Assembly (NCBI GenBank): GCA_030144725.1
Contig: JASKMD010000017.1
Coordinates: 6,505,992 to 6,569,991 of the forward strand
Origin: Haematococcus lacustris
Taxonomy: Eukaryota; Chlorophyta; Chlorophyceae; Chlamydomonadales; Haematococcaceae
Length of the DNA: 64,000 bases
Direction of reading: 5' to 3'
The position numbers and the translations under genes are program-made. Under the pieces are notes generated by a model. It saw only the letters and a list, made by a program, of their open reading frames with translations. It was not told where the DNA came from and did not search any database. Each line of letters begins with the position of its first letter. Position 1 is the first letter of the stretch. Below, in pieces: positions 1 to 64,000 of this stretch.

Positions 1-406
1 AGCTCCTAGTAGTAGGGGAATGAGCTGTTGAGGGTCGTGCGGTCGTTTGTGAAGGCAGTGCTGTGCACATACACGTTAGCAGCAACAGGGTCGGGCATCT
101 TGTGACATGAAGCTTAGGGATCTGTGTGCAAGGGTTGTGTGGGAGACGACGAGGTGCATGAAGACTCCTATGTGTAATGTGCCAATGACACTGCCGGGAA
201 GATACCGGCTGTGACCCGCGTCTCGCACGGCTACCAAACCTGTACACCCCGCCTTCGACTTCCCGGCCCTTTGCTCGCCCCAGCTGATGTTAGGTGACAC
301 TGTGCACGCCTGCTCCACGAGTGGATGATTATGCAACCAAGCCAGCCACAGCCCGACAGATAAACACAATAGCCCTGACATGCATGTGAGGGGATGGTGC
401 GCTAAC
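1..406. other. No supported gene
   Basis: I see no coding region, RNA gene or tandem array here. Short open frames on the minus strand lack introns, repeats or recognisable motifs and look like chance frames. The segment ends at the 8-bp flank of the small hAT MITE. Confidence 0.5.
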
Positions 407-503
407 CAGTGATGCGGCTTTATAGAGTTACAAAATCACTTACTTACTTACGCCGTGTGATTACATGCAACTACGTACTATTACGTGTGCTTCTGCATCA
501 CTG
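407..503. mobile_element. 97-bp non-autonomous hAT element (MITE)
   Basis: The segment begins CAGTGATGC and ends GCATCACTG, the same terminal inverted repeat as the large hAT element at 30186-39201. Its subterminal sequence (AGTTACAAA, then ACTTACTTACTTACGC) resembles the right end of that element in reverse complement. The flanking 8-mers GCGCTAAC (399-406) and GCCCTAAG (504-511) agree at six of eight positions, consistent with an aged 8-bp target duplication. There is no coding capacity, so it would need transposase from an autonomous relative. The assignment rests on visible ends; the exact family is inferred. Confidence 0.75.
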
Positions 504-511
504 GCCCTAAG

Positions 512-823
512 TCCTCACTGGGACCCTTTTCAAGGAAGCCATAGCCACATGTACAGGTAGGCTATGTAAACTTTAAGGTTGAGGCCATGACATCATGTGT
601 GTTGACGCTGTTGTTGTGCTGTAGCTGTGCTGATGGCCTGGCCTTACCAGTGCTCTTGCGATCGTGTAGCCCAGGCCACTAAACAAGCATGGGTCGCTGC
701 AAAAAATGTTGGTATGTCTGCCTGGCCTTGCTCATTAGCAACTTGGGTTAGCGTGGCTACTGGCCACATGCTCCATGGCGGCATGCGCATAAAGAGGTGA
801 GCATAACTCTAACATGGTTCACA
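512..823. other. No supported feature
   Basis: I see no gene or repeat structure between the MITE and the outer end of the left Fanzor repeat arm. Confidence 0.5.
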
Positions 824-1050
824 CTACAGGCAAACAAAACTCATTCAACAAGGAACAACATGTCGGCCTGTGGGTAATCTCACTCCGCTACAATCAAATT
901 GAAGCATCCTCGGTCGCACCCTTGATGACTGCAAACCCCAGTCCGGTGGCACTCGTTCAAGGGGCTAATCCCCCTTGACCACTGGGCTCCTCATCAAAAC
1001 TAACAGCATTATGCTTTGTAAGGCTAACAGCCTGCCTGTAAACTACCAGA
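824..1050 (-). ncRNA. Candidate Fanzor guide RNA (fRNA/omegaRNA) region, left copy
   Basis: This non-coding stretch directly follows the Fanzor stop codon (1053-1051) and runs to the element end. Its core at 911-952, read on the minus strand, has GTGCCACCGG followed by TGGGG and AGTCATCAAGGGTGCGACC. The same core follows the other three Fanzor copies (12374-12415, 12739-12780, 18389-18430). In known Fanzor and TnpB systems the guide RNA is made from the 3' end of the gene and the element end, so position and conservation fit. Transcription and folding were not tested; this is inference. Confidence 0.35.
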
Positions 1051-1052
1051 CC

Positions 1053-4000
1053 CTATGCATTGTTGTTGCGGGCCCGGCCATCAATACCTCGGCGGTATTC
1101 TGCAGCCCGGTGCAGCCTCTGCCTGGCCTTGGGCAGCCGGTCATTGACCCGCTTGTAGCCCTGCTGGTACTCCTTGCCTATGGGGGGCAGAGCCTTCAGG
1201 CCCTCATAGCTGCACAGCTCCAGGGGGCGCTGCATGCTCTCCCCAATGCGCTGGAAGTTGAGGCAGGGGTTGGTGTCCCGGTCCAGCCACCTGCCCCATG
1301 AAGGGGCCTGGGGTCGTGGCACTGGGCCAGGTGGAGGCTGGGCAGGGGGCTGGGCAGGGGGAGGGGGAGGGGGTGGGACCTGGGCTGGGGGGAGGGGAGG
1401 GGGGGCCTGGGCAGGGGGAGGGGGGTCCTGGGCAGGGGGAGGGGGGGGGGTCCTGGGCAGGGGCAGGGGGGGTCCTGGGCAGGGGCAGGGGCAGGGGGGC
1501 CCTGGGCAGGCGGGTGCTGAGCTGGGGGAGGGGGAGCGGGGTTGGGCGGCACCTCATGGCACCACTTAAGGCCCCGCACAGCCTTAGAATGCCGCAGGCT
1601 CCATGCTGGGCGCAACAGCCGCTGGTTGACCTGGCCTGCTGGGGGTACCCAGTCTTCGGGCCTAGGCTGGTCATTTGGCAGGTGCAGCTCACAAGGCTGG
1701 CGGGCATGCACAGAGGAGCTGACACGGGTGGTGCGGAACTCATCCACAATCACCAGCCTGTCTGGCCTGGGATCTGCACTGGGCCTGCTGGGCTGCTCCA
1801 CCACCCTGCGAAACCCCTCCCGCACCGCATTGGCCTTCCACCCACCCTGGCTGAAGCGGCCCGCTCCCAGGAACACCGCCACTCCCCTCTCCTGGTGGTA
1901 GTGCTGGCGTGACACCCACTTCATCCCATTCACCACCTGCAGGTCAGGTCAGGTCAGGTCAGGTCAGGTCAGGTCAGGTCAGGTCAGGTCAGGTCAGGTC
2001 AGGTCAGGTCAGGTCAGGTCAGGTCAGGTCAGGTCAGGTCAGGTCAGGTCAGGTCAGGTCAGGTCAGGTCAGGTCAGGTCAGGTCAGGTCAGGTCAGGTC
2101 AGGTCAGGTCAGGTCAGGTCAGGTCAGGTCAGGTCAGGTCAGGTCAGGTCAGGTCAGGTCAGGTCAGGTCAGGTCAGGTCAGGTCAGGTCAGGTCAGGTC
2201 AGGTCAGGTCAGGTCAGGTCAGGTCAGGTCAGGTCAGGTCAGGTCAGGTCAGGTCAGGTCAGGTCAGGTCAGGTCAGGTCAGGTCAGGTCAGGTCAGGTC
2301 AGGTCAGGTCAGGTCAGGTCAGGTCAGGTCAGGTCAGGTCAGGTCAGGTCAGGTCAGGTCAGGTCAGGTCAGGTCAGGTCAGGTCAGGTCAGGTCAGGTC
2401 AGGTCAGGTCAGGTCAGGTCAGGTCAGGTCAGGTCAGGTCAGGTCAGGTCAGGTCAGGTCAGGTCAGGTCAGGTCAGGTCAGGTCAGGTCAGGTCAGGTC
2501 AGGTCAGGTCAGGTCAGGTCAGGTCAGGTCAGGTCAGGTCAGGTCAGGTCAGGTCAGGTCAGGTCAGGTCAGGTCAGGTCAGGTCAGGTCAGGTCAGGTC
2601 AGGTCAGGTCAGGTCAGGTCAGGTCAGGTCAGGTCAGGTCAGGTCAGGTCAGGTCAGGTCAGGTCAGGTCAGGTCAGGTCAGGTCAGGTCAGGTCAGGTC
2701 AGGTCAGGTCAGGTCAGGTCAGGTCAGGTCAGGTCAGGTCAGGTCAGGTCAGGTCAGGTCAGGTCAGGTCAGGTCAGGTCAGGTCAGGTCAGGTCAGGTC
2801 AGGTCAGGTCAGGTCAGGTCAGGTCAGGTCAGGTCAGGTCAGGTCAGGTCAGGTCAGGTCAGGTCAGGTCAGGTCAGGTCAGGTCAGGTCAGGTCAGGTC
2901 AGGTCAGGTCAGGTCAGGTCAGGTCAGGTCAGGTCAGGTCAGGTCAGGTCAGGTCAGGTCAGGTCAGGTCAGGTCAGGTCAGGTCAGGTCAGGTCAGGTC
3001 AGGTCAGGTCAGGTCAGGTCAGGTCAGGTCAGGTCAGGTCAGGTCAGGTCAGGTCAGGTCATACCTTCTTGCAGAAGGCCTCAATGACACGATCCTGGGC
3101 ATGGTGCAGCCCCAAACGTTGCCTGCGCCAGCGTGGCTTGAGGTACTCCTCCCACAGTTCGTCCCAGGTGGCTTTGAGGGCCTGGATGTGGGCCTGGAGG
3201 CTGTCCATGGTTGTGCCAGCTGGGGTGGCAGCTGCCAGCTGCAGCAGCTGTGGCTGGATGGCAGTTGACCAGCGGGCTGTGTCCTGCTTGGCTTTGGTAA
3301 GCCCGCTGTCATGCTTCAGCTGCCCCTTAGTCAGCTCCCACTCCCACTGCCTCACCACCTGACCTGTGACTGGGTCCCGCATTGCATGCGCTGCCTTGAT
3401 GGCCTGTGTAACGCCTGGGTCCACCCCAACTGCTATGTGGGTGGCTGCGCTGAAGTCACTGGTGGCTGTGAGCTCACGCCCTATGCAAGGCGGCTCCACT
3501 GGCTCCTTGACTACCTGGTTGCGCACGAAGTGCACACTGACGCTGACCCCATCGGTCTCTACCCTGCGCGCAAAGTCCCACCCGCTGTTTTGCAGCTGGC
3601 TGTACTGGATGAACTTCTGCCAATGGGGCAGGCTGTCTGCCTCAACCTGGGCCCTTGTGAGGGTGGTCATGCCCAGGTCAGTCAGCACCCCATGCAGCAC
3701 TCTGTCATCAATGACGAAATGCCTGGCCCGCACCCCCACCATGGGGAGCATGGTGAAGGGGCGCGGGCAGGTGCGAGGGAGGTGGCTGTTGCCATGGGGT
3801 TTGGCATGGGGGGCTGTCTGACAGCCCTCTAGGCTGCGGTTCACGAACAAGACATAGCGCACCCTACACTCTATAGGCAGCCTGCCTGCCCCCCCCTTTC
3901 CCTATAGAGTCCTGTCCCTCCCGCCACGTGGCCGGCAGGCCCAGCAGCCTCCTGTGCCTGACTACCTCTTCCTTCCACCAAGGCTGCCGCAGTACGCTGT

Positions 4001-5026
4001 TGGCCGGCAAGCGCCACTTGTGCTTTGGGTCCGGCTGGCTGTAGTCGAGGCGGCCTAGCACTAGCTGGGGGAAGCGCTTCTTCACCTCCCGGCTGAACCC
4101 ACACCCCACCACCCCCATCGCCTTGCCCCACTTGTTGATGAACCGCCCCGGGTGCCGGTAGAACTCCTGGATGCTGGTGATGATGGTGGTGGCGTTGGCG
4201 TTGAGGGAGTTGAGGTCCCCTCGCAGGTGCACCTCATCCAGCTGCTGGAGCATTGCCACCGGCCAAGCGCTGCTGGGCTGCTCAAAAACCGCCACCTCAC
4301 CGGGCAGCAGCCTGATGCCGGGGTGGTGGGGGCCACGCATCATGTGCTCAATCACGCTGGCTTTGGCGAGCAGCTCCATAGCATCTTTGATCTGTGCCAG
4401 CAGCTGTGGGTCCCAGATGTCGAGCTGCACTGGGGGGGGCAGCTGGGCTGGGGCGGCTGCGGTGCGGGGGGAGATGCGTGTGGCAACGCGGGGGTGGGCA
4501 TAGGGAGGGCAGGCTGGGTCAGGTGGGGGAGGGGGGCCTGGGGCTGGACCTGCTGCTGGGAAGTCTTGGGTGGGCTGGGCTGGACTGGGCTGGCCTAGGA
4601 AAGAGGCAAGCAACACTGACAGGCACAGGACTGCTGCCAGGCAGCATTGCTTGCTGCCCATGGTCATGCGCTTGTTAATCTCAGCCACAATGGCGTCGAC
4701 TTGTGCGGGGCTGAGATCAGGCAGGGCTGCCTTCACAAGGCCACGCAGGCCAGCCTTGATGACCTGGCGCCTCTCGGCAATCACTACCTTGGCAGCCCGC
4801 CCCTGCCCCTGCCCCTGGACTTGCTGCCCACTGCCACTGGCGCCTGCAGACACGGGAAAGCACAGCACACGCACGGCAGGACTTGATGCACAAGGTCGCA
4901 ATGTCGCGTGGGGCACACTGCGCCGCGTCGTCAGTTAGCTTCGGGGCCTTTCCTCAAGCTATGCGGCTTACCAGCTGCGGAGGGTGCTGGGGAGACGGGG
5001 CGCTTGCAGTTCCTTTTCGGGGACAT
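1053..5026 (-). CDS. Fanzor-like RNA-guided nuclease (eukaryotic TnpB family), nearly complete copy
   Basis: This gene probably encodes a Fanzor, an RNA-guided DNA endonuclease of the TnpB/OMEGA type. Proposed exons are 5026-4972, 4843-3065, 1936-1553 and 1337-1053. Exon 1 starts at ATG 5026 with a basic, NLS-like stretch (SPKRNCKRP). Family landmarks in order are GWDFARRVETDGVSVSVHF, the RuvC-I motif AVGVDPG, the basic YLKPRWRRQR helix, VDEFRTT (the region that in Fanzors carries an alternative catalytic Glu), RGLKWCHE, and RuvC-III DRDTNPCLNF. The first zinc-finger CxxC pair is replaced by Ser/Val. The frame breaks once at a G8 run (3889-3896); one fewer G would keep it open, so this is a sequencing error, a polymorphism or a lesion. 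A hydrophobic stretch near 4610-4665 ends CCTAG and may be an unrecognised intron. Introns 2 and 3 are C-rich on the sense strand. The family call is strong; activity is unknown. Confidence 0.82.
1338..1552 (-). other. C-rich third intron of the left Fanzor gene
   Basis: On the minus strand the donor is GAG|GTGCCG and the acceptor is CTGCCCAG|CCT. Both are phase 0, so CHE joins to the frame leading to WGRWLDRDTN. If it were translated instead, it would give a long Pro-rich tract in the wrong frame. The sense strand is almost wholly C-rich. Confidence 0.55.
1941..3060 (-). repeat. (CCTGA)n satellite that fills a Fanzor intron
   Basis: This is 224 uninterrupted copies of AGGTC on the plus strand, which is CCTGA on the gene's sense strand. 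The enclosing intron (1937-3064) reads GTAT, then 224 copies of GACCT, then GCAG, so only four bases at each end are not satellite. The flanking exons are AAG|GTAT and GCAG|GTGGTG in phase 0. Each unit contains CTGAC, which matches the eukaryotic branch-point consensus. No substitutions are visible in the array, implying recent expansion or homogenisation. Confidence 0.95.
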
Positions 5027-5150
5027 CACATGGACTGAGCAACACCATCGGAGCGGAGTGGCTGTGTTAGGGGGTGCATCAAGTCATCGTCCAACCGGAG
5101 CGGGCCGGCAACCGGAGGAATGAGGTGCAGCGGAAGTGAGATCCATTACA

Positions 5151-6118
5151 TCTCCATGAGGTGCAGCGGATGCTCCCAAGTCAGACCATGTACACGTGTG
5201 GCCCTTCCCAACTAACAACTCATGCAAGGCCTTATATGGCACGATTCTGTGGCCATCACTGATGCCATGCCTCGCTCCCTGGCCACCCACCAGGCCCTGC
5301 CAGCGCTGTCGCTGTGACTGTGCCAGCGCTGTCGCTGTGACTGTGCCAGCGCTGTCGCTGTGACTGTGCCAGCGCTGTCGCTGTGACATCCACCTGCAGA
5401 CATCCTGCAGACATCCAGACATGCACCTGGTGCCGTGACCCTCCCACCTCCCCTGCCAACCTTTCACACTACAGCCTGAGGTGTGCAGGGCACTGGTGGT
5501 TCTAGTCTACTACGTCCACAACAGTGTCCTTGAGGCTGCGGGTGTGTGACTACCCAGTTTGGCATGACAGACATGCACTAATGGAAGCTGACACCACCCA
5601 TGACAGGGCACACATTTTTTGCTGCTGCCGCTGCTGCTGCTGTTGGGCCTTGGGTGGGCGGTCTCACATACTCCCTCCCCCTTGTATGGCAGCCTCACCT
5701 GCTCTTGCTAGCAGCCCAGCTGCAGTGGACGCCACGTGGCCACCCCAATGTGCCGTATGTTCAACGCTGCATTGCAGTCAACCCACCTGTCTGCCTGCTG
5801 TGCTGGACTGGCCTTTGCAGCCTTGCCCTTGCCTCTGCCCTTGGAGGGTTGGGTGGGCTAGATGGGTGTGCTTCTTATGCCTGATTGTAGGGGGAGTAGG
5901 TCTCCACATTCCAGTTGCCCCTGAACCAAGGACTGCAAGGACTGCACGATTCTGTACGTGGTGTTGAACGAGTTGGGTTTGGCTATTCAAGGACTGAACG
6001 TGAGGTTGAGGACAGGGCACCTCAACCAGTACTCAACCAGGACTCAGCTGGACTCTCAGCAGGAGGTCACGGCCGTCAAGCAGGTTATCATGGGCTGGGA
6101 ATGTGGAAACTAAGTGAT
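5151..6118. other. Spacer between the two Fanzor arms
   Basis: This is the unique centre of the inverted pair, lying between the divergent 5' ends of the two genes, so any promoters for both would lie here or in the arm tips. It contains a 23-bp tandem repeat (5301-5390) and no recognisable coding region. Open frames in it have no family features. Confidence 0.55.
5301..5390. repeat. 23-bp tandem repeat, four copies
   Basis: Almost four identical head-to-tail copies of a 23-bp unit beginning CAGCGCTGTCGCTGTGACTG lie in the spacer between the divergent Fanzor genes. Nothing in it suggests coding function. Confidence 0.85.
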
Positions 6119-6835
6119 ATGTGTAATGGATCTCACTTCCGCCTCATTCCGGTTGCCGCCACTCCGGTTGGATGGCGACCTGATGCACCACCCAGCACGG
6201 CCACTGCGCTTCGATGGTGTTGCTCAGTCCATGTGATGTCCCCGAAAAGGAACTGCAAGCGCCCCGTCTCCCCAGCACCCTCCGCAGCTGGTAAGCCGCA
6301 TAGCTTGAGGAAAGGCCCCGAAGCTAACTGACGACGCGGCGCAGTGTGCCCCACGCGACATTGCGACCTTGTGCATCAAGTCCTGCCGTGCGTGTGCTGT
6401 GCTTTCCCGTGTCTGCAGGCGCCAGTGGCAGTGGGCAGCAAGTCCAGGGGCAGGGGCAGGGGCAGGCTGCCAAGGTAGTGATTGCCGAGAGGCGCCAGGT
6501 CATCAAGGCTGGCCTGCGTGGCCTTGTGAAGGCAGCCCTGCCTGATCTCAGCCCCGCACAAGTCGACGCCATTGTGGCTGAGATTAACAAGCGCATGACC
6601 ATGGGCAGCAAGCAATGCTGCCTGGCAGCAGTCCTGTGCCTGTCAGTGTTGCTTGCCTCTTTCCTAGGCCAGCCCAGTCCAGCCCAGCCCACCCAAGACT
6701 TCCCAGCAGCAGGTCCAGCCCCAGGCCCCCCTCCCCCACCTGACCCAGCCTGCCCTCCCTATGCCCACCCCCGCGTTGCCACACGCACCTCCCCCCGCAC
6801 AGCAGTTGCCCCAGCCGCTCCAGATCACGTCCCGT

Positions 6836-9800
6836 ACCTGACCTGACCTGACCTGACCTGACCTGACCTGACCTGACCTGACCTGACCTGACCTGACCTG
6901 ACCTGACCTGACCTGACCTGACCTGACCTGACCTGACCTGACCTGACCTGACCTGACCTGACCTGACCTGACCTGACCTGACCTGACCTGACTTGACCTG
7001 ACCTGACCTGACGTGACCTGACCTGACCTGACCTGACCTGACCTGACCTGACCTGACCTGACCTGACCTGACCTGACCTGACCTGACCTGACCTGACCTG
7101 ACCTGACCTGACCTGACCTGACCTGACCTGACCTGACCTGACCTGACCTGACCTGACCTGACCTGACCTGACCTGACCTGACCTGACCTGACCTGACCTG
7201 ACCTGACCTGACCTGACCTGACCTGACCTGACCTGACCTGACCTGACCTGACCTGACCTGACCTGACCTGACCTGACCTGACCTGACCTGACCTGACCTG
7301 ACCTGACCTGACCTGACCTGACCTGACCTGACCTGACCTGACCTGACCTGACCTGACCTGACCTGACCTGACCTGACCTGACCTGACCTGACCTGACCTG
7401 ACCTGACCTGACCTGACCTGACCTGACCTGACCTGACCTGACCTGACCTGACCTGACCTGACCTGACCTGACCTGACCTGACCTGACCTGACCTGACCTG
7501 ACCTGACCTGACCTGACCTGACCTGACCTGACCTGACCTGACCTGACCTGACCTGACCTGACCTGACCTGACCTGACCTGACCTGACCTGACCTGACCTG
7601 ACCTGACCTGACCTGACCTGACCTGACCTGACCTGACCTGACCTGACCTGACCTGACCTGACCTGACCTGACCTGACCTGACCTGACCTGACCTGACCTG
7701 ACCTGACCTGACCTGACCTGACCTGACCTGACCTGACCTGACCTGACCTGACCTGACCTGACCTGACCTGACCTGACCTGACCTGACCTGACCTGACCTG
7801 ACCTGACCTGACCTGACCTGACCTGACCTGACCTGACCTGACCTGACCTGACCTGACCTGACCTGACCTGACCTGACCTGACCTGACCTGACCTGACCTG
7901 ACCTGACCTGACCTGACCTGACCTGACCTGACCTGACCTGACCTGACCTGACCTGACCTGACCTGACCTGACCTGACCTGACCTGACCTGACCTGACCTG
8001 ACCTGACCTGACCTGACCTGACCTGACCTGACCTGACCTGACCTGACCTGACCTGACCTGACCTGACCTGACCTGACCTGACCTGACCTGACCTGACCTG
8101 ACCTGACCTGACCTGACCTGACCTGACCTGACCTGACCTGACCTGACCTGACCTGACCTGACCTGACCTGACCTGACCTGACCTGACCTGACCTGACCTG
8201 ACCTGACCTGACCTGACCTGACCTGACCTGACCTGACCTGACCTGACCTGACCTGACCTGACCTGACCTGACCTGACCTGACCTGACCTGACCTGACCTG
8301 ACCTGACCTGACCTGACCTGACCTGACCTGACCTGACCTGACCTGACCTGACCTGACCTGACCTGACCTGACCTGACCTGACCTGACCTGACCTGACCTG
8401 ACCTGACCTGACCTGACCTGACCTGACCTGACCTGACCTGACCTGACCTGACCTGACCTGACCTGACCTGACCTGACCTGACCTGACCTGACCTGACCTG
8501 ACCTGACCTGACCTGACCTGACCTGACCTGACCTGACCTGACCTGACCTGACCTGACCTGACCTGACCTGACCTGACCTGACCTGACCTGACCTGACCTG
8601 ACCTGACCTGACCTGACCTGACCTGACCTGACCTGACCTGACCTGACCTGACCTGACCTGACCTGACCTGACCTGACCTGACCTGACCTGACCTGACCTG
8701 ACCTGACCTGACCTGACCTGACCTGACCTGACCTGACCTGACCTGACCTGACCTGACCTGACCTGACCTGACCTGACCTGACCTGACCTGACCTGACCTG
8801 ACCTGACCTGACCTGACCTGACCTGACNNNNNNNNNNNNNNNNNNNNNNNNNNNNNNNNNNNNNNNNNNNNNNNNNNNNNNNNNNNNNNNNNNNNNNNNN
8901 NNNNNNNNNNNNNNNNNNNNNNNNNNNNNNNNNNNNNNNNNNNNNNNNNNNNNNNNNNNNNNNNNNNNNNNNNNNNNNNNNNNNNNNNNNNNNNNNNNNN
9001 NNNNNNNNNNNNNNNNNNNNNNNNNNNNNNNNNNNNNNNNNNNNNNNNNNNNNNNNNNNNNNNNNNNNNNNNNNNNNNNNNNNNNNNNNNNNNNNNNNNN
9101 NNNNNNNNNNNNNNNNNNNNNNNNNNNNNNNNNNNNNNNNNNNNNNNNNNNNNNNNNNNNNNNNNNNNNNNNNNNNNNNNNNNNNNNNNNNNNNNNNNNN
9201 NNNNNNNNNNNNNNNNNNNNNNNNNNNNNNNNNNNNNNNNNNNNNNNNNNNNNNNNNNNNNNNNNNNNNNNNNNNNNNNNNNNNNNNNNNNNNNNNNNNN
9301 NNNNNNNNNNNNNNNNNNNNNNNNNNNCTGACCTGACCTGACCTGACCTGACCTGACCTGACCTGACCTGACCTGACCTGACCTGACCTGACCTGACCTG
9401 ACCTGACCTGACCTGACCTGACCTGACCTGACCTGACCTGACCTGACCTGACCTGACCTGACCTGACCTGACCTGACCTGACCTGACCTGACCTGACCTG
9501 ACCTGACCTGACCTGACCTGACCTGACCTGACCTGACCTGACCTGACCTGACCTGACCTGACCTGACCTGACCTGACCTGACCTGACCTGACCTGACCTG
9601 ACCTGACCTGACCTGACCTGACCTGACCTGACCTGACCTGACCTGACCTGACCTGACCTGACCTGACCTGACCTGACCTGACCTGACCTGACCTGACCTG
9701 ACCTGACCTGACCTGACCTGACCTGACCTGACCTGACCTGACCTGACCTGACCTGACCTGACCTGACCTGACCTGACCTGACCTGACCTGACCTGACCTG

Positions 9801-11480
9801 ACCTGACCTGACCTGACCTGACCTGACCTGACCTGACCTGACCTGACCTGACCTGACCTGACCTGACCTGACCTGACCTGACCTGACCTGACCTGACCTG
9901 ACCTGACCTGACCTGACCTGACCTGACCTGACCTGACCTGACCTGACCTGACCTGACCTGACCTGACCTGACCTGACCTGACCTGACCTGACCTGACCTG
10001 ACCTGACCTGACCTGACCTGACCTGACCTGACCTGACCTGACCTGACCTGACCTGACCTGACCTGACCTGACCTGACCTGACCTGACCTGACCTGACCTG
10101 ACCTGACCTGACCTGACCTGACCTGACCTGACCTGACCTGACCTGACCTGACCTGACCTGACCTGACCTGACCTGACCTGACCTGACCTGACCTGACCTG
10201 ACCTGACCTGACCTGACCTGACCTGACCTGACCTGACCTGACCTGACCTGACCTGACCTGACCTGACCTGACCTGACCTGACCTGACCTGACCTGACCTG
10301 ACCTGACCTGACCTGACCTGACCTGACCTGACCTGACCTGACCTGACCTGACCTGACCTGACCTGACCTGACCTGACCTGACCTGACCTGACCTGACCTG
10401 ACCTGACCTGACCTGACCTGACCTGACCTGACCTGACCTGACCTGACCTGACCTGACCTGACCTGACCTGACCTGACCTGACCTGACCTGACCTGACCTG
10501 ACCTGACCTGACCTGACCTGACCTGACCTGACCTGACCTGACCTGACCTGACCTGACCTGACCTGACCTGACCTGACCTGACCTGACCTGACCTGACCTG
10601 ACCTGACCTGACCTGACCTGACCTGACCTGACCTGACCTGACCTGACCTGACCTGACCTGACCTGACCTGACCTGACCTGACCTGACCTGACCTGACCTG
10701 ACCTGACCTGACCTGACCTGACCTGACCTGACCTGACCTGACCTGACCTGACCTGACCTGACCTGACCTGACCTGACCTGACCTGACCTGACCTGACCTG
10801 ACCTGACCTGACCTGACCTGACCTGACCTGACCTGACCTGACCTGACCTGACCTGACCTGACCTGACCTGACCTGACCTGACCTGACCTGACCTGACCTG
10901 ACCTGACCTGACCTGACCTGACCTGACCTGACCTGACCTGACCTGACCTGACCTGACCTGACCTGACCTGACCTGACCTGACCTGACCTGACCTGACCTG
11001 ACCTGACCTGACCTGACCTGACCTGACCTGACCTGACCTGACCTGACCTGACCTGACCTGACCTGACCTGACCTGACCTGACCTGACCTGACCTGACCTG
11101 ACCTGACCTGACCTGACCTGACCTGACCTGACCTGACCTGACCTGACCTGACCTGACCTGACCTGACCTGACCTGACCTGACCTGACCTGACCTGACCTG
11201 ACCTGACCTGACCTGACCTGACCTGACCTGACCTGACCTGACCTGACCTGACCTGACCTGACCTGACCTGACCTGACCTGACCTGACCTGACCTGACCTG
11301 ACCTGACCTGACCTGACCTGACCTGACCTGACCTGACCTGACCTGACCTGACCTGACCTGACCTGACCTGACCTGACCTGACCTGACCTGACCTGACCTG
11401 ACCTGACCTGACCTGACCTGACCTGACCTGACCTGACCTGACCTGACCTGACCTGACCTGACCTGACCTGACCTGACCTG
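6836..11480 (+). repeat. (CCTGA)n satellite, about 4.6 kb including a gap
   Basis: Pure CCTGA pentamers run from 6836 to 11480, interrupted by the N run and by single substitutions at about 6991-6993 and 7011-7013. On the right it ends at the intron acceptor GCAG of the Fanzor gene; on the left it abuts a deletion breakpoint. It is the same satellite as in the left Fanzor intron and in hAT intron 5. The true length is unknown because of the gap. Confidence 0.95.
8828..9327. other. Assembly gap, exactly 500 N
   Basis: Exactly 500 N characters lie inside the (CCTGA)n array, the usual size of an arbitrary scaffold gap. The inverted arrangement of the two Fanzor arms depends on correct joining across this gap only for the right copy's 3' half. 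Confidence 0.97.
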
Positions 11481-12300
11481 CAGGTGGTGAATGGGATGAA
11501 GTGGGTGTCACGCCAGCACTACCACCAGGAGAGGGGAGTGGCGGTGTTCCTGGGAGCGGGATGCTTCAGCCAGGGTGGGTGGAAGGCCAATGCGGTGCGG
11601 GAGGGGTTTCGCAGGGTGGTGGAGCAGCCCAGCAGGCCCAGCGCAGATCCCAGGCCAGACAGGCTGGTGATTGTGGATGAGTTCCGCACCACCCGTGTCA
11701 GCTCCTCTGTGCATGCCCGCCAGCCTTGTGAGCTGCACCTGCCAAATGACCGGCCTAGGCCCGCAGATTGGGTACCCCCAGCAGGCCAGGTCAACCAGCG
11801 GCTGGTGCACCCAGCCAAGAGCCAGCGGCATGCTAAGTATGTGCGGGACCTGCTGTGGTGCCATGAGGTGCCGCCCCCCCCCCCCCCCCCCCCTCCCCAG
11901 GACCCACCTCCCCAGCCCAGGACCCCCTTGCCCAGGACCCCCCTGTCCCTGCCCAGGACCCGCCTCCCCCTCTCCCACCTGACCAGGCTCCCCCTCCCCC
12001 AGCCCAGGCCCAGCCCCCCCCCCTGCTGCACCTGGCCCAGTGCCACGACCCCAGGCCCCTCCCTGGGGTAGGTACCGGGACATTAACGGATGCTTGAAAT
12101 TCCAGCGCATTGGGGAGAGCATGCAGCGCCCCCTGGAGCTGTGCAGCTGGATGGACCGGGAGTCTCTGCCTGTCAGTGGCGAGGAGTACCAGCAAGGCTA
12201 CAAGCTGGTCAATGACCGGCTGTCCAAGGGCAGGCAGAGGTTGCACCGGGCGGCAGAATACCGGCGGGGCATTCATGGCTGGGCCCACAACAACCCATAG

Positions 12301-12509
12301 GGCCTAGCAATTTGAACATGCTGTTAGCCTTTCCTGTTAGTTTTGATGAGGTGCCCAGTGTTTTAGGGGACCAATGCCACCGGTGTGGGGTTTGTAGTCA
12401 TCAAGGGTGCGACCGAGGATGCTTCAATTTGATTGTAGCGGAGTGAGATTACCCACAGGCCGACATGTTGTTCCTTGTTGAATGAGTTTTGTTGGCCTGT
12501 AGGGGGAGT
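12301..12509 (+). ncRNA. Candidate Fanzor guide RNA (fRNA/omegaRNA) region, right copy
   Basis: This is the non-coding segment between the Fanzor stop codon and the element end. It carries the same core as the other copies (12374-12415: TGCCACCGG, TGTGGGG, GTAGTCATCAAGGGTGCGACC) and a conserved terminal block ending CTGTAGGGGGAGT. By analogy with TnpB/Fanzor biology the guide would lie just beyond this end. Expression is untested. Confidence 0.35.
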
Positions 12510-12872
12510 ACCTGGCATGGAATTTCAATTGGCAAGGAGTACCAGCAGGGCTACAAGCGGGTCAATGACCGACTGCTCAAGGCCAGGCAGAGGCTGCACC
12601 GGGCAGCAGAGTACTGCCGGGGTAGTGATGGCCGGGCCCGCAACAATGCATAGGCCCTAGTAATCTGCACAGGCTGTTAGCCTTTCAAGCTGTTGTTTTG
12701 ATGAGGTGCCCAGTGGTCTCCAGTTGTTTGGAATGAGCGTGCCACCGGAGTGGGGTTTGTAGTCATCAAGGGTGCGACCCAGGCTATCACAACTATCGAG
12801 TAGCTGAGTGATTACCCACAGTCAGACATGTTGCTCCATGTTGAACAGGTTTTCTTTGACTGTAGGGGGAGT
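12510..12872 (+). pseudogene. Third Fanzor copy: 3' fragment
   Basis: Directly after the end of the right arm, the sequence from about 12527 encodes a C-terminal Fanzor segment (KEYQQGYKRVNDRL, then RQRLHRAAEY with Arg to Cys nearby) and stops at 12651-12653. It is followed by the conserved 3' non-coding core (12739-12780) and the same terminal block CTGTAGGGGGAGT ending at 12872. No catalytic domain is present. It resembles a 5'-truncated or tandemly joined element end. Confidence 0.75.
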
Positions 12873-13660
12873 TATGGCTCTAAGGCTCCTATGTGGGGCT
12901 GGATGTGTGAGGCTGCTGGCTGTGTGGCTGTCTGGTGAGTTAGGGGTGAGGATAACCGTGCGTGCAATGAAGCTACTGCCTGAGGCCCGCCCACCTTCAC
13001 GCCTCGGCCACAACACCAGCCAAGGCCGCCACGACAAGGCCATCCCACCCAAGGCAATGCCACCACTTCCATGGCTATGTGCTAGGTAGGCACCGGCCCG
13101 CATGGTAAGGCCCCACTCAGCCCCTGCAGCCTTCCCTGCCACCCTTAGGCTCATGACACACACATGACACAGGAGTGTTTTGATGCCCGACCCTACATCT
13201 CTGCTGTCCAGGTTAGCAGCAACAATGGCGGCATTGGCATCCGCTGCTCCCCGTACGGCCTGTTCATGGCTTGCTCCAGTCATGGTAGACTGTGACTTCG
13301 TTGATAGGGATGTTGCTTGCGTCACTGGGCCATCTGTGGTCAACGCTGTGTAGCGGGGTGTCTGAGCGAGGCTGGGGCAGGGGAAGAACAGCTGGGGGCA
13401 CGTACGGCTGATGCGTGGGCAGCTAGTAAGAATGGGCTGCAGACCATCCAGGAACTCCATGCCAGTGTGTCCAAGCTTTGATGTTGATGCTGCTCGCAAT
13501 AGACCGCGACTGCCCGTGTTGGCAGGTTGAACAAGGAAAGGGGCATGACTGGTCTGCCCAGCAGTGCTGAGGTTCCTAGGGAGTAGGTCAGGCGTGGTGC
13601 TGGCGCTGGTGCAGCACCTCGGAGAATGACAGGTGCGGGGACGTCAGGCTCCAAGTCCGC
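12873..13660. other. No firm gene; weak minus-strand open frame
   Basis: A minus-strand frame of about 225 codons (13499-12822) runs through this region and into the third Fanzor fragment's 3' end. It lacks a good start, splice structure or recognisable domain. A piece near 13290-13190 (ADANAAIVAANLDSRDVGSG) looks protein-like but I could not identify it. Treat it as an unsupported hypothetical. Confidence 0.25.
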
Positions 13661-13661
13661 G

Positions 13662-13688
13662 TTTGTGTGTGTGTGTGTGTGTGTGTGT
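13662..13688. repeat. (TG)n microsatellite
   Basis: About thirteen TG dinucleotides in a row, in non-coding sequence. Confidence 0.95.
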
Positions 13689-14473
13689 ACCCTGTGGACT
13701 AGGTGATCCTATATGTATGTTGAACTATCGCATGGATTGGCTATGAAACGTATCAGTCGACAGTTTCAGAGACAAGACTTTATCTCACTACCAGTCCAGG
13801 CAAAGCGTCAGGCTTATGCTTGAGACAAAATTGGCACAATGCAGAGTGTAGTTTCAAATGCATTGTACGCTTTGTAGCTTTCAGAGTCGCAATAGCTGCC
13901 ATCACCGCAGAAGTTGGCTAAAGACGCGGTCATACTTAACCACACTATTCAAATGTTTATTTACAGCGACGGCAACTCAGCACCGCGTCAGACTTTGTGA
14001 ACACTACACACGCACATTACACAGTCTTTCACTCGGAGTCGCAATAGCTGCGCAGTACAACGCAGGGTCTTCCCGCCATTTCTTCTCTGGACCATCCTTG
14101 TAGTGGCACCTTCAGCACGACAAGCTACAAGGCCAGGCCTGTAGCCGTCTGCAAGTTTGACTGGCACTACTTGCGTTGGCGCCAAAGCAGGTGAGCCACG
14201 CGAAATGCCTACTGCCTCTTGACAACTATCGCTTGTATGTTGTGCACAGTAGCGTTGTGCACACTGCCTGTGCGCAGGGTTGAGACTCACAAAACGAGCC
14301 TTAGCTGACATCGCAGTGCAATAGTACCACTCGCTGGCAGGTGCGTTGTGTGTTGCTTCATTCGGATGTCCGCACTACCCCCGTAGTCCACACTACACAC
14401 GAAAGTGCTGGAGGGGTTCACACAGCCTGGCCTGTTGCTTCGCAGACTGACAACTACTGCGATTGTTGGTCAT
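13689..14473. other. No supported gene
   Basis: This is mixed low-complexity sequence upstream of the Pro-rich ORF. A short segment around GAGTCGCAATAGCTGC occurs twice (about 13886 and 14035). I see no coding or RNA gene. Confidence 0.4.
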
Positions 14474-15817
14474 ATGGAAGCCGGCAGTAATGTGGCATGG
14501 GTCCAGCGCAGCGCTGCGCGCCAGCTGTTTACATCGAATGGTGCCCTAGGCGTATGCCAGCCAACAGCCAAAGCAGGCACACTACCACAGTGTTGGGCCT
14601 ATGCTGGTCAACCCTTACCCAAGCCTGGGCCTCCAGTGGCTGTTCCCAATCAGGCTGCCTTCAGTGATCAGGGCCCAGCTACTCCTCCATCACAGTCCCG
14701 GCCCTTCAGCACACAGTCTCCAGCCCACCTCTGTAACCACAATGTATATCAGTTGCCAAGCCAAGATGCAGCACTCAAGTTAATGACCAAGGTCCCTGCC
14801 ATCTTCTGGACTTCACATGTACCAGCCCCACCTGCAATCCGTCCTGCAGTCGAGGCCCCGACAAGGCCTCAACAGGTGCACGCCCCTCCTCCGCGCCAGC
14901 CTTTGGCTCCACCTCAAGATGTCGACATAACACCCTGCTCTCGCCGCCAGCAGTCCCCTCCTCCCACGCCCGCCATGCGCCAGCCCAGCCTGACTCTCCA
15001 GCTGCCTACAGCACCGTGTACAGCCCCAGCCACGCCCAAGCTACGGCCAGCTACCAACACCAACCCCTCCCCGTGTAGCACTCAGCTGTGCCCATCCCAT
15101 CATCAGTCCTGCAGTTCGACTCCTCTCCCTGTGGCTCTCTGTGGCTCATTGGCCGCTTTGTGCATTTCACCTCCCTACCTGGCCAACAATGATCAAGCCT
15201 CAGAGCCATCCACTCCTTCTCTGGATGCCTGCCAGGTTGGTGCCTCCCATGTGTTCATGTTGTTGATAAACTGCCTGTCGACCTCACCATTTCAGTCCCT
15301 GCAAATACCATTGTACCACCTGCATTTGGCACCGGCTCACTGCTCTTGCTGGTCAGCTTGCGTCCTGTTGCTTATGCATGGCTTGCTTGCTTTTGTTGCC
15401 ATGCAGAGCCAGCGCAGTGAGGATGCAAAGATCCTCTTGTTGAATCCCACTACCCTGCCTGAGCCAGTGACGGCCTGCTGGCCTCCAGCAGCTGGGTGTG
15501 CCCGCCTGCCAACCTGTGTGCTGCTTGAGAGTGAGGCACGAGGTCGGCGGTCCCATAGTGGAAGCAGCAGTGGTCTGCCTGGCGTGGCACTGCTGCATGC
15601 CTTTGAGGGTGAGCTCACGCCCTGCGCTATGCTCACACCTGCTGCCAGCTGCGTGGCTTCTTTGCCTGGCAGCCACTCCACTCCTGGCTCAGACTGGGCT
15701 TTCAAGCGGTTGGCAGCAGAGGTGGGGGAGTGTGTAGATGTGAGCGGCTGGTGGGCAGAGGCAGGGTCGCATGTGAAGCTCAACACTCCTGCCACCCCAT
15801 CATCTCCCTCGCCTTAG
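14474..15817 (+). CDS. Unrecognised Pro/Ser-rich protein
   Basis: A 447-codon open frame runs from the first ATG (14474) to a TAG at 15815-15817; the frame is also open about 70 bases upstream. I do not recognise the protein. The N-terminal two thirds is rich in Pro, Ala, Ser and Gln (for example PPPRQPLAPPQDVD), suggesting disorder. A short hydrophobic block (SACVLLLMHGLLAFVAMQ) lies within 15235-15402, which is bounded by CAG|GTTGGT and ATGCAG|AGC and may be a phase-0 intron whose frame happens to be open. Removing it gives a soluble protein ending in VSGWWAEAGSHVKLNTP. There is no matching second copy in the window. Gene reality is likely but not certain. Confidence 0.45.
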   Translation: MEAGSNVAWVQRSAARQLFTSNGALGVCQPTAKAGTLPQCWAYAGQPLPKPGPPVAVPNQAAFSDQGPATPPSQSRPFSTQSPAHLCNHNVYQLPSQDAALKLMTKVPAIFWTSHVPAPPAIRPAVEAPTRPQQVHAPPPRQPLAPPQDVDITPCSRRQQSPPPTPAMRQPSLTLQLPTAPCTAPATPKLRPATNTNPSPCSTQLCPSHHQSCSSTPLPVALCGSLAALCISPPYLANNDQASEPSTPSLDACQVGASHVFMLLINCLSTSPFQSLQIPLYHLHLAPAHCSCWSACVLLLMHGLLAFVAMQSQRSEDAKILLLNPTTLPEPVTACWPPAAGCARLPTCVLLESEARGRRSHSGSSSGLPGVALLHAFEGELTPCAMLTPAASCVASLPGSHSTPGSDWAFKRLAAEVGECVDVSGWWAEAGSHVKLNTPATPSSPSP

Positions 15818-15897
15818 AAGGGGCCTCCCCCTGTGTAGACGTTCCCTTGGGGTGGGGGAGTGTGCAGTTGATGAGCAGAGTGCCTTGCTTGAGCTCA

Positions 15898-16065
15898 AAT
15901 GATTGAGCTCCTCCGACCCACAACAGGGAGGGTTGATGTTGTTGTATGAGCTTCTGAGGCGTCTTGAGCTCTGCTGCAGTGAGCCCGTGCATCAGCAATT
16001 GCTGTGGCCATGAGCAGGGCCAGCACGCTGAGGAGCAGCGTCCTAGCTACCGCACTAGGTAGCAT
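15898..16065 (-). CDS. Possible small secreted peptide or first exon with signal peptide
   Basis: From ATG 16065 on the minus strand a 55-residue frame starts MLPSAVARTLLLSVLALLMA and continues TAIADARAHC, which looks like a signal peptide with cleavage after an Ala-x-Ala site. The remainder is Ser/Thr-rich and stops at 15898. It may be only the first exon of a longer gene. No downstream exon was recognised. Confidence 0.3.
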
Positions 16066-16099
16066 GTGTACTTGGAGCCTCCCATGCAGGCCTCCCATG

Positions 16100-16720
16100 C
16101 GAATTTTAGGATTGCGGCACAAAGGGCATGAGAGCATGCTCTGCAAAGGGCTACACTGGGTGTGGATTTCATTCACGCTGTCTAGCTGCCTGGCTGACAC
16201 ATGTGTCAGCACGGCCAACATTGGCCGTGGTCATCGACACATGTGCTTGACGACGGACACATCACTAATAGAACAGAGCATATTGCTTTTGTGAGTGGCG
16301 CGGTTGCATAGGACGTCATGCGTGTGCTAGCAAGCACAACAAGAACACGGATATGGCATGTTCGCTTTAATCTGTTGATTTGTCTCAATGTTGATTGTCA
16401 CTGGGCGCACCCGCCACACCACTGAGATGAGGGCGTGAGAGCATGTTGTGTTGCATAGAGAATGCGAGTGTATGGGCGTCTTGGAGCTGGACCCACACCC
16501 TGTAAAGTGATGGTTACTTGATTGCAATTTACTTTGCAAGACTAGTTACGTAGGCAGCGAAGCTCTGGTGATTTGAGAGCAGGACGCCGAGACTTTAAGT
16601 GGTTGCTTGGCCTCCTCCCCCCCCTGAGATTCTCTGCAATGCCCTTTCTGGCCTTCACGCCTTTCCTGCACCATCTGGCGGGCTGCACCATGTGGCGGGT
16701 AGAGCGTGACCCGGTTTGTT
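16100..16720. other. No supported gene
   Basis: This stretch contains short open frames on both strands without recognisable features and a minor palindromic ACACATGTGTCAGC. No array or element was identified. Confidence 0.4.
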
Positions 16721-16726
16721 AACGCT

Positions 16727-17059
16727 ATACGCAAAGCCACAGTGCTCGGCTGGTGTTTCACTTTTAATTCTGCTTGGAGCAGGCCATAGCTGGTCGGCTG
16801 TAGCTTTGGGGGTTGGCTGTACCTCTGGGGGCGGTTGTTTTGACGAACAAGGACGCTATTGTCCCGTTAGCTGGGGTGGTGGCAAGGATGATGGCGTCAA
16901 GCATCGCAGGAGCAAATGCACAAGTGCGCCGTGCAAGTCAGTCGTGCAAGTCAGTGCAGTCGTGCAAGTCAGGCTGCGGGGCTTATCAGGCTAACTAGTC
17001 AAGCACTCTCCGCACTAGCGGGACTAGCTAAGTATACTCCGGGGGCTACAGCTCTCTCG
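16727..17059 (+). repeat. Inverted dispersed repeat, left member
   Basis: This about 330-bp segment matches 20997-21327 in reverse complement with scattered substitutions and small gaps. Shared blocks include GAACAAGGACGCTATTGTCC, GCGCCGTGCAAGTCAGTCG and CACTCTCCGCACTAGCGGGA. The right end (GGGCTACAGCTCTC) passes directly into the (GGGGC)n array. Open frames within it exist in both members but carry no recognisable domain. Confidence 0.85.
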
Positions 17060-17060
17060 G

Positions 17061-17704
17061 CGGGGCGGGGCGGGGCGGGGCGGGGCGGGGCGGGGCGGGG
17101 CGGGGCGGGGCGGGGCGGGGCGGGGCGGGGCGGGGCGGGGCGGGGCGGGGCGGGGCGGGGCGGGGCGGGGCGGGGCGGGGCGGGGCGGGGCGGGGCGGGG
17201 CGGGGCGGGGCGGGGCGGGGCGGGGCGGGGCGGGGCGGGGCGGGGCGGGGCGGGGCGGGGCGGGGGGCGGGGGCGGGGCGGGGGCGGGGCGGGGCGGGGC
17301 GGGGCGGGGCGGGGCGGGGCGGGGCGGGGCGGGGCGGGGCGGGGCGGGGCGGGGCGGGGCGGGGCGGGGCGGGGCGGGGCGGGGCGGGGCGGGGCGGGGC
17401 GGGGCGGGGCGGGGGCGGGGCGGGGCGGGGCGGGGCGGGGCGGGGCGGGGGGGCGGGGCGGGGCGGGGCGGGGCGGGGCGGGGCGGGGCGGGGCGGGGGC
17501 GGGGCGGGGCGGGGCGGGGCGGGGCGGGGCGGGGCGGGGCGGGGCGGGGCGGGGCGGGGCGGGGCGGGGCGGGGCGGGGCGGGGCGGGGCGGGGGCGGGG
17601 CGGGGCGGGGCGGGGCGGGGCGGGGCGGGGCGGGGCGGGGCGGGGCGGGGCGGGGCGGGGCGGGGGCGGGGCGGGGCGGGGCGGGGCGGGGCGGGGCGGG
17701 GCGG
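17061..17704 (+). repeat. (GGGGC)n array, about 640 bp
   Basis: Tandem CGGGG units occupy the block with several length variants (GGGGG runs near 17263-17284, 17411, 17447, 17495, 17591 and 17661). The plus strand is strongly G-quadruplex-prone. It begins exactly where the dispersed repeat 16727-17059 ends. No gene can be assigned around it. Confidence 0.95.
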
Positions 17705-18035
17705 GCTCTCGCGATGAGCAAAACTGGCATGAACTTGAATGTCAAGAATTGAGCCGCCCTAGCACTCAGCACACTGCACACTGCACAGTAATGATACAAG
17801 CTGCACCGCATAGCTGACAGAGTCTTCTATCCGGGGATGTGCTGCACACAAGTCAAAACCACATGGCTGAGACGCGGTGTCGTTTTGATTATCTGGGGTA
17901 GGTTCTCTCTTAGTTGGGACCGGCTGATGGCCATCCTTAAACAGCCACCGCCCATGTTAACAGAGTAGAGCAAACCAAACAAACTGACGGACACGTCGAT
18001 GATGATTCAGGCACACACTGTGTGCAGAAGAGCAC
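17705..18035. other. No supported gene
   Basis: Short non-repetitive sequence lies between the (GGGGC)n block and the fourth Fanzor relic. Nothing coding was recognised. Confidence 0.45.
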
Positions 18036-18430
18036 CTTGGAGGCCCCACCTCCCCCTGCGCAGCCCCCCTTTGCTGAACCTGACTCGATGCCCGCACCCC
18101 AAGGCCCCCATGCGGCAGGTGGGCTGGACTGGGACACTAGCCCGTGACTCAAGTTCCAGCGCATTAGGGAGAGCGAGCAAAGCCCTTTAAAGATGTGCCG
18201 CTGGGAGGGCCCGGAGGCTCTGCCTACCCCTGGCAAGGAGCATTAGCAGGGCTTCAAGTTGGCTGATTACCGGCTGTCCAAGGCCAAGCAGTGGTTGCAC
18301 CAGGCGACAGAGTACCGGCGAAGCAAGGATAGTTGGGCCCTCAACCACCCATAGGGTGATAAGAAACCCAATGGTCTTGGGGGGGAACGTGCCACCAGGG
18401 ATGGGGCATGTAGTCATCAAAGGTATTCCC
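18036..18430 (+). pseudogene. Fourth Fanzor copy: decayed C-terminal relic
   Basis: The reading runs MPAPQGPH, a degenerate RuvC-III (LDWDTSP, then a stop codon, then LKFQRI), RESEQSPLKMC, PGKEH, another stop, QGFKLADYRLSKAKQWLH and ATEYRRS, ending at TAG 18352-18354. Relative to the other copies it has at least two in-frame stops and has lost the Arg of DRD and the Asn of the DxN motif. The 3' non-coding core is still recognisable at 18389-18430 (GTGCCACC, ATGGGGCATGTAGTCATCAA). This is the oldest copy in the window. Confidence 0.8.
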
Positions 18431-19300
18431 GGTTGATCACAGGTCAACACCTTGTCTTGCATTGATGTCTCGACATGTGTGAGTGGTGTCCCGGCTACCC
18501 CTCCCATTGAACCACCACGTAAGGGACATTTGACTTTGCGGCGTGCCTGGTGAGAGTTGAGTTGTCATTTTGACGCGGAACGCCCTATTTCTGCGTCGCG
18601 CTTGCGTCTGCGCGCCCGAGCTGGTGGCACCCACGGTGACCGGCAGTCTGCCAGGCACGCGAACGGTTCCCCTCTGCGCGATGGGCCTTTCAAGTGCTGT
18701 TTCACAGCACCCAAAACGCAGGATGCAGAGTTCTCCGCTGCTGTACACTGCGGTACACTTCACGCCCAGTTTTCTCAACGTCATGTTACACAGCCAGCTC
18801 AGCTGCACACGCAACGAGAATGCCAATCTGCGGTGCATGCCAGTGCTCTGACATGATTTCACCGCTTCGCTCAAGAGTCAGCTTCTCTGACCAATCACAT
18901 GAAATCACCACCTTCCCATCCTTGCCTGCCTTGACGGCCTCACGGTGCTCACGGAAAACCTGCAGCTGGTGATGCGCCAACCGGTGGTGCTGAGAGAAAG
19001 AAAAAAAAAAACTACTCCGATACAAACCGGCGTGCATCAGGGGAGGAGCTTCCGCCTGTGGCGCGGCCTGCTCCCACCTCCAAACGTTGGACACAGGCTG
19101 GACATGTCCCCACCAAGCTGCCCTAGCTATAGCCACAGACCACAGCTAACACCCAAGGCAAACAAAGAGGCATGAGAGGAGCAAAGACTAGGGCACCCGG
19201 CAGCTGGACCTATCTCTTCTCCTCGTCGACGAGAGCAATTCCAGCCTTGTCCGCCGGTTGTCGCACTAAAAGCTGAAGTTCATGCTCCAAAAGTCCAAAC
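18431..19300. other. No firm gene
   Basis: Several overlapping open frames of about 90 codons occur on both strands between 18437 and 19136, none with family features. An A10-11 run lies near 19003-19013. I cannot support a gene. Confidence 0.4.
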
Positions 19301-19304
19301 TTCT

Positions 19305-19432
19305 GGTCACCCCGGCCATTGGCCATGCCAATCCGTGACAGGCCTGCCGCTCACACCACGCGCTAGTGAAGGGTAGCTGAGGCTATCGCGGTAAGTCACG
19401 CGCGCTAAAACTCGCGTTTTGGACTGAAGCCT
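19305..19432 (+). repeat. Left 128-bp terminal inverted repeat
   Basis: It is identical in reverse complement to 28214-28341. It begins GGTCACCCCGGCCATTGGCC and ends at GGACTGAAGCCT, after which the two sides diverge. Confidence 0.9.
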
Positions 19433-19715
19433 TGTACCAGATCACCACCCGCCACCAGCTCGAAACTTGAGATAGCGCAAACAAGCAGCGACCCACCTAC
19501 AAGAGAAGGGTGGCGAGGCGCTCCGTGGCGTCCGTAGCAAAGTTCGCACTAAAGAGGCAGCCTCGCAGTACTGCGCAGTAGGCCATCGCTGTGCGCCATG
19601 TCACCGAGCCATGTCATTACACCACGAGACCGAGTAACGCCACGCTTCGCTGAAGTCGGTGCAAGTTGGGTGCATGGCACTGTTAACTTTTTCAGCTCTA
19701 TTGGCTCAGGGCGCG

Positions 19716-19920
19716 TTTCCAATGCACGGAGAGAAAGAGAAAAGAGATCGGAGAGAGAAAGAGAAAAAAGAGAGAAAGAGAAAGAGAAAAAGAGATCGCC
19801 GCCAGCCCATGTCCCTCTAACTGCCGCCAACGGTCCGGATCTCTTTTCTCCCGTTTCCAATGCGCGGAGATAGAGACGAATAACTCTCCTAGAGTGAGCT
19901 CCATTTCATCTCTTTTTCTC
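19716..19920. repeat. Purine-rich GAGAAA tract with paired CGTTTCCAATG motifs
   Basis: A GA-rich tract (GAGAAAGAGAAAAGAGATC and variants) lies between two CGTTTCCAATGC motifs. Matching inverted copies (TCTCTTTTCTC, CGTCCATTGGAAACGCG) occur at about 22036-22131, and a related AGGAGAAAAAGAGATG at 20719-20734. These are dispersed low-complexity repeats, not genes. Confidence 0.6.
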
Positions 19921-19967
19921 CGCTAGGTAATATTAACAATAGCTATAATAGCCAGCCAACCATATTA

Positions 19968-20683
19968 GCTAATATTAGCTCCCGATCCTTGTCGCGCCTT
20001 CGTTCGCTTCCTATCGCGATAGCTGCGCCTAGCGGCGCTGCGACCCTGCGCACCTGGTTGATGATGCGCCGTCGGAGGCCGCCTCCTGGACTCATGGAGC
20101 CCCAACATGGGTCATGCAAGTCCCCCAGTTCTCGCTCAACACTGCATCGTTTTGAATAGCGTTTACCACATTGGCAGCCGCAATCTAGTCCGCGTTGTCT
20201 GACCATCAGCGAAAGCCATTTCAGTCTTTGCTCGCGGGCTACCCCATGTGACCGCAAACAAATCACAACGGCAAACCACATCCCTGTGACCCCATCTACC
20301 TAGCGCTACGTAGCGTAGTGAGCTGCTTGTGCACAAATGCCCGGCCAACACCCAACGCAATGCCTGCCGGGCGTGCAAGGCACATGGACGGGGTGGATCG
20401 GGTGACAATAAAATGATGCAGCGTTAGACATTGGCAGTTGGGAGTGGCTCAATGCCGAAGTGACCTTGCACCCCTTTAGCGTTGGGCCGTAGAGTACACC
20501 TCTTAACAGGCACGAACAGATGCTGAGATCCCTGCATCCGGCAGGTGTTGAACACAGTACCCCGTGGTAAACATGCGCCAGGGCTGCTACTTGAGCTAAT
20601 ATGAGGCCACTTGAGCTAATATGAGCTAATATGAGCGCTACTATAGCTAATATGCCACTTTTTGGCTCGGAGCTAATATTAGC
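19968..20683. mobile_element. Possible small element bounded by CTAATATTAGCTCC inverted repeats
   Basis: CTAATATTAGCTCC occurs at the left (about 19970-19983) and, inverted, at the right (about 20669-20682), both reading inward. The interior includes a 330-bp segment shared with 39430-39775. The inverted ends are short, and no target duplication was established. Confidence 0.35.
20080..20410 (+). repeat. Dispersed repeat shared with 39430-39775
   Basis: This segment is similar in direct orientation to 39430-39775, with shared blocks GCCCCAACATGG, GACCATCAGCG, CACATCCCTGTG, ATGCCTGCCGGGCGTGCA and GGCAC, then GACGGGGTG. The copies are clearly diverged, so the family is older. The type is unknown; I saw no tRNA-like A and B boxes. 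Confidence 0.75.
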
Positions 20684-20996
20684 GGACACGCCCTAAGTCC
20701 TCCAGGCCGACCCCCCCAGGAGAAAAAGAGATGTGACCGAGAGATGTGACCTTTTGCACCGGGAGCCGCAGCGAGAGCTGGGTTAGGCTGGGCTGTTTCT
20801 CCAGGGCATCGCTGTTTGACGTCCCGTTGCCAATGTCCCGTTGCCGCTTCTGCGTCGCCACCTAAGCCGCAGGAGCTGATGAAGAGGACAAATGCCCAGG
20901 AGATGGTCCTCGTCCGTATTGTTGCTGAGGGCGCATCAGCTGAGGGCGCATCAGCTGTTTGACGAGCACCGCAATTTCAACGCGGAGCAGTGCCAT

Positions 20997-21327
20997 AGAG
21001 AGCTGTAGCCCCCCGGGGCACACTTAGCTAGTCCCGCTAGTGCGGAGAGTGCTTGACTACTTAGCCTGATTAGCCCCGCAGCTTGACTTGCACGACTGAC
21101 TTGCACGGCGCACTTTGTGCATTTGCGCTTGCGATGCTTGACGGCATCATACCTGCCAGCACCCCAGCTAACGGGACAATAGCGTCCTTGTTCGTCACCA
21201 TACAAAAAAATCGCCCCCAGAGCTACAGCCAACCCCAAAAGCTACAGCCGACCAGCCATGGCCTGCTACAAGCACAGTTACATCATAGTGAAACATCAGC
21301 CGAGCACTGTAGCTCTGCGTGTAGCTT
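20997..21327 (-). repeat. Inverted dispersed repeat, right member
   Basis: This is the reverse-complement partner of 16727-17059. It is not next to a (GGGGC)n array, so expansion of that array was specific to the other copy. Confidence 0.85.
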
Positions 21328-21462
21328 TGGTTCGCGGGAAGGCTGCGTGTGTGCATTGGTTCGAACATTGGGGTCGCGGTTGCTTCGCCTTCCATCGCGG
21401 CTGCGGAGCGCGACCTGGCGGTCGTGTTAAACATTTGTTAAACATTCTCCCTTTGTTAAGTA

Positions 21463-21664
21463 GTAGATAATGGTGTCGCGGGTCGTTTTAGGTGGTTTAA
21501 AAAGGCGAGGTCGAGGCGCTGGAGCGTAACAGCTCGAGACCGAAGCCAGCAGCCGCGGAGCGTAGCGACGCGGCTGCTGGCTGAGGTCGAGAGCTGTTAC
21601 GCTCCAGCGCCGAGACCGAGCCTTTTTCAACCACCTAAAACGGCCCTGGCGACTCCATTATCTA
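21463..21664. repeat. About 200-bp near-perfect palindrome
   Basis: The segment folds on itself from TAGATAATGG at the left to CCATTATCTA at the right. Arms of about 90 bp include GGCGCTGGAGCGTAACAGCT and its complement, and the centre is about GAGCGTAGCGAC. A few mismatches occur. Copies of ACATTTGTTAAACATTCTCC lie near 21429 and 21863, and TGTAATTGAGTTTTAC recurs inverted at about 21850. This looks like a foldback or MITE structure; no coding role is seen. Confidence 0.85.
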
Positions 21665-22226
21665 GTGTAATTGAGTTTTACGTAGGCGAAGCTCTGTTGG
21701 CGCGGCGAAGCCGCGCAATGTGATGCTTCTTGTCACCTGCGATGGTGTTGGCCGGCTGTTACGTGTTCGTTGGGAGCACTTTTTGTTAATACACCAGGTC
21801 GCTGCAGTTAACGATTCTTAAAACGAGGTCTGTTAACGATTACAATCGAGTAAAACTCAATTACACATTTGTTAAACATTCTCCCTTTGTTTAACTTGTT
21901 AAACTTGTTTAACAAACCGGGTCTGCTGCCTCTACTTCCGCTGTAACCGCTGCTGCTGCTGCTATCCATGTTGCTGGGCAGCTCGTGTGTAGATCAATGA
22001 AGGCGTAGGCGGCGGCTGGAAAGTGGACTTCCATGCATCTCTTTTCTCTTTTCTCCGTCCATTGGAAACGCGTTTGAATTCATGCACATGGGCGATCTCT
22101 TTTCTCTTTTCTCCGTCCATTGGAAACGCGCCGTCACTTCCTCTATTGCCTCAGTTTCTTTATCGGCACAGTTTGTGGTATCCTAGCTCAGTTGCTGCTG
22201 CTGGCTTTAATCGGAGGTGCTTGGCC

Positions 22227-22643
22227 TTACATGTCATCTGCCTCGTCAACCCCCACTTCAGCCAACTGATCCTCCTCCATCTCTTGCTCCCACCTCAAAT
22301 GGTCCAAGATGTCAGCCCTGAGCAATGGCTTCTTCTGCGTTAACCTCTTGCCCTTCCAGCCCAAGCACTCCCGTGCATACTCCTTCAACAGATGCACATT
22401 CAAGGTCATGTGGTCCACAGCCAGCTGGTGCTGGGCACCCTGCAGCTGCTGCTGGTCCACAGCCAGCTGGTGCTGGGCATCCTGCAGCTGCTGGTGGTCC
22501 ACAGCCAGCTGGTGCTGGGCACCCTGCAGCTGCTGCTGGTCCACAGCCAGCTGGTGCTGGGCACCCTGTAGCACTGCTGGTCCAGAGCAAGCTGGTGCTG
22601 GGCATCCCGGCCAAGGCAGGTGCGTGGGCGCTTCTGGCCCCAT
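22227..22643 (-). CDS. Unrecognised repeat-containing ORF with SAP-like C-terminal part
   Basis: The minus-strand frame (GTG at 22643; ATG not fixed) has a repeated unit GAQHQLAVDQQQLQ, four to five times, then LNVHLLKEYARECLGWKGKR and KKPLLRADILDHLRWEQEME, ending in an acidic tail and TGA/TAA near 22227. The second part resembles a helix-turn-helix SAP-like fold (LKE...G...K..L...IL.HL), but the match is loose. It sits inside the 9-kb TIR element, so it may be part of a transposon protein or a captured gene fragment. The frame's composition looks protein-like, but function is unknown. Confidence 0.35.
   Translation of the reverse strand: MGPEAPTHLPWPGCPAPACSGPAVLQGAQHQLAVDQQQLQGAQHQLAVDHQQLQDAQHQLAVDQQQLQGAQHQLAVDHMTLNVHLLKEYARECLGWKGKRLTQKKPLLRADILDHLRWEQEMEEDQLAEVGVDEADDM
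22410..22600. repeat. 42-63-bp tandem repeats inside the minus-strand ORF
   Basis: Copies of CCACAGCCAGCTGGTGCTGG with the following CACCCTGCAGCTGCTGCTGG repeat at about 22413, 22455, 22497 and 22539. They encode the AQHQLAVD repeat on the minus strand. Confidence 0.85.
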
Positions 22644-22657
22644 GTGCTGGCATCCCT

Positions 22658-23647
22658 GGTCACCCCCGCCATTGGCGGCACCCCTGATAACCTCTCACTA
22701 ATCTTTAAGAGTTTTACAACGACTCTAGCGCAGTGCGGTGCAGCTCACCAGCGCGAGGCTAACGGGCTGCTCGGGCTGGTGTGCGCCTGTGCCGGGTTCA
22801 GCGGCATGGACGACCTGAATTCTTTGAGTTTTTGTTCGGGCGCAGGACCCCCCCTGTGATGTGTGCTAGTGTGCTGATGAAGTGTTTAGGAGTTCTGATA
22901 TGGCTTGTGGACTGTCCCTGCACCAGAAATCGTGGTCCTTGTGGACTGTCCCTGCACCAGAAAGCGTGCGACTCGTGTCATGTAAGACCATGTCAAATTT
23001 CCTTGAACTGGGCACTTTTCTGGCCGCCATAACTGTCCAACCAGGACGTCAAATGATGAACTGCCCACTTTAATGTATAGTAGTACTGATTTCCCACCAT
23101 GTCCCCTGACCAGAAATTCAATGCCCTCCTTTGTAGGTCTTTGTGGGTCACAACAGCGAACACACATATCATCTCATTTTCTGCGACGTTTTGGCTGATT
23201 TCTGCTGCTCGTGGTTGCTCGGGAGCCACAAGCCTCAATGCGCTGAGCATCTTGTGCGAGACTGCAATTCCGCAACTTGCACCTTGCAGCAGGTTCAGCA
23301 GCAATCCGCCGTAGCCGTCACGAACCCAGCTTGGGGATGGGTCTCGATGCGTGCTGGGACGCAACAGCACTGTTGCGTGCTGGCCTGAAAACTTGCAATG
23401 TCCAGTGAGGATGCGAAATTCACGTCGTGCTGGGTTCTGGCTGCCTGTAGCAGTCCATACGAGTGTCTGAGAGGCTCAAGAACACGTCGCAGGTTGGGGG
23501 CCAGCCACCCGGCAAACCGTTTAGGCTGGCTGCACACTCGCCACGCCATCAGCAGCTCATCGCACTAATCGGCGGCCTCATCCGTGCAGAAATGAGTTAG
23601 AAGTTATCTCTTGAGCCATGGGGGTGCCGCCAATGGCGGGGGTGACC
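22658..23647. mobile_element. 990-bp TIR element related to the 9-kb element
   Basis: The ends are a perfect 27-bp inverted repeat starting GGTCACCCCCGCCATTGGCG. The flanks are CCCT on both sides (22654-22657 and 23648-23651), a 4-bp target duplication. The first 18-19 bases match the termini of the large element 19305-28341 apart from one base. Internal frames (for example 23370-22993 on the minus strand) carry no recognised domain. This is probably a non-autonomous family member. Confidence 0.8.
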
Positions 23648-23649
23648 CC

Positions 23650-24230
23650 CTGCTTGACTGTTGTGGTGTTGCAAGGGCTGTATCAAGGGCTGGCAGCTCG
23701 GTAGGGCTCTGCAGGGTGTAGGATGGAGGAGGTATGGGTTAAGGTATGGGTTCCCGCCACAATGGTGGATTCCGCCACAATGGAGGTGTCCGCCACTGCC
23801 ATTGCCACTACTTACCAGCTTGGCACGTATCGCTTTATGGTGTGCCAGAGCAGCGCGACGTCGGGGTCCAGGAGGGCTCATCGCATTGCTCGGTATCAAC
23901 TTCGCGCACAGTGCGAGAAATGTAGCGATGAGGGCGCCCAGCGGCAGCACAGGGTCCAACCCGTCGGGGAAGCACCCAAGGACGCCGCCAATCACCCCCT
24001 GTGATGAGACCGCCCCATGTCACATTAACCCTCTTCAACATGTTGTCATTGTATGTACCACACAAGGTGATGGAGCATGCCCGGGGATGCATCCCGGAAT
24101 GTGGACTCGCCCACTCGTGGAGAATAAGGCCGAGTCGGCGATTTTAGTTAAGGGGTACTGCAGATAGCCCTTTCAAAGGCCGTCCCATCGCCATATGTTT
24201 CATGATTTTAATCGACGTGGTTGGGCTGTA
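23650..24230. other. No supported gene
   Basis: Open frames on both strands overlap here (for example 23661-24167 plus) without recognisable features. A short repeat of CCGCCACAATGG at 23755-23785 is noted. Confidence 0.35.
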
Positions 24231-24236
24231 ATCGGC

Positions 24237-24570
24237 CCTGAGCTGAAGGTTCGTAACTCTGTGCAGGGTTTCGCCAAACCGTGCACAGGGTTTCAACTGG
24301 CTCAGCCCCTAGGTGGCCGTCAAGCCAGTTCCTGACCGTGTGCAGGGTTTCATAGACCGTGTGCAGGGTTTCGCTGACCGTGCACAGGGTTTCAAAGACC
24401 TTGCACAGGGTTTCATTGACCGTGCACAGGGTTTGGTGTGGCTCAGTTCCTAGGCGTTTCTGACCGTGTGCAGGGTTTCGCTGACCGTGTGCAGGGTTTC
24501 ATTGACCGTGTGCAGGGTTTCATTGACCTAGTGCAGGGTTTCATAGACCGTGCACAGGGTTTGGTGTTGC
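24237..24570 (+). repeat. Degenerate CAGGGTTTC minisatellite, forward orientation
   Basis: About a dozen units of roughly 20-30 bp share the consensus TGACC[G/T]TG, two variable bases and CAGGGTTTC. Within each unit the ACC...TGCA...GGGT part is an imperfect dyad. The same motif in reverse orientation forms the array at 27080-27520. It is telomere-like only superficially. Confidence 0.85.
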
Positions 24571-24589
24571 TCAGTTCCTTACACACGAA

Positions 24590-24930
24590 CTCCTAGCTAC
24601 AACTTGCAACAACATCGCAACACACATGTCTTGACGCACCAACACCCCGCAACACCTCGCAACAACATCGCAACACACATGTCTCGATGCATTAACACCC
24701 CGCTACACCTCGCAACAACATCGCTATCACCTCGCTACACCACTGCAAACAACATGTCTTGACGCACAAACAACTCGCAAACACCTCGCTACACCACTGC
24801 AAACAACATGTCTTGACGCACAAACACCTCGCAAACACCTCGCTACACCACTGCAAACAACATGTCACGACGCACAAACACTTCGAAACAACTCGGTACA
24901 CCTCGCTAACCCACATGGCACGGCGCTCTA
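24590..24930. repeat. Degenerate CA-rich tandem repeat (about 60-bp period)
   Basis: Units containing AACAACATGTCTTGACGCAC followed by ACACCTCGC recur about five times with substitutions. No coding pattern is seen. Confidence 0.75.
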
Positions 24931-25670
24931 CAACCCCGCAAAGACATGTACAAGACACCACTCATGGCATTCGCATTCCTGGATGCCTCTCCACACATGC
25001 ACTCTCTTAGCTGCCACTCCTACTATGCACTCTGGGCTGCCACTCATGGCATGCGCACCCCTGGCTGCCAGTTCTGGCTGCCAGTCCTGGCCATTGCACT
25101 TGGCTGCTGTTCACAGCTAGGAGGTGGTGGTGGTGATGTGGGGAAGGCTGCACCAGCCGCGCAGCAGCTGCCTCTTGGCTGATCATGCCTTGCACCACCT
25201 GCCCCATAGCAGCTGGCTCCTTGTTGCTCTCTTAAGGCTGGCTCCTTGTTGCTCATGCCTTGCCACACCTGCCAACAAGCAGCTGGCTCCTTGTTGCTCA
25301 TGCCTTGCCACACCTGCCACATGGCAGCTGGCTCATGGCTACACACGTCATGTACCACCTCATGGCTGCAACTCCTAGCTGCCGCTCCAGGCTGCCGCTC
25401 CAGGCTGCTGCTCCGGGCTGCTACTCTGGGCTGCTATTGATGGCTTGGGAGGTGGTGGTGGAAGTGTGGTAAGGTGAGGGTAAGGTAGGGGAGGGGAGGG
25501 GCTGCAGTGTAGCGCAGGAGGGGGGAAGCGGAGCGACACGGGTGAGTTTGTGGGTAAGGGGAAGGACAAGGGAAGGGTGTGACCATTAGACCTGCAGCAA
25601 ACAAGGGGCATGCTAGCCATCAGGCTTGGTACCAAGAGCCATCTGCTTCATGCTGGCCACTCACCGTTTG
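24931..25670. other. Low-complexity GCTGCC/GGCTCC-rich sequence, no gene
   Basis: Imperfect repeats such as AGCTGGCTCCTTGTTGCTC (25210-25345) and GCCGCTCCAGGCT (25380-25420) are present. Frames are open by composition only. Confidence 0.5.
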
Positions 25671-25671
25671 C

Positions 25672-26185
25672 TGGGGTGGGGTGGGGTGGGGTGGGGTGGG
25701 GTGGGGTGGGGTGGGGTGGGGTGGGGTGGGGTGGGGTGGGTGGGGTGGGGTGGGGTGGGGTGGGGTGGGGTGGGTGGGGTGGGGTGGGGTGGGGTGGGGT
25801 GGGGTGGGGTGGGGTGGGGTGGGGTGGGGTGGGGTGGGGTGGGGTGGGGTGGGGTGGGGTGGGGTGGGGTGGGGTGGGGTGGGGTGGGGTGGGGTGGGGG
25901 GTGGGGTGGGGTGGGGTGGGGTGGGGTGGGGTGGGGTGGGGTGGGGTGGGGTGGGGTGGGGTGGGGTGGGGTGGGGTGGGGTGGGGTGGGGTGGGGTGGG
26001 GTGGGGTGGGGGTGGGGTGGGGTGGGGGTGGGGTGGGGTGGGGTGGGGTGGGGTGGGGTGGGGGGTGGGGTGGGGTGGGGTGGGGTGGGGTGGGGTGGGG
26101 TGGGGTGGGGTGGGGTGGGGTGGGGTGGGGTGGGGTGGGGTGGGGTGGGGTGGGGTGGGGTGGGGTGGGGTGGGGTGGGGTGGGA
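25672..26185 (+). repeat. (GGGGT)n array, about 515 bp
   Basis: These are tandem GGGGT units with a few single-base length variants (for example near 25740, 25771, 25897 and 26008). It lies within the 9-kb TIR element. The same pentamer occurs in a GLG1-like intron at 51859-52087. Confidence 0.95.
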
Positions 26186-27070
26186 TAGGGGAGGGGTGGG
26201 GGTGGGATAGGGGTGGGCCGTGTGGCCGTCACACCTGCAGCAAACAAGGGGCGTGCTAGCGGTTAGGCTGGGTACAAGGGGTCACTTATGTGCGTGGGGC
26301 TAGCCACTCACTGCTTGCTCCATGCGGTCCCTTGATCATTCCTTAGGGGGAGGGAGAGGGGGAGGGGGGAGTCTGGCAGGTGGTGGTGGGCAGTGTGGTA
26401 GGGAGGAGGGAGGAGGGAAGAGGGAGGAGGGAAGAGCGAGGAGGGAGGAGGGAAGAGGGAAGAGCGAGGAGGGAGGAGGGTACGCTTTTGCTCTTGTCCG
26501 CCGCCCTGGCTGCCGCTACTTGTTGCCGTTGTGGTTGCTGCTTCTGGCTGATGGAAGGTGCCACTGCGCCTTGGCACCGAACCTGCTCAAGCAATACATG
26601 GCACATGGCACATGCCACGCTCCAACCTCGCGGTCGCACCTCAGAGTCGCATCTATGCATCGCACCTTTGCAAGCTATCTTTGTGCCGTTCGCCCTCAAC
26701 TCTGTGCTTGATCACAAATACCCTATTCCTTTCGCTGATCGCTAATGGCTGCGAAACCGAGCTGCATGCTGGCCTCTTGGCTGACGACTGATGGCTGCGA
26801 AGGCTAGCTGGCCCGCATTTCATGGCCGGCTGCGAGGCTGCGCATTTGGGCGCTGTTGATGTCGCTGCTGCTGAGTTTGGGATGGACGTGTCGCGTGTTG
26901 CGTGTTGCCGCATTACTGCGGGCTTTGCGAGGTCGACATGGTTTCCTCTCATGGCGCCTCGCGACTTCATGGCACACCAACGGCATGCTTGGTGGCAGCT
27001 GGCGCAGATCCCAATACACAGCCCGTCAGTTTTCGCGCTCTTGCATGCAAGTCACATGCACAATTGATAA
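26186..27070. other. No supported gene; GGGA-rich stretch at 26340-26480
   Basis: A GGGAGGAGGGAAGAGG-type purine-rich block is followed by sequence with overlapping short frames on both strands. No recognisable product was found. Confidence 0.4.
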
Positions 27071-27077
27071 TTGACTC

Positions 27078-27515
27078 TGCAGTGCGAGACCCTGCACAAG
27101 GTCAGCAAAACCCTGCACTAGGTTAACGAAACCCTGCACGAGGTCAGGGTTGACTTAGAAAAAATCAATGCTTTGATGGAGACCCTGCACAAGGTCAGCA
27201 AAACCCTGCACTAGGTTAACGAAACCCTGCACAAGGTCAGGGTTGACTTAGGTGAAATCGAGGCTTTGAGCGAGACCCTGCACAAGGTCAGCAAAACCCT
27301 GCACTAGGTTAGCGAAACCCTGCACAAGGTCAGGGTTGACTTAGAAAAAATTAATGCTTGGATCGAAACCCTGCACAAGGTCGGCAAAACCCTGCACACG
27401 GTCTTAAAACCCTGCACAAGGTTTGCGAAACCCTGCACAAGGTCAATTGAAACCCTGCACAAGGTTTCAAAGGCTAATTGTGCCTCAAAGAGAGAATAAA
27501 CCGTGTGCAGGGTTT
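27078..27515 (-). repeat. Degenerate CAGGGTTTC minisatellite, reverse orientation
   Basis: About seventeen GAAACCCTGCAC(A)AGGTCA units occur, the reverse complement of the unit at 24237-24570, partly organised in a higher-order repeat of about 90 bp (GGTTGACTTAG with ATCAATGCTT or variants). The two arrays face opposite ways within the same TIR element. Confidence 0.85.
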
Positions 27516-28213
27516 CAGTAAACTGGCCCCCATTTCCTACTGGCTTTGACTTTGCACAAGCTACCTACTAGGTTGTGCTTCTATTCTGATGCCTGACAAC
27601 TCCTCATACTCAGAAAATTTAAAAAGTCACTTCAGTCAGTTAGCACCATCTCCCTTAGCCAAATTCGGGGTGAGGGCTCAGCCACTGGTCCAGCAGCTCC
27701 GCAATGACCAAGAATTTCACTTTGGCCCAAGGGAGTCTTCTCCTCCACTAGGTCACAGCAGCCTACATGCCAAGTCTCAGACCTCAACTCGCAAGTTTGC
27801 CGAGCCAGCCAGCCCTTATTTGCCAGGAGTGCCCAGCTATCCGACAGAGGTGGAAGCACGTGGAAAGGACCAAAGGCCAAAAAGTTTATGGTCTTGACAG
27901 AAGCCCCGAAATGATGGGGTCTAGGCTTCAGCAGAGTGCACGGTAGGGAAACAAAGTCCACGCACGGTGCTGCTGACACCCGAGGGAGATGCTGTGCATG
28001 CTTGGAGGCAGGTTCAGGCAGGTCCCTGCTCAGGTGTCAGAAGGGCCCGGGCCAGGTTTTAGGAAGTACACGGGCCATGAGGGGTCCCGACCCAACCCAG
28101 GGAATCTTGCGCTTCGACCTGCGACCCACGTACGGTCGCACCCCGTTGAGCCCCAGGTTGCAGCGAGCGGCCATGTTCACAGTCCGCGGGAATGGCGGGC
28201 GGAGTGATCTGGG
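27516..28213. other. No firm gene
   Basis: A plus frame (27589-27897) and a minus frame (27979-27632) overlap without recognisable motifs. This is the inner flank of the right TIR. Confidence 0.35.
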
Positions 28214-28341
28214 AGGCTTCAGTCCAAAACGCGAGTTTTAGCGCGCGTGACTTACCGCGATAGCCTCAGCTACCCTTCACTAGCGCGTGGTGTGAGCGGC
28301 AGGCCTGTCACGGATTGGCATGGCCAATGGCCGGGGTGACC
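28214..28341 (-). repeat. Right 128-bp terminal inverted repeat
   Basis: Exact reverse complement of 19305-19432, followed by the target duplication TTCT (28342-28345). Confidence 0.9.
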
Positions 28342-28542
28342 TTCTGCTGTCAGCCGACGTCCCGCGTTGAGGTAGCTCTGCTCCCTCCTTGACGACGCCA
28401 GCAACTCCACAACAGCTCGATGACCCGCAGCGGTCGTGTGCGGCACCCGGACCTTATTTGTATTCCGCTGGACAAAGCGCACTCAGGCAAATTAGTAACA
28501 GCATTTTTCAAAATCGCGGCTTGAGATTTTGCACATAGCCAT

Positions 28543-29878
28543 GGACCTTTTTCTGAGGAGTTTTTCTGAAACATCGTTAAATTCAAAGATAATTTGAACT
28601 TTCTTATGAAATTTGCCGAGGTTGGGCAGCCGCTTAGCGACCGCCAACCGCACTACGTGCTACGTCGGAGTGCGCTTCAGGTTCGGGGCCACCAAGGAGG
28701 CGTTGAGGCGCAGTACTTACTTGTAATTACTACGAGGACCCCCGCACGTGGGCACCGAAGGACCCCCGCTCGTAGATTATTCGAGTAACTTAAAAAAGTG
28801 TGTGCGCAAGCTACTGCGCCTCAACGCCTCCTTGGTGGCCCCGAACCTGAAGCGCACTTCGACATAGCACGTAGTGCGGTTGGCGGTCGCTGAGCTGCTG
28901 CCCAATCCCGGCAAATTTCATAAGAAGGTTCAAACTATCTTTGAATTTGGCGTTGTTTCAGAAAAATGACCTTTTTCTGAAACATCATTAAATTAAAAGA
29001 TAATTTGAACTTTCTTATGAAATTTGCCGAGGTTGGGCAGCAGCTTAGCGACCGCCAACCGCACTACGTGCTACGTCGAAGTGCGCTTCAGATTCGGGGC
29101 CACCAAGGAGGCGCTGAGGCGCAGTAGCTTGCAAACACACTTTTTTAAGTTACTTGTAATTACTTTGATTATCTACGAGGACCCCCGCACGTGGGCACCG
29201 AAGGACCCCCGCTCGTAGATAATTCGAGTAACTTGAAAAAAGTGTGTGCGCAAGCTACTGCGCCTCAACGCCTCCTTGGTGGCCCCGAATCTGAAGCGCA
29301 CTTCGACGTAGCACGTAGTGCGGTTGGCGGTCGCTGAGCTGCTGCCCAATCCCGGCGAACTTCATAAGAAGGTTCAAATAATCTTTGAATTTGGCGTTGT
29401 TTCAGAAAAAGGTCCCATATGACGTGGGACCTTTTTCTGAAAACACGTTAAATCCAAAGATAGTTTGAACCTTCTTATGAAATTTGCCGGGGTTGGGCAG
29501 CAGCTTAGCGACCGCCAGCCGCACTACGTGCTACGTCGTCGTGCGCTTCAGATTCGGGGCCCCCAAGGAGGCGTTGGAGCGCGGTAGATTGCTAACACAC
29601 TTTTTTAAGTTATTTGTAATTACTTCAATTATCTACGAGGACCCCCGCACGTGGGCACCGAAGGACCCTTGCTCGCAGATAAATCGAGTAACTTAAAAAA
29701 GTGTGTGCGCAAGCTACTGCGCCTCAACGCCTACTTGGTGGCCCTGAACCTGAAGCGCACTTCGACGAGGCACGTGGTGCGGTTGGCGGTCGCTGAGCTG
29801 CTGCCCAATCCCGGCAAATTTCTTAAGAAGGTTCAAACTATCTTTGAATTTGGCGTTGTTTCAGAAAAAGGTCCGTGG
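28543..29878. repeat. Three tandem long-hairpin (foldback) units
   Basis: Units lie at about 28543-28966, 28970-29415 and 29426-29878. Each is itself an inverted repeat with arms of about 200 bp around a centre near CGAGGACCCCCGCACGTGGG. Arms contain GCGACCGCCAACCGCACTAC and its complement. Unit ends are GGACCTTTTTCTGAAA and its inverse, and the junctions are also palindromic. Open frames in the arms are mirrored on both strands and show no known protein. This resembles a tandemly amplified foldback or MITE family. Confidence 0.85.
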
Positions 29879-30177
29879 TTGTAAGATTGGGGTTTGAACA
29901 AAAATTCATAAATATGCATGGTTGGTGAGATATCGCTAAGGTGATGTGTTGTACCACTCGGTGTGGTGCAGTGTAGCACAACTGGGTGCATTGTATTAGT
30001 GCACTAGTGACAGGTGCAGTACTACACCATGAGAACCAATGTGATTTAAAGGAACAACAATCTCCAAACCAGTAAAATACCAATGAATTACCAGCATAAC
30101 TACTTTATTTCATCACAAAACTACTAGACTGTATATGGTGCAGTTTTTTACGAAGAGGTTTGGTGCATTGTTGCGGC

Positions 30178-30185
30178 ATTAGATA
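30178..30185 (+). repeat. Left 8-bp target-site duplication of the hAT element
   Basis: ATTAGATA directly precedes the terminal inverted repeat and is identical to 39202-39209. Confidence 0.9.
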
Positions 30186-30361
30186 CAGTGATGCAGAATT
30201 ATATGTAATTTTACAAAATTACATGTAATTACACGCGTAATTCTGTAACTTTGTAACTTTGTAATTACATGGTTGTCCGCAGGGAAATCGTTTAATTACA
30301 TACGGTCGTGTAATTACGTAATTACAGACTCGCGCAGCAGGCCGTCGGCTATCGTCCCAAC

Positions 30362-33300
30362 ATGTCGGAGGCTCCACAGCACGCTAAGAGGCGTATGGCG
30401 TCCGGGCTGAGAGGCACATCGCTTCCTCCGCCCTTGTTGCCCAGTGGACTCGGAGGCTCATCCTTGAAGAAGCACAAGACTCAGCACAAGACAAAGTCGG
30501 CGTGGGTGATGGAGCAGCTGACGGCCGTCACAGCACCGACGAGCGACCCCGACGAGACTGACGGCGCTGTCAACTTCGTTCTGCGCTATATGTGCAATCA
30601 CTGCCAAGATAACTTGGCGGGCAGTAACAAGGACCGTCTCAAGAGACATCTCTTGCGATGCAGCAAGTTCCTAGCCAGCACGCAGGCAGGGAACATCGCC
30701 AGGACCTTCTCAGAACTCGCGGCAGCCATTGAAGAGTACAAGCAAGAAAACAAGGAGGTCGCCGAGGTGCAGCAAGACGCTGGGACCACCCCGAGCAGCA
30801 AGTCGACAGCTCGCGCAGGTAACTATCACCTGTGGACCAGGATGTGTTAGGAGGGTGCAACAGGGTGCAATAGAAGGGTGCAATAGAAGGGTCCATTACA
30901 CCACTATCATGTTTTGTGTTTATGCATTTGACAGGAAGTGGTGTCGTGGAGGACAAAGGACGCTTTGCCAAGGACCTGGTGAAGCTGATTGTAGACTGCA
31001 ACCTCCCCTTCAACATCGTGGACAACCCAACGTTCAAGACTTTCTTGGCTACCTGGGTGCCTGCAATGCCTGTCCCCTCTCGTGACCAGGTACACCTCCA
31101 CCCCCTCCCAAGCTCAGTTGTGAGGCCCAGCCCCACAGTCCCCTCCCACCACCACCTCCTCCCACCACCTATCAAGCCCCACCCACCCCACCACCTCCCA
31201 AGCCCAGCCCAGCCCAGCCCAACCCCACTTCCCCCAGCCCCGCCACGCCCTGCCCCACCCAGCCCCGTCCCACCCCACCTCGCCCATTGCTGCCCTGCCC
31301 TGCCCTGCCCTGCCCTGCCCTGCCCTGCCCTGCCCTGCCCTGCCCTGCCCTGCCCTGCCCTGCCCTGCCCTGCCCTGCCCTGCCCTGCCCTGCCCTGCCC
31401 TGCCCTGCCCTGCCCTGCCCTGCCCTGCCCTGCCCTGCCCTGCCCTGCCCTGCCCTGCCCTGCCCTGCCCTGCCCTGCCCTGCCCTGCCCTGCCCTGCCC
31501 TGCCCTGCCCTGCCCTGCCCTGCCCTGCCCTGCCCTGCCCTGCCCTGCCCTGCCCTGCCCTGCCCTGCCCTGCCCTGCCCTGCCCTGCCCTGCCCTGCCC
31601 TGCCCTGCCCTGCCCTGCCCTGCCCTGCCCTGCCCTGCCCTGCCCTGCCCTGCCCTGCCCTGCCCTGCCCTGCCCTGCCCTGCCCTGCCCTGCCCTGCCC
31701 TGCCCTGCCCTGCCCTGCCCTGCCCTGCCCTGCCCTGCCCTGCCCTGCCCTGCCCTGCCTGCCCTGCCCTGCCCTGCCCTGCCCTGCCCTGCCCTGCCCT
31801 GCCCTGCCCTGCCCTGCCCTGCCCTGCCCTGCCCTGCCCTGCCCTGCCCTGCCCTGCCCTGCCCTGCCCTGCCCTGCCCTGCCCTGCCCTGCCCTGCCCT
31901 GCCCTGCCCTGCCCTGCCCTGCCCTGCCCTGCCCTGCCCTGCCCTGCCCTGCCCTGCCCTGCCCTGCCCTGCCCTGCCCTGCCCTGCCCTGCCCTGCCCT
32001 GCCCTGCCCTGCCCTGCCCTGCCCTGCCCTGCCCTGCCCTGCCCTGCCCTGCCCTGCCCTGCCCTGCCCTGCCCTGCCCTGCCCTGCCCTGCCCTGCCCT
32101 GCCCTGCCCTGCCCTGCCCTGCCCTGCCCTGCCCTGCCCTGCCCTGCCCTGCCCTGCCCTGCCCTGCCCTGCCCTGCCCTGCCCTGCCCTGCCCTGCCCT
32201 GCCCTGCCCTGCCCTGCCCTGCCCTGCCCTGCCCTGCCCTGCCCTGCCCTGCCCTGCCCTGCCCTGCCCTGCCCTGCCCTGCCCTGCCCTGCCCTGCCCT
32301 GCCCTGCCCTGCCCTGCCCTGCCCTGCCCTGCCCTGCCCTGCCCTGCCCTGCCCTGCCCTGCCCTGCCCTGCCCTGCCCTGCCCTGCCCTGCCCTGCCCT
32401 GCCCTGCCCTGCCCTGCCCTGCCCTGCCCTGCCCTGCCCTGCCCTGCCCTGCCCTGCCCTGCCCTGCCCTGCCCTGCCCTGCCCTGCCCTGCCCTGCCCT
32501 GCCCTGCCCTGCCCTGCCCTGCCCTGCCCTGCCCTGCCCTGCCCTGCCCTGCCCTGCCCTGCCCTGCCCTGCCCTGCCCTGCCCTGCCCTGCCCTGCCCT
32601 GCCCTGCCCTGCCCTGCCCTGCCCTGCCCTGCCCTGCCCTGCCCTGCCCTGCCCTGCCCTGCCCTGCCCTGCCCTGCCCTGCCCTGCCCTGCCCTGCCCT
32701 GCCCTGCCCTGCCCTGCCCTGCCCTGCCCTGCCCTGCCCTGCCCTGCCCTGCCCTGCCCTGCCCTGCCCTGCCCTGCCCTGCCCTGCCCTGCCCTGCCCT
32801 GCCCTGCCCTGCCCTGCCCTGCCCTGCCCTGCCCTGCCCTGCCCTGCCCTGCCCTGCCCTGCCCTGCCCTGCCCTGCCCTGCCCTGCCCTGCCCTGCCCT
32901 GCCCTGCCCTGCCCTGCCCTGCCCTGCCCTGCCCTGCCCTGCCCTGCCCTGCCCTGCCCTGCCCTGCCCTGCCCTGCCCTGCCCTGCCCTGCCCTGCCCT
33001 GCCCTGCCCTGCCCTGCCCTGCCCTGCCCTGCCCTGCCCTGCCCTGCCCTGCCCTGCCCTGCCCTGCCCTGCCCTGCCCTGCCCTGCCCTGCCCTGCCCT
33101 GCCCTGCCCTGCCCTGCCCTGCCCTGCCCTGCCCTGCCCTGCCCTGCCCTGCCCTGCCCTGCCCTGCCCTGCCCTGCCCTGCCCTGCCCTGCCCTGCCCT
33201 GCCCTGCCCTGCCCTGCCCTGCCCTGCCCTGCCCTGCCCTGCCCTGCCCTGCCCTGCCCTGCCCTGCCCTGCCCTGCCCTGCCCTGCCCTGCCCTGCCCT

Positions 33301-36300
33301 GCCCTGCCCTGCCCTGCCCTGCCCTGCCCTGCCCTGCCCTGCCCTGCCCTGCCCTGCCCTGCCCTGCCCTGCCCTGCCCTGCCCTGCCCTGCCCTGCCCT
33401 GCCCTGCCCTGCCCTGCCCTGCCCTGCCCTGCCCTGCCCTGCCCTGCCCTGCCCTGCCCTGCCCTGCCCTGCCCTGCCCTGCCCTGCCCTGCCCTGCCCT
33501 GCCCTGCCCTGCCCTGCCCTGCCCTGCCCTGCCCTGCCCTGCCCTGCCCTGCCCTGCCCTGCCCTGCCCTGCCCTGCCCTGCCCTGCCCTGCCCTGCCCT
33601 GCCCTGCCCTGCCCTGCCCTGCCCTGCCCTGCCCTGCCCTGCCCTGCCCTGCCCTGCCCTGCCCTGCCCTGCCCTGCCCTGCCCTGCCCTGCCCTGCCCT
33701 GCCCTGCCCTGCCCTGCCCTGCCCTGCCCTGCCCTGCCCTGCCCTGCCCTGCCCTGCCCTGCCCTGCCCTGCCCTGCCCTGCCCTGCCCTGCCCTGCCCT
33801 GCCCTGCCCTGCCCTGCCCTGCCCTGCCCTGCCTGCCTGCCCTGCCCTGCCCTGCCCTGCCCTGCCCTGCCCTGCCCTGCCCTGCCCCTGCCCTGCCCTG
33901 CCCTGCCCTGCCCTGCCCTGCCCTGCCCTGCCCTGCCCTGCCCTGCCCTGCCCTGCCCTGCCCTGCCCTGCCCTGCCCTGCCCTGCCCTGCCCTGCCCTG
34001 CCCTGCCCTGCCCTGCCCTGCCCTGCCCTGCCCTGCCCTGCCCTGCCCTGCCCTGCCCTGCCCTGCCCTGCCCTGCCCTGCCCTGCCCTGCCCTGCCCTG
34101 CCCTGCCCTGCCCTGCCCTGCCCTGCCCTGCCCTGCCCTGCCCTGCCCTGCCCTGCCCTGCCCTGCCCTGCCCTGCCCTGCCCTGCCCTGCCCTGCCCTG
34201 CCCTGCCCTGCCCTGCCCTGCCCTGCCCTGCCCTGCCCTGCCCTGCCCTGCCCTGCCCTGCCCTGCCCTGCCCTGCCCTGCCCTGCCCTGCCCTGCCCTG
34301 CCCTAAGCCGCTTAGCAGGGTCATGGGTAACTCATGTCTTGACCCCTTACTACCTACGCTTTGGTTTACGCTGCAGCTCAGCGGTCCTTTGCTGATGGCG
34401 CTTTATGCCAACGTGGTGCGGGAAGTCACGCAGCGCCTGACCCGGGCTCAGTTCTTTGCTCTCACACTGGATGGGTGGTCAAGGACGCAAGGATCAGAGC
34501 ATCTCCTTGGCTTCTGTGCTGCTCTGCCTGGAGGGTCATCAGTATTCCTGGACGTTGTCTTGACCCAGGACCACAGTGTTACATCGGACTTCATGCTGGC
34601 CAAGATCACCCAGATCCTTGAGAAGCACAACCTGGTAAGTGGCTAGGGCGGGCAAGGGCTAGGGCTAGAGTGGTAGGAAGGGTCAGGACAGAGATGTGAG
34701 AAGCAAGGGAAGGAGGGAGGGAAAGGAGGGGAGGGGACGGGGACCATGGCCTTGGGTAGTGACTTAACATTGTGTATGTGTGCATGTATATGTGTGCATG
34801 TGTATGTGTGCATTGCAGACGGGCAAGATCTGTGGCCTGGTGACGGACACACCCTCAAGCAGGCAGAAGTTGTGGTGCTTAGTGGAGGCAGCCATGCCCA
34901 AGGTCTTGGCAATGGGCTGCTGGGCGCACATCTTGAACCTCTTCTTCACAGGTCAGATAGCTACGTATATCCCATGCTCTACATGTTTAGAGGTCCACAC
35001 CACCACCTCCCAACACAATCCTTCAACCCCCTATACTGAAGCCTCGTGCCTTGGCCCCATGCATGCCGCTATGTTATACGCATTAGCGCTTATGCCTTAC
35101 TCTTTGCACATGTCAAGTATCCCCGTCTTGACTGATATGACTGTCTTGATTGAGATCTTTGCAGATGTCAAGAAGCTCCCCCGCATCTTTGAGCACATTG
35201 AGGAGGCAAAGGACATCGTGAACCTCTTCGCCCGCCAGGTCACCCCGCACGAGTGGTTGCGCAATCAGCAGGGCCCAAATGGCACAGCACTTGTGCCCAT
35301 GTGTGCAACCCGCTTCAGCAGCATGTACAAGATGTTGCGGAGCTTGCAGCAAAACAAGCAGGCTCTCATCAACACAGTGGTGTTGCATGGGTTTGACGCC
35401 GATGAGCGTGCAAAGCGGATCAAGAGTCGTGTGCTGTCTGAGGCATGGTGGGCACTGAACAACTGCTTGGTGGAGCTGATGGTCCCCGTGGCTCAGCTGT
35501 TGACAGCCATTCAAGCAAATCACGCCAACCTTGCTGACGTGCACTACGGCTTGGCCATAGTGGATAAGTGGTTTGGTGATGCCACGAGGTGAGACACCAC
35601 CACCACACCCACCACCACCACTACCTCCACCACCCCACCACCACCACCACCCGACCTGACCTGACCTGACCTGACCTGACCTGACCTGACCTGACCTGAC
35701 CTGACCTGACCTGACCTGACCTGACCTGACCTGACCTGACCTGACCTGACCTGACCTGACCTGACCTGACCTGACCTGACCTGACCTGACCTGACCTGAC
35801 CTGACCTGACCTGACCTGACCTGACCTGACCTGACCTGACCTGACCTGACCTGACCTGACCTGACCTGACCTGACCTGACCTGACCTGACCTGACCTGAC
35901 CTGACCTGACCTGACCTGACCTGACCTGACCTGACCTGACCTGACCTGACCTGACCTGACCTGACCTGACCTGACCTGACCTGACCTGACCTGACCTGAC
36001 CTGACCTGACCTGACCTGACCTGACCTGACCTGACCTGACCTGACCTGACCTGACCTGACCTGACCTGACCTGACCTGACCTGACCTGACCTGACCTGAC
36101 CTGACCTGACCTGACCTGACCTGACCTGACCTGACCTGACCTGACCTGACCTGACCTGACCTGACCTGACCTGACCTGACCTGACCTGACCTGACCTGAC
36201 CTGACCTGACCTGACCTGACCTGACCTGACCTGACCTGACCTGACCTGACCTGACCTGACCTGACCTGACCTGACCTGACCTGACCTGACCTGACCTGAC

Positions 36301-37760
36301 CTGACCTGACCTGACCTGACCTGACCTGACCTGACCTGACCTGACCTGACCTGACCTGACCTGACCTGACCTGACCTGACCTGACCTGACCTGACCTGAC
36401 CTGACCTGACCTGACCTGACCTGACCTGACCTGACCTGACCTGACCTGACCTGACCTGACCTGACCTGACCTGACCTGACCTGACCTGACCTGACCTGAC
36501 CTGACCTGACCTGACCTGACCTGACCTGACCTGACCTGACCTGACCTGACCTGACCTGACCTGACCTGACCTGACCTGACCTGACCTGACCTGACCTGAC
36601 CTGACCTGACCTGACCTGACCTGACCTGACCTGACCTGACCTGACCTGACCTGACCTGACCTGACCTGACCTGACCTGACCTGACCTGACCTGACCTGAC
36701 CTGACCTGACCTGACCTGACCTGACCTGACCTGACCTGACCTGACCTGACCTGACCTGACCTGACCTGACCTGACCTGACCTGACCTGACCTGACCTGAC
36801 CTGACCTGACCTGACCTGACCTGACCTGACCTGACCTGACCTGACCTGACCTGACCTGACCTGACCTGACCTGACCTGACCTGACCTGACCTGACCTGAC
36901 CTGACCTGACCTGACCTGACCTGACCTGACCTGACCTGACCTGACCTGACCTGACCTGACCTGACCTGACCTGACCTGACCTGACCTGACCTGACCTGAC
37001 CTGACCTGACCTGACCTGACCTGACCTGACCTGACCTGACCTGACCTGACCTGACCTGACCTGACCTGACCTGACCTGACCTGACCTGACCTGACCTGAC
37101 CTGACCTGACCTGACCTGACCTGACCTGACCTGACCTGACCTGACCTGACCTGACCTGACCTGACCTGACCTCTTTGATCATGTACAGGAACGTGCCCGT
37201 GGAGTTTGTGGATGAGGTGATGGAGCTCGAGCTCTCTACCTGGCTGCCGTGCTAGACCCCAGGTACCGCCACAAGTCTCACAACCTCACCGTTGAGGAGG
37301 TGTTGGCTGCAGAGGAGCTGGCTGCTAAGCTGGCAAGCGCAGATGGCAAGGGCAAGGATGCAGCTGGCAATGCAGCGCGCCTAGAGCTCCTAGACACCTG
37401 GCTGGAGCCTGACTACGCTGTCGGCATGGGGCTCACGATGGACAGGTTTGCACCGGACCTGACAGTGGACTTAGTGGCCTGGTGGCGCAGGTATGGCAAG
37501 AAGCTGCCACACCTACAAGTCGTGGCGCAGCGCGTGCTCAGCATCCCCGCCACCTCAGCTGCCACCGAGCGCTTGTTCAGTGCCTTTAAGTTCATCTGGA
37601 GCGACCGGCGCTCTCGCTTGTGCGCATGTGGATCATGTCCTATGTGTTCTTCAACACACGGGTCATGACTCGCAAGGAGCACCACGCATCAGCTGAGGCG
37701 CAAGAGGAGTGGGAGAGCTATATGGCAGCCCAGGTAGTGCTTGATGCCCCTCAGCTGTAG
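30362..37760 (+). CDS. hAT transposase (BED zinc finger, RNase H-like core, hATC dimerisation domain), with two frame breaks
   Basis: Spliced exons are 30362-30818, 30935-31089, 34377-34634, 34819-34951, 35165-35588 and 37189-37760; all junctions are GT-AG and phases agree. Exon 1 has a BED-type finger (CNHC ... RLKRHLLRC). Exon 2 has the hAT block [18 protein letters not shown]. Exon 3 carries LTLDGWS and exon 4 GLVTD, the acidic positions expected in the core. Exon 5 has [13 protein letters not shown], and exon 6 [11 protein letters not shown] and the hATC signature [18 protein letters not shown]. Two breaks occur in exon 6: about 37226 (one base missing before [11 protein letters not shown]) and about 37617 (before [14 protein letters not shown]). 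The stop is TAG 37758-37760. Either this copy is inactivated or these are assembly errors. Product is about 660 residues, normal for hAT. Confidence 0.88.
31291..34304 (+). repeat. (CCCTG)n array in hAT intron 2, about 3.0 kb
   Basis: Almost pure CCCTG pentamers with three or four length variants (31757-31761, 33829-33840, 33884-33888). It fills most of the intron between donor CAG|GTACAC (31090) and acceptor CTGCAG (34376). A C-rich flank (31092-31290) precedes it. Confidence 0.95.
35653..37171 (+). repeat. (CCTGA)n array in hAT intron 5, about 1.5 kb
   Basis: Pure CCTGA/CTGAC pentamers lie between donor GAG|GTGAGA (35589) with a CACCAC leader and acceptor CATGTACAG (37188). It is the same satellite, in the same sense orientation, as in the Fanzor introns. 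Confidence 0.95.
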
Positions 37761-37761
37761 C

Positions 37762-38729
37762 AGCCCAGCCCAGCCCAGCCCAGCCCAGCCCAGCCCAGCC
37801 CAGCCCAGCCCAGCCCAGCCCAGCCCAGCCCAGCCCAGCCCAGCCCAGCCCAGCCCAGCCCAGCCCAGCCCAGCCCAGCCCAGCCCAGCCCAGCCCAGCC
37901 CAGCCCAGCCCAGCCCAGCCCAGCCCAGCCCAGCCCAGCCCAGCCCAGCCCAGCCCAGCCCAGCCCAGCCCAGCCCAGCCCAGCCCAGCCCAGCCCAGCC
38001 CAGCCCAGCCCAGCCCAGCCCAGCCCAGCCCAGCCCAGCCCAGCCCAGCCCAGCCCAGCCCAGCCCAGCCCAGCCCAGCCCAGCCCAGCCCAGCCCAGCC
38101 CAGCCCAGCCCAGCCCAGCCCAGCCCAGCCCAGCCCAGCCCAGCCCAGCCCAGCCCAGCCCAGCCCAGCCCAGCCCAGCCCAGCCCAGCCCAGCCCAGCC
38201 CAGCCCAGCCCAGCCCAGCCCAGCCCAGCCCAGCCCAGCCCAGCCCAGCCCAGCCCAGCCCAGCCCAGCCCAGCCCAGCCCAGCCCAGCCCAGCCCAGCC
38301 CAGCCCAGCCCAGCCCAGCCCAGCCCAGCCCAGCCCAGCCCAGCCCAGCCCAGCCCAGCCCAGCCCAGCCCAGCCCAGCCCAGCCCAGCCCAGCCCAGCC
38401 CAGCCCAGCCCAGCCCAGCCCAGCCCAGCCCAGCCCAGCCCAGCCCAGCCCAGCCCAGCCCAGCCCAGCCCAGCCCAGCCCAGCCCAGCCCAGCCCAGCC
38501 CAGCCCAGCCCAGCCCAGCCCAGCCCAGCCCAGCCCAGCCCAGCCCAGCCCAGCCCAGCCCAGCCCAGCCCAGCCCAGCCCAGCCCAGCCCAGCCCAGCC
38601 CAGCCCAGCCCAGCCCAGCCCAGCCCAGCCCAGCCCAGCCCAGCCCAGCCCAGCCCAGCCCAGCCCAGCCCAGCCCAGCCCAGCCCAGCCCAGCCCAGCC
38701 CAGCCCAGCCCAGCCCAGCCCCAGCCCAG
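37762..38729 (+). repeat. (CCCAG)n array in hAT 3' UTR, about 970 bp
   Basis: Pure CCCAG pentamers begin a base or two after the transposase stop codon and end before a GTGTGGTGTGGTGTTGTG stretch. On the sense strand the array is C-rich like the other two arrays in this element. Confidence 0.95.
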
Positions 38730-38864
38730 TGTGGTGTGGTGTGGTGTTGTGTGTTGTGGTGTGATGTTGATTTGTGTCGACTTGGTGTTGTGGTCACTTG
38801 GTGTTGTGGTGTGGTGTTGTGTAATAGATGACTAGTGTTGACTTGTGCAGGTGACTTGTGCCCC

Positions 38865-38995
38865 GTTGTAGAGGGTCGGTAGGACACTGCAGAGGGTCGG
38901 TAGGACCCTCCACAGGGTCAGTAGGACCCTGCACAGGGTCTGTAGGACCTTGCACAAGGTCAGCATTGGTAGGACCTTGTAGAGGGTCGGCATGT
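38865..38995 (+). repeat. GGTCGGTAGGACC tandem repeat near the hAT right end
   Basis: About five units of roughly 24 bp contain GGTCGGTAGGACCCTGCACA and variants. The dyad ACCCTGCACAGGGT resembles the core of the CAGGGTTTC arrays at 24.2 and 27.1 kb. Confidence 0.75.
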
Positions 38996-39201
38996 CCGTA
39001 TATCGCGGTTCTGAGTGTCATTAGAGGTTGTCTAAGGATAACTCTCTTAAGTCTCACAGTGTCGGCTGAAGAAAATGAGCCAGTGACGAGAAAAAGGGGC
39101 TGTAATTCCTGTGTAATTACATGTAATTACATGTAATTTACATGTAATTACACTGCGTAAGTAAGTAAGTAACTTTGTAATTCTGTAATGCCGCATCACT
39201 G

Positions 39202-39209
39202 ATTAGATA
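39202..39209 (+). repeat. Right 8-bp target-site duplication of the hAT element
   Basis: ATTAGATA, identical to 30178-30185. Confidence 0.9.
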
Positions 39210-39429
39210 AAGTGCAGTACTGCACTATAAGGAGTGGCATTAAAAGAGGGTAACTAAATATTAGTTAATTAATCCACGAATTTCGCTGATTACTACGAGA
39301 TTTTTCACGATGTTGGTGGGCATGGGCCAATAGTCTCATTCCGAGGCGAACCGTGTACAAAAAACACCCCCTCAAAATCGATAGTTGTGCACTAATTTGC
39401 GTGTGTGCGGTGCCCGTTCAAGCTTGGGA

Positions 39430-39775
39430 AGGCTGTCCCTCGGGCGGCCCCAACATGGGGGTGGTAATGTTCATGCAAATACTCTCTCAAATCTGCACCG
39501 TTTTCGATACCGTTTATCACATTGGTATCTGCAAAGCAATGCGCGTCATTTGACCATCAGCGCAAGCCATTGGAGTCTTTGCTCGCGTACTGCCACATGT
39601 GCCCGCGAACAAATAACAGCGGCGAGACGGGTATCCTTGGGACGGTGAGCCACATCCCTGTGGCGCCATCTATCTGGCGCAGTGAGCGGGTTGTGCACAC
39701 ATGGAATGTCCGGCAAACACCCATCGCGATGCCTGCCGGGCGTGCAGGGCACCTAGACGGGGTGAATGAAACATA
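39430..39775 (+). repeat. Dispersed repeat shared with 20080-20410
   Basis: See the partner at 20080-20410 for shared blocks. It lies just outside the hAT element and is not part of it. Confidence 0.75.
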
Positions 39776-40740
39776 TAATCGTACTCGCTTCCGCCGAATA
39801 CACCATATGGGTCGGCGCACACTAAGGTATCACCGGGTTACACCCCCCCTCCTCCACTGTGTCCTCCACTGTGTTGCACCCGCTGCACCCACAGGAAAAT
39901 GGCTACGAAATGTTTGTTCTTGACCCCTTGGCGCATTTACTAGAACAAACCGCACGTTAAACAGCCCAGGCCTCTATCAGTTTGACATCTTCAAAGTTGC
40001 ATCATGTTCTCCAAGCAGAACTAGGGCCACGGGGCTGTGGGGTGGCAGTTGAGCTATGAAACTTTGCACGCAGGTGGATGGCATGTAGGGGAGTATAACT
40101 CTCAGAGGAGACGAGTCCAGATTCGGTCATGGTGTGGTGTTGGTTGACTGACTGCATGGCCCTGGCCCTGAAATCGGCTAAGGGAGTTGGGGGTCACAGG
40201 CCAAAGTGAGCTTATGGCTTATCTGAGTATGAGCGTTTGTTACAATGTCCCAGATGAGCTTAGCCTAGTAAGTAGCATGTTGTAAGTCCAAATGGTCGAG
40301 CTGTGGCATTGCCCTCCAGGTATGGGGGGGAGGTGGGCTCATTGCCACATCCTCGCTACCGCTTTCCGATCCGACTGCTGCCGCCGACGCGCATGCTCAT
40401 GTAGAGCAGCCCACGCGACGCGGGCGGTTTGAAGCGACGACTGCATGCTCCGCAATGGCTCAAATTTGAATCACCAACTTTGATGCTTTGTTGTGCACGG
40501 CCTACTGACTGCATTATTATTCTGGATGGGGAAAAGGTAGCTGGCCGGGCTGGCTACATTGTGAGCCAAGTATCATGATATTTGGCGTAGTGAGTGCAGA
40601 ATTACAGCCGTCCTACTACCAGGGGTCGGTTTCCTGTCATTTTTTGAATGTTGGGGCCGCCTGACTGTCCCGTTGCATCCCAATTTATATACCGCTGGGT
40701 GCGGTGGTGAGGTAGCTTAGCCAGTCCGTGCGACCGAAGT
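39776..40740. other. No supported gene
   Basis: I see no coding region, array or element ends here. Confidence 0.5.
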
Positions 40741-40747
40741 CAACGCC

Positions 40748-41412
40748 TCACCGCCAGCCCCGGTGGTGCTTGATGTGCTCTGGCATCTGCTTGTTCAGCA
40801 TGCCAACAGCATCACTCAAGCTCATCCTCATGTACATCAGCTCAACTTTAGCCTTGCCTGCTGCTGCTGCCGGCTGGCTGCCTACAGCAGATGATGGCTT
40901 TCCATACTGACGCATAGTGAGCATGACGTTGCCATCCGCATCTGGCTGCAACTGTAGCCTGCGCGACTTGCAATGGAGGCATGTGCGATGATGGAGTCCA
41001 ATGGGCCAATGGAATCAGTGCGGGCTTCAGGTTCCTGCAAGCCATGATGACTTCATACATCTGAGCTGTGACCTGGTCGATGGCTAGTAAACTCTGCCCG
41101 GAGCGGTAGGAGGCTGCCTTCCCCTCCACATGAATCTCCACCCATCCAGTGCTGCCAGCTGGCGCAAACTTCACGCAACACGCACAGCGGGCAGCATCGC
41201 CCCCCTTCCATTTGTAGGGGTGAGTTTTGGAGGACAAGCCCATGCTTGCATGCATGTGCACATGCCAACTTGTGAAACCCCTCTTGGGACAACTCAGGAT
41301 GAGTTGAGACTTGCCACTGCTGTGCTCCTACTGGTCTCCTCCTAGTTTCATAGCCCCTGGGCCATCGCACATTGGTCACGATGTTGGACATGAAGTCGGG
41401 CTCCTCGCACAT
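40748..41412 (-). pseudogene. Transposon-protein-like exon fragments
   Basis: On the minus strand two protein-like pieces occur: about 41261-40960 (Cys-rich KGGDAARCACCVKFAPAG, then SLLAIDQVTAQMYEVIMACR) and 40951-40748 (MLTMRQYGKPSSAVG, then SDAVGMLNKQMPEHIKHHRG). The last piece resembles the segment preceding the catalytic part of large algal and fish transposon-like proteins, but I cannot name the family. Frames shift between pieces, so either introns or decay separate them. No complete gene can be built. Confidence 0.35.
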
Positions 41413-41864
41413 CGCGCACTATCCATCGCGCTAAACAGGGACTCACAGGTACTGGGTCAGCGTACATCAAGTCCGCAGGCTCGGTGGGTCGGATACCCGG
41501 CAACATGCCCGACCAGCTCAGCGTGTGGCTGAGCGCAGCCGCTTTCCGACGCTTAAAACCGCGTATAAACCCGTGCAGAAATGAGTCCTGAAAAGCAGTT
41601 GTCCCTTACCGTTAGGGGGGTTGGTGGTTCTCCCCACGGTTTCGGTCAGCTGTGACACGCCTGATAAAATGTTCGCATGGGTCAGTTTGGGTCACACAGG
41701 CCACCCCAGGACATCGCGTTTGCACCATCCCGCTCTATAGCTCAAGCCGTGTCTGTGTCGCTGGCCTCTAGTACGGCCGCGATGGTGGTGGGCGAACATG
41801 TTCCCTCGCGGATGAGCTTATAATAGTGGTCTCTATCACTAGGCATCGCACAAATTGTTCCAGC

Positions 41865-44194
41865 GACGTCCAGTCGAGCGCAACAGGAGCCGGAGGTGCA
41901 TCTATAGTCCTAGTTTGCTCAGGTACGTGGCGTAATACCAATAAACGCGACATGCCCCATGCCTCGACTGACCAGAATTCGGTGTTCCTGTGACTGGCGC
42001 CAGGCACTAGCAAGGGCTCCATCCGCGACCGTTGGCACACACATGTGTCCGTGGCAAACCCATCTACACAACAGGTAAGGTTGCTGCAACATGCAAGTGG
42101 GGTGTGAGTGACAACTTCACAACAAGCCCATGGCACGCCCAGCCATGCCACAGCCATGTTTACTGATGAAATGGTATGCCACTTTGCTAGTGGCCTGCTT
42201 GCACCCAAATGAAACTACAGCCCAAGTTTCATTTGGCGTTGACGATGCGTACAACACTAACATGGGTATGTAACCCCCAAAGCTCATGTCCTCTCACTAC
42301 CACCATGTGCCATCCTATTCGGCTGCAGGAAGGCATGCCGAGGTGTCTCCGTTGAGGTGTGTGATGGCAAGCATGGGTCTAGTTGGTGACAGGTGACATG
42401 TGCACCGCCAGAGCAGGGGGCTGGGCTGGCGCATGTGGCTGCAGATCCTCCCCGGCGTCCACCCACCATCCTGGCAGCTGGCAGCAGCAAGGGGCAGGGA
42501 GGGGCAGGGCTGCAGGGGCAGGGGGCTGGGCTAGCGCATGTGGCTGCAACTGCCGCACAACGCCCGGTGTCCGGCAGCAGCGAGGGGCCCGCCACACAAT
42601 CACGGTTAAGGGTTAGTGGCCATGCATCATATGTTTGTTTGTTCACATGTTCCTATACACCTCCTTGTTGCAGGGTGCATGCCCCATGGTGCATGCTATT
42701 TTTGTGTGTTTCTTGCAGGATTCAAGGGCACAAACGCACGGCCTACAACTTGCTGGGCAGGGGGCGACACCAAAGCTGAGCGACAGGTTGGTACTTACAA
42801 AGCTCCTCAATGAAATGCTTGTACGACAGCAGGTAGAGAACGGCTACCACAAACAACAACTTCAGCCCTCAACCCTGCCTCGATCTTGCTCGTCATGCAG
42901 GACCCTTCTTCCTCTGCTACACAGCCTTACCAATGAACCAATGTCACCTTTAAACCGCCAAGCTTCATGGTAAGGTACCTCAACATCAGCATCAACAATC
43001 GCTCACATGCACTGACATGCACTAGCTCTCACTTGCACTCAAGTCAGATGCCCCCTTTGTTGTGCGTGCAGCATTCTATCGGTCAACGGGCGGCTGTGGC
43101 AATCCAATGACACATGGGCACGTGACTCATCTCGTGTAGACAGCTTGCCTCCAGATGCTCAGGCCTTCCTAGCATCCCATGGCCAGAAGCAACCGTGGGC
43201 AGCTCATAGTCTCCCTTACCTACCGGCTGTCCGCTTGCCGCCCACCTTTCACCACCTCCCAGCACTGAACCAACACCCCACTCAACTCCTCCTCCTCCAA
43301 GCATTCTCCTCCTCCACTCCGCCCCCCCCCCCTGCAGCCTCACTTTGCCCCACTGCTATCGCATCTGCCGCTGCCGCTGCCACCTTCTCCACCCTCTGCG
43401 CCTCTACTAGCCCTGGTGAAGTCAAACGTGGATGAGGCAGCAGAGGCACTGCGGCGGCAGGTGCGCCACCTGCGATTGCAGCTAACAAGGCAGCGGTCCA
43501 CCTCTGTGATCATGCCAACAAGCAAGCATGCAACCATTGCCAAGCTTGCCGTAAAAAAAACCAGCTGAAAGAGTTGTGGGCTGTGGTGGGCAATGGGCAG
43601 CCCACCGTGAAGCCAGTGCGGAACATGCACATAGCTGACTGGTTGGATGCTCTGGCGGTGCACATGTCACCTGTCACCAACTAGACCCATGCTTGCCATC
43701 ACACACCTCAACGGAGACACCTCGGCATGCCTTCCTGCAGCCGAATAGGATGGCACATGGTGGTAGTGAGAGGACATGAGCTTTGGGGGTTACATACCCA
43801 TGTTAGTGTTGTACGCATCGTCAGCGCCAAATGAAACTTGGGCTGTAGTTTCATTTGGGTGCAAGCAGGCCACTAGCTAAGTGGCATACCATTTCATTAG
43901 TAAACATGGCTGTGGCATGGCTGGGCGTGCCATGGGCTTGTTGTGAAGTTGTCACTCACACCTCACTTGCATGTTGTAGCAACCTTACCTATTGTGTAAA
44001 TGTGTTTGCTACGGACACATGTGTGTGACAATGGTCGCGGATGGAGCCCTGGCTAGTGCGCCAGTCACAGGAACACCGGATTCCGGTCAGTCGAGGCATG
44101 GGGCATGCCGCTTTTGATGGTGCTACGCCACTTACTAGATACAACTAGGACTGTAGATGCACCTCCCGCCACCGTCGCGCTCGACTGGACCGTC
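41865..44194. mobile_element. Element with about 550-bp inverted arms and a 1.2-kb core
   Basis: The left arm (about 41865-42414) and right arm (43649-about 44194) are inverted copies with substitutions and small gaps. Shared blocks include GCATGGGTCTAGTTGGTGAC, CATGAGCTTTGGGGGTTACA and ACACATGTGT; the outermost matching sequence is GACGTCCAGTCGAGCG. The core holds fragments of a coding region whose stop codon lies inside the right arm. No target duplication was found, so the true ends are uncertain. MULE-like long-TIR or foldback elements would look like this. Confidence 0.65.
42635..43684 (+). pseudogene. Unrecognised coding remnant in the long-arm element core
   Basis: Two protein-like stretches are visible: about 42719-42850 (DSRAQTHGLQLAGQGATPKL, then SDRLVLTKLLNEMLVRQQVE) and 43418-43684 (NVDEAAEALRRQVRHLRLQL, then after an A8 run in another frame LKELWAVVGNGQPTVKPVRN and a TAG at 43682-43684). 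The second has coiled-coil character (heptad-like leucines). The frame changes at the A8 homopolymer (43552-43559). The family is unknown; it may be a transposon accessory or transposase C-terminus. Confidence 0.35.
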
Positions 44195-45390
44195 ACGTGA
44201 TGCTGCACGGTGCTGCGATAGGCATTCTGACCCGTACGACCTTACAACAGCTAGCACCCAATAGCAAGCTTGCGTCTCAAGCACATTTGATGTGGAGGGC
44301 GCCATAGGCTTCAGGCCAGGCACAACCATTAGCAGGATACAGCGCAAAAGGACGATTGCAATGCAGCATGCGCAACTGCTTTCCGTGGCCTATGGGCTCC
44401 GTTCGTCAAAATTTGAAATTTCCTCAGGGCGTGTCACAGCTGAGTTTCGGCCTGGCCAAAAGCCGAAAAGTGCGGGGAGGGGAGTGAGCGCAGAAAGCCA
44501 CGGGAACCGCAGGCTGCGGGCTACAGGCGTGGGCCAAGCGGCTGGTGAGGTCGCGGGGTCGAGAAGCTCTCTAAACAGCGGGGCCGAAAATCCAAGGTGT
44601 GTCGCATGGGGAGTCTCGTCGTGTAGCAAGTTGCGCAGCAAGACGGGTGAGGATGAAGCGTGTAGTATTGCGGGATGCTGAAAGCTAGTCTTGAGCTGAC
44701 TGGTTGACTGGTCCGCAGGTCCGCGAAGAGGTCGACGAAAAGCTGAGGTGCAGCAGCGCTGACTGACTGCTTGACAGTCTCTTAGTGCTAGGCAGGAGCA
44801 GCTGTGCTACAAAGAGGAGCAGCTGTGCTGTAGAGAGGAGCAGCTGTGGTGCTGGGCAGGAGCAGGTGTGCTATAGAGCAGAACAGCTGTGGTGCTGGGC
44901 AGGAGCAGGTGTGCTATAGAGCAGAGCAGCTGTGGTGCTGGGCATGACTGCTACATAGCAACTGTAAGGCTAGGTAATGGCAGCAGTATGGCTGCTGGGC
45001 AATGGTGTTGACCATGACTGTCAAGCATAGACAGCCCCTTACATGTGTTTCCTCTTCATTTTTATCCAACATTTGTATCCAACATTTTTATCCAACATTT
45101 ATCCATCTTCATTTTTATCCAACATTTGTAAGCAACTGGAACAAGTGTCTGCATTTGATGTCTCCAACACGTATCTGCATCTTAATTAGACTTGCGTACT
45201 GCCATTCAACGGCAGCTCTGCCCTTCCCCGTATCGTTGTCAACCAATCCATGTAAACCATGCAAACAACCCAGTCACAATCAACAGCTGATCCACAGACT
45301 GATGGCATGTCGCTCACTTCCTGCCCTCCAGCTTGTTGGCAATGGCAGCATACATGTTGTACACACCCTGGATAGCCCCCCCCCCCACAT
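44195..45390. other. No firm gene; minor tandem repeats
   Basis: A plus frame (44292-44681) lacks features. About 33-bp imperfect repeats (GTGCTGGGCAGGAGCAG with GTGTGCTATAGAGCAG) lie at 44800-44945, and TTTTATCCAACATTTGTATC repeats at 45058-45130. Nothing else was recognised. Confidence 0.5.
44800..44945. repeat. Imperfect minisatellite, about 33-bp unit
   Basis: Four to five units of GAGCAGCTGTG(G)TGCTGGGCAG type with TATAGAG variants. Confidence 0.75.
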
Positions 45391-45398
45391 GCCCATGC

Positions 45399-46224
45399 TC
45401 ATGCCAATAGCTTGGTGATTTGAGCGGCCTCCACCCCTGGGTGCTGTGCCTCCATCCCAGCCCTCTTCATTGCGCCATAGAGAGCATACCCACACATGCC
45501 CTGTTGGCCTCCCTTGGAAGTGCTGATAGGTAGGGACAAGGCTGCAGCCAGCTGCACCAGCACACCTTCCTCCACCCCACCCACCACCTGCTTGTAGGCC
45601 TGACCCTGACTGCTGCCACAAACAGCACCTGCCTGATGCTGGAGCTGTGTGATCAATGTGTCAGCACAGGCTGCCACATCCAAGCCCAGCTCCTCACACT
45701 GGAGCTCACCAAACAGGATCCTCTTGGCAGACTGAGCATTGGGGCTGTGGAGGCCCTGCTCCTGTCGCCCCCTCTTAAACAGCCGCAAAGGAGTGGGGAC
45801 ACTCTCCACTGGGCGGTCCATCAGAGCCATGGCCTCTGCTGCTGTCATGCCTGGCTTCTTCTTCATTTCCCTGGCAGCTTGATAGTGCTTGGGGAACTTG
45901 TCTTGCAGCCACTTTCGAAGCCCAGACCAGCGTCTTTGAAACCTGGCCTTGTTGGATCCCTGAGACTGGGAAGCTGCAGTCCTGAAGTCCTTGTCAGCAA
46001 GCTGTTGCAGCTCTTTGGCCGTCAGACCCTCCAACTCCCTCACCATCTTTATGGTGAAGACGCAGTCCTTGAGGTACTCGACCTGGTCAGAGTAGTTCTT
46101 GTCGCCGCCCCTGTGTGGCCTTCCCTGCTCTGCCTCGAGGCCACACACCGTCTTTCAGCTTGGCCAACACCTGGTCACGGCACTGCTCCCCAAAGTCAGA
46201 GTCACCCATCTTCTCTGCCAGGCA

Positions 46225-46235
<11 letters not shown>
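45399..46235 (-). CDS. Unrecognised protein, about 250 residues or more
   Basis: The minus-strand frame open from about 46148 to TAG/TGA at 45399 reads like a real protein: KNYSDQVEYLKDCVFTIKMV, ELEGLTAKELQQLADKDFRT, RWSGLRKWLQDKFPKHYQAA and a Gly/Ala-rich C-terminal part. A preceding piece in another frame (46235-46145: KMGDSDFGEQCRDQVLAKLK) probably belongs to it, joined by an intron or frameshift near 46148. It is mostly helical, with basic and acidic patches and no recognised domain. It lies 0.3 kb beyond the proposed end of the GLG1-like gene on the same strand and could instead be an extension of that gene, but it lacks the cysteine repeat pattern. Confidence 0.5.
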
Positions 46236-46255
<20 letters not shown>

Positions 46256-46256
46256 A
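46230..46256. repeat. (CAG)n microsatellite
   Basis: Eight to nine CAG triplets on the plus strand, giving a poly-Ala stretch on the minus-strand frame. Confidence 0.9.
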
Positions 46257-46511
46257 CATCAGCCACATGAATCCAGTACTGCCTCATCCACTTTGGTCCA
46301 CAGGGGCAGCGCAGGGCAGGCTGGGCTGGGCAGGCTGGACTGGGCTGCAGGCTGGACAGCAGGGCGTGCAGGCTGGGTAGCAGGGCATGCAGGGATGTGG
46401 AGCAGGTGCCCAGCTCTAGGGCAGCACCGTCCATGCCGTCATAGGGCAGCACTTGACCTCAGCAACACAGCAGTACACCTGGCTGCCCTTGCAGCGCTCC
46501 CGACCAGGTGC

Positions 46512-48915
46512 CTACTGCCTCAGGACTCTGGAGGGAGTGCGGAGGTCAGTCAGGGTCCGTAAGGCTGCCACAGTGGGGGTGTTCATGAGTGTGATCTAGA
46601 TGAGCATGGGTGCATGGGTGCATGAGTGGGTCAGGGAGGCAGGATACAAGGAGGGGTGGGAGGTCCTGAAGGGCCTGAGGAGCATCAGGGGTTCATGCCT
46701 TAGTGGGTCAGGCAGTCAGGCAGTCAGGCAGTCAAGCAGTCAGGTAGGGGGAGGCGTTGCTCACCTGAACATACGCGCCCCTCCCGGCACCACAGACTGG
46801 CAGAACATGGAGCGCTCGTCCTTGCACACCTTCATCAGGCCTGGCTGCAGCTCCACACTCTCAGCCTCCTGTGCAGAGTCCAGGATGCCCACACTGGCCA
46901 GGAGCATCACATGGCTGCTGGCCGCACAGCACACACCCCAAGCCTGGCTCCCAAGCAACCCTGGTAGGATAGGGAGCAGGCAGCCATGGGCGTTGCTGAC
47001 CTACTGATGAGGGAGGTGGCCTGCCAGCCATGGCCTCAGCCCAGCCTGCTGCCTTCCTACATAGAGGAAGAAGAAGAAGAAGAGGAGGAAGACTGCAGCA
47101 GAGCACCACCTATTCTGCCTGGGACACTGGAAGCCTGAGGTAGCTGTGCCCCAGGCAGGACTGCGGCTGCAGCACCGCGGCCAGTACTGGAATTGGACGC
47201 CTGAGGTAGCTGACCAGCACCTATTCTGTCTGGGACAAAGCCTGCCCTCTCCACCGCCTTCCTACCACTAGTCCGTATGCATGTATGGGAGCAGCACCAC
47301 CAGCAGCAGCAGCCCAGGCACCACGCTCCTCCTCCCAGCACCCCGGCATCCCATGCTTTGCGGGACCCCACTAGACGTGGTTGACAGTTGAGGCAGGCCC
47401 TAGACCCTGCGCTGCGTCTCACCAGCTCCTCCAGCAGCAGCTCCTCCTTGCGGCAGTCCTCACTCAGCTGGTTGTGGTGTGCACGCAGGCACTGGTGCAC
47501 ACGCCCCTCACCTGCATAGTGGTGGTGGTTACAATGGTGGGAGCCACAGCCCAAGAGAGGGGGTGGGGGCGGGAGTGGGGGCAGGGGTAGGGGCAGGGGC
47601 AGGGGGGAGATGGGGGCGATACCATTCCTCCTCTGTTCGGCCCCCTCCACTCCCCTCATTCCCTATCCCTGACTTGCCCACCCCCCGCCCCTTCTCCTGC
47701 CGCCCCCCTACCCCCTCACCTGGCTCCACCTCGCCGCACAGTCTGTCCACATCAGCCCGGCAGGCCAGGGCCAGGATCACGTCGTTCCTGCACAGTCGCA
47801 CGCCACCACCTGCCGACCCATCATTCCACTACAAGGGGGGTGCAGCACCACACTGCCACCACAGCAGGGCATCAGGGGTGCTGGCTGCGTGGACCAGGCA
47901 CGGGGTTAGGAGGCAGGTAGCACGCATCAAGCATGCAGCAGCAGCAGCAGCAGCTTCAGCTTCCACCACCCCTATGCTCAGCACCATCTGCCACCCCTGC
48001 ACTCGCCACAAACTCCAGACCGCAAGCACGTATGAAAAGGGAGATGGCCCGCAATGCTCCAGCCGCCATCCGTGACGCTTGACGACACCGCCATGCCCAC
48101 CGCCAGCCACCCTGTCATCACACTGCCCCTCACCCTGCCTCCACGCACTGCCTCTCCCTGGACGCCCCAGGCTGTGGCCAGTCACGGCACCCCTGGCCCC
48201 ACCCATGCATCACCTAGGCGTGTCCAACCTTTGTTCTTACTGTGGAAGCGTGCTGCCAGTGCGGGGACCTGCACCTCCCCCTGTGTGCGATGATAGGGCT
48301 AGGTGGGATGGGGTCAGCCCCAGATTGTGGGGGCAGTCAGTCTACAGTGCCCGCGTCAAGCGAGCTGGATGTGTTGAGTCTTGCACCACACACCACACCA
48401 TACCCACAGCACCCATGCGGGAAAAACTTGACACGATCAGTCTAGTACAGCCGGTATGCAGTGTTTGTGGGTGTGGCAGCAACGCCAACAGGCGGGTGCC
48501 ATGTGGTGATGATGAGGATGGCATACACCAAAGGTTGGAGCTCCTGCACTAAGGATGAGAGTGTGCACAATGCGCTACCAGCTGCTAGTGGCTAGTGTCT
48601 CCCTGCACAGCAGCCCCTCGAGGTCAGCCCTCAGACTCAGCCCCTCCAGGTATGGTGCTCTTGGCCAGTGTGGGCATCCTGGACTCTGCACAGGATACCG
48701 CTCCACCAGTGCGCTCCACCAGTGGCCTGTGTCCCATGTCAATGCAGCCGCTCAGGTTCAGCCCCTCAGGATCAGCCCCTCAGCCCCACCTGTAATCTGA
48801 CACCTCCATCTTGGCAAAGTAGAGCACCTCCTGCTGGCAGGCTGGGCTGGTGAGGGAGGCGCGCTGCTCAATCAGGCAACGCAGCACTCTGCCCCCGCAC
48901 ACCTGCAGCCAGCCA

Positions 48916-48966
<51 letters not shown>

Positions 48967-48990
48967 TCATCCAGCCAGCCAGCCAGTCAT

Positions 48991-49059
<69 letters not shown>

Positions 49060-52000
49060 CAGCCAGCCAGCCAGTCAGGCAAGCAGGCAAGCAGGCAGTG
49101 CAGCTGTGCTTGTGCTGGGCAGGAGGACCCACAGAGAGGGCGTCACTTCCCCGCCTACTCTGATTTAGGTTGTTGCACTGCACCAGCAATGTTTCAGCGC
49201 ATGCCGTGTGGTCCTGCCAAAGATTTGGTGTCCACCCACTGCCCTCAAAGAAGGAGTCAGGTGGCCGGGCTGCAGCAGGCAGTCCAGACCTGGCTAGCCA
49301 GCCCTGAGCCCCTGGCTCCTTAACCAGTTAGAACGAGGACAATCAGACCAGCTGCTGCGAGCCTGATCAGGAGGGTGCATCAGGTCAGCTAGCTCTACTA
49401 GCAGCACGACTCTTTCATAGCATGGACAGCGATGTGAAGTCCATGCTCATGTGGGCTCACCTCGCCATCCTGTGCTTGGCACTGGCCTGGGCACAGCTGA
49501 CTGATGTCCTTGACGCAGGCTGTGGCCAGTCGCGCATTGAGGCGGTAGTCTGAGGTTGCCTCCTGCTCGAACAGCTGCACCTGCACACAGCGAGTGGCAT
49601 GTGACGAAGACCATGACGATGATGACGATGACACCAAGCAGGCTTGTAAGCGCATTAATGCAACATGTGCCACTGGGCAAGGGCTCAGAGCAGTCATGTT
49701 CACCCGTAAGCACATGCGCGTGAGCACACCGCATGCCTAGAGCTGATTTGAGGGTTTCATCTAGTGCCTGCTGGTGCTGGTAGTTGTGCTGGTCCTGCTG
49801 GTTGTGCTGGTGGTTGTGCTGGTACTGCTGGTTGTGCTGGTACTGCTGGTGCTGTGAAGTCATTGGCGACTTAGGCCCAGGAGCTGCAGGTTGCAAGGCA
49901 TGAGGCCCCCCTCACCTCCTCCCTGCAGGCCTTGCTGAAAACCTGCTGGTGCTTGTTCTGCTGCAAGCACCGGATCATCTGGGCGTCACCATGCGCCACG
50001 TCCTTGCAGAAGCGCGACATCTCAGCTGTGCAGGCCTTTTTCATGGGGTACTGGAAGTCTATGTTGGAGCTGAAGCGCACCTGCAGGCCAGGACAGGACA
50101 GCTGCCTCAAGGCTCAGGGCTCAGCCCCTGCCCCTGCCCCTGCCCCTGCCGCTGCTGCTGCCCCTGCCACTGACCCGGCCGCACCTGTAGGCCAGGCCAG
50201 GACAACAGCCTCAGGGCTCAGGTTCAGGCCAGCAGCCTAGACAGCCCTGCTGCTAGCCTGGACCTGAGTGCTGCAGACAGTCTGCAGCCAAGACAGTCTG
50301 CAGCCAAGACAGTCTGCAGCCAAGACAGTCTGCAGCCAAGACAGTCTGCAGCCAAGACAGTCTGCAGCCAAGACAATCTGCTTCCAAGACAGTCTGCAGC
50401 CAAGACAGTCTGCAGCCAAGACAGTCTGCAGCCAAGACAGTCTGCAGCCAAGACAGTCTGCAGCCAAGACAGTCTGCAGCCAAGACAGTCTGCAGCCAAG
50501 ACAGTCTGCAGCCAAGACAGTCTGCAGCCAAGACAGTCTGCAGCCAAGACAGTCTGCAGCCAAGACAGTCTGCAGCCAAGACAGTCTGCAGCCAAGACAG
50601 TCTGCAGCCAAGACAGTCTGCAGCCAAGACAGTCTGCAGCCAAGACAGTCTGCAGCCAAGACAGTCTGCAGCCAAGACAGTCTGCAGCCAAGACAGTCTG
50701 CAGCCAAGACAGTCTGCAGCCAAGACAGTCTGCAGCCAAGACAGTCTGCAGCCAAGACAGTCTGCAGGGCTCAGGTCCAGGTCTGCAGCCTTGGGGCTCA
50801 TGGCGGGTGGACGAGGCAGTGAGGGTGCCGTGGCCACCACCATCATCATCACCAGCAGGGAAGGGGCATCAGCTTCGTCAGGCCCTTCCCCTTCCCCTGC
50901 CCCCGCCCTTGCTCCTGCCCCTGGCCACAGCAGCCACCCACCTCCTCACCAAACAGCACGGCCTTGCAGTGTGCGCTGAGCCTGCCCCGCGCTTCCATGA
51001 GGCAGCGAATGACTCTGGCTGACCCAGGCGGCACGTTGGCGCAGTAGGCCTGGCGGTCAGCGCTGCAGGCCGTGGCCAGCGAGGGATTGAACCGGATGTC
51101 TTCTGCTGCCAGCTCCTGGTACTTCAACACCTGCCACCAGCAATGGTAGCTAACATAAGGTTGTGGTGGAGCCTGTATATCTGCCCAGCTGCCAACCTGC
51201 CCACTTGCACTGCCTGCCTGCCACTCACCTGCCTACCTCATGGCCTACCTCATGGCCTACCTCATGGCCTCCCAGCCTCCTCACCTGCCAGCCTGCTTGC
51301 TTACCAGCCTGCATGCCACTCCAATCCCATGTGCCCACCGGCCTGCCCTGCCCACATTCAAAGATTTGCAAAGATCAACTATAAGAAGAGTGAGGGGATG
51401 AGGGGAATCCCACCTATATAAAGAGTGAGAGAATGAGGAATTTTTCACAGGGGGGAGGTTCCTGACATCCTGACCTCAACACCCCTGCACCCTCCCCTGC
51501 CGTCCAGTCTGCACCCCTACCCTGGAGCCATGCCACCCCAATCCCTGCCGCCGCCCCTCCCCTGCTCTTGCCAGTTGCCTCCCAGGGATGTCGCAAACAC
51601 TGCCAAGGAGCCCCACTCCCCGTTCCTGGTGTCAGGCCACCTGGCGCCATGCCCCTGCGCCCTGCCCCGCTGCGTCCTCACCTGCTTCCTGCAGGCCTCG
51701 ACCTGGATGTCGTGGAGGAAGTCCTGCAGGCAGTTGACCACGCTAGCCTCATCCAGCTCGTCCTGGTGCATGTCGGGGGCGGAGCAGGTGGTCATGATGT
51801 CCAGCTCACACGACTTGCGCAGCCGGTTGTCCAGCCTGGCGCCATGCAGGGGGCAGGAGGGGTGGGGTGGGGTGGGGTGGGGTGGGGTGGGGTGGGGTGG
51901 GGTGGGGTGGGGTGGGGTGGGGTGGGGTGGGGTGGGGTGGGGTGGGGTGGGGTGGGGTGGGGTGGGGTGGGGTGGGGTGGGGTGGGGTGGGGTGGGGTGG

Positions 52001-52498
52001 GGTGGGGTGGGGTGGGGTGGGGTGGGGTGGGGTGGGGTGGGGTGGGGTGGGGTGGGGTGGGGTGGGGTGGGGTGGGGTGGGGTGGGGCAGCATTGGTGTA
52101 AGGAGGATACAGGGGAGAGGGGAGGGAAGGGCGACACCTTGAGCACCATGAGACAAGTCTGACCCAGACTTCCTGCTGGCGCTGTTGCTGCTGGCTGTTG
52201 GCAGATGAGCCTGGGGCAGGCCATGCAAAACAGTGTATGACCCACCAGCCTGTTTTGCTAAACCTGCCCGACTTGATCTGGTCTGGTCTGGCCTGTTCTG
52301 TTGTGTATTGCCCTGGCTCAACCTGCTCTGATGCAACCCGTTGTGCATGCTGCCCCAGCCTCTCACTTCAGGTCGCGGACTCGGTGAGCAATCATGTCAT
52401 CCACCTCTGCCTTGCAGGCGGGGTCAAAGCCGGCCTCGTTGCGGTGCTGCTCCAGGCAGTCCTTCACCCGGGCAGCGCCTGCACAGCCAAGGGGCTCA

Positions 52499-52531
<33 letters not shown>

Positions 52532-55500
52532 ACTTTCCACCCATCTCACTCAACGTCTAGGGCTCCCAGCAGTAGTGGCGGTGGCAAGCACAGGGGTAGG
52601 CATGGGCACGGTAACAGCAGCCAGGATGACAGTGGGAGGAATAAGCACAGCAGCTGCACCTGACCCGGAATCAGGCGTGGCCCAGACATCAGTGCAGGCG
52701 GCTGGCCTAGCAGGCAGTATGTAGTGGTTGTGGACCATGAGGCCTGGAGTGCCTGCTTTGAGCGGGCCTGGTGCTATGCAGCAATCTGTAGTCCTCAAGC
52801 ACTGCAGCAACAGCGGCGGGATTAGATCGGGCCGCATCAGGCAATGGCCATGTGATGGTGATGATGTTGAGGCAAAGCTGGTGAAGCAGAGGGGCGCAGT
52901 GTCAGCAGCAGGTGTCAATGCAGGCTGCAGCAGAAGGCGACAGTGGGAGCAACAGGTCCAGCAGCAGAGGCCACAGTCTTAGTGCCAGTATCTGCAAAAA
53001 GGCACAGCATGCAAGGGGGTGCCAGGGCCTCACCGGGCTCGACATTGGCACAGAACCGTTTCTTGGCCTTCAGGCAGGTTTTGTACAGTCGCACGCTCAA
53101 ACGTATGTCGTCTGCAGCGGCAGGAGCAGGGCTGAGGTTAGGGAGGCTGACCGGGGCCTGGGCCAGGGCCTGGGCCAGGGCCAGGGCCTGGGCCAGGGCC
53201 ACTGCCAAGGTGTGTCAGCTATGCGCCTAGTGGAGTCAGGTCAGTCTCACCTGCATTCTCCATCTCCTGCCTGAACAGCTGCTCCTCACATGGCCATGAC
53301 AGCTGGAGCTGGTGGTCCCTCTGTGGGCACACAGTGCAGGCAGCAGACAGCACTCTGGACCCAACCCAGTCCTAGGCCACATACACAGCTGACGATGATG
53401 TGCCTGCCGATGAGGTGCATGGAATCCTGCGCAGCTGACACTTTTGAGCATGCCAACTATGCTGTACTGTGTGGGTGGCGTCAGCGGCAGGGACAGCATC
53501 ATGGTGGTAGTACAGCAGTGGCGTCGTGCCCAGGCCCCAAAACATGGATGCATGGTATTGTTCATGGCACCGCTGCTCATCAACAAAACATACCCTGCGG
53601 CGATGCAGGCCTGACAAGCAGCATCGAGGGCTGGGTACCCTGCGGGGGAGCTGGCTGACAGGTTGCGCCCTGCTGGCTGCTCACCAGGCAGGCTTGCACC
53701 CGGCCACCCCCAAGCTTGACGTCACTGCACAGCTTGGTGGCATCATCTTTGCAGGCTTCGTACCTGCAGGCCAGCGGGCATTCCTGCTGACAGGGTGCCA
53801 ACAGAGGTGCCAGCCCGTGCGTGTGGGCAGCAGCCAAGCGGTCTGCATCAGCAGCGAGGGGCTTTGTGCCCGCTTGCAGCTGACATGCTGGCGCTGGAGC
53901 TGCTCGCGGGCTGGGGTCACAGTGGGCAGGAAGTGCCTAAGCAAACAGCCCACCTGGCAGCACATCAGCACGACTTGGTCTGCCATGTTTTCCTGCACTC
54001 GCGCTGCACCCTCCACACCCTCCACACCCTACACAGCTGCACACAGCTGCACCCTCCAGCCTCCTAGCCCTATCACGTCAGGCTGCATGCCCATGGTAGC
54101 TTCCTACCCTTCCAGTTCTGCTTCACACTCGTCACACCGGAGACCAGCCCAGCCCCATCACACCATGATGCATGACGTCATGATTCCCAACAGTGTAATC
54201 ACTTCTGCCGTCATAACATATCCTGAGCACCACCCTCGGCACCGCTGGCCCCCAGGCAGAGCGCTTCAGGCCAGGTAAGCATGCACCAGGGGTGCTGGCA
54301 GGGTGGCCGGCCCTGCGGGCTCCAGGGTTTCAAACCTCACTCAAGTGAAGCTGCACAGTGTGATGTACGCTTGGAGGCCCGCAGGCAGTGGGTGCCTTAG
54401 GTAGCGCCTTCACAGTCTGTGGCCAGCGGGACTTACAGAGCAGCGTCAGCCCGGTAGTCTTCGGCCGCATCCTTTTGGATGGCAAAGACCTGGCGCTTGC
54501 ATGCTGGTGCTAGCAGGTCCTTCACGTCCCTGGGATGGACAGCAGCCAGCATCATCCATGGTGCACACCTTGCCCTCAGGAGCAGTGTCAGAGACATCCC
54601 AGGGGAGGGCGAGCAACCAGCAGCAAAGGACATGCCTAGGGTGGGCAAAAGCAAAGGGACAGGGATGCCTAGGATTGGCCAGAACAGCAGCTGGCAACTA
54701 GGAAAGCGTTAACTACTTCTGTACATGTGTGTGTGTGTGTACTGTATCCGTAGGTCAGTTAGGTGGACCATAAGTGCTTCAGAGCTTTTTGAGATGCGGG
54801 TTATAGCAGGGCATGTAAAGCAGGGTCAGCTCAAGGGTCAGACCATGCTGCTGGGTCACCACTGGCGCCTCACCTGAGGCACGTGATGACCTGGCCAGCC
54901 CTGTACCCAAAGAACCAGGTTATGTTGCAGTGCTGCTCGACATCCACCTTGCATGCCCGGGCTGCATGGTGAGACAAGCAGGTCACACCCCGTCATACCA
55001 ATGTTGTTTAACAGGGCTGCAGTGCATCATCCTGCTCTGCTGCTATGGCTGTATCAGCTACTGGCTGCCTGGCTTGAGACCTTCACCAGACAAGGCCTCC
55101 ACTGTACAGCATAGACACGAGCTGTGATGCCTCGCAGCCAATCTAGGCTGATGACTCATGCAGCAAACTGCTGCTACAGCTGCTGACTGCTTGCATGCCT
55201 CCTCAAGCTGCATACTGCCTGAGCTGCTGGTGCTGCATGCTCCTGGTGCTGGAGGTGCTGGTGCTGCATGCTCCTGGTGCTGGAGGTGCTGGTGCTGCAT
55301 GCTCCTGGTGCTGGAGGTGCTGGTGCTGCAGGGCTGCATGTACCTAGTGGTACGTTCAGGTTGATGTTGGTGCTCCGCTGAATTTTGAACTGGTACACAT
55401 CCTCTCGGCATGCGTCTGACACACTGCCCTCACCTGCAGCCACTGGCCACACAGCACACCATGCATTAACAACAGCTGCCTTGCATTGTGCTCTGTGCTT

Positions 55501-56471
55501 GCCACCAGCCCATGTCACACATCACACCATCGCACCATGCTCAGCGCTGTGCAAAACATTACAAAACATATTCTACATGCATGTCTGTCTTTAGTGCAAT
55601 TTCCATTGCAGTTGTGCCCATGCTCAAGGACTGTGTGGGCGTGGCGCTGCATGAACTGCTCCATTGACGCTGCATGGTGGTACTGGACTTTCATTAAGGA
55701 GGAGAAATGCAGCTACTCTCAGCTAGAAGCACTCTGCAGCTGTGCAACAGACTACACGTGTTCTGACCTTGGACAGCGAGTGCAAAGGTAAAACCCGTAC
55801 CTCCTGTTCAAAAGGATAGTGCTGCCTGTGCTCCTGTCCTGGTGCTGAAAGGGAATGTTGACTGCTACATTCATTTAGTGCCCCTCCCAGCACTGTTGAC
55901 CCTTATGTGCTAAGTCATTACAATGGGCCACAGCTGCTGTGCGCATGCCACGTCATCACCCCATGAAACAGTCCCTGCCACATGCCTCCGGATAGTGCCC
56001 AGCAGAACTTGTGCAACTCGCCTGATGCTGAGCTGTCAGTCTCAGACTCTGCAATCTGGTCGCTGAGGCAGTCCGCCAGCCTTCCCTCCCCAGCGTTGAC
56101 ATCTGAGCAGTAAAGCTTGGCCTCAGGTTCGCAGTTACCTGTCACACAGAGCACATGAAGTAAAGCTGGGGCATGAGTGAATTCTGGAGGGGGATATGCA
56201 CCCAGTATCCCTATCCACACCAGCAGAGTCAATGTCGTCGATGTTGTTGATGAGCTCAGCCTCTGCGACAGGCGGGAGAGCATGGGCTGGGAGTCATGCA
56301 CACAAGGTGTGAAAGCTGAATGATCTCGAAGCTGTCACCTGGTGCTAGGGCAGTTTCCTTGTTCAGCTTATGGGCTGATGGCTGCTGGGGCACTAGCGCG
56401 GTCTGTTGTCCAGCAACGATAGCGAGGCACAGCACGACAACCAGCGCGGCGACGCGCCCTACGCACAGCAT
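46512..56471 (-). CDS. Golgi apparatus protein 1-like cysteine-rich protein (GLG1/CFR repeats)
   Basis: An 18-exon minus-strand gene was traced by splice motifs: 56471-56339, 56138-56022, 55433-55344, 54961-54874, 54529-54437, 53763-53685, 53320-53251, 53111-53034, 52478-52367, 51835-51682, 51130-50942, 50080-49916, 49580-49461, 48902-48790, 47787-47720, 47511-47423, 46868-46765 and, less surely, 46527-46512. All phases agree and the sum is 1878 nt (625 residues). ATG 56471 opens a signal peptide (MLCVGRVAALVVVLCLAIVA). The rest is back-to-back GLG1 repeats with the pattern C..D...FC..V.PG...RV..CL......L...C...V, for example SRFCKDVAHGDAQMIRCLQQ and LYKTCLKAKKRFCANVEPG. GLG1 is a Golgi/secretory sialoglycoprotein in animals. 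Intron 2 appears to use a GC donor (TCAG|GCGAGT). No C-terminal membrane segment was found, so the 3' end may be incomplete. Confidence 0.88.
48908..49078 (+). repeat. (CCAG)n tetranucleotide array in a GLG1-like intron
   Basis: CAGC/CCAG units with CAGTCATC and CAGTCAG variants lie in the intron between exons 49580-49461 and 48902-48790. On the gene's sense strand it reads (CTGG)n, the opposite strand bias from the pentamer arrays. Confidence 0.95.
50274..50767. repeat. 16-bp minisatellite in a GLG1-like intron, about 31 copies
   Basis: Units of AGTCTGCAGCCAAGAC repeat head to tail with one variant unit at about 50376-50391 (AATCTGCTTCCAAGAC). It lies in the intron between exons 51130-50942 and 50080-49916. 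CAGACAGTCTG at each junction type is a short dyad. Open frames in several phases arise from the repeat alone. Confidence 0.95.
51859..52087 (-). repeat. (GGGGT)n array in a GLG1-like intron
   Basis: About 46 GGGGT units on the plus strand lie in the intron between exons 52478-52367 and 51835-51682. Sense-strand sequence is ACCCC, so this array is C-rich in the transcript like the hAT and Fanzor arrays. Confidence 0.95.
52501..52532. repeat. (CTG)n microsatellite in a GLG1-like intron
   Basis: About ten CTG triplets on the plus strand, just upstream (in the gene's sense) of exon 52478-52367. Confidence 0.9.
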
Positions 56472-56904
56472 CCTTACTCGCTGTTGAGGCGTGAGGGAAG
56501 GCCTGAGAGCCTCTTCTACCGTACTGCTGAGTATACGAAATTTGTTATTATTTTGGAGTACCGTACTATCCCTTTTGATTCCCGAGGCCTCGGAAACTAT
56601 AATAAAAGTATCATTCCCGAGCCATATTTTTCATTGTTCCAAATTCCCCGATGGCCAAAGTACGTCTAAAGTTAGTTTTGAGAACGTCTTCGTGCATAGA
56701 AATAATCAAGCCTCCCATTAATCTCACATCAAAATCATATGATCCACATAGTCTACTGTCGTGGCCTCTCTTCTAGTGGCCTTATCACCTGACCACGTCA
56801 CATGGGGCACTGGCAGTGGCGGCATATCTTATCATCTGCCTTGGAGCATTCAGACTTGCGTACTCCTTGGCCGGCTGACCGTGTATGACCAGTCGCCTCC
56901 CCCC

Positions 56905-57085
56905 TTGACATGGTTGCCAGCCTGGTTGCCACCCTTGCCTGTCCTGTGACCTCAGCCTTTGCCCCAGCCTGGCCCACCTCCCTCGACCTTGCCCTGGGCA
57001 TAGCAGCCATCCTGGTTGCCACCCCGGCCTGGCCCGCCGCACTAGCCTTTGCCCCAGCTTGGCCCGCCTCCCCCTTGCAAGGTGG
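56905..57085. repeat. Imperfect tandem repeat, GTTGCCA..CTGG..GCC units
   Basis: Repeated blocks such as CATGGTTGCCAGCCTGGTTG, GCCTTTGCCCCAGC and TGGCCCGCC recur three times with variation inside the small TA-flanked element. Confidence 0.65.
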
Positions 57086-57344
57086 GCTGAATCCTAGCAG
57101 GTTGCCACCAGTTTTCATACGCCTTGCCGGTGCGTGCGAGAGGAGGAGGTGTGCTGGGCGATGCGGCAAGATTGAGGCGTGGAGAAGGCCCAAAGTTAGT
57201 GGTCCCAGGTAGTCGCTTCTCAATCATTGCCGCTTGACGATCAAGAGACATTTGGAAGCGTTGTTCATCGTGCATAAGGAGCTCGCGGTGCAGATTATCA
57301 GCTGCGTCGGCGGCACTGATGCCCCGGACCACAAACTGGTCCAT
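57045..57344 (-). CDS. Unrecognised protein-like ORF in the TA-flanked element
   Basis: From an ATG at about 57344 on the minus strand the frame reads MDQFVVRGISAADAADNLHR, LLMHDEQRFQMSLDRQAAMI and GPSPRLNLAASPSTPPP before passing into repeat-derived sequence. It looks like a helical N-terminal domain followed by a disordered tail, possibly a captured gene fragment or a gag/transposase N-terminus. I do not recognise it. Confidence 0.35.
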
Positions 57345-57482
57345 TGCTGGCACTTTCGTCAAGGTCAACTTATTGTTTGACTACTTCCCGAAAGACCAGA
57401 GAAATACATTGTTTAATCATTCCCGGTTTCCCGAAGGACAAAAAACGATTCGGGATAGGGAATCAAAAGGGAGAGTACGGTA

Positions 57483-58351
57483 GCATGAGGGTTCAAAGGG
57501 AGCCCTGGGTAGCCTCCCTGCCTTGACTCAGGCTTGAGACGTGAACATCATAGCAGCAGCACTCGTGCCTAACTATCAGCCAGCCCCTTGCCCTAGTGCT
57601 GACGCTGGACGCGGATGCACTGGGATGCATGCCCCAATCCATAATATAGGGTTTAGAGGTTTGAAGATGCTGCTCGACGTATAAAGCTTGTCGCGAAAAG
57701 ACGATTGAGCTCATTTTGGGCTCATCTTCCCCACTTTTACCCCGCAAAGCACGACTAGCTACGCCGCAAGCCTATTCACAGCTCGATCTCACCTCGAAAC
57801 TGCCTACGGTGCACGGACACGGCGTCGCCAAAAAGGAGTTGTGCACCAGGTGGCGTTCATTGCTGCGAGCGGCATCTTCAAGGCACTGCCTGCCCCGCGC
57901 TCCAGCGCGCATGCTTGTCCAATGCTAACCTCAAGCGTGCGCTATTTGCTGCAGGCTCTGTCTCACATCCACAGGAGTAGGCTGGCCACAATGGTGCCCA
58001 GACCACACACAACGGACCTTACAAAACCTGCAATGTCCGCCTTCATGAGTCCTGCCATAGCAGACAATGGCCCACGTACCGCCCCAACAGCTGTAGGTGG
58101 CTCCACAGCTGCACCTCACTCCACGGACAGCTCTGGCACGCACTGGCGACAGCAGCGATGATGAAGCAGGCAGTATAACTAGAGTCAGGAACTACATACC
58201 ATCATTGCATAGTTACATCTCAACACATCATCTGCTTAGAAATCACATGCCCTGGTTATTGCAGAGATTATCCAGGGCCATACGAGTGGCATGTGGCATG
58301 TGGCGTTGTGGTGGCAATGAGCACAACAGAACTGCAGTCAGAGCAGGATGA
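57483..58351. other. Possible upstream exons or promoter of the Q-rich gene
   Basis: A plus frame 57991-58161 (MVPRPHTTDLTKPAMSAFMS..., Ser/Thr/Pro-rich, stop TGA) may be a 5' exon of the following gene, but no donor in the right phase could be confirmed. Otherwise nothing was recognised. Confidence 0.3.
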
Positions 58352-58992
58352 ATGCCAAGTATGCCGTGGCCCTCTTGCCCTTGCGCACAGGTATTGCAAG
58401 CCCCGCTCCAAACGGAGCATGCAGGCTGGCCAACACCACCGGCCTTCCGCTTCTCATCTGGGCCGTTGCAGAGCTCTAACACTTTGCTCCAAGGCTCTCC
58501 TCACACAGCATCTGGGCTTGGAGGTGCAGCGTCAGATGATGGCTCCATGCCTATGGAGGACGATTGCCAGCCTAGCAAACGAGTCCGGCAACAGCAGACG
58601 AAGGCACCGAACATGGCCTCGATGGCAACAGCAGGCGATGGCGACGGCCAGGGCAACGGCCCCGCAGGTCTAGGGTTGTCAAAGTCCAGAGCCGTGGTTC
58701 CCAGTGCCAACACCTCACGAGCTGCGGCGCGCGCAGCAGCTGCGGCTAACCGGCGAAGTGCTGTGGCTGCTTCCAAAAGCCGCACCGACGAGGAAGAGGA
58801 CGCCATCGGCGAGGGCGAGGACATGTTTGACGAGGCGCAGCAGGCCGCTCTCCTGCGTCAAGCGTACACACGAAAGCAACCCTCGTCTGCGGGCGGGTGC
58901 TCGCAGGGCGGCCGGTTTAGCGGGCGATTGCCCTCCAAGGCCGATGAGGTGCTCTTGGCTGAGGAGTGTGAGCGCCTGGCACCGCTGGTGAG

Positions 58993-59027
<35 letters not shown>

Positions 59028-61857
59028 GTCCCCTTCTCGTGCACTCCCATCTCTGTGCTGCTGCCTACCATGCCGTCTTTACCAGTGTTCCCATACTTGC
59101 CATAGGACGTCTACCAGGCCTGTGTAGGGCAGGGACTGCAGGGACTGCTGAGGGAAGCAGGTGGTGGTACAGCGAGCAGGCCGGATAGCAAGCATGATGA
59201 AGGGGTAGTGATGCCTGTGGGCTATACCGGTGGCGCAGGCATCACATGCAGGCATACGCGCTGGGGTATGAGGCTCCTGCTGCATCCACGGTGATGCTAG
59301 TGTGTGGCGACGGTGGCGGCGGTAGTGGGTTAAGGTTCATGACGCCCACAAGCCGCTCCTCTCATTGTCCACCATGGAGATCCTGACTGTGTAGAAGAGG
59401 GGTCAGGAGGGGAGCACCCCTGGAGCCTACCCTCCTGTCTTGTGTCGTGGGTGAGGGGGGCTGCTGGGCGTGGTGCTGCAGATTGGCGCCACAGGGGAGC
59501 TAGGCAAGCGCACCACCCTGGCTCGCATCGTGCGCAGCATTGCGTCAGGCTACCTGCGCCGTCATCTCACAGCCCGGGAGGCTCAAATCGCTGAGGTGAC
59601 TGACTGTGCCCGGGTGTGCCCACGCCACAGTGAGCAATGTTAAATGCAGCCTTACACAGCCAATGCTATCCATAGTGTGGAGGTAAACCTGTTGGTGTGT
59701 ATGTGCTGGTGACCTTGCCTGCACCCTCTCCTCCATCCACCCTGTGCCCTGCAGCTTCAGCGTCAGGTAGAGGCCGCCCACAAAGAGCTGGCTGAGAAGG
59801 TGGCACTGGGCCCCAGCGGTGCCTCAGGCCAGCCGCCCCCCTCGCCAGCTGCCACTCCTCTGCAACCTGCAGCCTCCTCCCCCTCCCCCTGCAACCAAGG
59901 CACATGGGTGGTCGCCCCAGACGGCCCCCACACCCTCCCCCCCGTGGTCACTGCGCCAGCAGCCATGGACCCCTCCCTCCTGGAGTCCGTGGCGCAGCCT
60001 GCTGCCCCTGGCCCAGCCCACCCGCCCGCCCTCTCCCCTGACGCTCCTCGCAGCCTGAGTGCCAGGCCTTCCCAGGGCGCATACACAGCTGCCAGCCCAG
60101 CGGCAGGCAGGCCTTGCTCTAGCCCACCTCCACTCGATGCCGCCCCTGGCCTTGTCAACAGCCTGCTCCAGCCGCCGTCCGCTGGGGCTCAAGACCTGGA
60201 CATGATGCCGGGAGATCCTGCCAGCCTAGGTCACACTAGGGTCACACTAGGTGTGCCTCACCTCACCCACACACCACCAGGTCTGGATCCCCAGCAGCAG
60301 CAGCAGCAGCAGCAGTACATGGGAAGTCGTGGAGTCGTTGGCAACAACAGCAGCGCTGTGTCTTCTGGTGCTGGTAGTGCCACCCTCCCCCAGCAGCCCT
60401 CACTCTTCCCTGGCCACCCTGTCCCCTCCCCCTCCCACTTACCACCCTCGTACGACCTGCAGCGCTTGTCCCTGTCACTGCCACCCCACCCCACCTTAGG
60501 CATCAGCCACCGAGCCCCTCCCCCACACCAGACCCTGAGCTGCAGGCCAGGCTGCCCCCCCTCCCACGGCACCTCCCACCATCTGCTGGCGGCCACTGCC
60601 TCGGCCCCGCCATACCCGCCAGACTATGGCTATCACCCCCAGCATGGCCCCTTCAGTGTCAAATCAGAGGCGTTGCCTGGCAAGCCAAGCTTCACCCCCC
60701 TCACACAGCCCGGCGTCAGCACCACCATGCAGTCTCAGCTGGTCACCACTCAAGGCCCAGAGCAGCAGGGCGCTTTCCCTTTTGTTCAAGACTTCTCTGA
60801 GTCTGTGGCTGGGCCTGTTGTGGAGGGGGCAGCAGGAGGGGCAGCGGCAGCAGGGGGGCCGCCAGCCCACAATGCAGGAACCCCTTGGGCCAATCCAACA
60901 GCCCCCTGGAACCCCCCCTCTCCCTCAGGGTCTGCTCTTGCTGCACCAGGCTACCCTCCCCTGGCCCTGCCTGGCAACCAGGCTGGGCGCTGGCGCCCCT
61001 CCTCGCAGCCCCTGCCCCTGCCCTCTCACGCAGGCCATGCTGCCCCTGCCCCTGCCTTCACACCTATGCCCCGCATGGCTGAAGCGGAGCCCCTGCAGCA
61101 GCAGCAGCAGCAGCAGTACAGGGCGGGTGGAGAGGAGCAGGAGCTGGGCGGTGTCTGGGAGCTGCTGCCCACTGCAGGACTACCACCTTCTGGCAGGCAC
61201 CAGGGCTGGGGCATGGGCCTCGGGCGTTCCCGCCCCTGCTCCCAGCCCCTCCCTGGCCCCGGCGCCCTGGACCTCCACAGCCTGGCACCTGGGCACACGC
61301 CTGCAGGACAGCCCTGGGAACCTGGCTGGCCCAGCAGGCAGGCTGGCGCATCACTCATGCAGCGCGCGACAACCGCCATGCCCAGCATGCACGACACCAA
61401 GCTGCAAGCTAGGGTGTGCAGCCAGCAGGCCCTGGGGCCAGGTTTGGAGGGAGGGTCAGGCCTGGGGGAAGGGCCAGGGGCCAGCACCTTGGCTGCCGGC
61501 ATGGGAGGGGGCCCGGGCAGGGGGGTGGATCCTAGGGCCGCAGAGCCGCGTCAATCTTGGGGCAGTGTGGGGTCTGCCAGTGTGAATGCTGGGAATGGGC
61601 TCCAGGCAGGGCTGGGGGCAGCGGAGGGGGTCAATGGGCGGGTCAACCCTGCATTTGGTGTGGCGGGGCCACCAGGGCCTGGGGTGGGTCCACCAGGTCC
61701 GGCTGCTCTGGGGCACCAGGAGCATCGAGTCGACGATGAAGATGACGACGATGAGGATGGTGATGTGGGCTGGGCATATTTGATGCAGTCCCTGAATCCT
61801 GCTACACAGCCACCTCCCACCAACCAGTCTCAACAATTGCAGGTGCCCAGTCAGCAA

Positions 61858-61931
<74 letters not shown>

Positions 61932-62962
61932 GCAGCAGTGGCAGCAGTGGCAGCAGCAGCAACAGCAGCAGCAGTACATGGCTACTCACGTCACTCAGCC
62001 TACCTACGATGAGCAGTACCACGCTCAGCACCAACACCATATGGGCCAAAGGCATGGGCCCAGGCAGGGGCCAGGGACAGCAGGGCTAATGGCCCAGCGC
62101 CCGCATACCCAGCCCCTGCCCCTGTCTCGCCACAACCAGCTCCCCTCCAGCATCCACCAGGGTCCAAACCCTGGCGCCTCACAGTTTCCTACATCCTGGG
62201 ATGCACCTCAATCCCACCCACATGCCTCCATGCAGCAGTCATGGCAAGGTAAGCCAGCTACACGTTGCATTCGTGCACATGTGGCAGGGTCCTGCACATT
62301 CTTAGCATGCATGCATTCCTTGACACGGAGAGTTCCTTCCTTTTGTGAACTCAACTTGACTCACTCTGAGCTCGAGTGCAGCTTCTAATTCCAAGCTCCA
62401 TGCATGGCCACATTGAGCACATGAGCTGTCTCATGCCTCACATCTCACACATTGCAACTGCATATCAGCATGTGCCATGGCAAGCAAGCACCCTACTGGC
62501 AACTGCCACGCAGCTGGCCTTGGGCCCGTGCCCCTAGCCATCTGCTCTAGTGGTGAGCCGCAGGGCTGCTGCTGTGCTCGCCGGCTGCTATTCCTTCTCA
62601 CAGGAGAACCCCACCAGCGTGTCTACGCGCCTCCTGTCGCCTGGATACCTGGGCAGGGGCCTCCAGGGGGCATAGCCTGGCCACGCTCAGGCCCTCTGCA
62701 GCCTGCTTTGCCCTTGGCCTCAGTCCCTGACCTCACGCAACCCTCAGCCCCACCAGCATTCCAGCACCAGTGTCAGCAGCACCATGTACAGCAGCACCAG
62801 CACCAGCTGTCACACCAGCAGCAGCAGCAGCCGTCACCACCGCCACAGGAAGAGCAGCCAGAGCTGCTGCTGCTGCCAGGCGGTGGGGAGAGCAGCGGGG
62901 ATGTGGGCATGCTGCTGGGCATGGATGAGGAGCTGGTGGGGGTGCTGCTGTCACAGGGCTGA
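58352..62962 (+). CDS. Glutamine- and proline-rich nuclear-type protein, likely transcriptional regulator
   Basis: Proposed exons: 58352 (or acceptor 58391)-58987, 59106-about 59160, a possible short exon near 59252-59290, 59482-59595, 59755-62248 and 62604-62962 (TGA 62960-62962). The first part is Ala/Arg-rich then acidic (SRTDEEEDAIGEGEDMFDEA) and ends SKADEVLLAEECERLAPL. The 59482 exon reads LGKRTTLARIVRSIASGYLR with RHLTAREAQIAE, followed by LQRQVEAAHKELAEKVA, a probable helical/coiled-coil core. The 2.5-kb exon is Pro/Gln/Gly-rich with a long Gln tract (61855-61977) and an acidic block (DDEDDDDEDGDVGWAYLMQS). The C-terminus is Gln-rich and ends MLLGMDEELVGVLLSQG, like an activation domain. 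I do not recognise the family; nuclear regulation is inferred from composition. The 5' end and the second and third exons are uncertain. Confidence 0.65.
58990..59028 (+). repeat. (CCTG)n tetranucleotide array just inside an intron
   Basis: About eight CCTG units follow the donor CTG|GTGAGCTG (58988). It is C-rich on the sense strand. Confidence 0.85.
61855..61977 (+). repeat. CAG/CAA glutamine-tract repeat
   Basis: Mixed CAG and CAA codons encode an almost continuous Gln tract of about 40 residues broken by two Trp. Mixed codons suggest selection on the protein or age rather than a fresh CAG expansion. Confidence 0.9.
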
Positions 62963-64000
62963 GGTGGCAGTACCAGCAGCTGTGGCCCTGTGTATGCGCT
63001 GAGGAAGCCTGAGGCAGCAGCACTCCCACAGGGGCATGTCAAGCCAGTCCCAGCAGCACTGAGGTATCTGCACGACTGCAGCACCTGACTTCCCCAGCCC
63101 TAGCCATCGCCTGCTGCATGCGGCTTGTGCCAGCCAGGTTTGAGCCAGCCTTGTGCTAGGCTGGGTGCAGGCCGTAGGGGGTCTGTGCAGGACTGTCACA
63201 GCAGGTGGCGCAGTGGCGACAAAAGCCTCAGGGACAGGCAGCCGTGCCTGCCGCCTGGCTCATGGCAGGGAGCAGCTGCAGGCAGGGAGAGAGAGGGGAG
63301 CGCAGGGAACAAGCAGGGGACACTGCCCACACTCTTGTCACAATCTTTGCTCATGGGCAGTAGGTTTGAGGGGAGGGAACATGGCTACATGGCTCTCAGC
63401 AGAAAGGCAGGAGGGCAAGGCGACATTGGAGGGTGTGCATGGCAGCCGCATGCTTGCATGGCAGCTGGGTGGTTGTGTAGTGGGTGGGTGGCAGCTGAGT
63501 CCCCTATGCCTATAAGCCAATGGAGTGCAGGCTGATCTGGCAGCTGATGGTGGGTTCAGCTGGTTCAAAGAGGGGGCGATAAAGGGGGCTGGAGGGTTGG
63601 GGGTGGAGTGTAGTGAAGGGGTAAGGGGGATGGACAAGGCATGGAACGCACCACTCGACACGAGCTTCTTCATCTCCCACATCCTTGTCTGTGCAGTTGA
63701 GCTGAGTGCCGAACCACCGCCCCCTTGCAGTGCAGTGCTGCTGCCAGATTGCCGTCCTGTTGAGCCCTACCTGCCAGCTGTGGGGTTTAGATAGCGATGA
63801 GGATGGAAAAGAGGAAGGCCAACACAAGTTGGTCGACGGGAAAGGAGGCACCCCTTCAGCTTGTCTCCTGCACGTCTCATGCCAAGATGGCAACACAAGA
63901 TGGCTACGGCCATCAGCCATCACACTGCATGGCCGCGTTCCCGCTCCAGGGAGTTTGGGACTTACGAAGGGAATATGAAGTGAGCTTGGGTACGGAAACA
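62963..64000. other. Presumed 3' UTR and intergenic sequence, no supported gene
   Basis: Frames on both strands (for example 63510-63923 minus) overlap and show no domain or splice structure. I saw no arrays or element ends. Confidence 0.4.

Follow-up and report, generated by a model that had tools for sequence, protein, structure and literature searches.

The stretch of DNA analysed here (the window, 64,000 nucleotides) comes from Haematococcus lacustris (pluvialis), whose genome measures 307.9 Mb; the contig that carries it is 12,486,648 bases long. The window DNA is algal nuclear, and the 120 proteins listed of its 340 homologues at E<=0.001 are all named Haematococcus lacustris. It holds four copies of an element that carries a Fanzor gene. 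Fanzors are eukaryotic cousins of the CRISPR cutting enzymes and are studied as compact genome editors. The left copy and its parts, and the three copies to its right, are as follows.

831..5151, minus strand: left element, nearly complete, with its 5' end near 5151 and its 3' end at 831, where similarity to 20 other copies stops
ending at 831, minus strand: 3' terminal motif of the left copy
4972..5026, minus strand: exon 1 of the left copy, from translation; matches the start of predicted protein P0002
3065..4843, minus strand: exon 2 of the left copy; RuvC-I GVDPG from 3427; frame broken at about 3900-3889
1937..3064, minus strand: intron of the left copy, 1128 nt, with 223 exact CCTGA units and GTATGA...CTGCAG at its ends
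1553..1936, minus strand: exon 3 of the left copy; E-alt motif VDEFRTTRVSSSV from 1750, with Ser and Val at the zinc-finger Cys positions
1053..1337, minus strand: exon 4 of the left copy; RuvC-III DRDTNP from 1283
831..1052, minus strand: 3' noncoding end of the left copy, slow-evolving; candidate omega-RNA or transposition end
6121..6816, plus strand: right copy, 5' part, opposite in orientation to the left copy and 96% identical to it
6836..11480, plus strand: pentamer array in the right copy, about 929 units of period 5, interrupted by 500 N at 8828-9327, where exon 2b would be expected
about 11484..12495, plus strand: 3' part of the right copy, with exon 3, exon 4 (changed elsewhere but with YRDIN intact) and the 3' end
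12497..12509, plus strand: target duplication, unit 1, 13 bp, preceding the third copy; placed by sequence and alignment ends
12528..12858, plus strand: third copy, 5'-truncated; about 40 final codons remain, together with the 3' end
12860..12872, plus strand: target duplication, unit 2, 13 bp, after the third copy
18041..18357, plus strand: fourth copy, a decayed C-terminal/3' fragment with internal stops

The initial annotation had read a Fanzor gene from three motifs, and GVDPG, VDEFRTT and DRDTNP are indeed present in that order on one minus-strand gene. The ends of its proposed exons agree with P0002, which matches 85% of the queried region of the left gene at 95% identity and reads ...APSAAG-ASGSGQQ... 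and ...FCKK-VVNGMKWV..., consistent with the left copy's exon ends, but the exon placed at 4843-3065 cannot be read through in one frame. The frame changes between its two halves at an A/G homopolymer (about 3900-3889), in which a one-base difference in length, shared by none of the 13 relatives listed, leads to a stop. Open frames of 624-629 residues run through the exon 2 region in several genomic relatives, and therefore intact copies exist elsewhere in the genome. All three further copies it had reported exist, but the right one is partial and the third and fourth are mere 3' fragments, so that with the left copy frame-broken in exon 2 the description of one copy as close to intact has to be corrected. 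In the right copy a CCTGA-type array and 500 N occupy the expected place of the DPG exon; either this copy is without its middle exon or the exon lies inside the assembly gap. The third copy, truncated at its 5' side, was inserted next to the 3' end of the right copy and is bracketed by the 13-bp repeats; around the left and right copies no target duplication was found. Elsewhere in the window, a hAT-like reading of 34314-35592, suggested by motifs, gained no support: this region has no Pfam match, and 34768-35589 has no PDB match.

With 340 homologous proteins and at least 138 scored matches to exon 2b in the genome, the gene family is not a product of chance. Its assignment to the Fanzors stands, though the simplest of the checks proposed in the initial annotation does not carry it, resting on a profile match to Guillardia Fanzor1 and a structural match to the Spizellomyces Fanzor. 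Pfam yields nothing useful in the six window pieces scanned, its single weak line there, PF05791 (E 0.069), being taken as chance, whereas a family profile built from 51 relatives finds Guillardia theta Fanzor1 (GtFz1, 9cer) as its best sequence match in the PDB, over the TDGVS...DPGK stretch, with a marginal E of 0.0016 and the next match at 0.67. A smaller profile of 17 sequences found no Fanzor in the PDB. PF07282 (TNB) exceeds its cut-off in P0126, P0186 and P0220, three of the 14 relatives scanned one by one, mostly on a short RD tail that recurs inside chimeric gene models, and it is weakly seen in 4/17 members of the 17-sequence alignment (best E 0.031). The fingerprints are clearer. 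Fanzors are marked by DPG in RuvC-I and by E-alt, in which the catalytic Glu precedes the zinc-finger position by six residues; this combination is described as almost confined to Fanzors and their near relatives in cyanobacteria (PMC10711439). GVDPG is found in the window, with P and G each kept in 46/48 relatives (gaps excluded), and E-alt is found as E-FRTTRV-S, with Glu in all 51 relatives and Ser where Cys is expected. Likewise, the available text of Bao and Jurka 2013 gives the Fanzor1 motif as D-X(125,275)-[TS][TS], followed by XX, a C4 zinc finger and RD (PMC3627910); the first part runs from D468 to T655 in P0004, and RD is found as DRDTNP in the window, its Asp in 47/48 relatives (gaps excluded).

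The fold was approached with a predicted model of a relative 91% identical to the window gene. All four Foldseek matches in the PDB at E<=0.001 are the Fanzor of Spizellomyces punctatus (SpuFz1; 8gkh, 9cez), at E values of 2.8e-6 to 3.7e-5, and Cas12-1 follows at 3.6e-2; TM-scores are low (0.19-0.25), and both predicted models are weak, with mean pLDDT of 49 and 50. The model thus points to a RuvC-type fold like that of solved Fanzors. That the protein is instead a prokaryotic TnpB or Cas12-type protein is highly improbable: VIA-align ties Cas12j (Z 10.9) with SpuFz1 (10.5), followed by Cas12k (10.1) and bacterial RuvC (9.1), but Foldseek separates SpuFz1 from Cas12-1, the best PDB sequence match is a Fanzor, DPG together with E-alt is nearly Fanzor-restricted apart from the cyanobacterial kin, the gene has introns, and a single derived pattern, which distant relatives could escape, gave 10 matches in prokaryotic contigs and one in viral contigs, none of them confirmed as a relative. 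By fingerprint, fold and element biology the gene is a Fanzor, although the C4 zinc finger of the original definition is missing, and SpuFz1 and GtFz1 as best matches suggest, at the level of sequence and model, Fanzor1 rather than Fanzor2. The Haematococcus protein shares with SpuFz1 the D, E-alt, D arrangement, at an identity of about 13-15%, and many Haematococcus copies carry a Pro-rich insert between Glu and RD. According to the accessible portions of the structural reports, the nuclease lobe of SpuFz1 contains a CCCC zinc finger (PMC10432273, PMC11423790), which the Haematococcus gene is without, and the third catalytic residue of GtFz1 is Asn (PMC11423790), where Haematococcus has Asp.

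Beyond the initial annotation we find the loss of the zinc ribbon, the ends of the element and its target duplications. The first zinc-finger Cys is Ser in 51/51 aligned proteins, and the second position holds Val, Leu, Asp, Tyr, Arg or His, never Cys. No canonical CxxC occurs at any of 348 loose Glu-x-x-[TS][TS]-type matches, a few of them unrelated, in the 340 proteins; one downstream Cys is often retained, and P0236 has no Cys at all between Glu and RD. The C4 zinc ribbon is therefore absent from every subfamily seen, the relatives listed all being from Haematococcus lacustris. A tree on 380 columns supports groups A, B plus C, D and E at 0.96-1.0; since B and C do not form clades of their own we claim four groups, between which median identity is 29-61%, and the loss is inferred to be old among these elements. 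The catalytic residues, whose alignment the initial annotation had named as a check, have been kept: with gaps excluded, Asp-I is found in 48/48, Glu-II in 51/51 and Asp-III in 47/48 relatives. This loss of the ribbon with retention of the catalytic residues is the main new point, and it departs from Bao and Jurka, in whose definition of Fanzor1 the C4 zinc finger is included (available text of PMC3627910; compared by description). It has been noted that 'many', not all, Fanzors carry a zinc finger (PMC10711439). Haematococcus Fanzors and zinc-less Fanzors both seem undescribed in the literature searched, most subscription papers being outside its reach.

Are these proteins still nucleases? 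The gene is under purifying selection, with a median dN/dS for exon 2b of 0.25 in 147 distant pairs and 0.29 in close pairs (190 pairs in all), among 20 sequences partly picked for their open frames, L022 being excluded for a missing end marker. A Fanzor descendant that had lost nuclease activity along with the zinc ribbon, and was left with RNA-guided DNA binding alone or without function, would agree with the loss of the ribbon in all subfamilies seen and with the many broken copies. We nevertheless consider such a descendant improbable, given that the three catalytic residues are near-invariant across four groups of such low mutual identity and that dN/dS is about 0.25, even if copies were partly chosen for open frames. 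The protein would rather still be a metal-dependent, RNA-guided DNA endonuclease like other Fanzors.

The element measures about 3.3 kb with a short intron, and the Fanzor gene is the only gene recognised in it. In the 8 of 21 copies with profiles listed, similarity mostly stops sharply at both sides, the exceptions lying within arrays, N runs or neighbouring copies. Terminal inverted repeats were not found, the longest shared stretch measuring 8 bp where shuffles average 7.1. Flanks were counted in 17 of the 21 copies, those with a 3' end in the piece (L014, L019, L027 and L028 were left out); nine additional copies, in small pieces that excluded their 3' ends, were left out as well. CCTG directly follows the 3' end in 12/17 copies, and shifted or altered forms occur in the remaining five. 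Exact repeats of 14-17 bp, starting with CTG, CCTG or GCCTG, are found at both ends in 5/17 copies, and in the other 12 no end repeat is above 9 bp, a length that 272 mispaired flanks never exceed either. Including the third window copy, target duplications thus measure 13-17 bp and occur in some copies only. The 5' part is truncated in L017, L018, L020 and the third window copy. L012 and L013 are nested inside other copies of the same element, so that further copies show what the empty site looks like. In the 17 of 21 copies in which it was measured, the intron between exons 2 and 3 is retained, at 93-2468 nt (lengths exclude L011, L018, L019 and L025), starts with GT and terminates in CTGCAG (TTGCAG in L017); exact CCTGA units make up 54-99% of it in 16 copies and 10% in L026. 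These CCTGA arrays repeat the CCTG motif.

Several features recall the elements CRe-1, CRe-2 and CRe-3 of Chlamydomonas reinhardtii, as described in the available text of PMC3627910: a green-algal multi-exon Fanzor gene, a high number of copies, 3' ends that stay intact where the 5' part is truncated, and insertion beside a short motif. As in CRe-type elements, copies are 5'-truncated and target duplications vary, from about 7-19 bp there versus 13-17 bp in Haematococcus, and the target motif is TTTT-like there versus CCTG here (PMC3627910, same text). Taken together, we consider it very probable that this is a mobile element of H. lacustris whose only recognised gene encodes a Fanzor1-like Fanzor of the TnpB family, presumably a nuclease served by an omega-RNA and carried on an element moved in trans. 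The element, in which no mobilising enzyme was recognised, would depend for its movement on an enzyme encoded outside it, would insert at CCTG and would often lose its 5' part. Bao and Jurka 2013 tie the Chlamydomonas Fanzor1 elements to Helitron2 (PMC3627910, available text). LINE-type target-primed reverse transcription, instead of Helitron2-type rolling-circle transfer, would suit the constant 3' ends, the 5' truncation, the lack of terminal inverted repeats and the variable length of the duplications, and we hold it plausible, if on balance doubtful: retention of the intron in the 17 of 21 copies in which it was measured is unlike spliced-RNA copies, although unspliced RNA could still be copied, and the available text of PMC3627910 reports the same end pattern for the Helitron2-borne Chlamydomonas Fanzor1 elements.

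The median divergence of the 3' noncoding end is 0.12 (0.10 in the last 130 columns) versus 0.25 at 4-fold degenerate sites, and it is the slower of the two in 59/59 distant pairs (of 105 pairs), distant being defined as 4-fold divergence >0.2, a choice that favours the contrast. Such a slow 3' end fits an omega-RNA or a transposition end, as far as sequence can tell. No two-sided change was seen at 56 predicted pairs, the stability of the 3' end of the window copy is not unusual (z -0.53), and Rfam gave no match in the window. The slow-evolving end of ~220 nt may act as omega-RNA, with flanking genomic sequence as guide. Transcriptional read-through of the 3' end would yield an omega-RNA guided by the sequence after CCTG, so that an insertion would target its own empty site. 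The 5' junction retains just 9-13 nt of the target duplication after CCTG, and active Fanzor structures show 15 base pairs (PMC11423790, accessible portion); the inserted allele would therefore be spared. It is a speculative proposal, and on present evidence an unlikely one as a whole, that a zinc-free, catalytically intact Fanzor branch has multiplied in which CCTG serves both as insertion site and as target-adjacent motif and insertions programme the cutting of empty sites while sparing the inserted allele.

In another green alga, Auxenochlorella, an uncharacterised Fanzor element is the most abundant repeat of the genome according to the available part of PMC12633428, a likeness drawn by description. 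Given that Pfam TNB-based searches would mostly miss proteins such as these, algal Fanzors may be undercounted. How Fanzor elements move, and what their target-adjacent motif is, can be approached through the copies that have target duplications and a readable empty site. If the reading given here is true, an amplified zinc-less family with selected catalytic residues would mean that a Fanzor can do without the zinc ribbon, and would provide many natural variants of the enzyme.

Between exons 2 and 3 of the Fanzor gene lies an intron (1937-3064 in the left copy, minus strand) that has usable splice ends and is mostly a CCTGA array, as it generally is in the fetched genomic copies (L009-L028). 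Its length is variable, ranging from 93 to 2468 nt in the 17 copies measured. The CCTGA unit also contains CCTG, the motif found at the 3' junction of the element.

Elsewhere the window carries long, almost pure pentamer arrays of several distinct units, and arrays split two open frames.

17059-17705, pentamer array
25672-26217, pentamer array
31290-34304, pentamer array
34314-34643, plus strand, open frame
34768-35589, plus strand, open frame
35649-37172, pentamer array
37761-38729, pentamer array
51859-52087, pentamer array

By their motifs, we take both frames to be reminiscent of hAT-type transposases; a Pfam search matched neither, and a PDB search with the second found no match. Other repeats include an inverted pair (41868-42415 and 43648-44190, 93% identical, about 1.2 kb apart), a tandem block in which self-matches occur in inverted orientation as well (28561-29874), and some 31 near-identical units of a 16-bp tandem repeat in which several frames are open (50275-50767).

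Among the matches listed, many predicted H. lacustris proteins have Fanzor pieces fused with ordinary host domains such as PF00069, PF00400 and PF00125. These fusions are probably chimeric gene models that arose because the elements were left unmasked.
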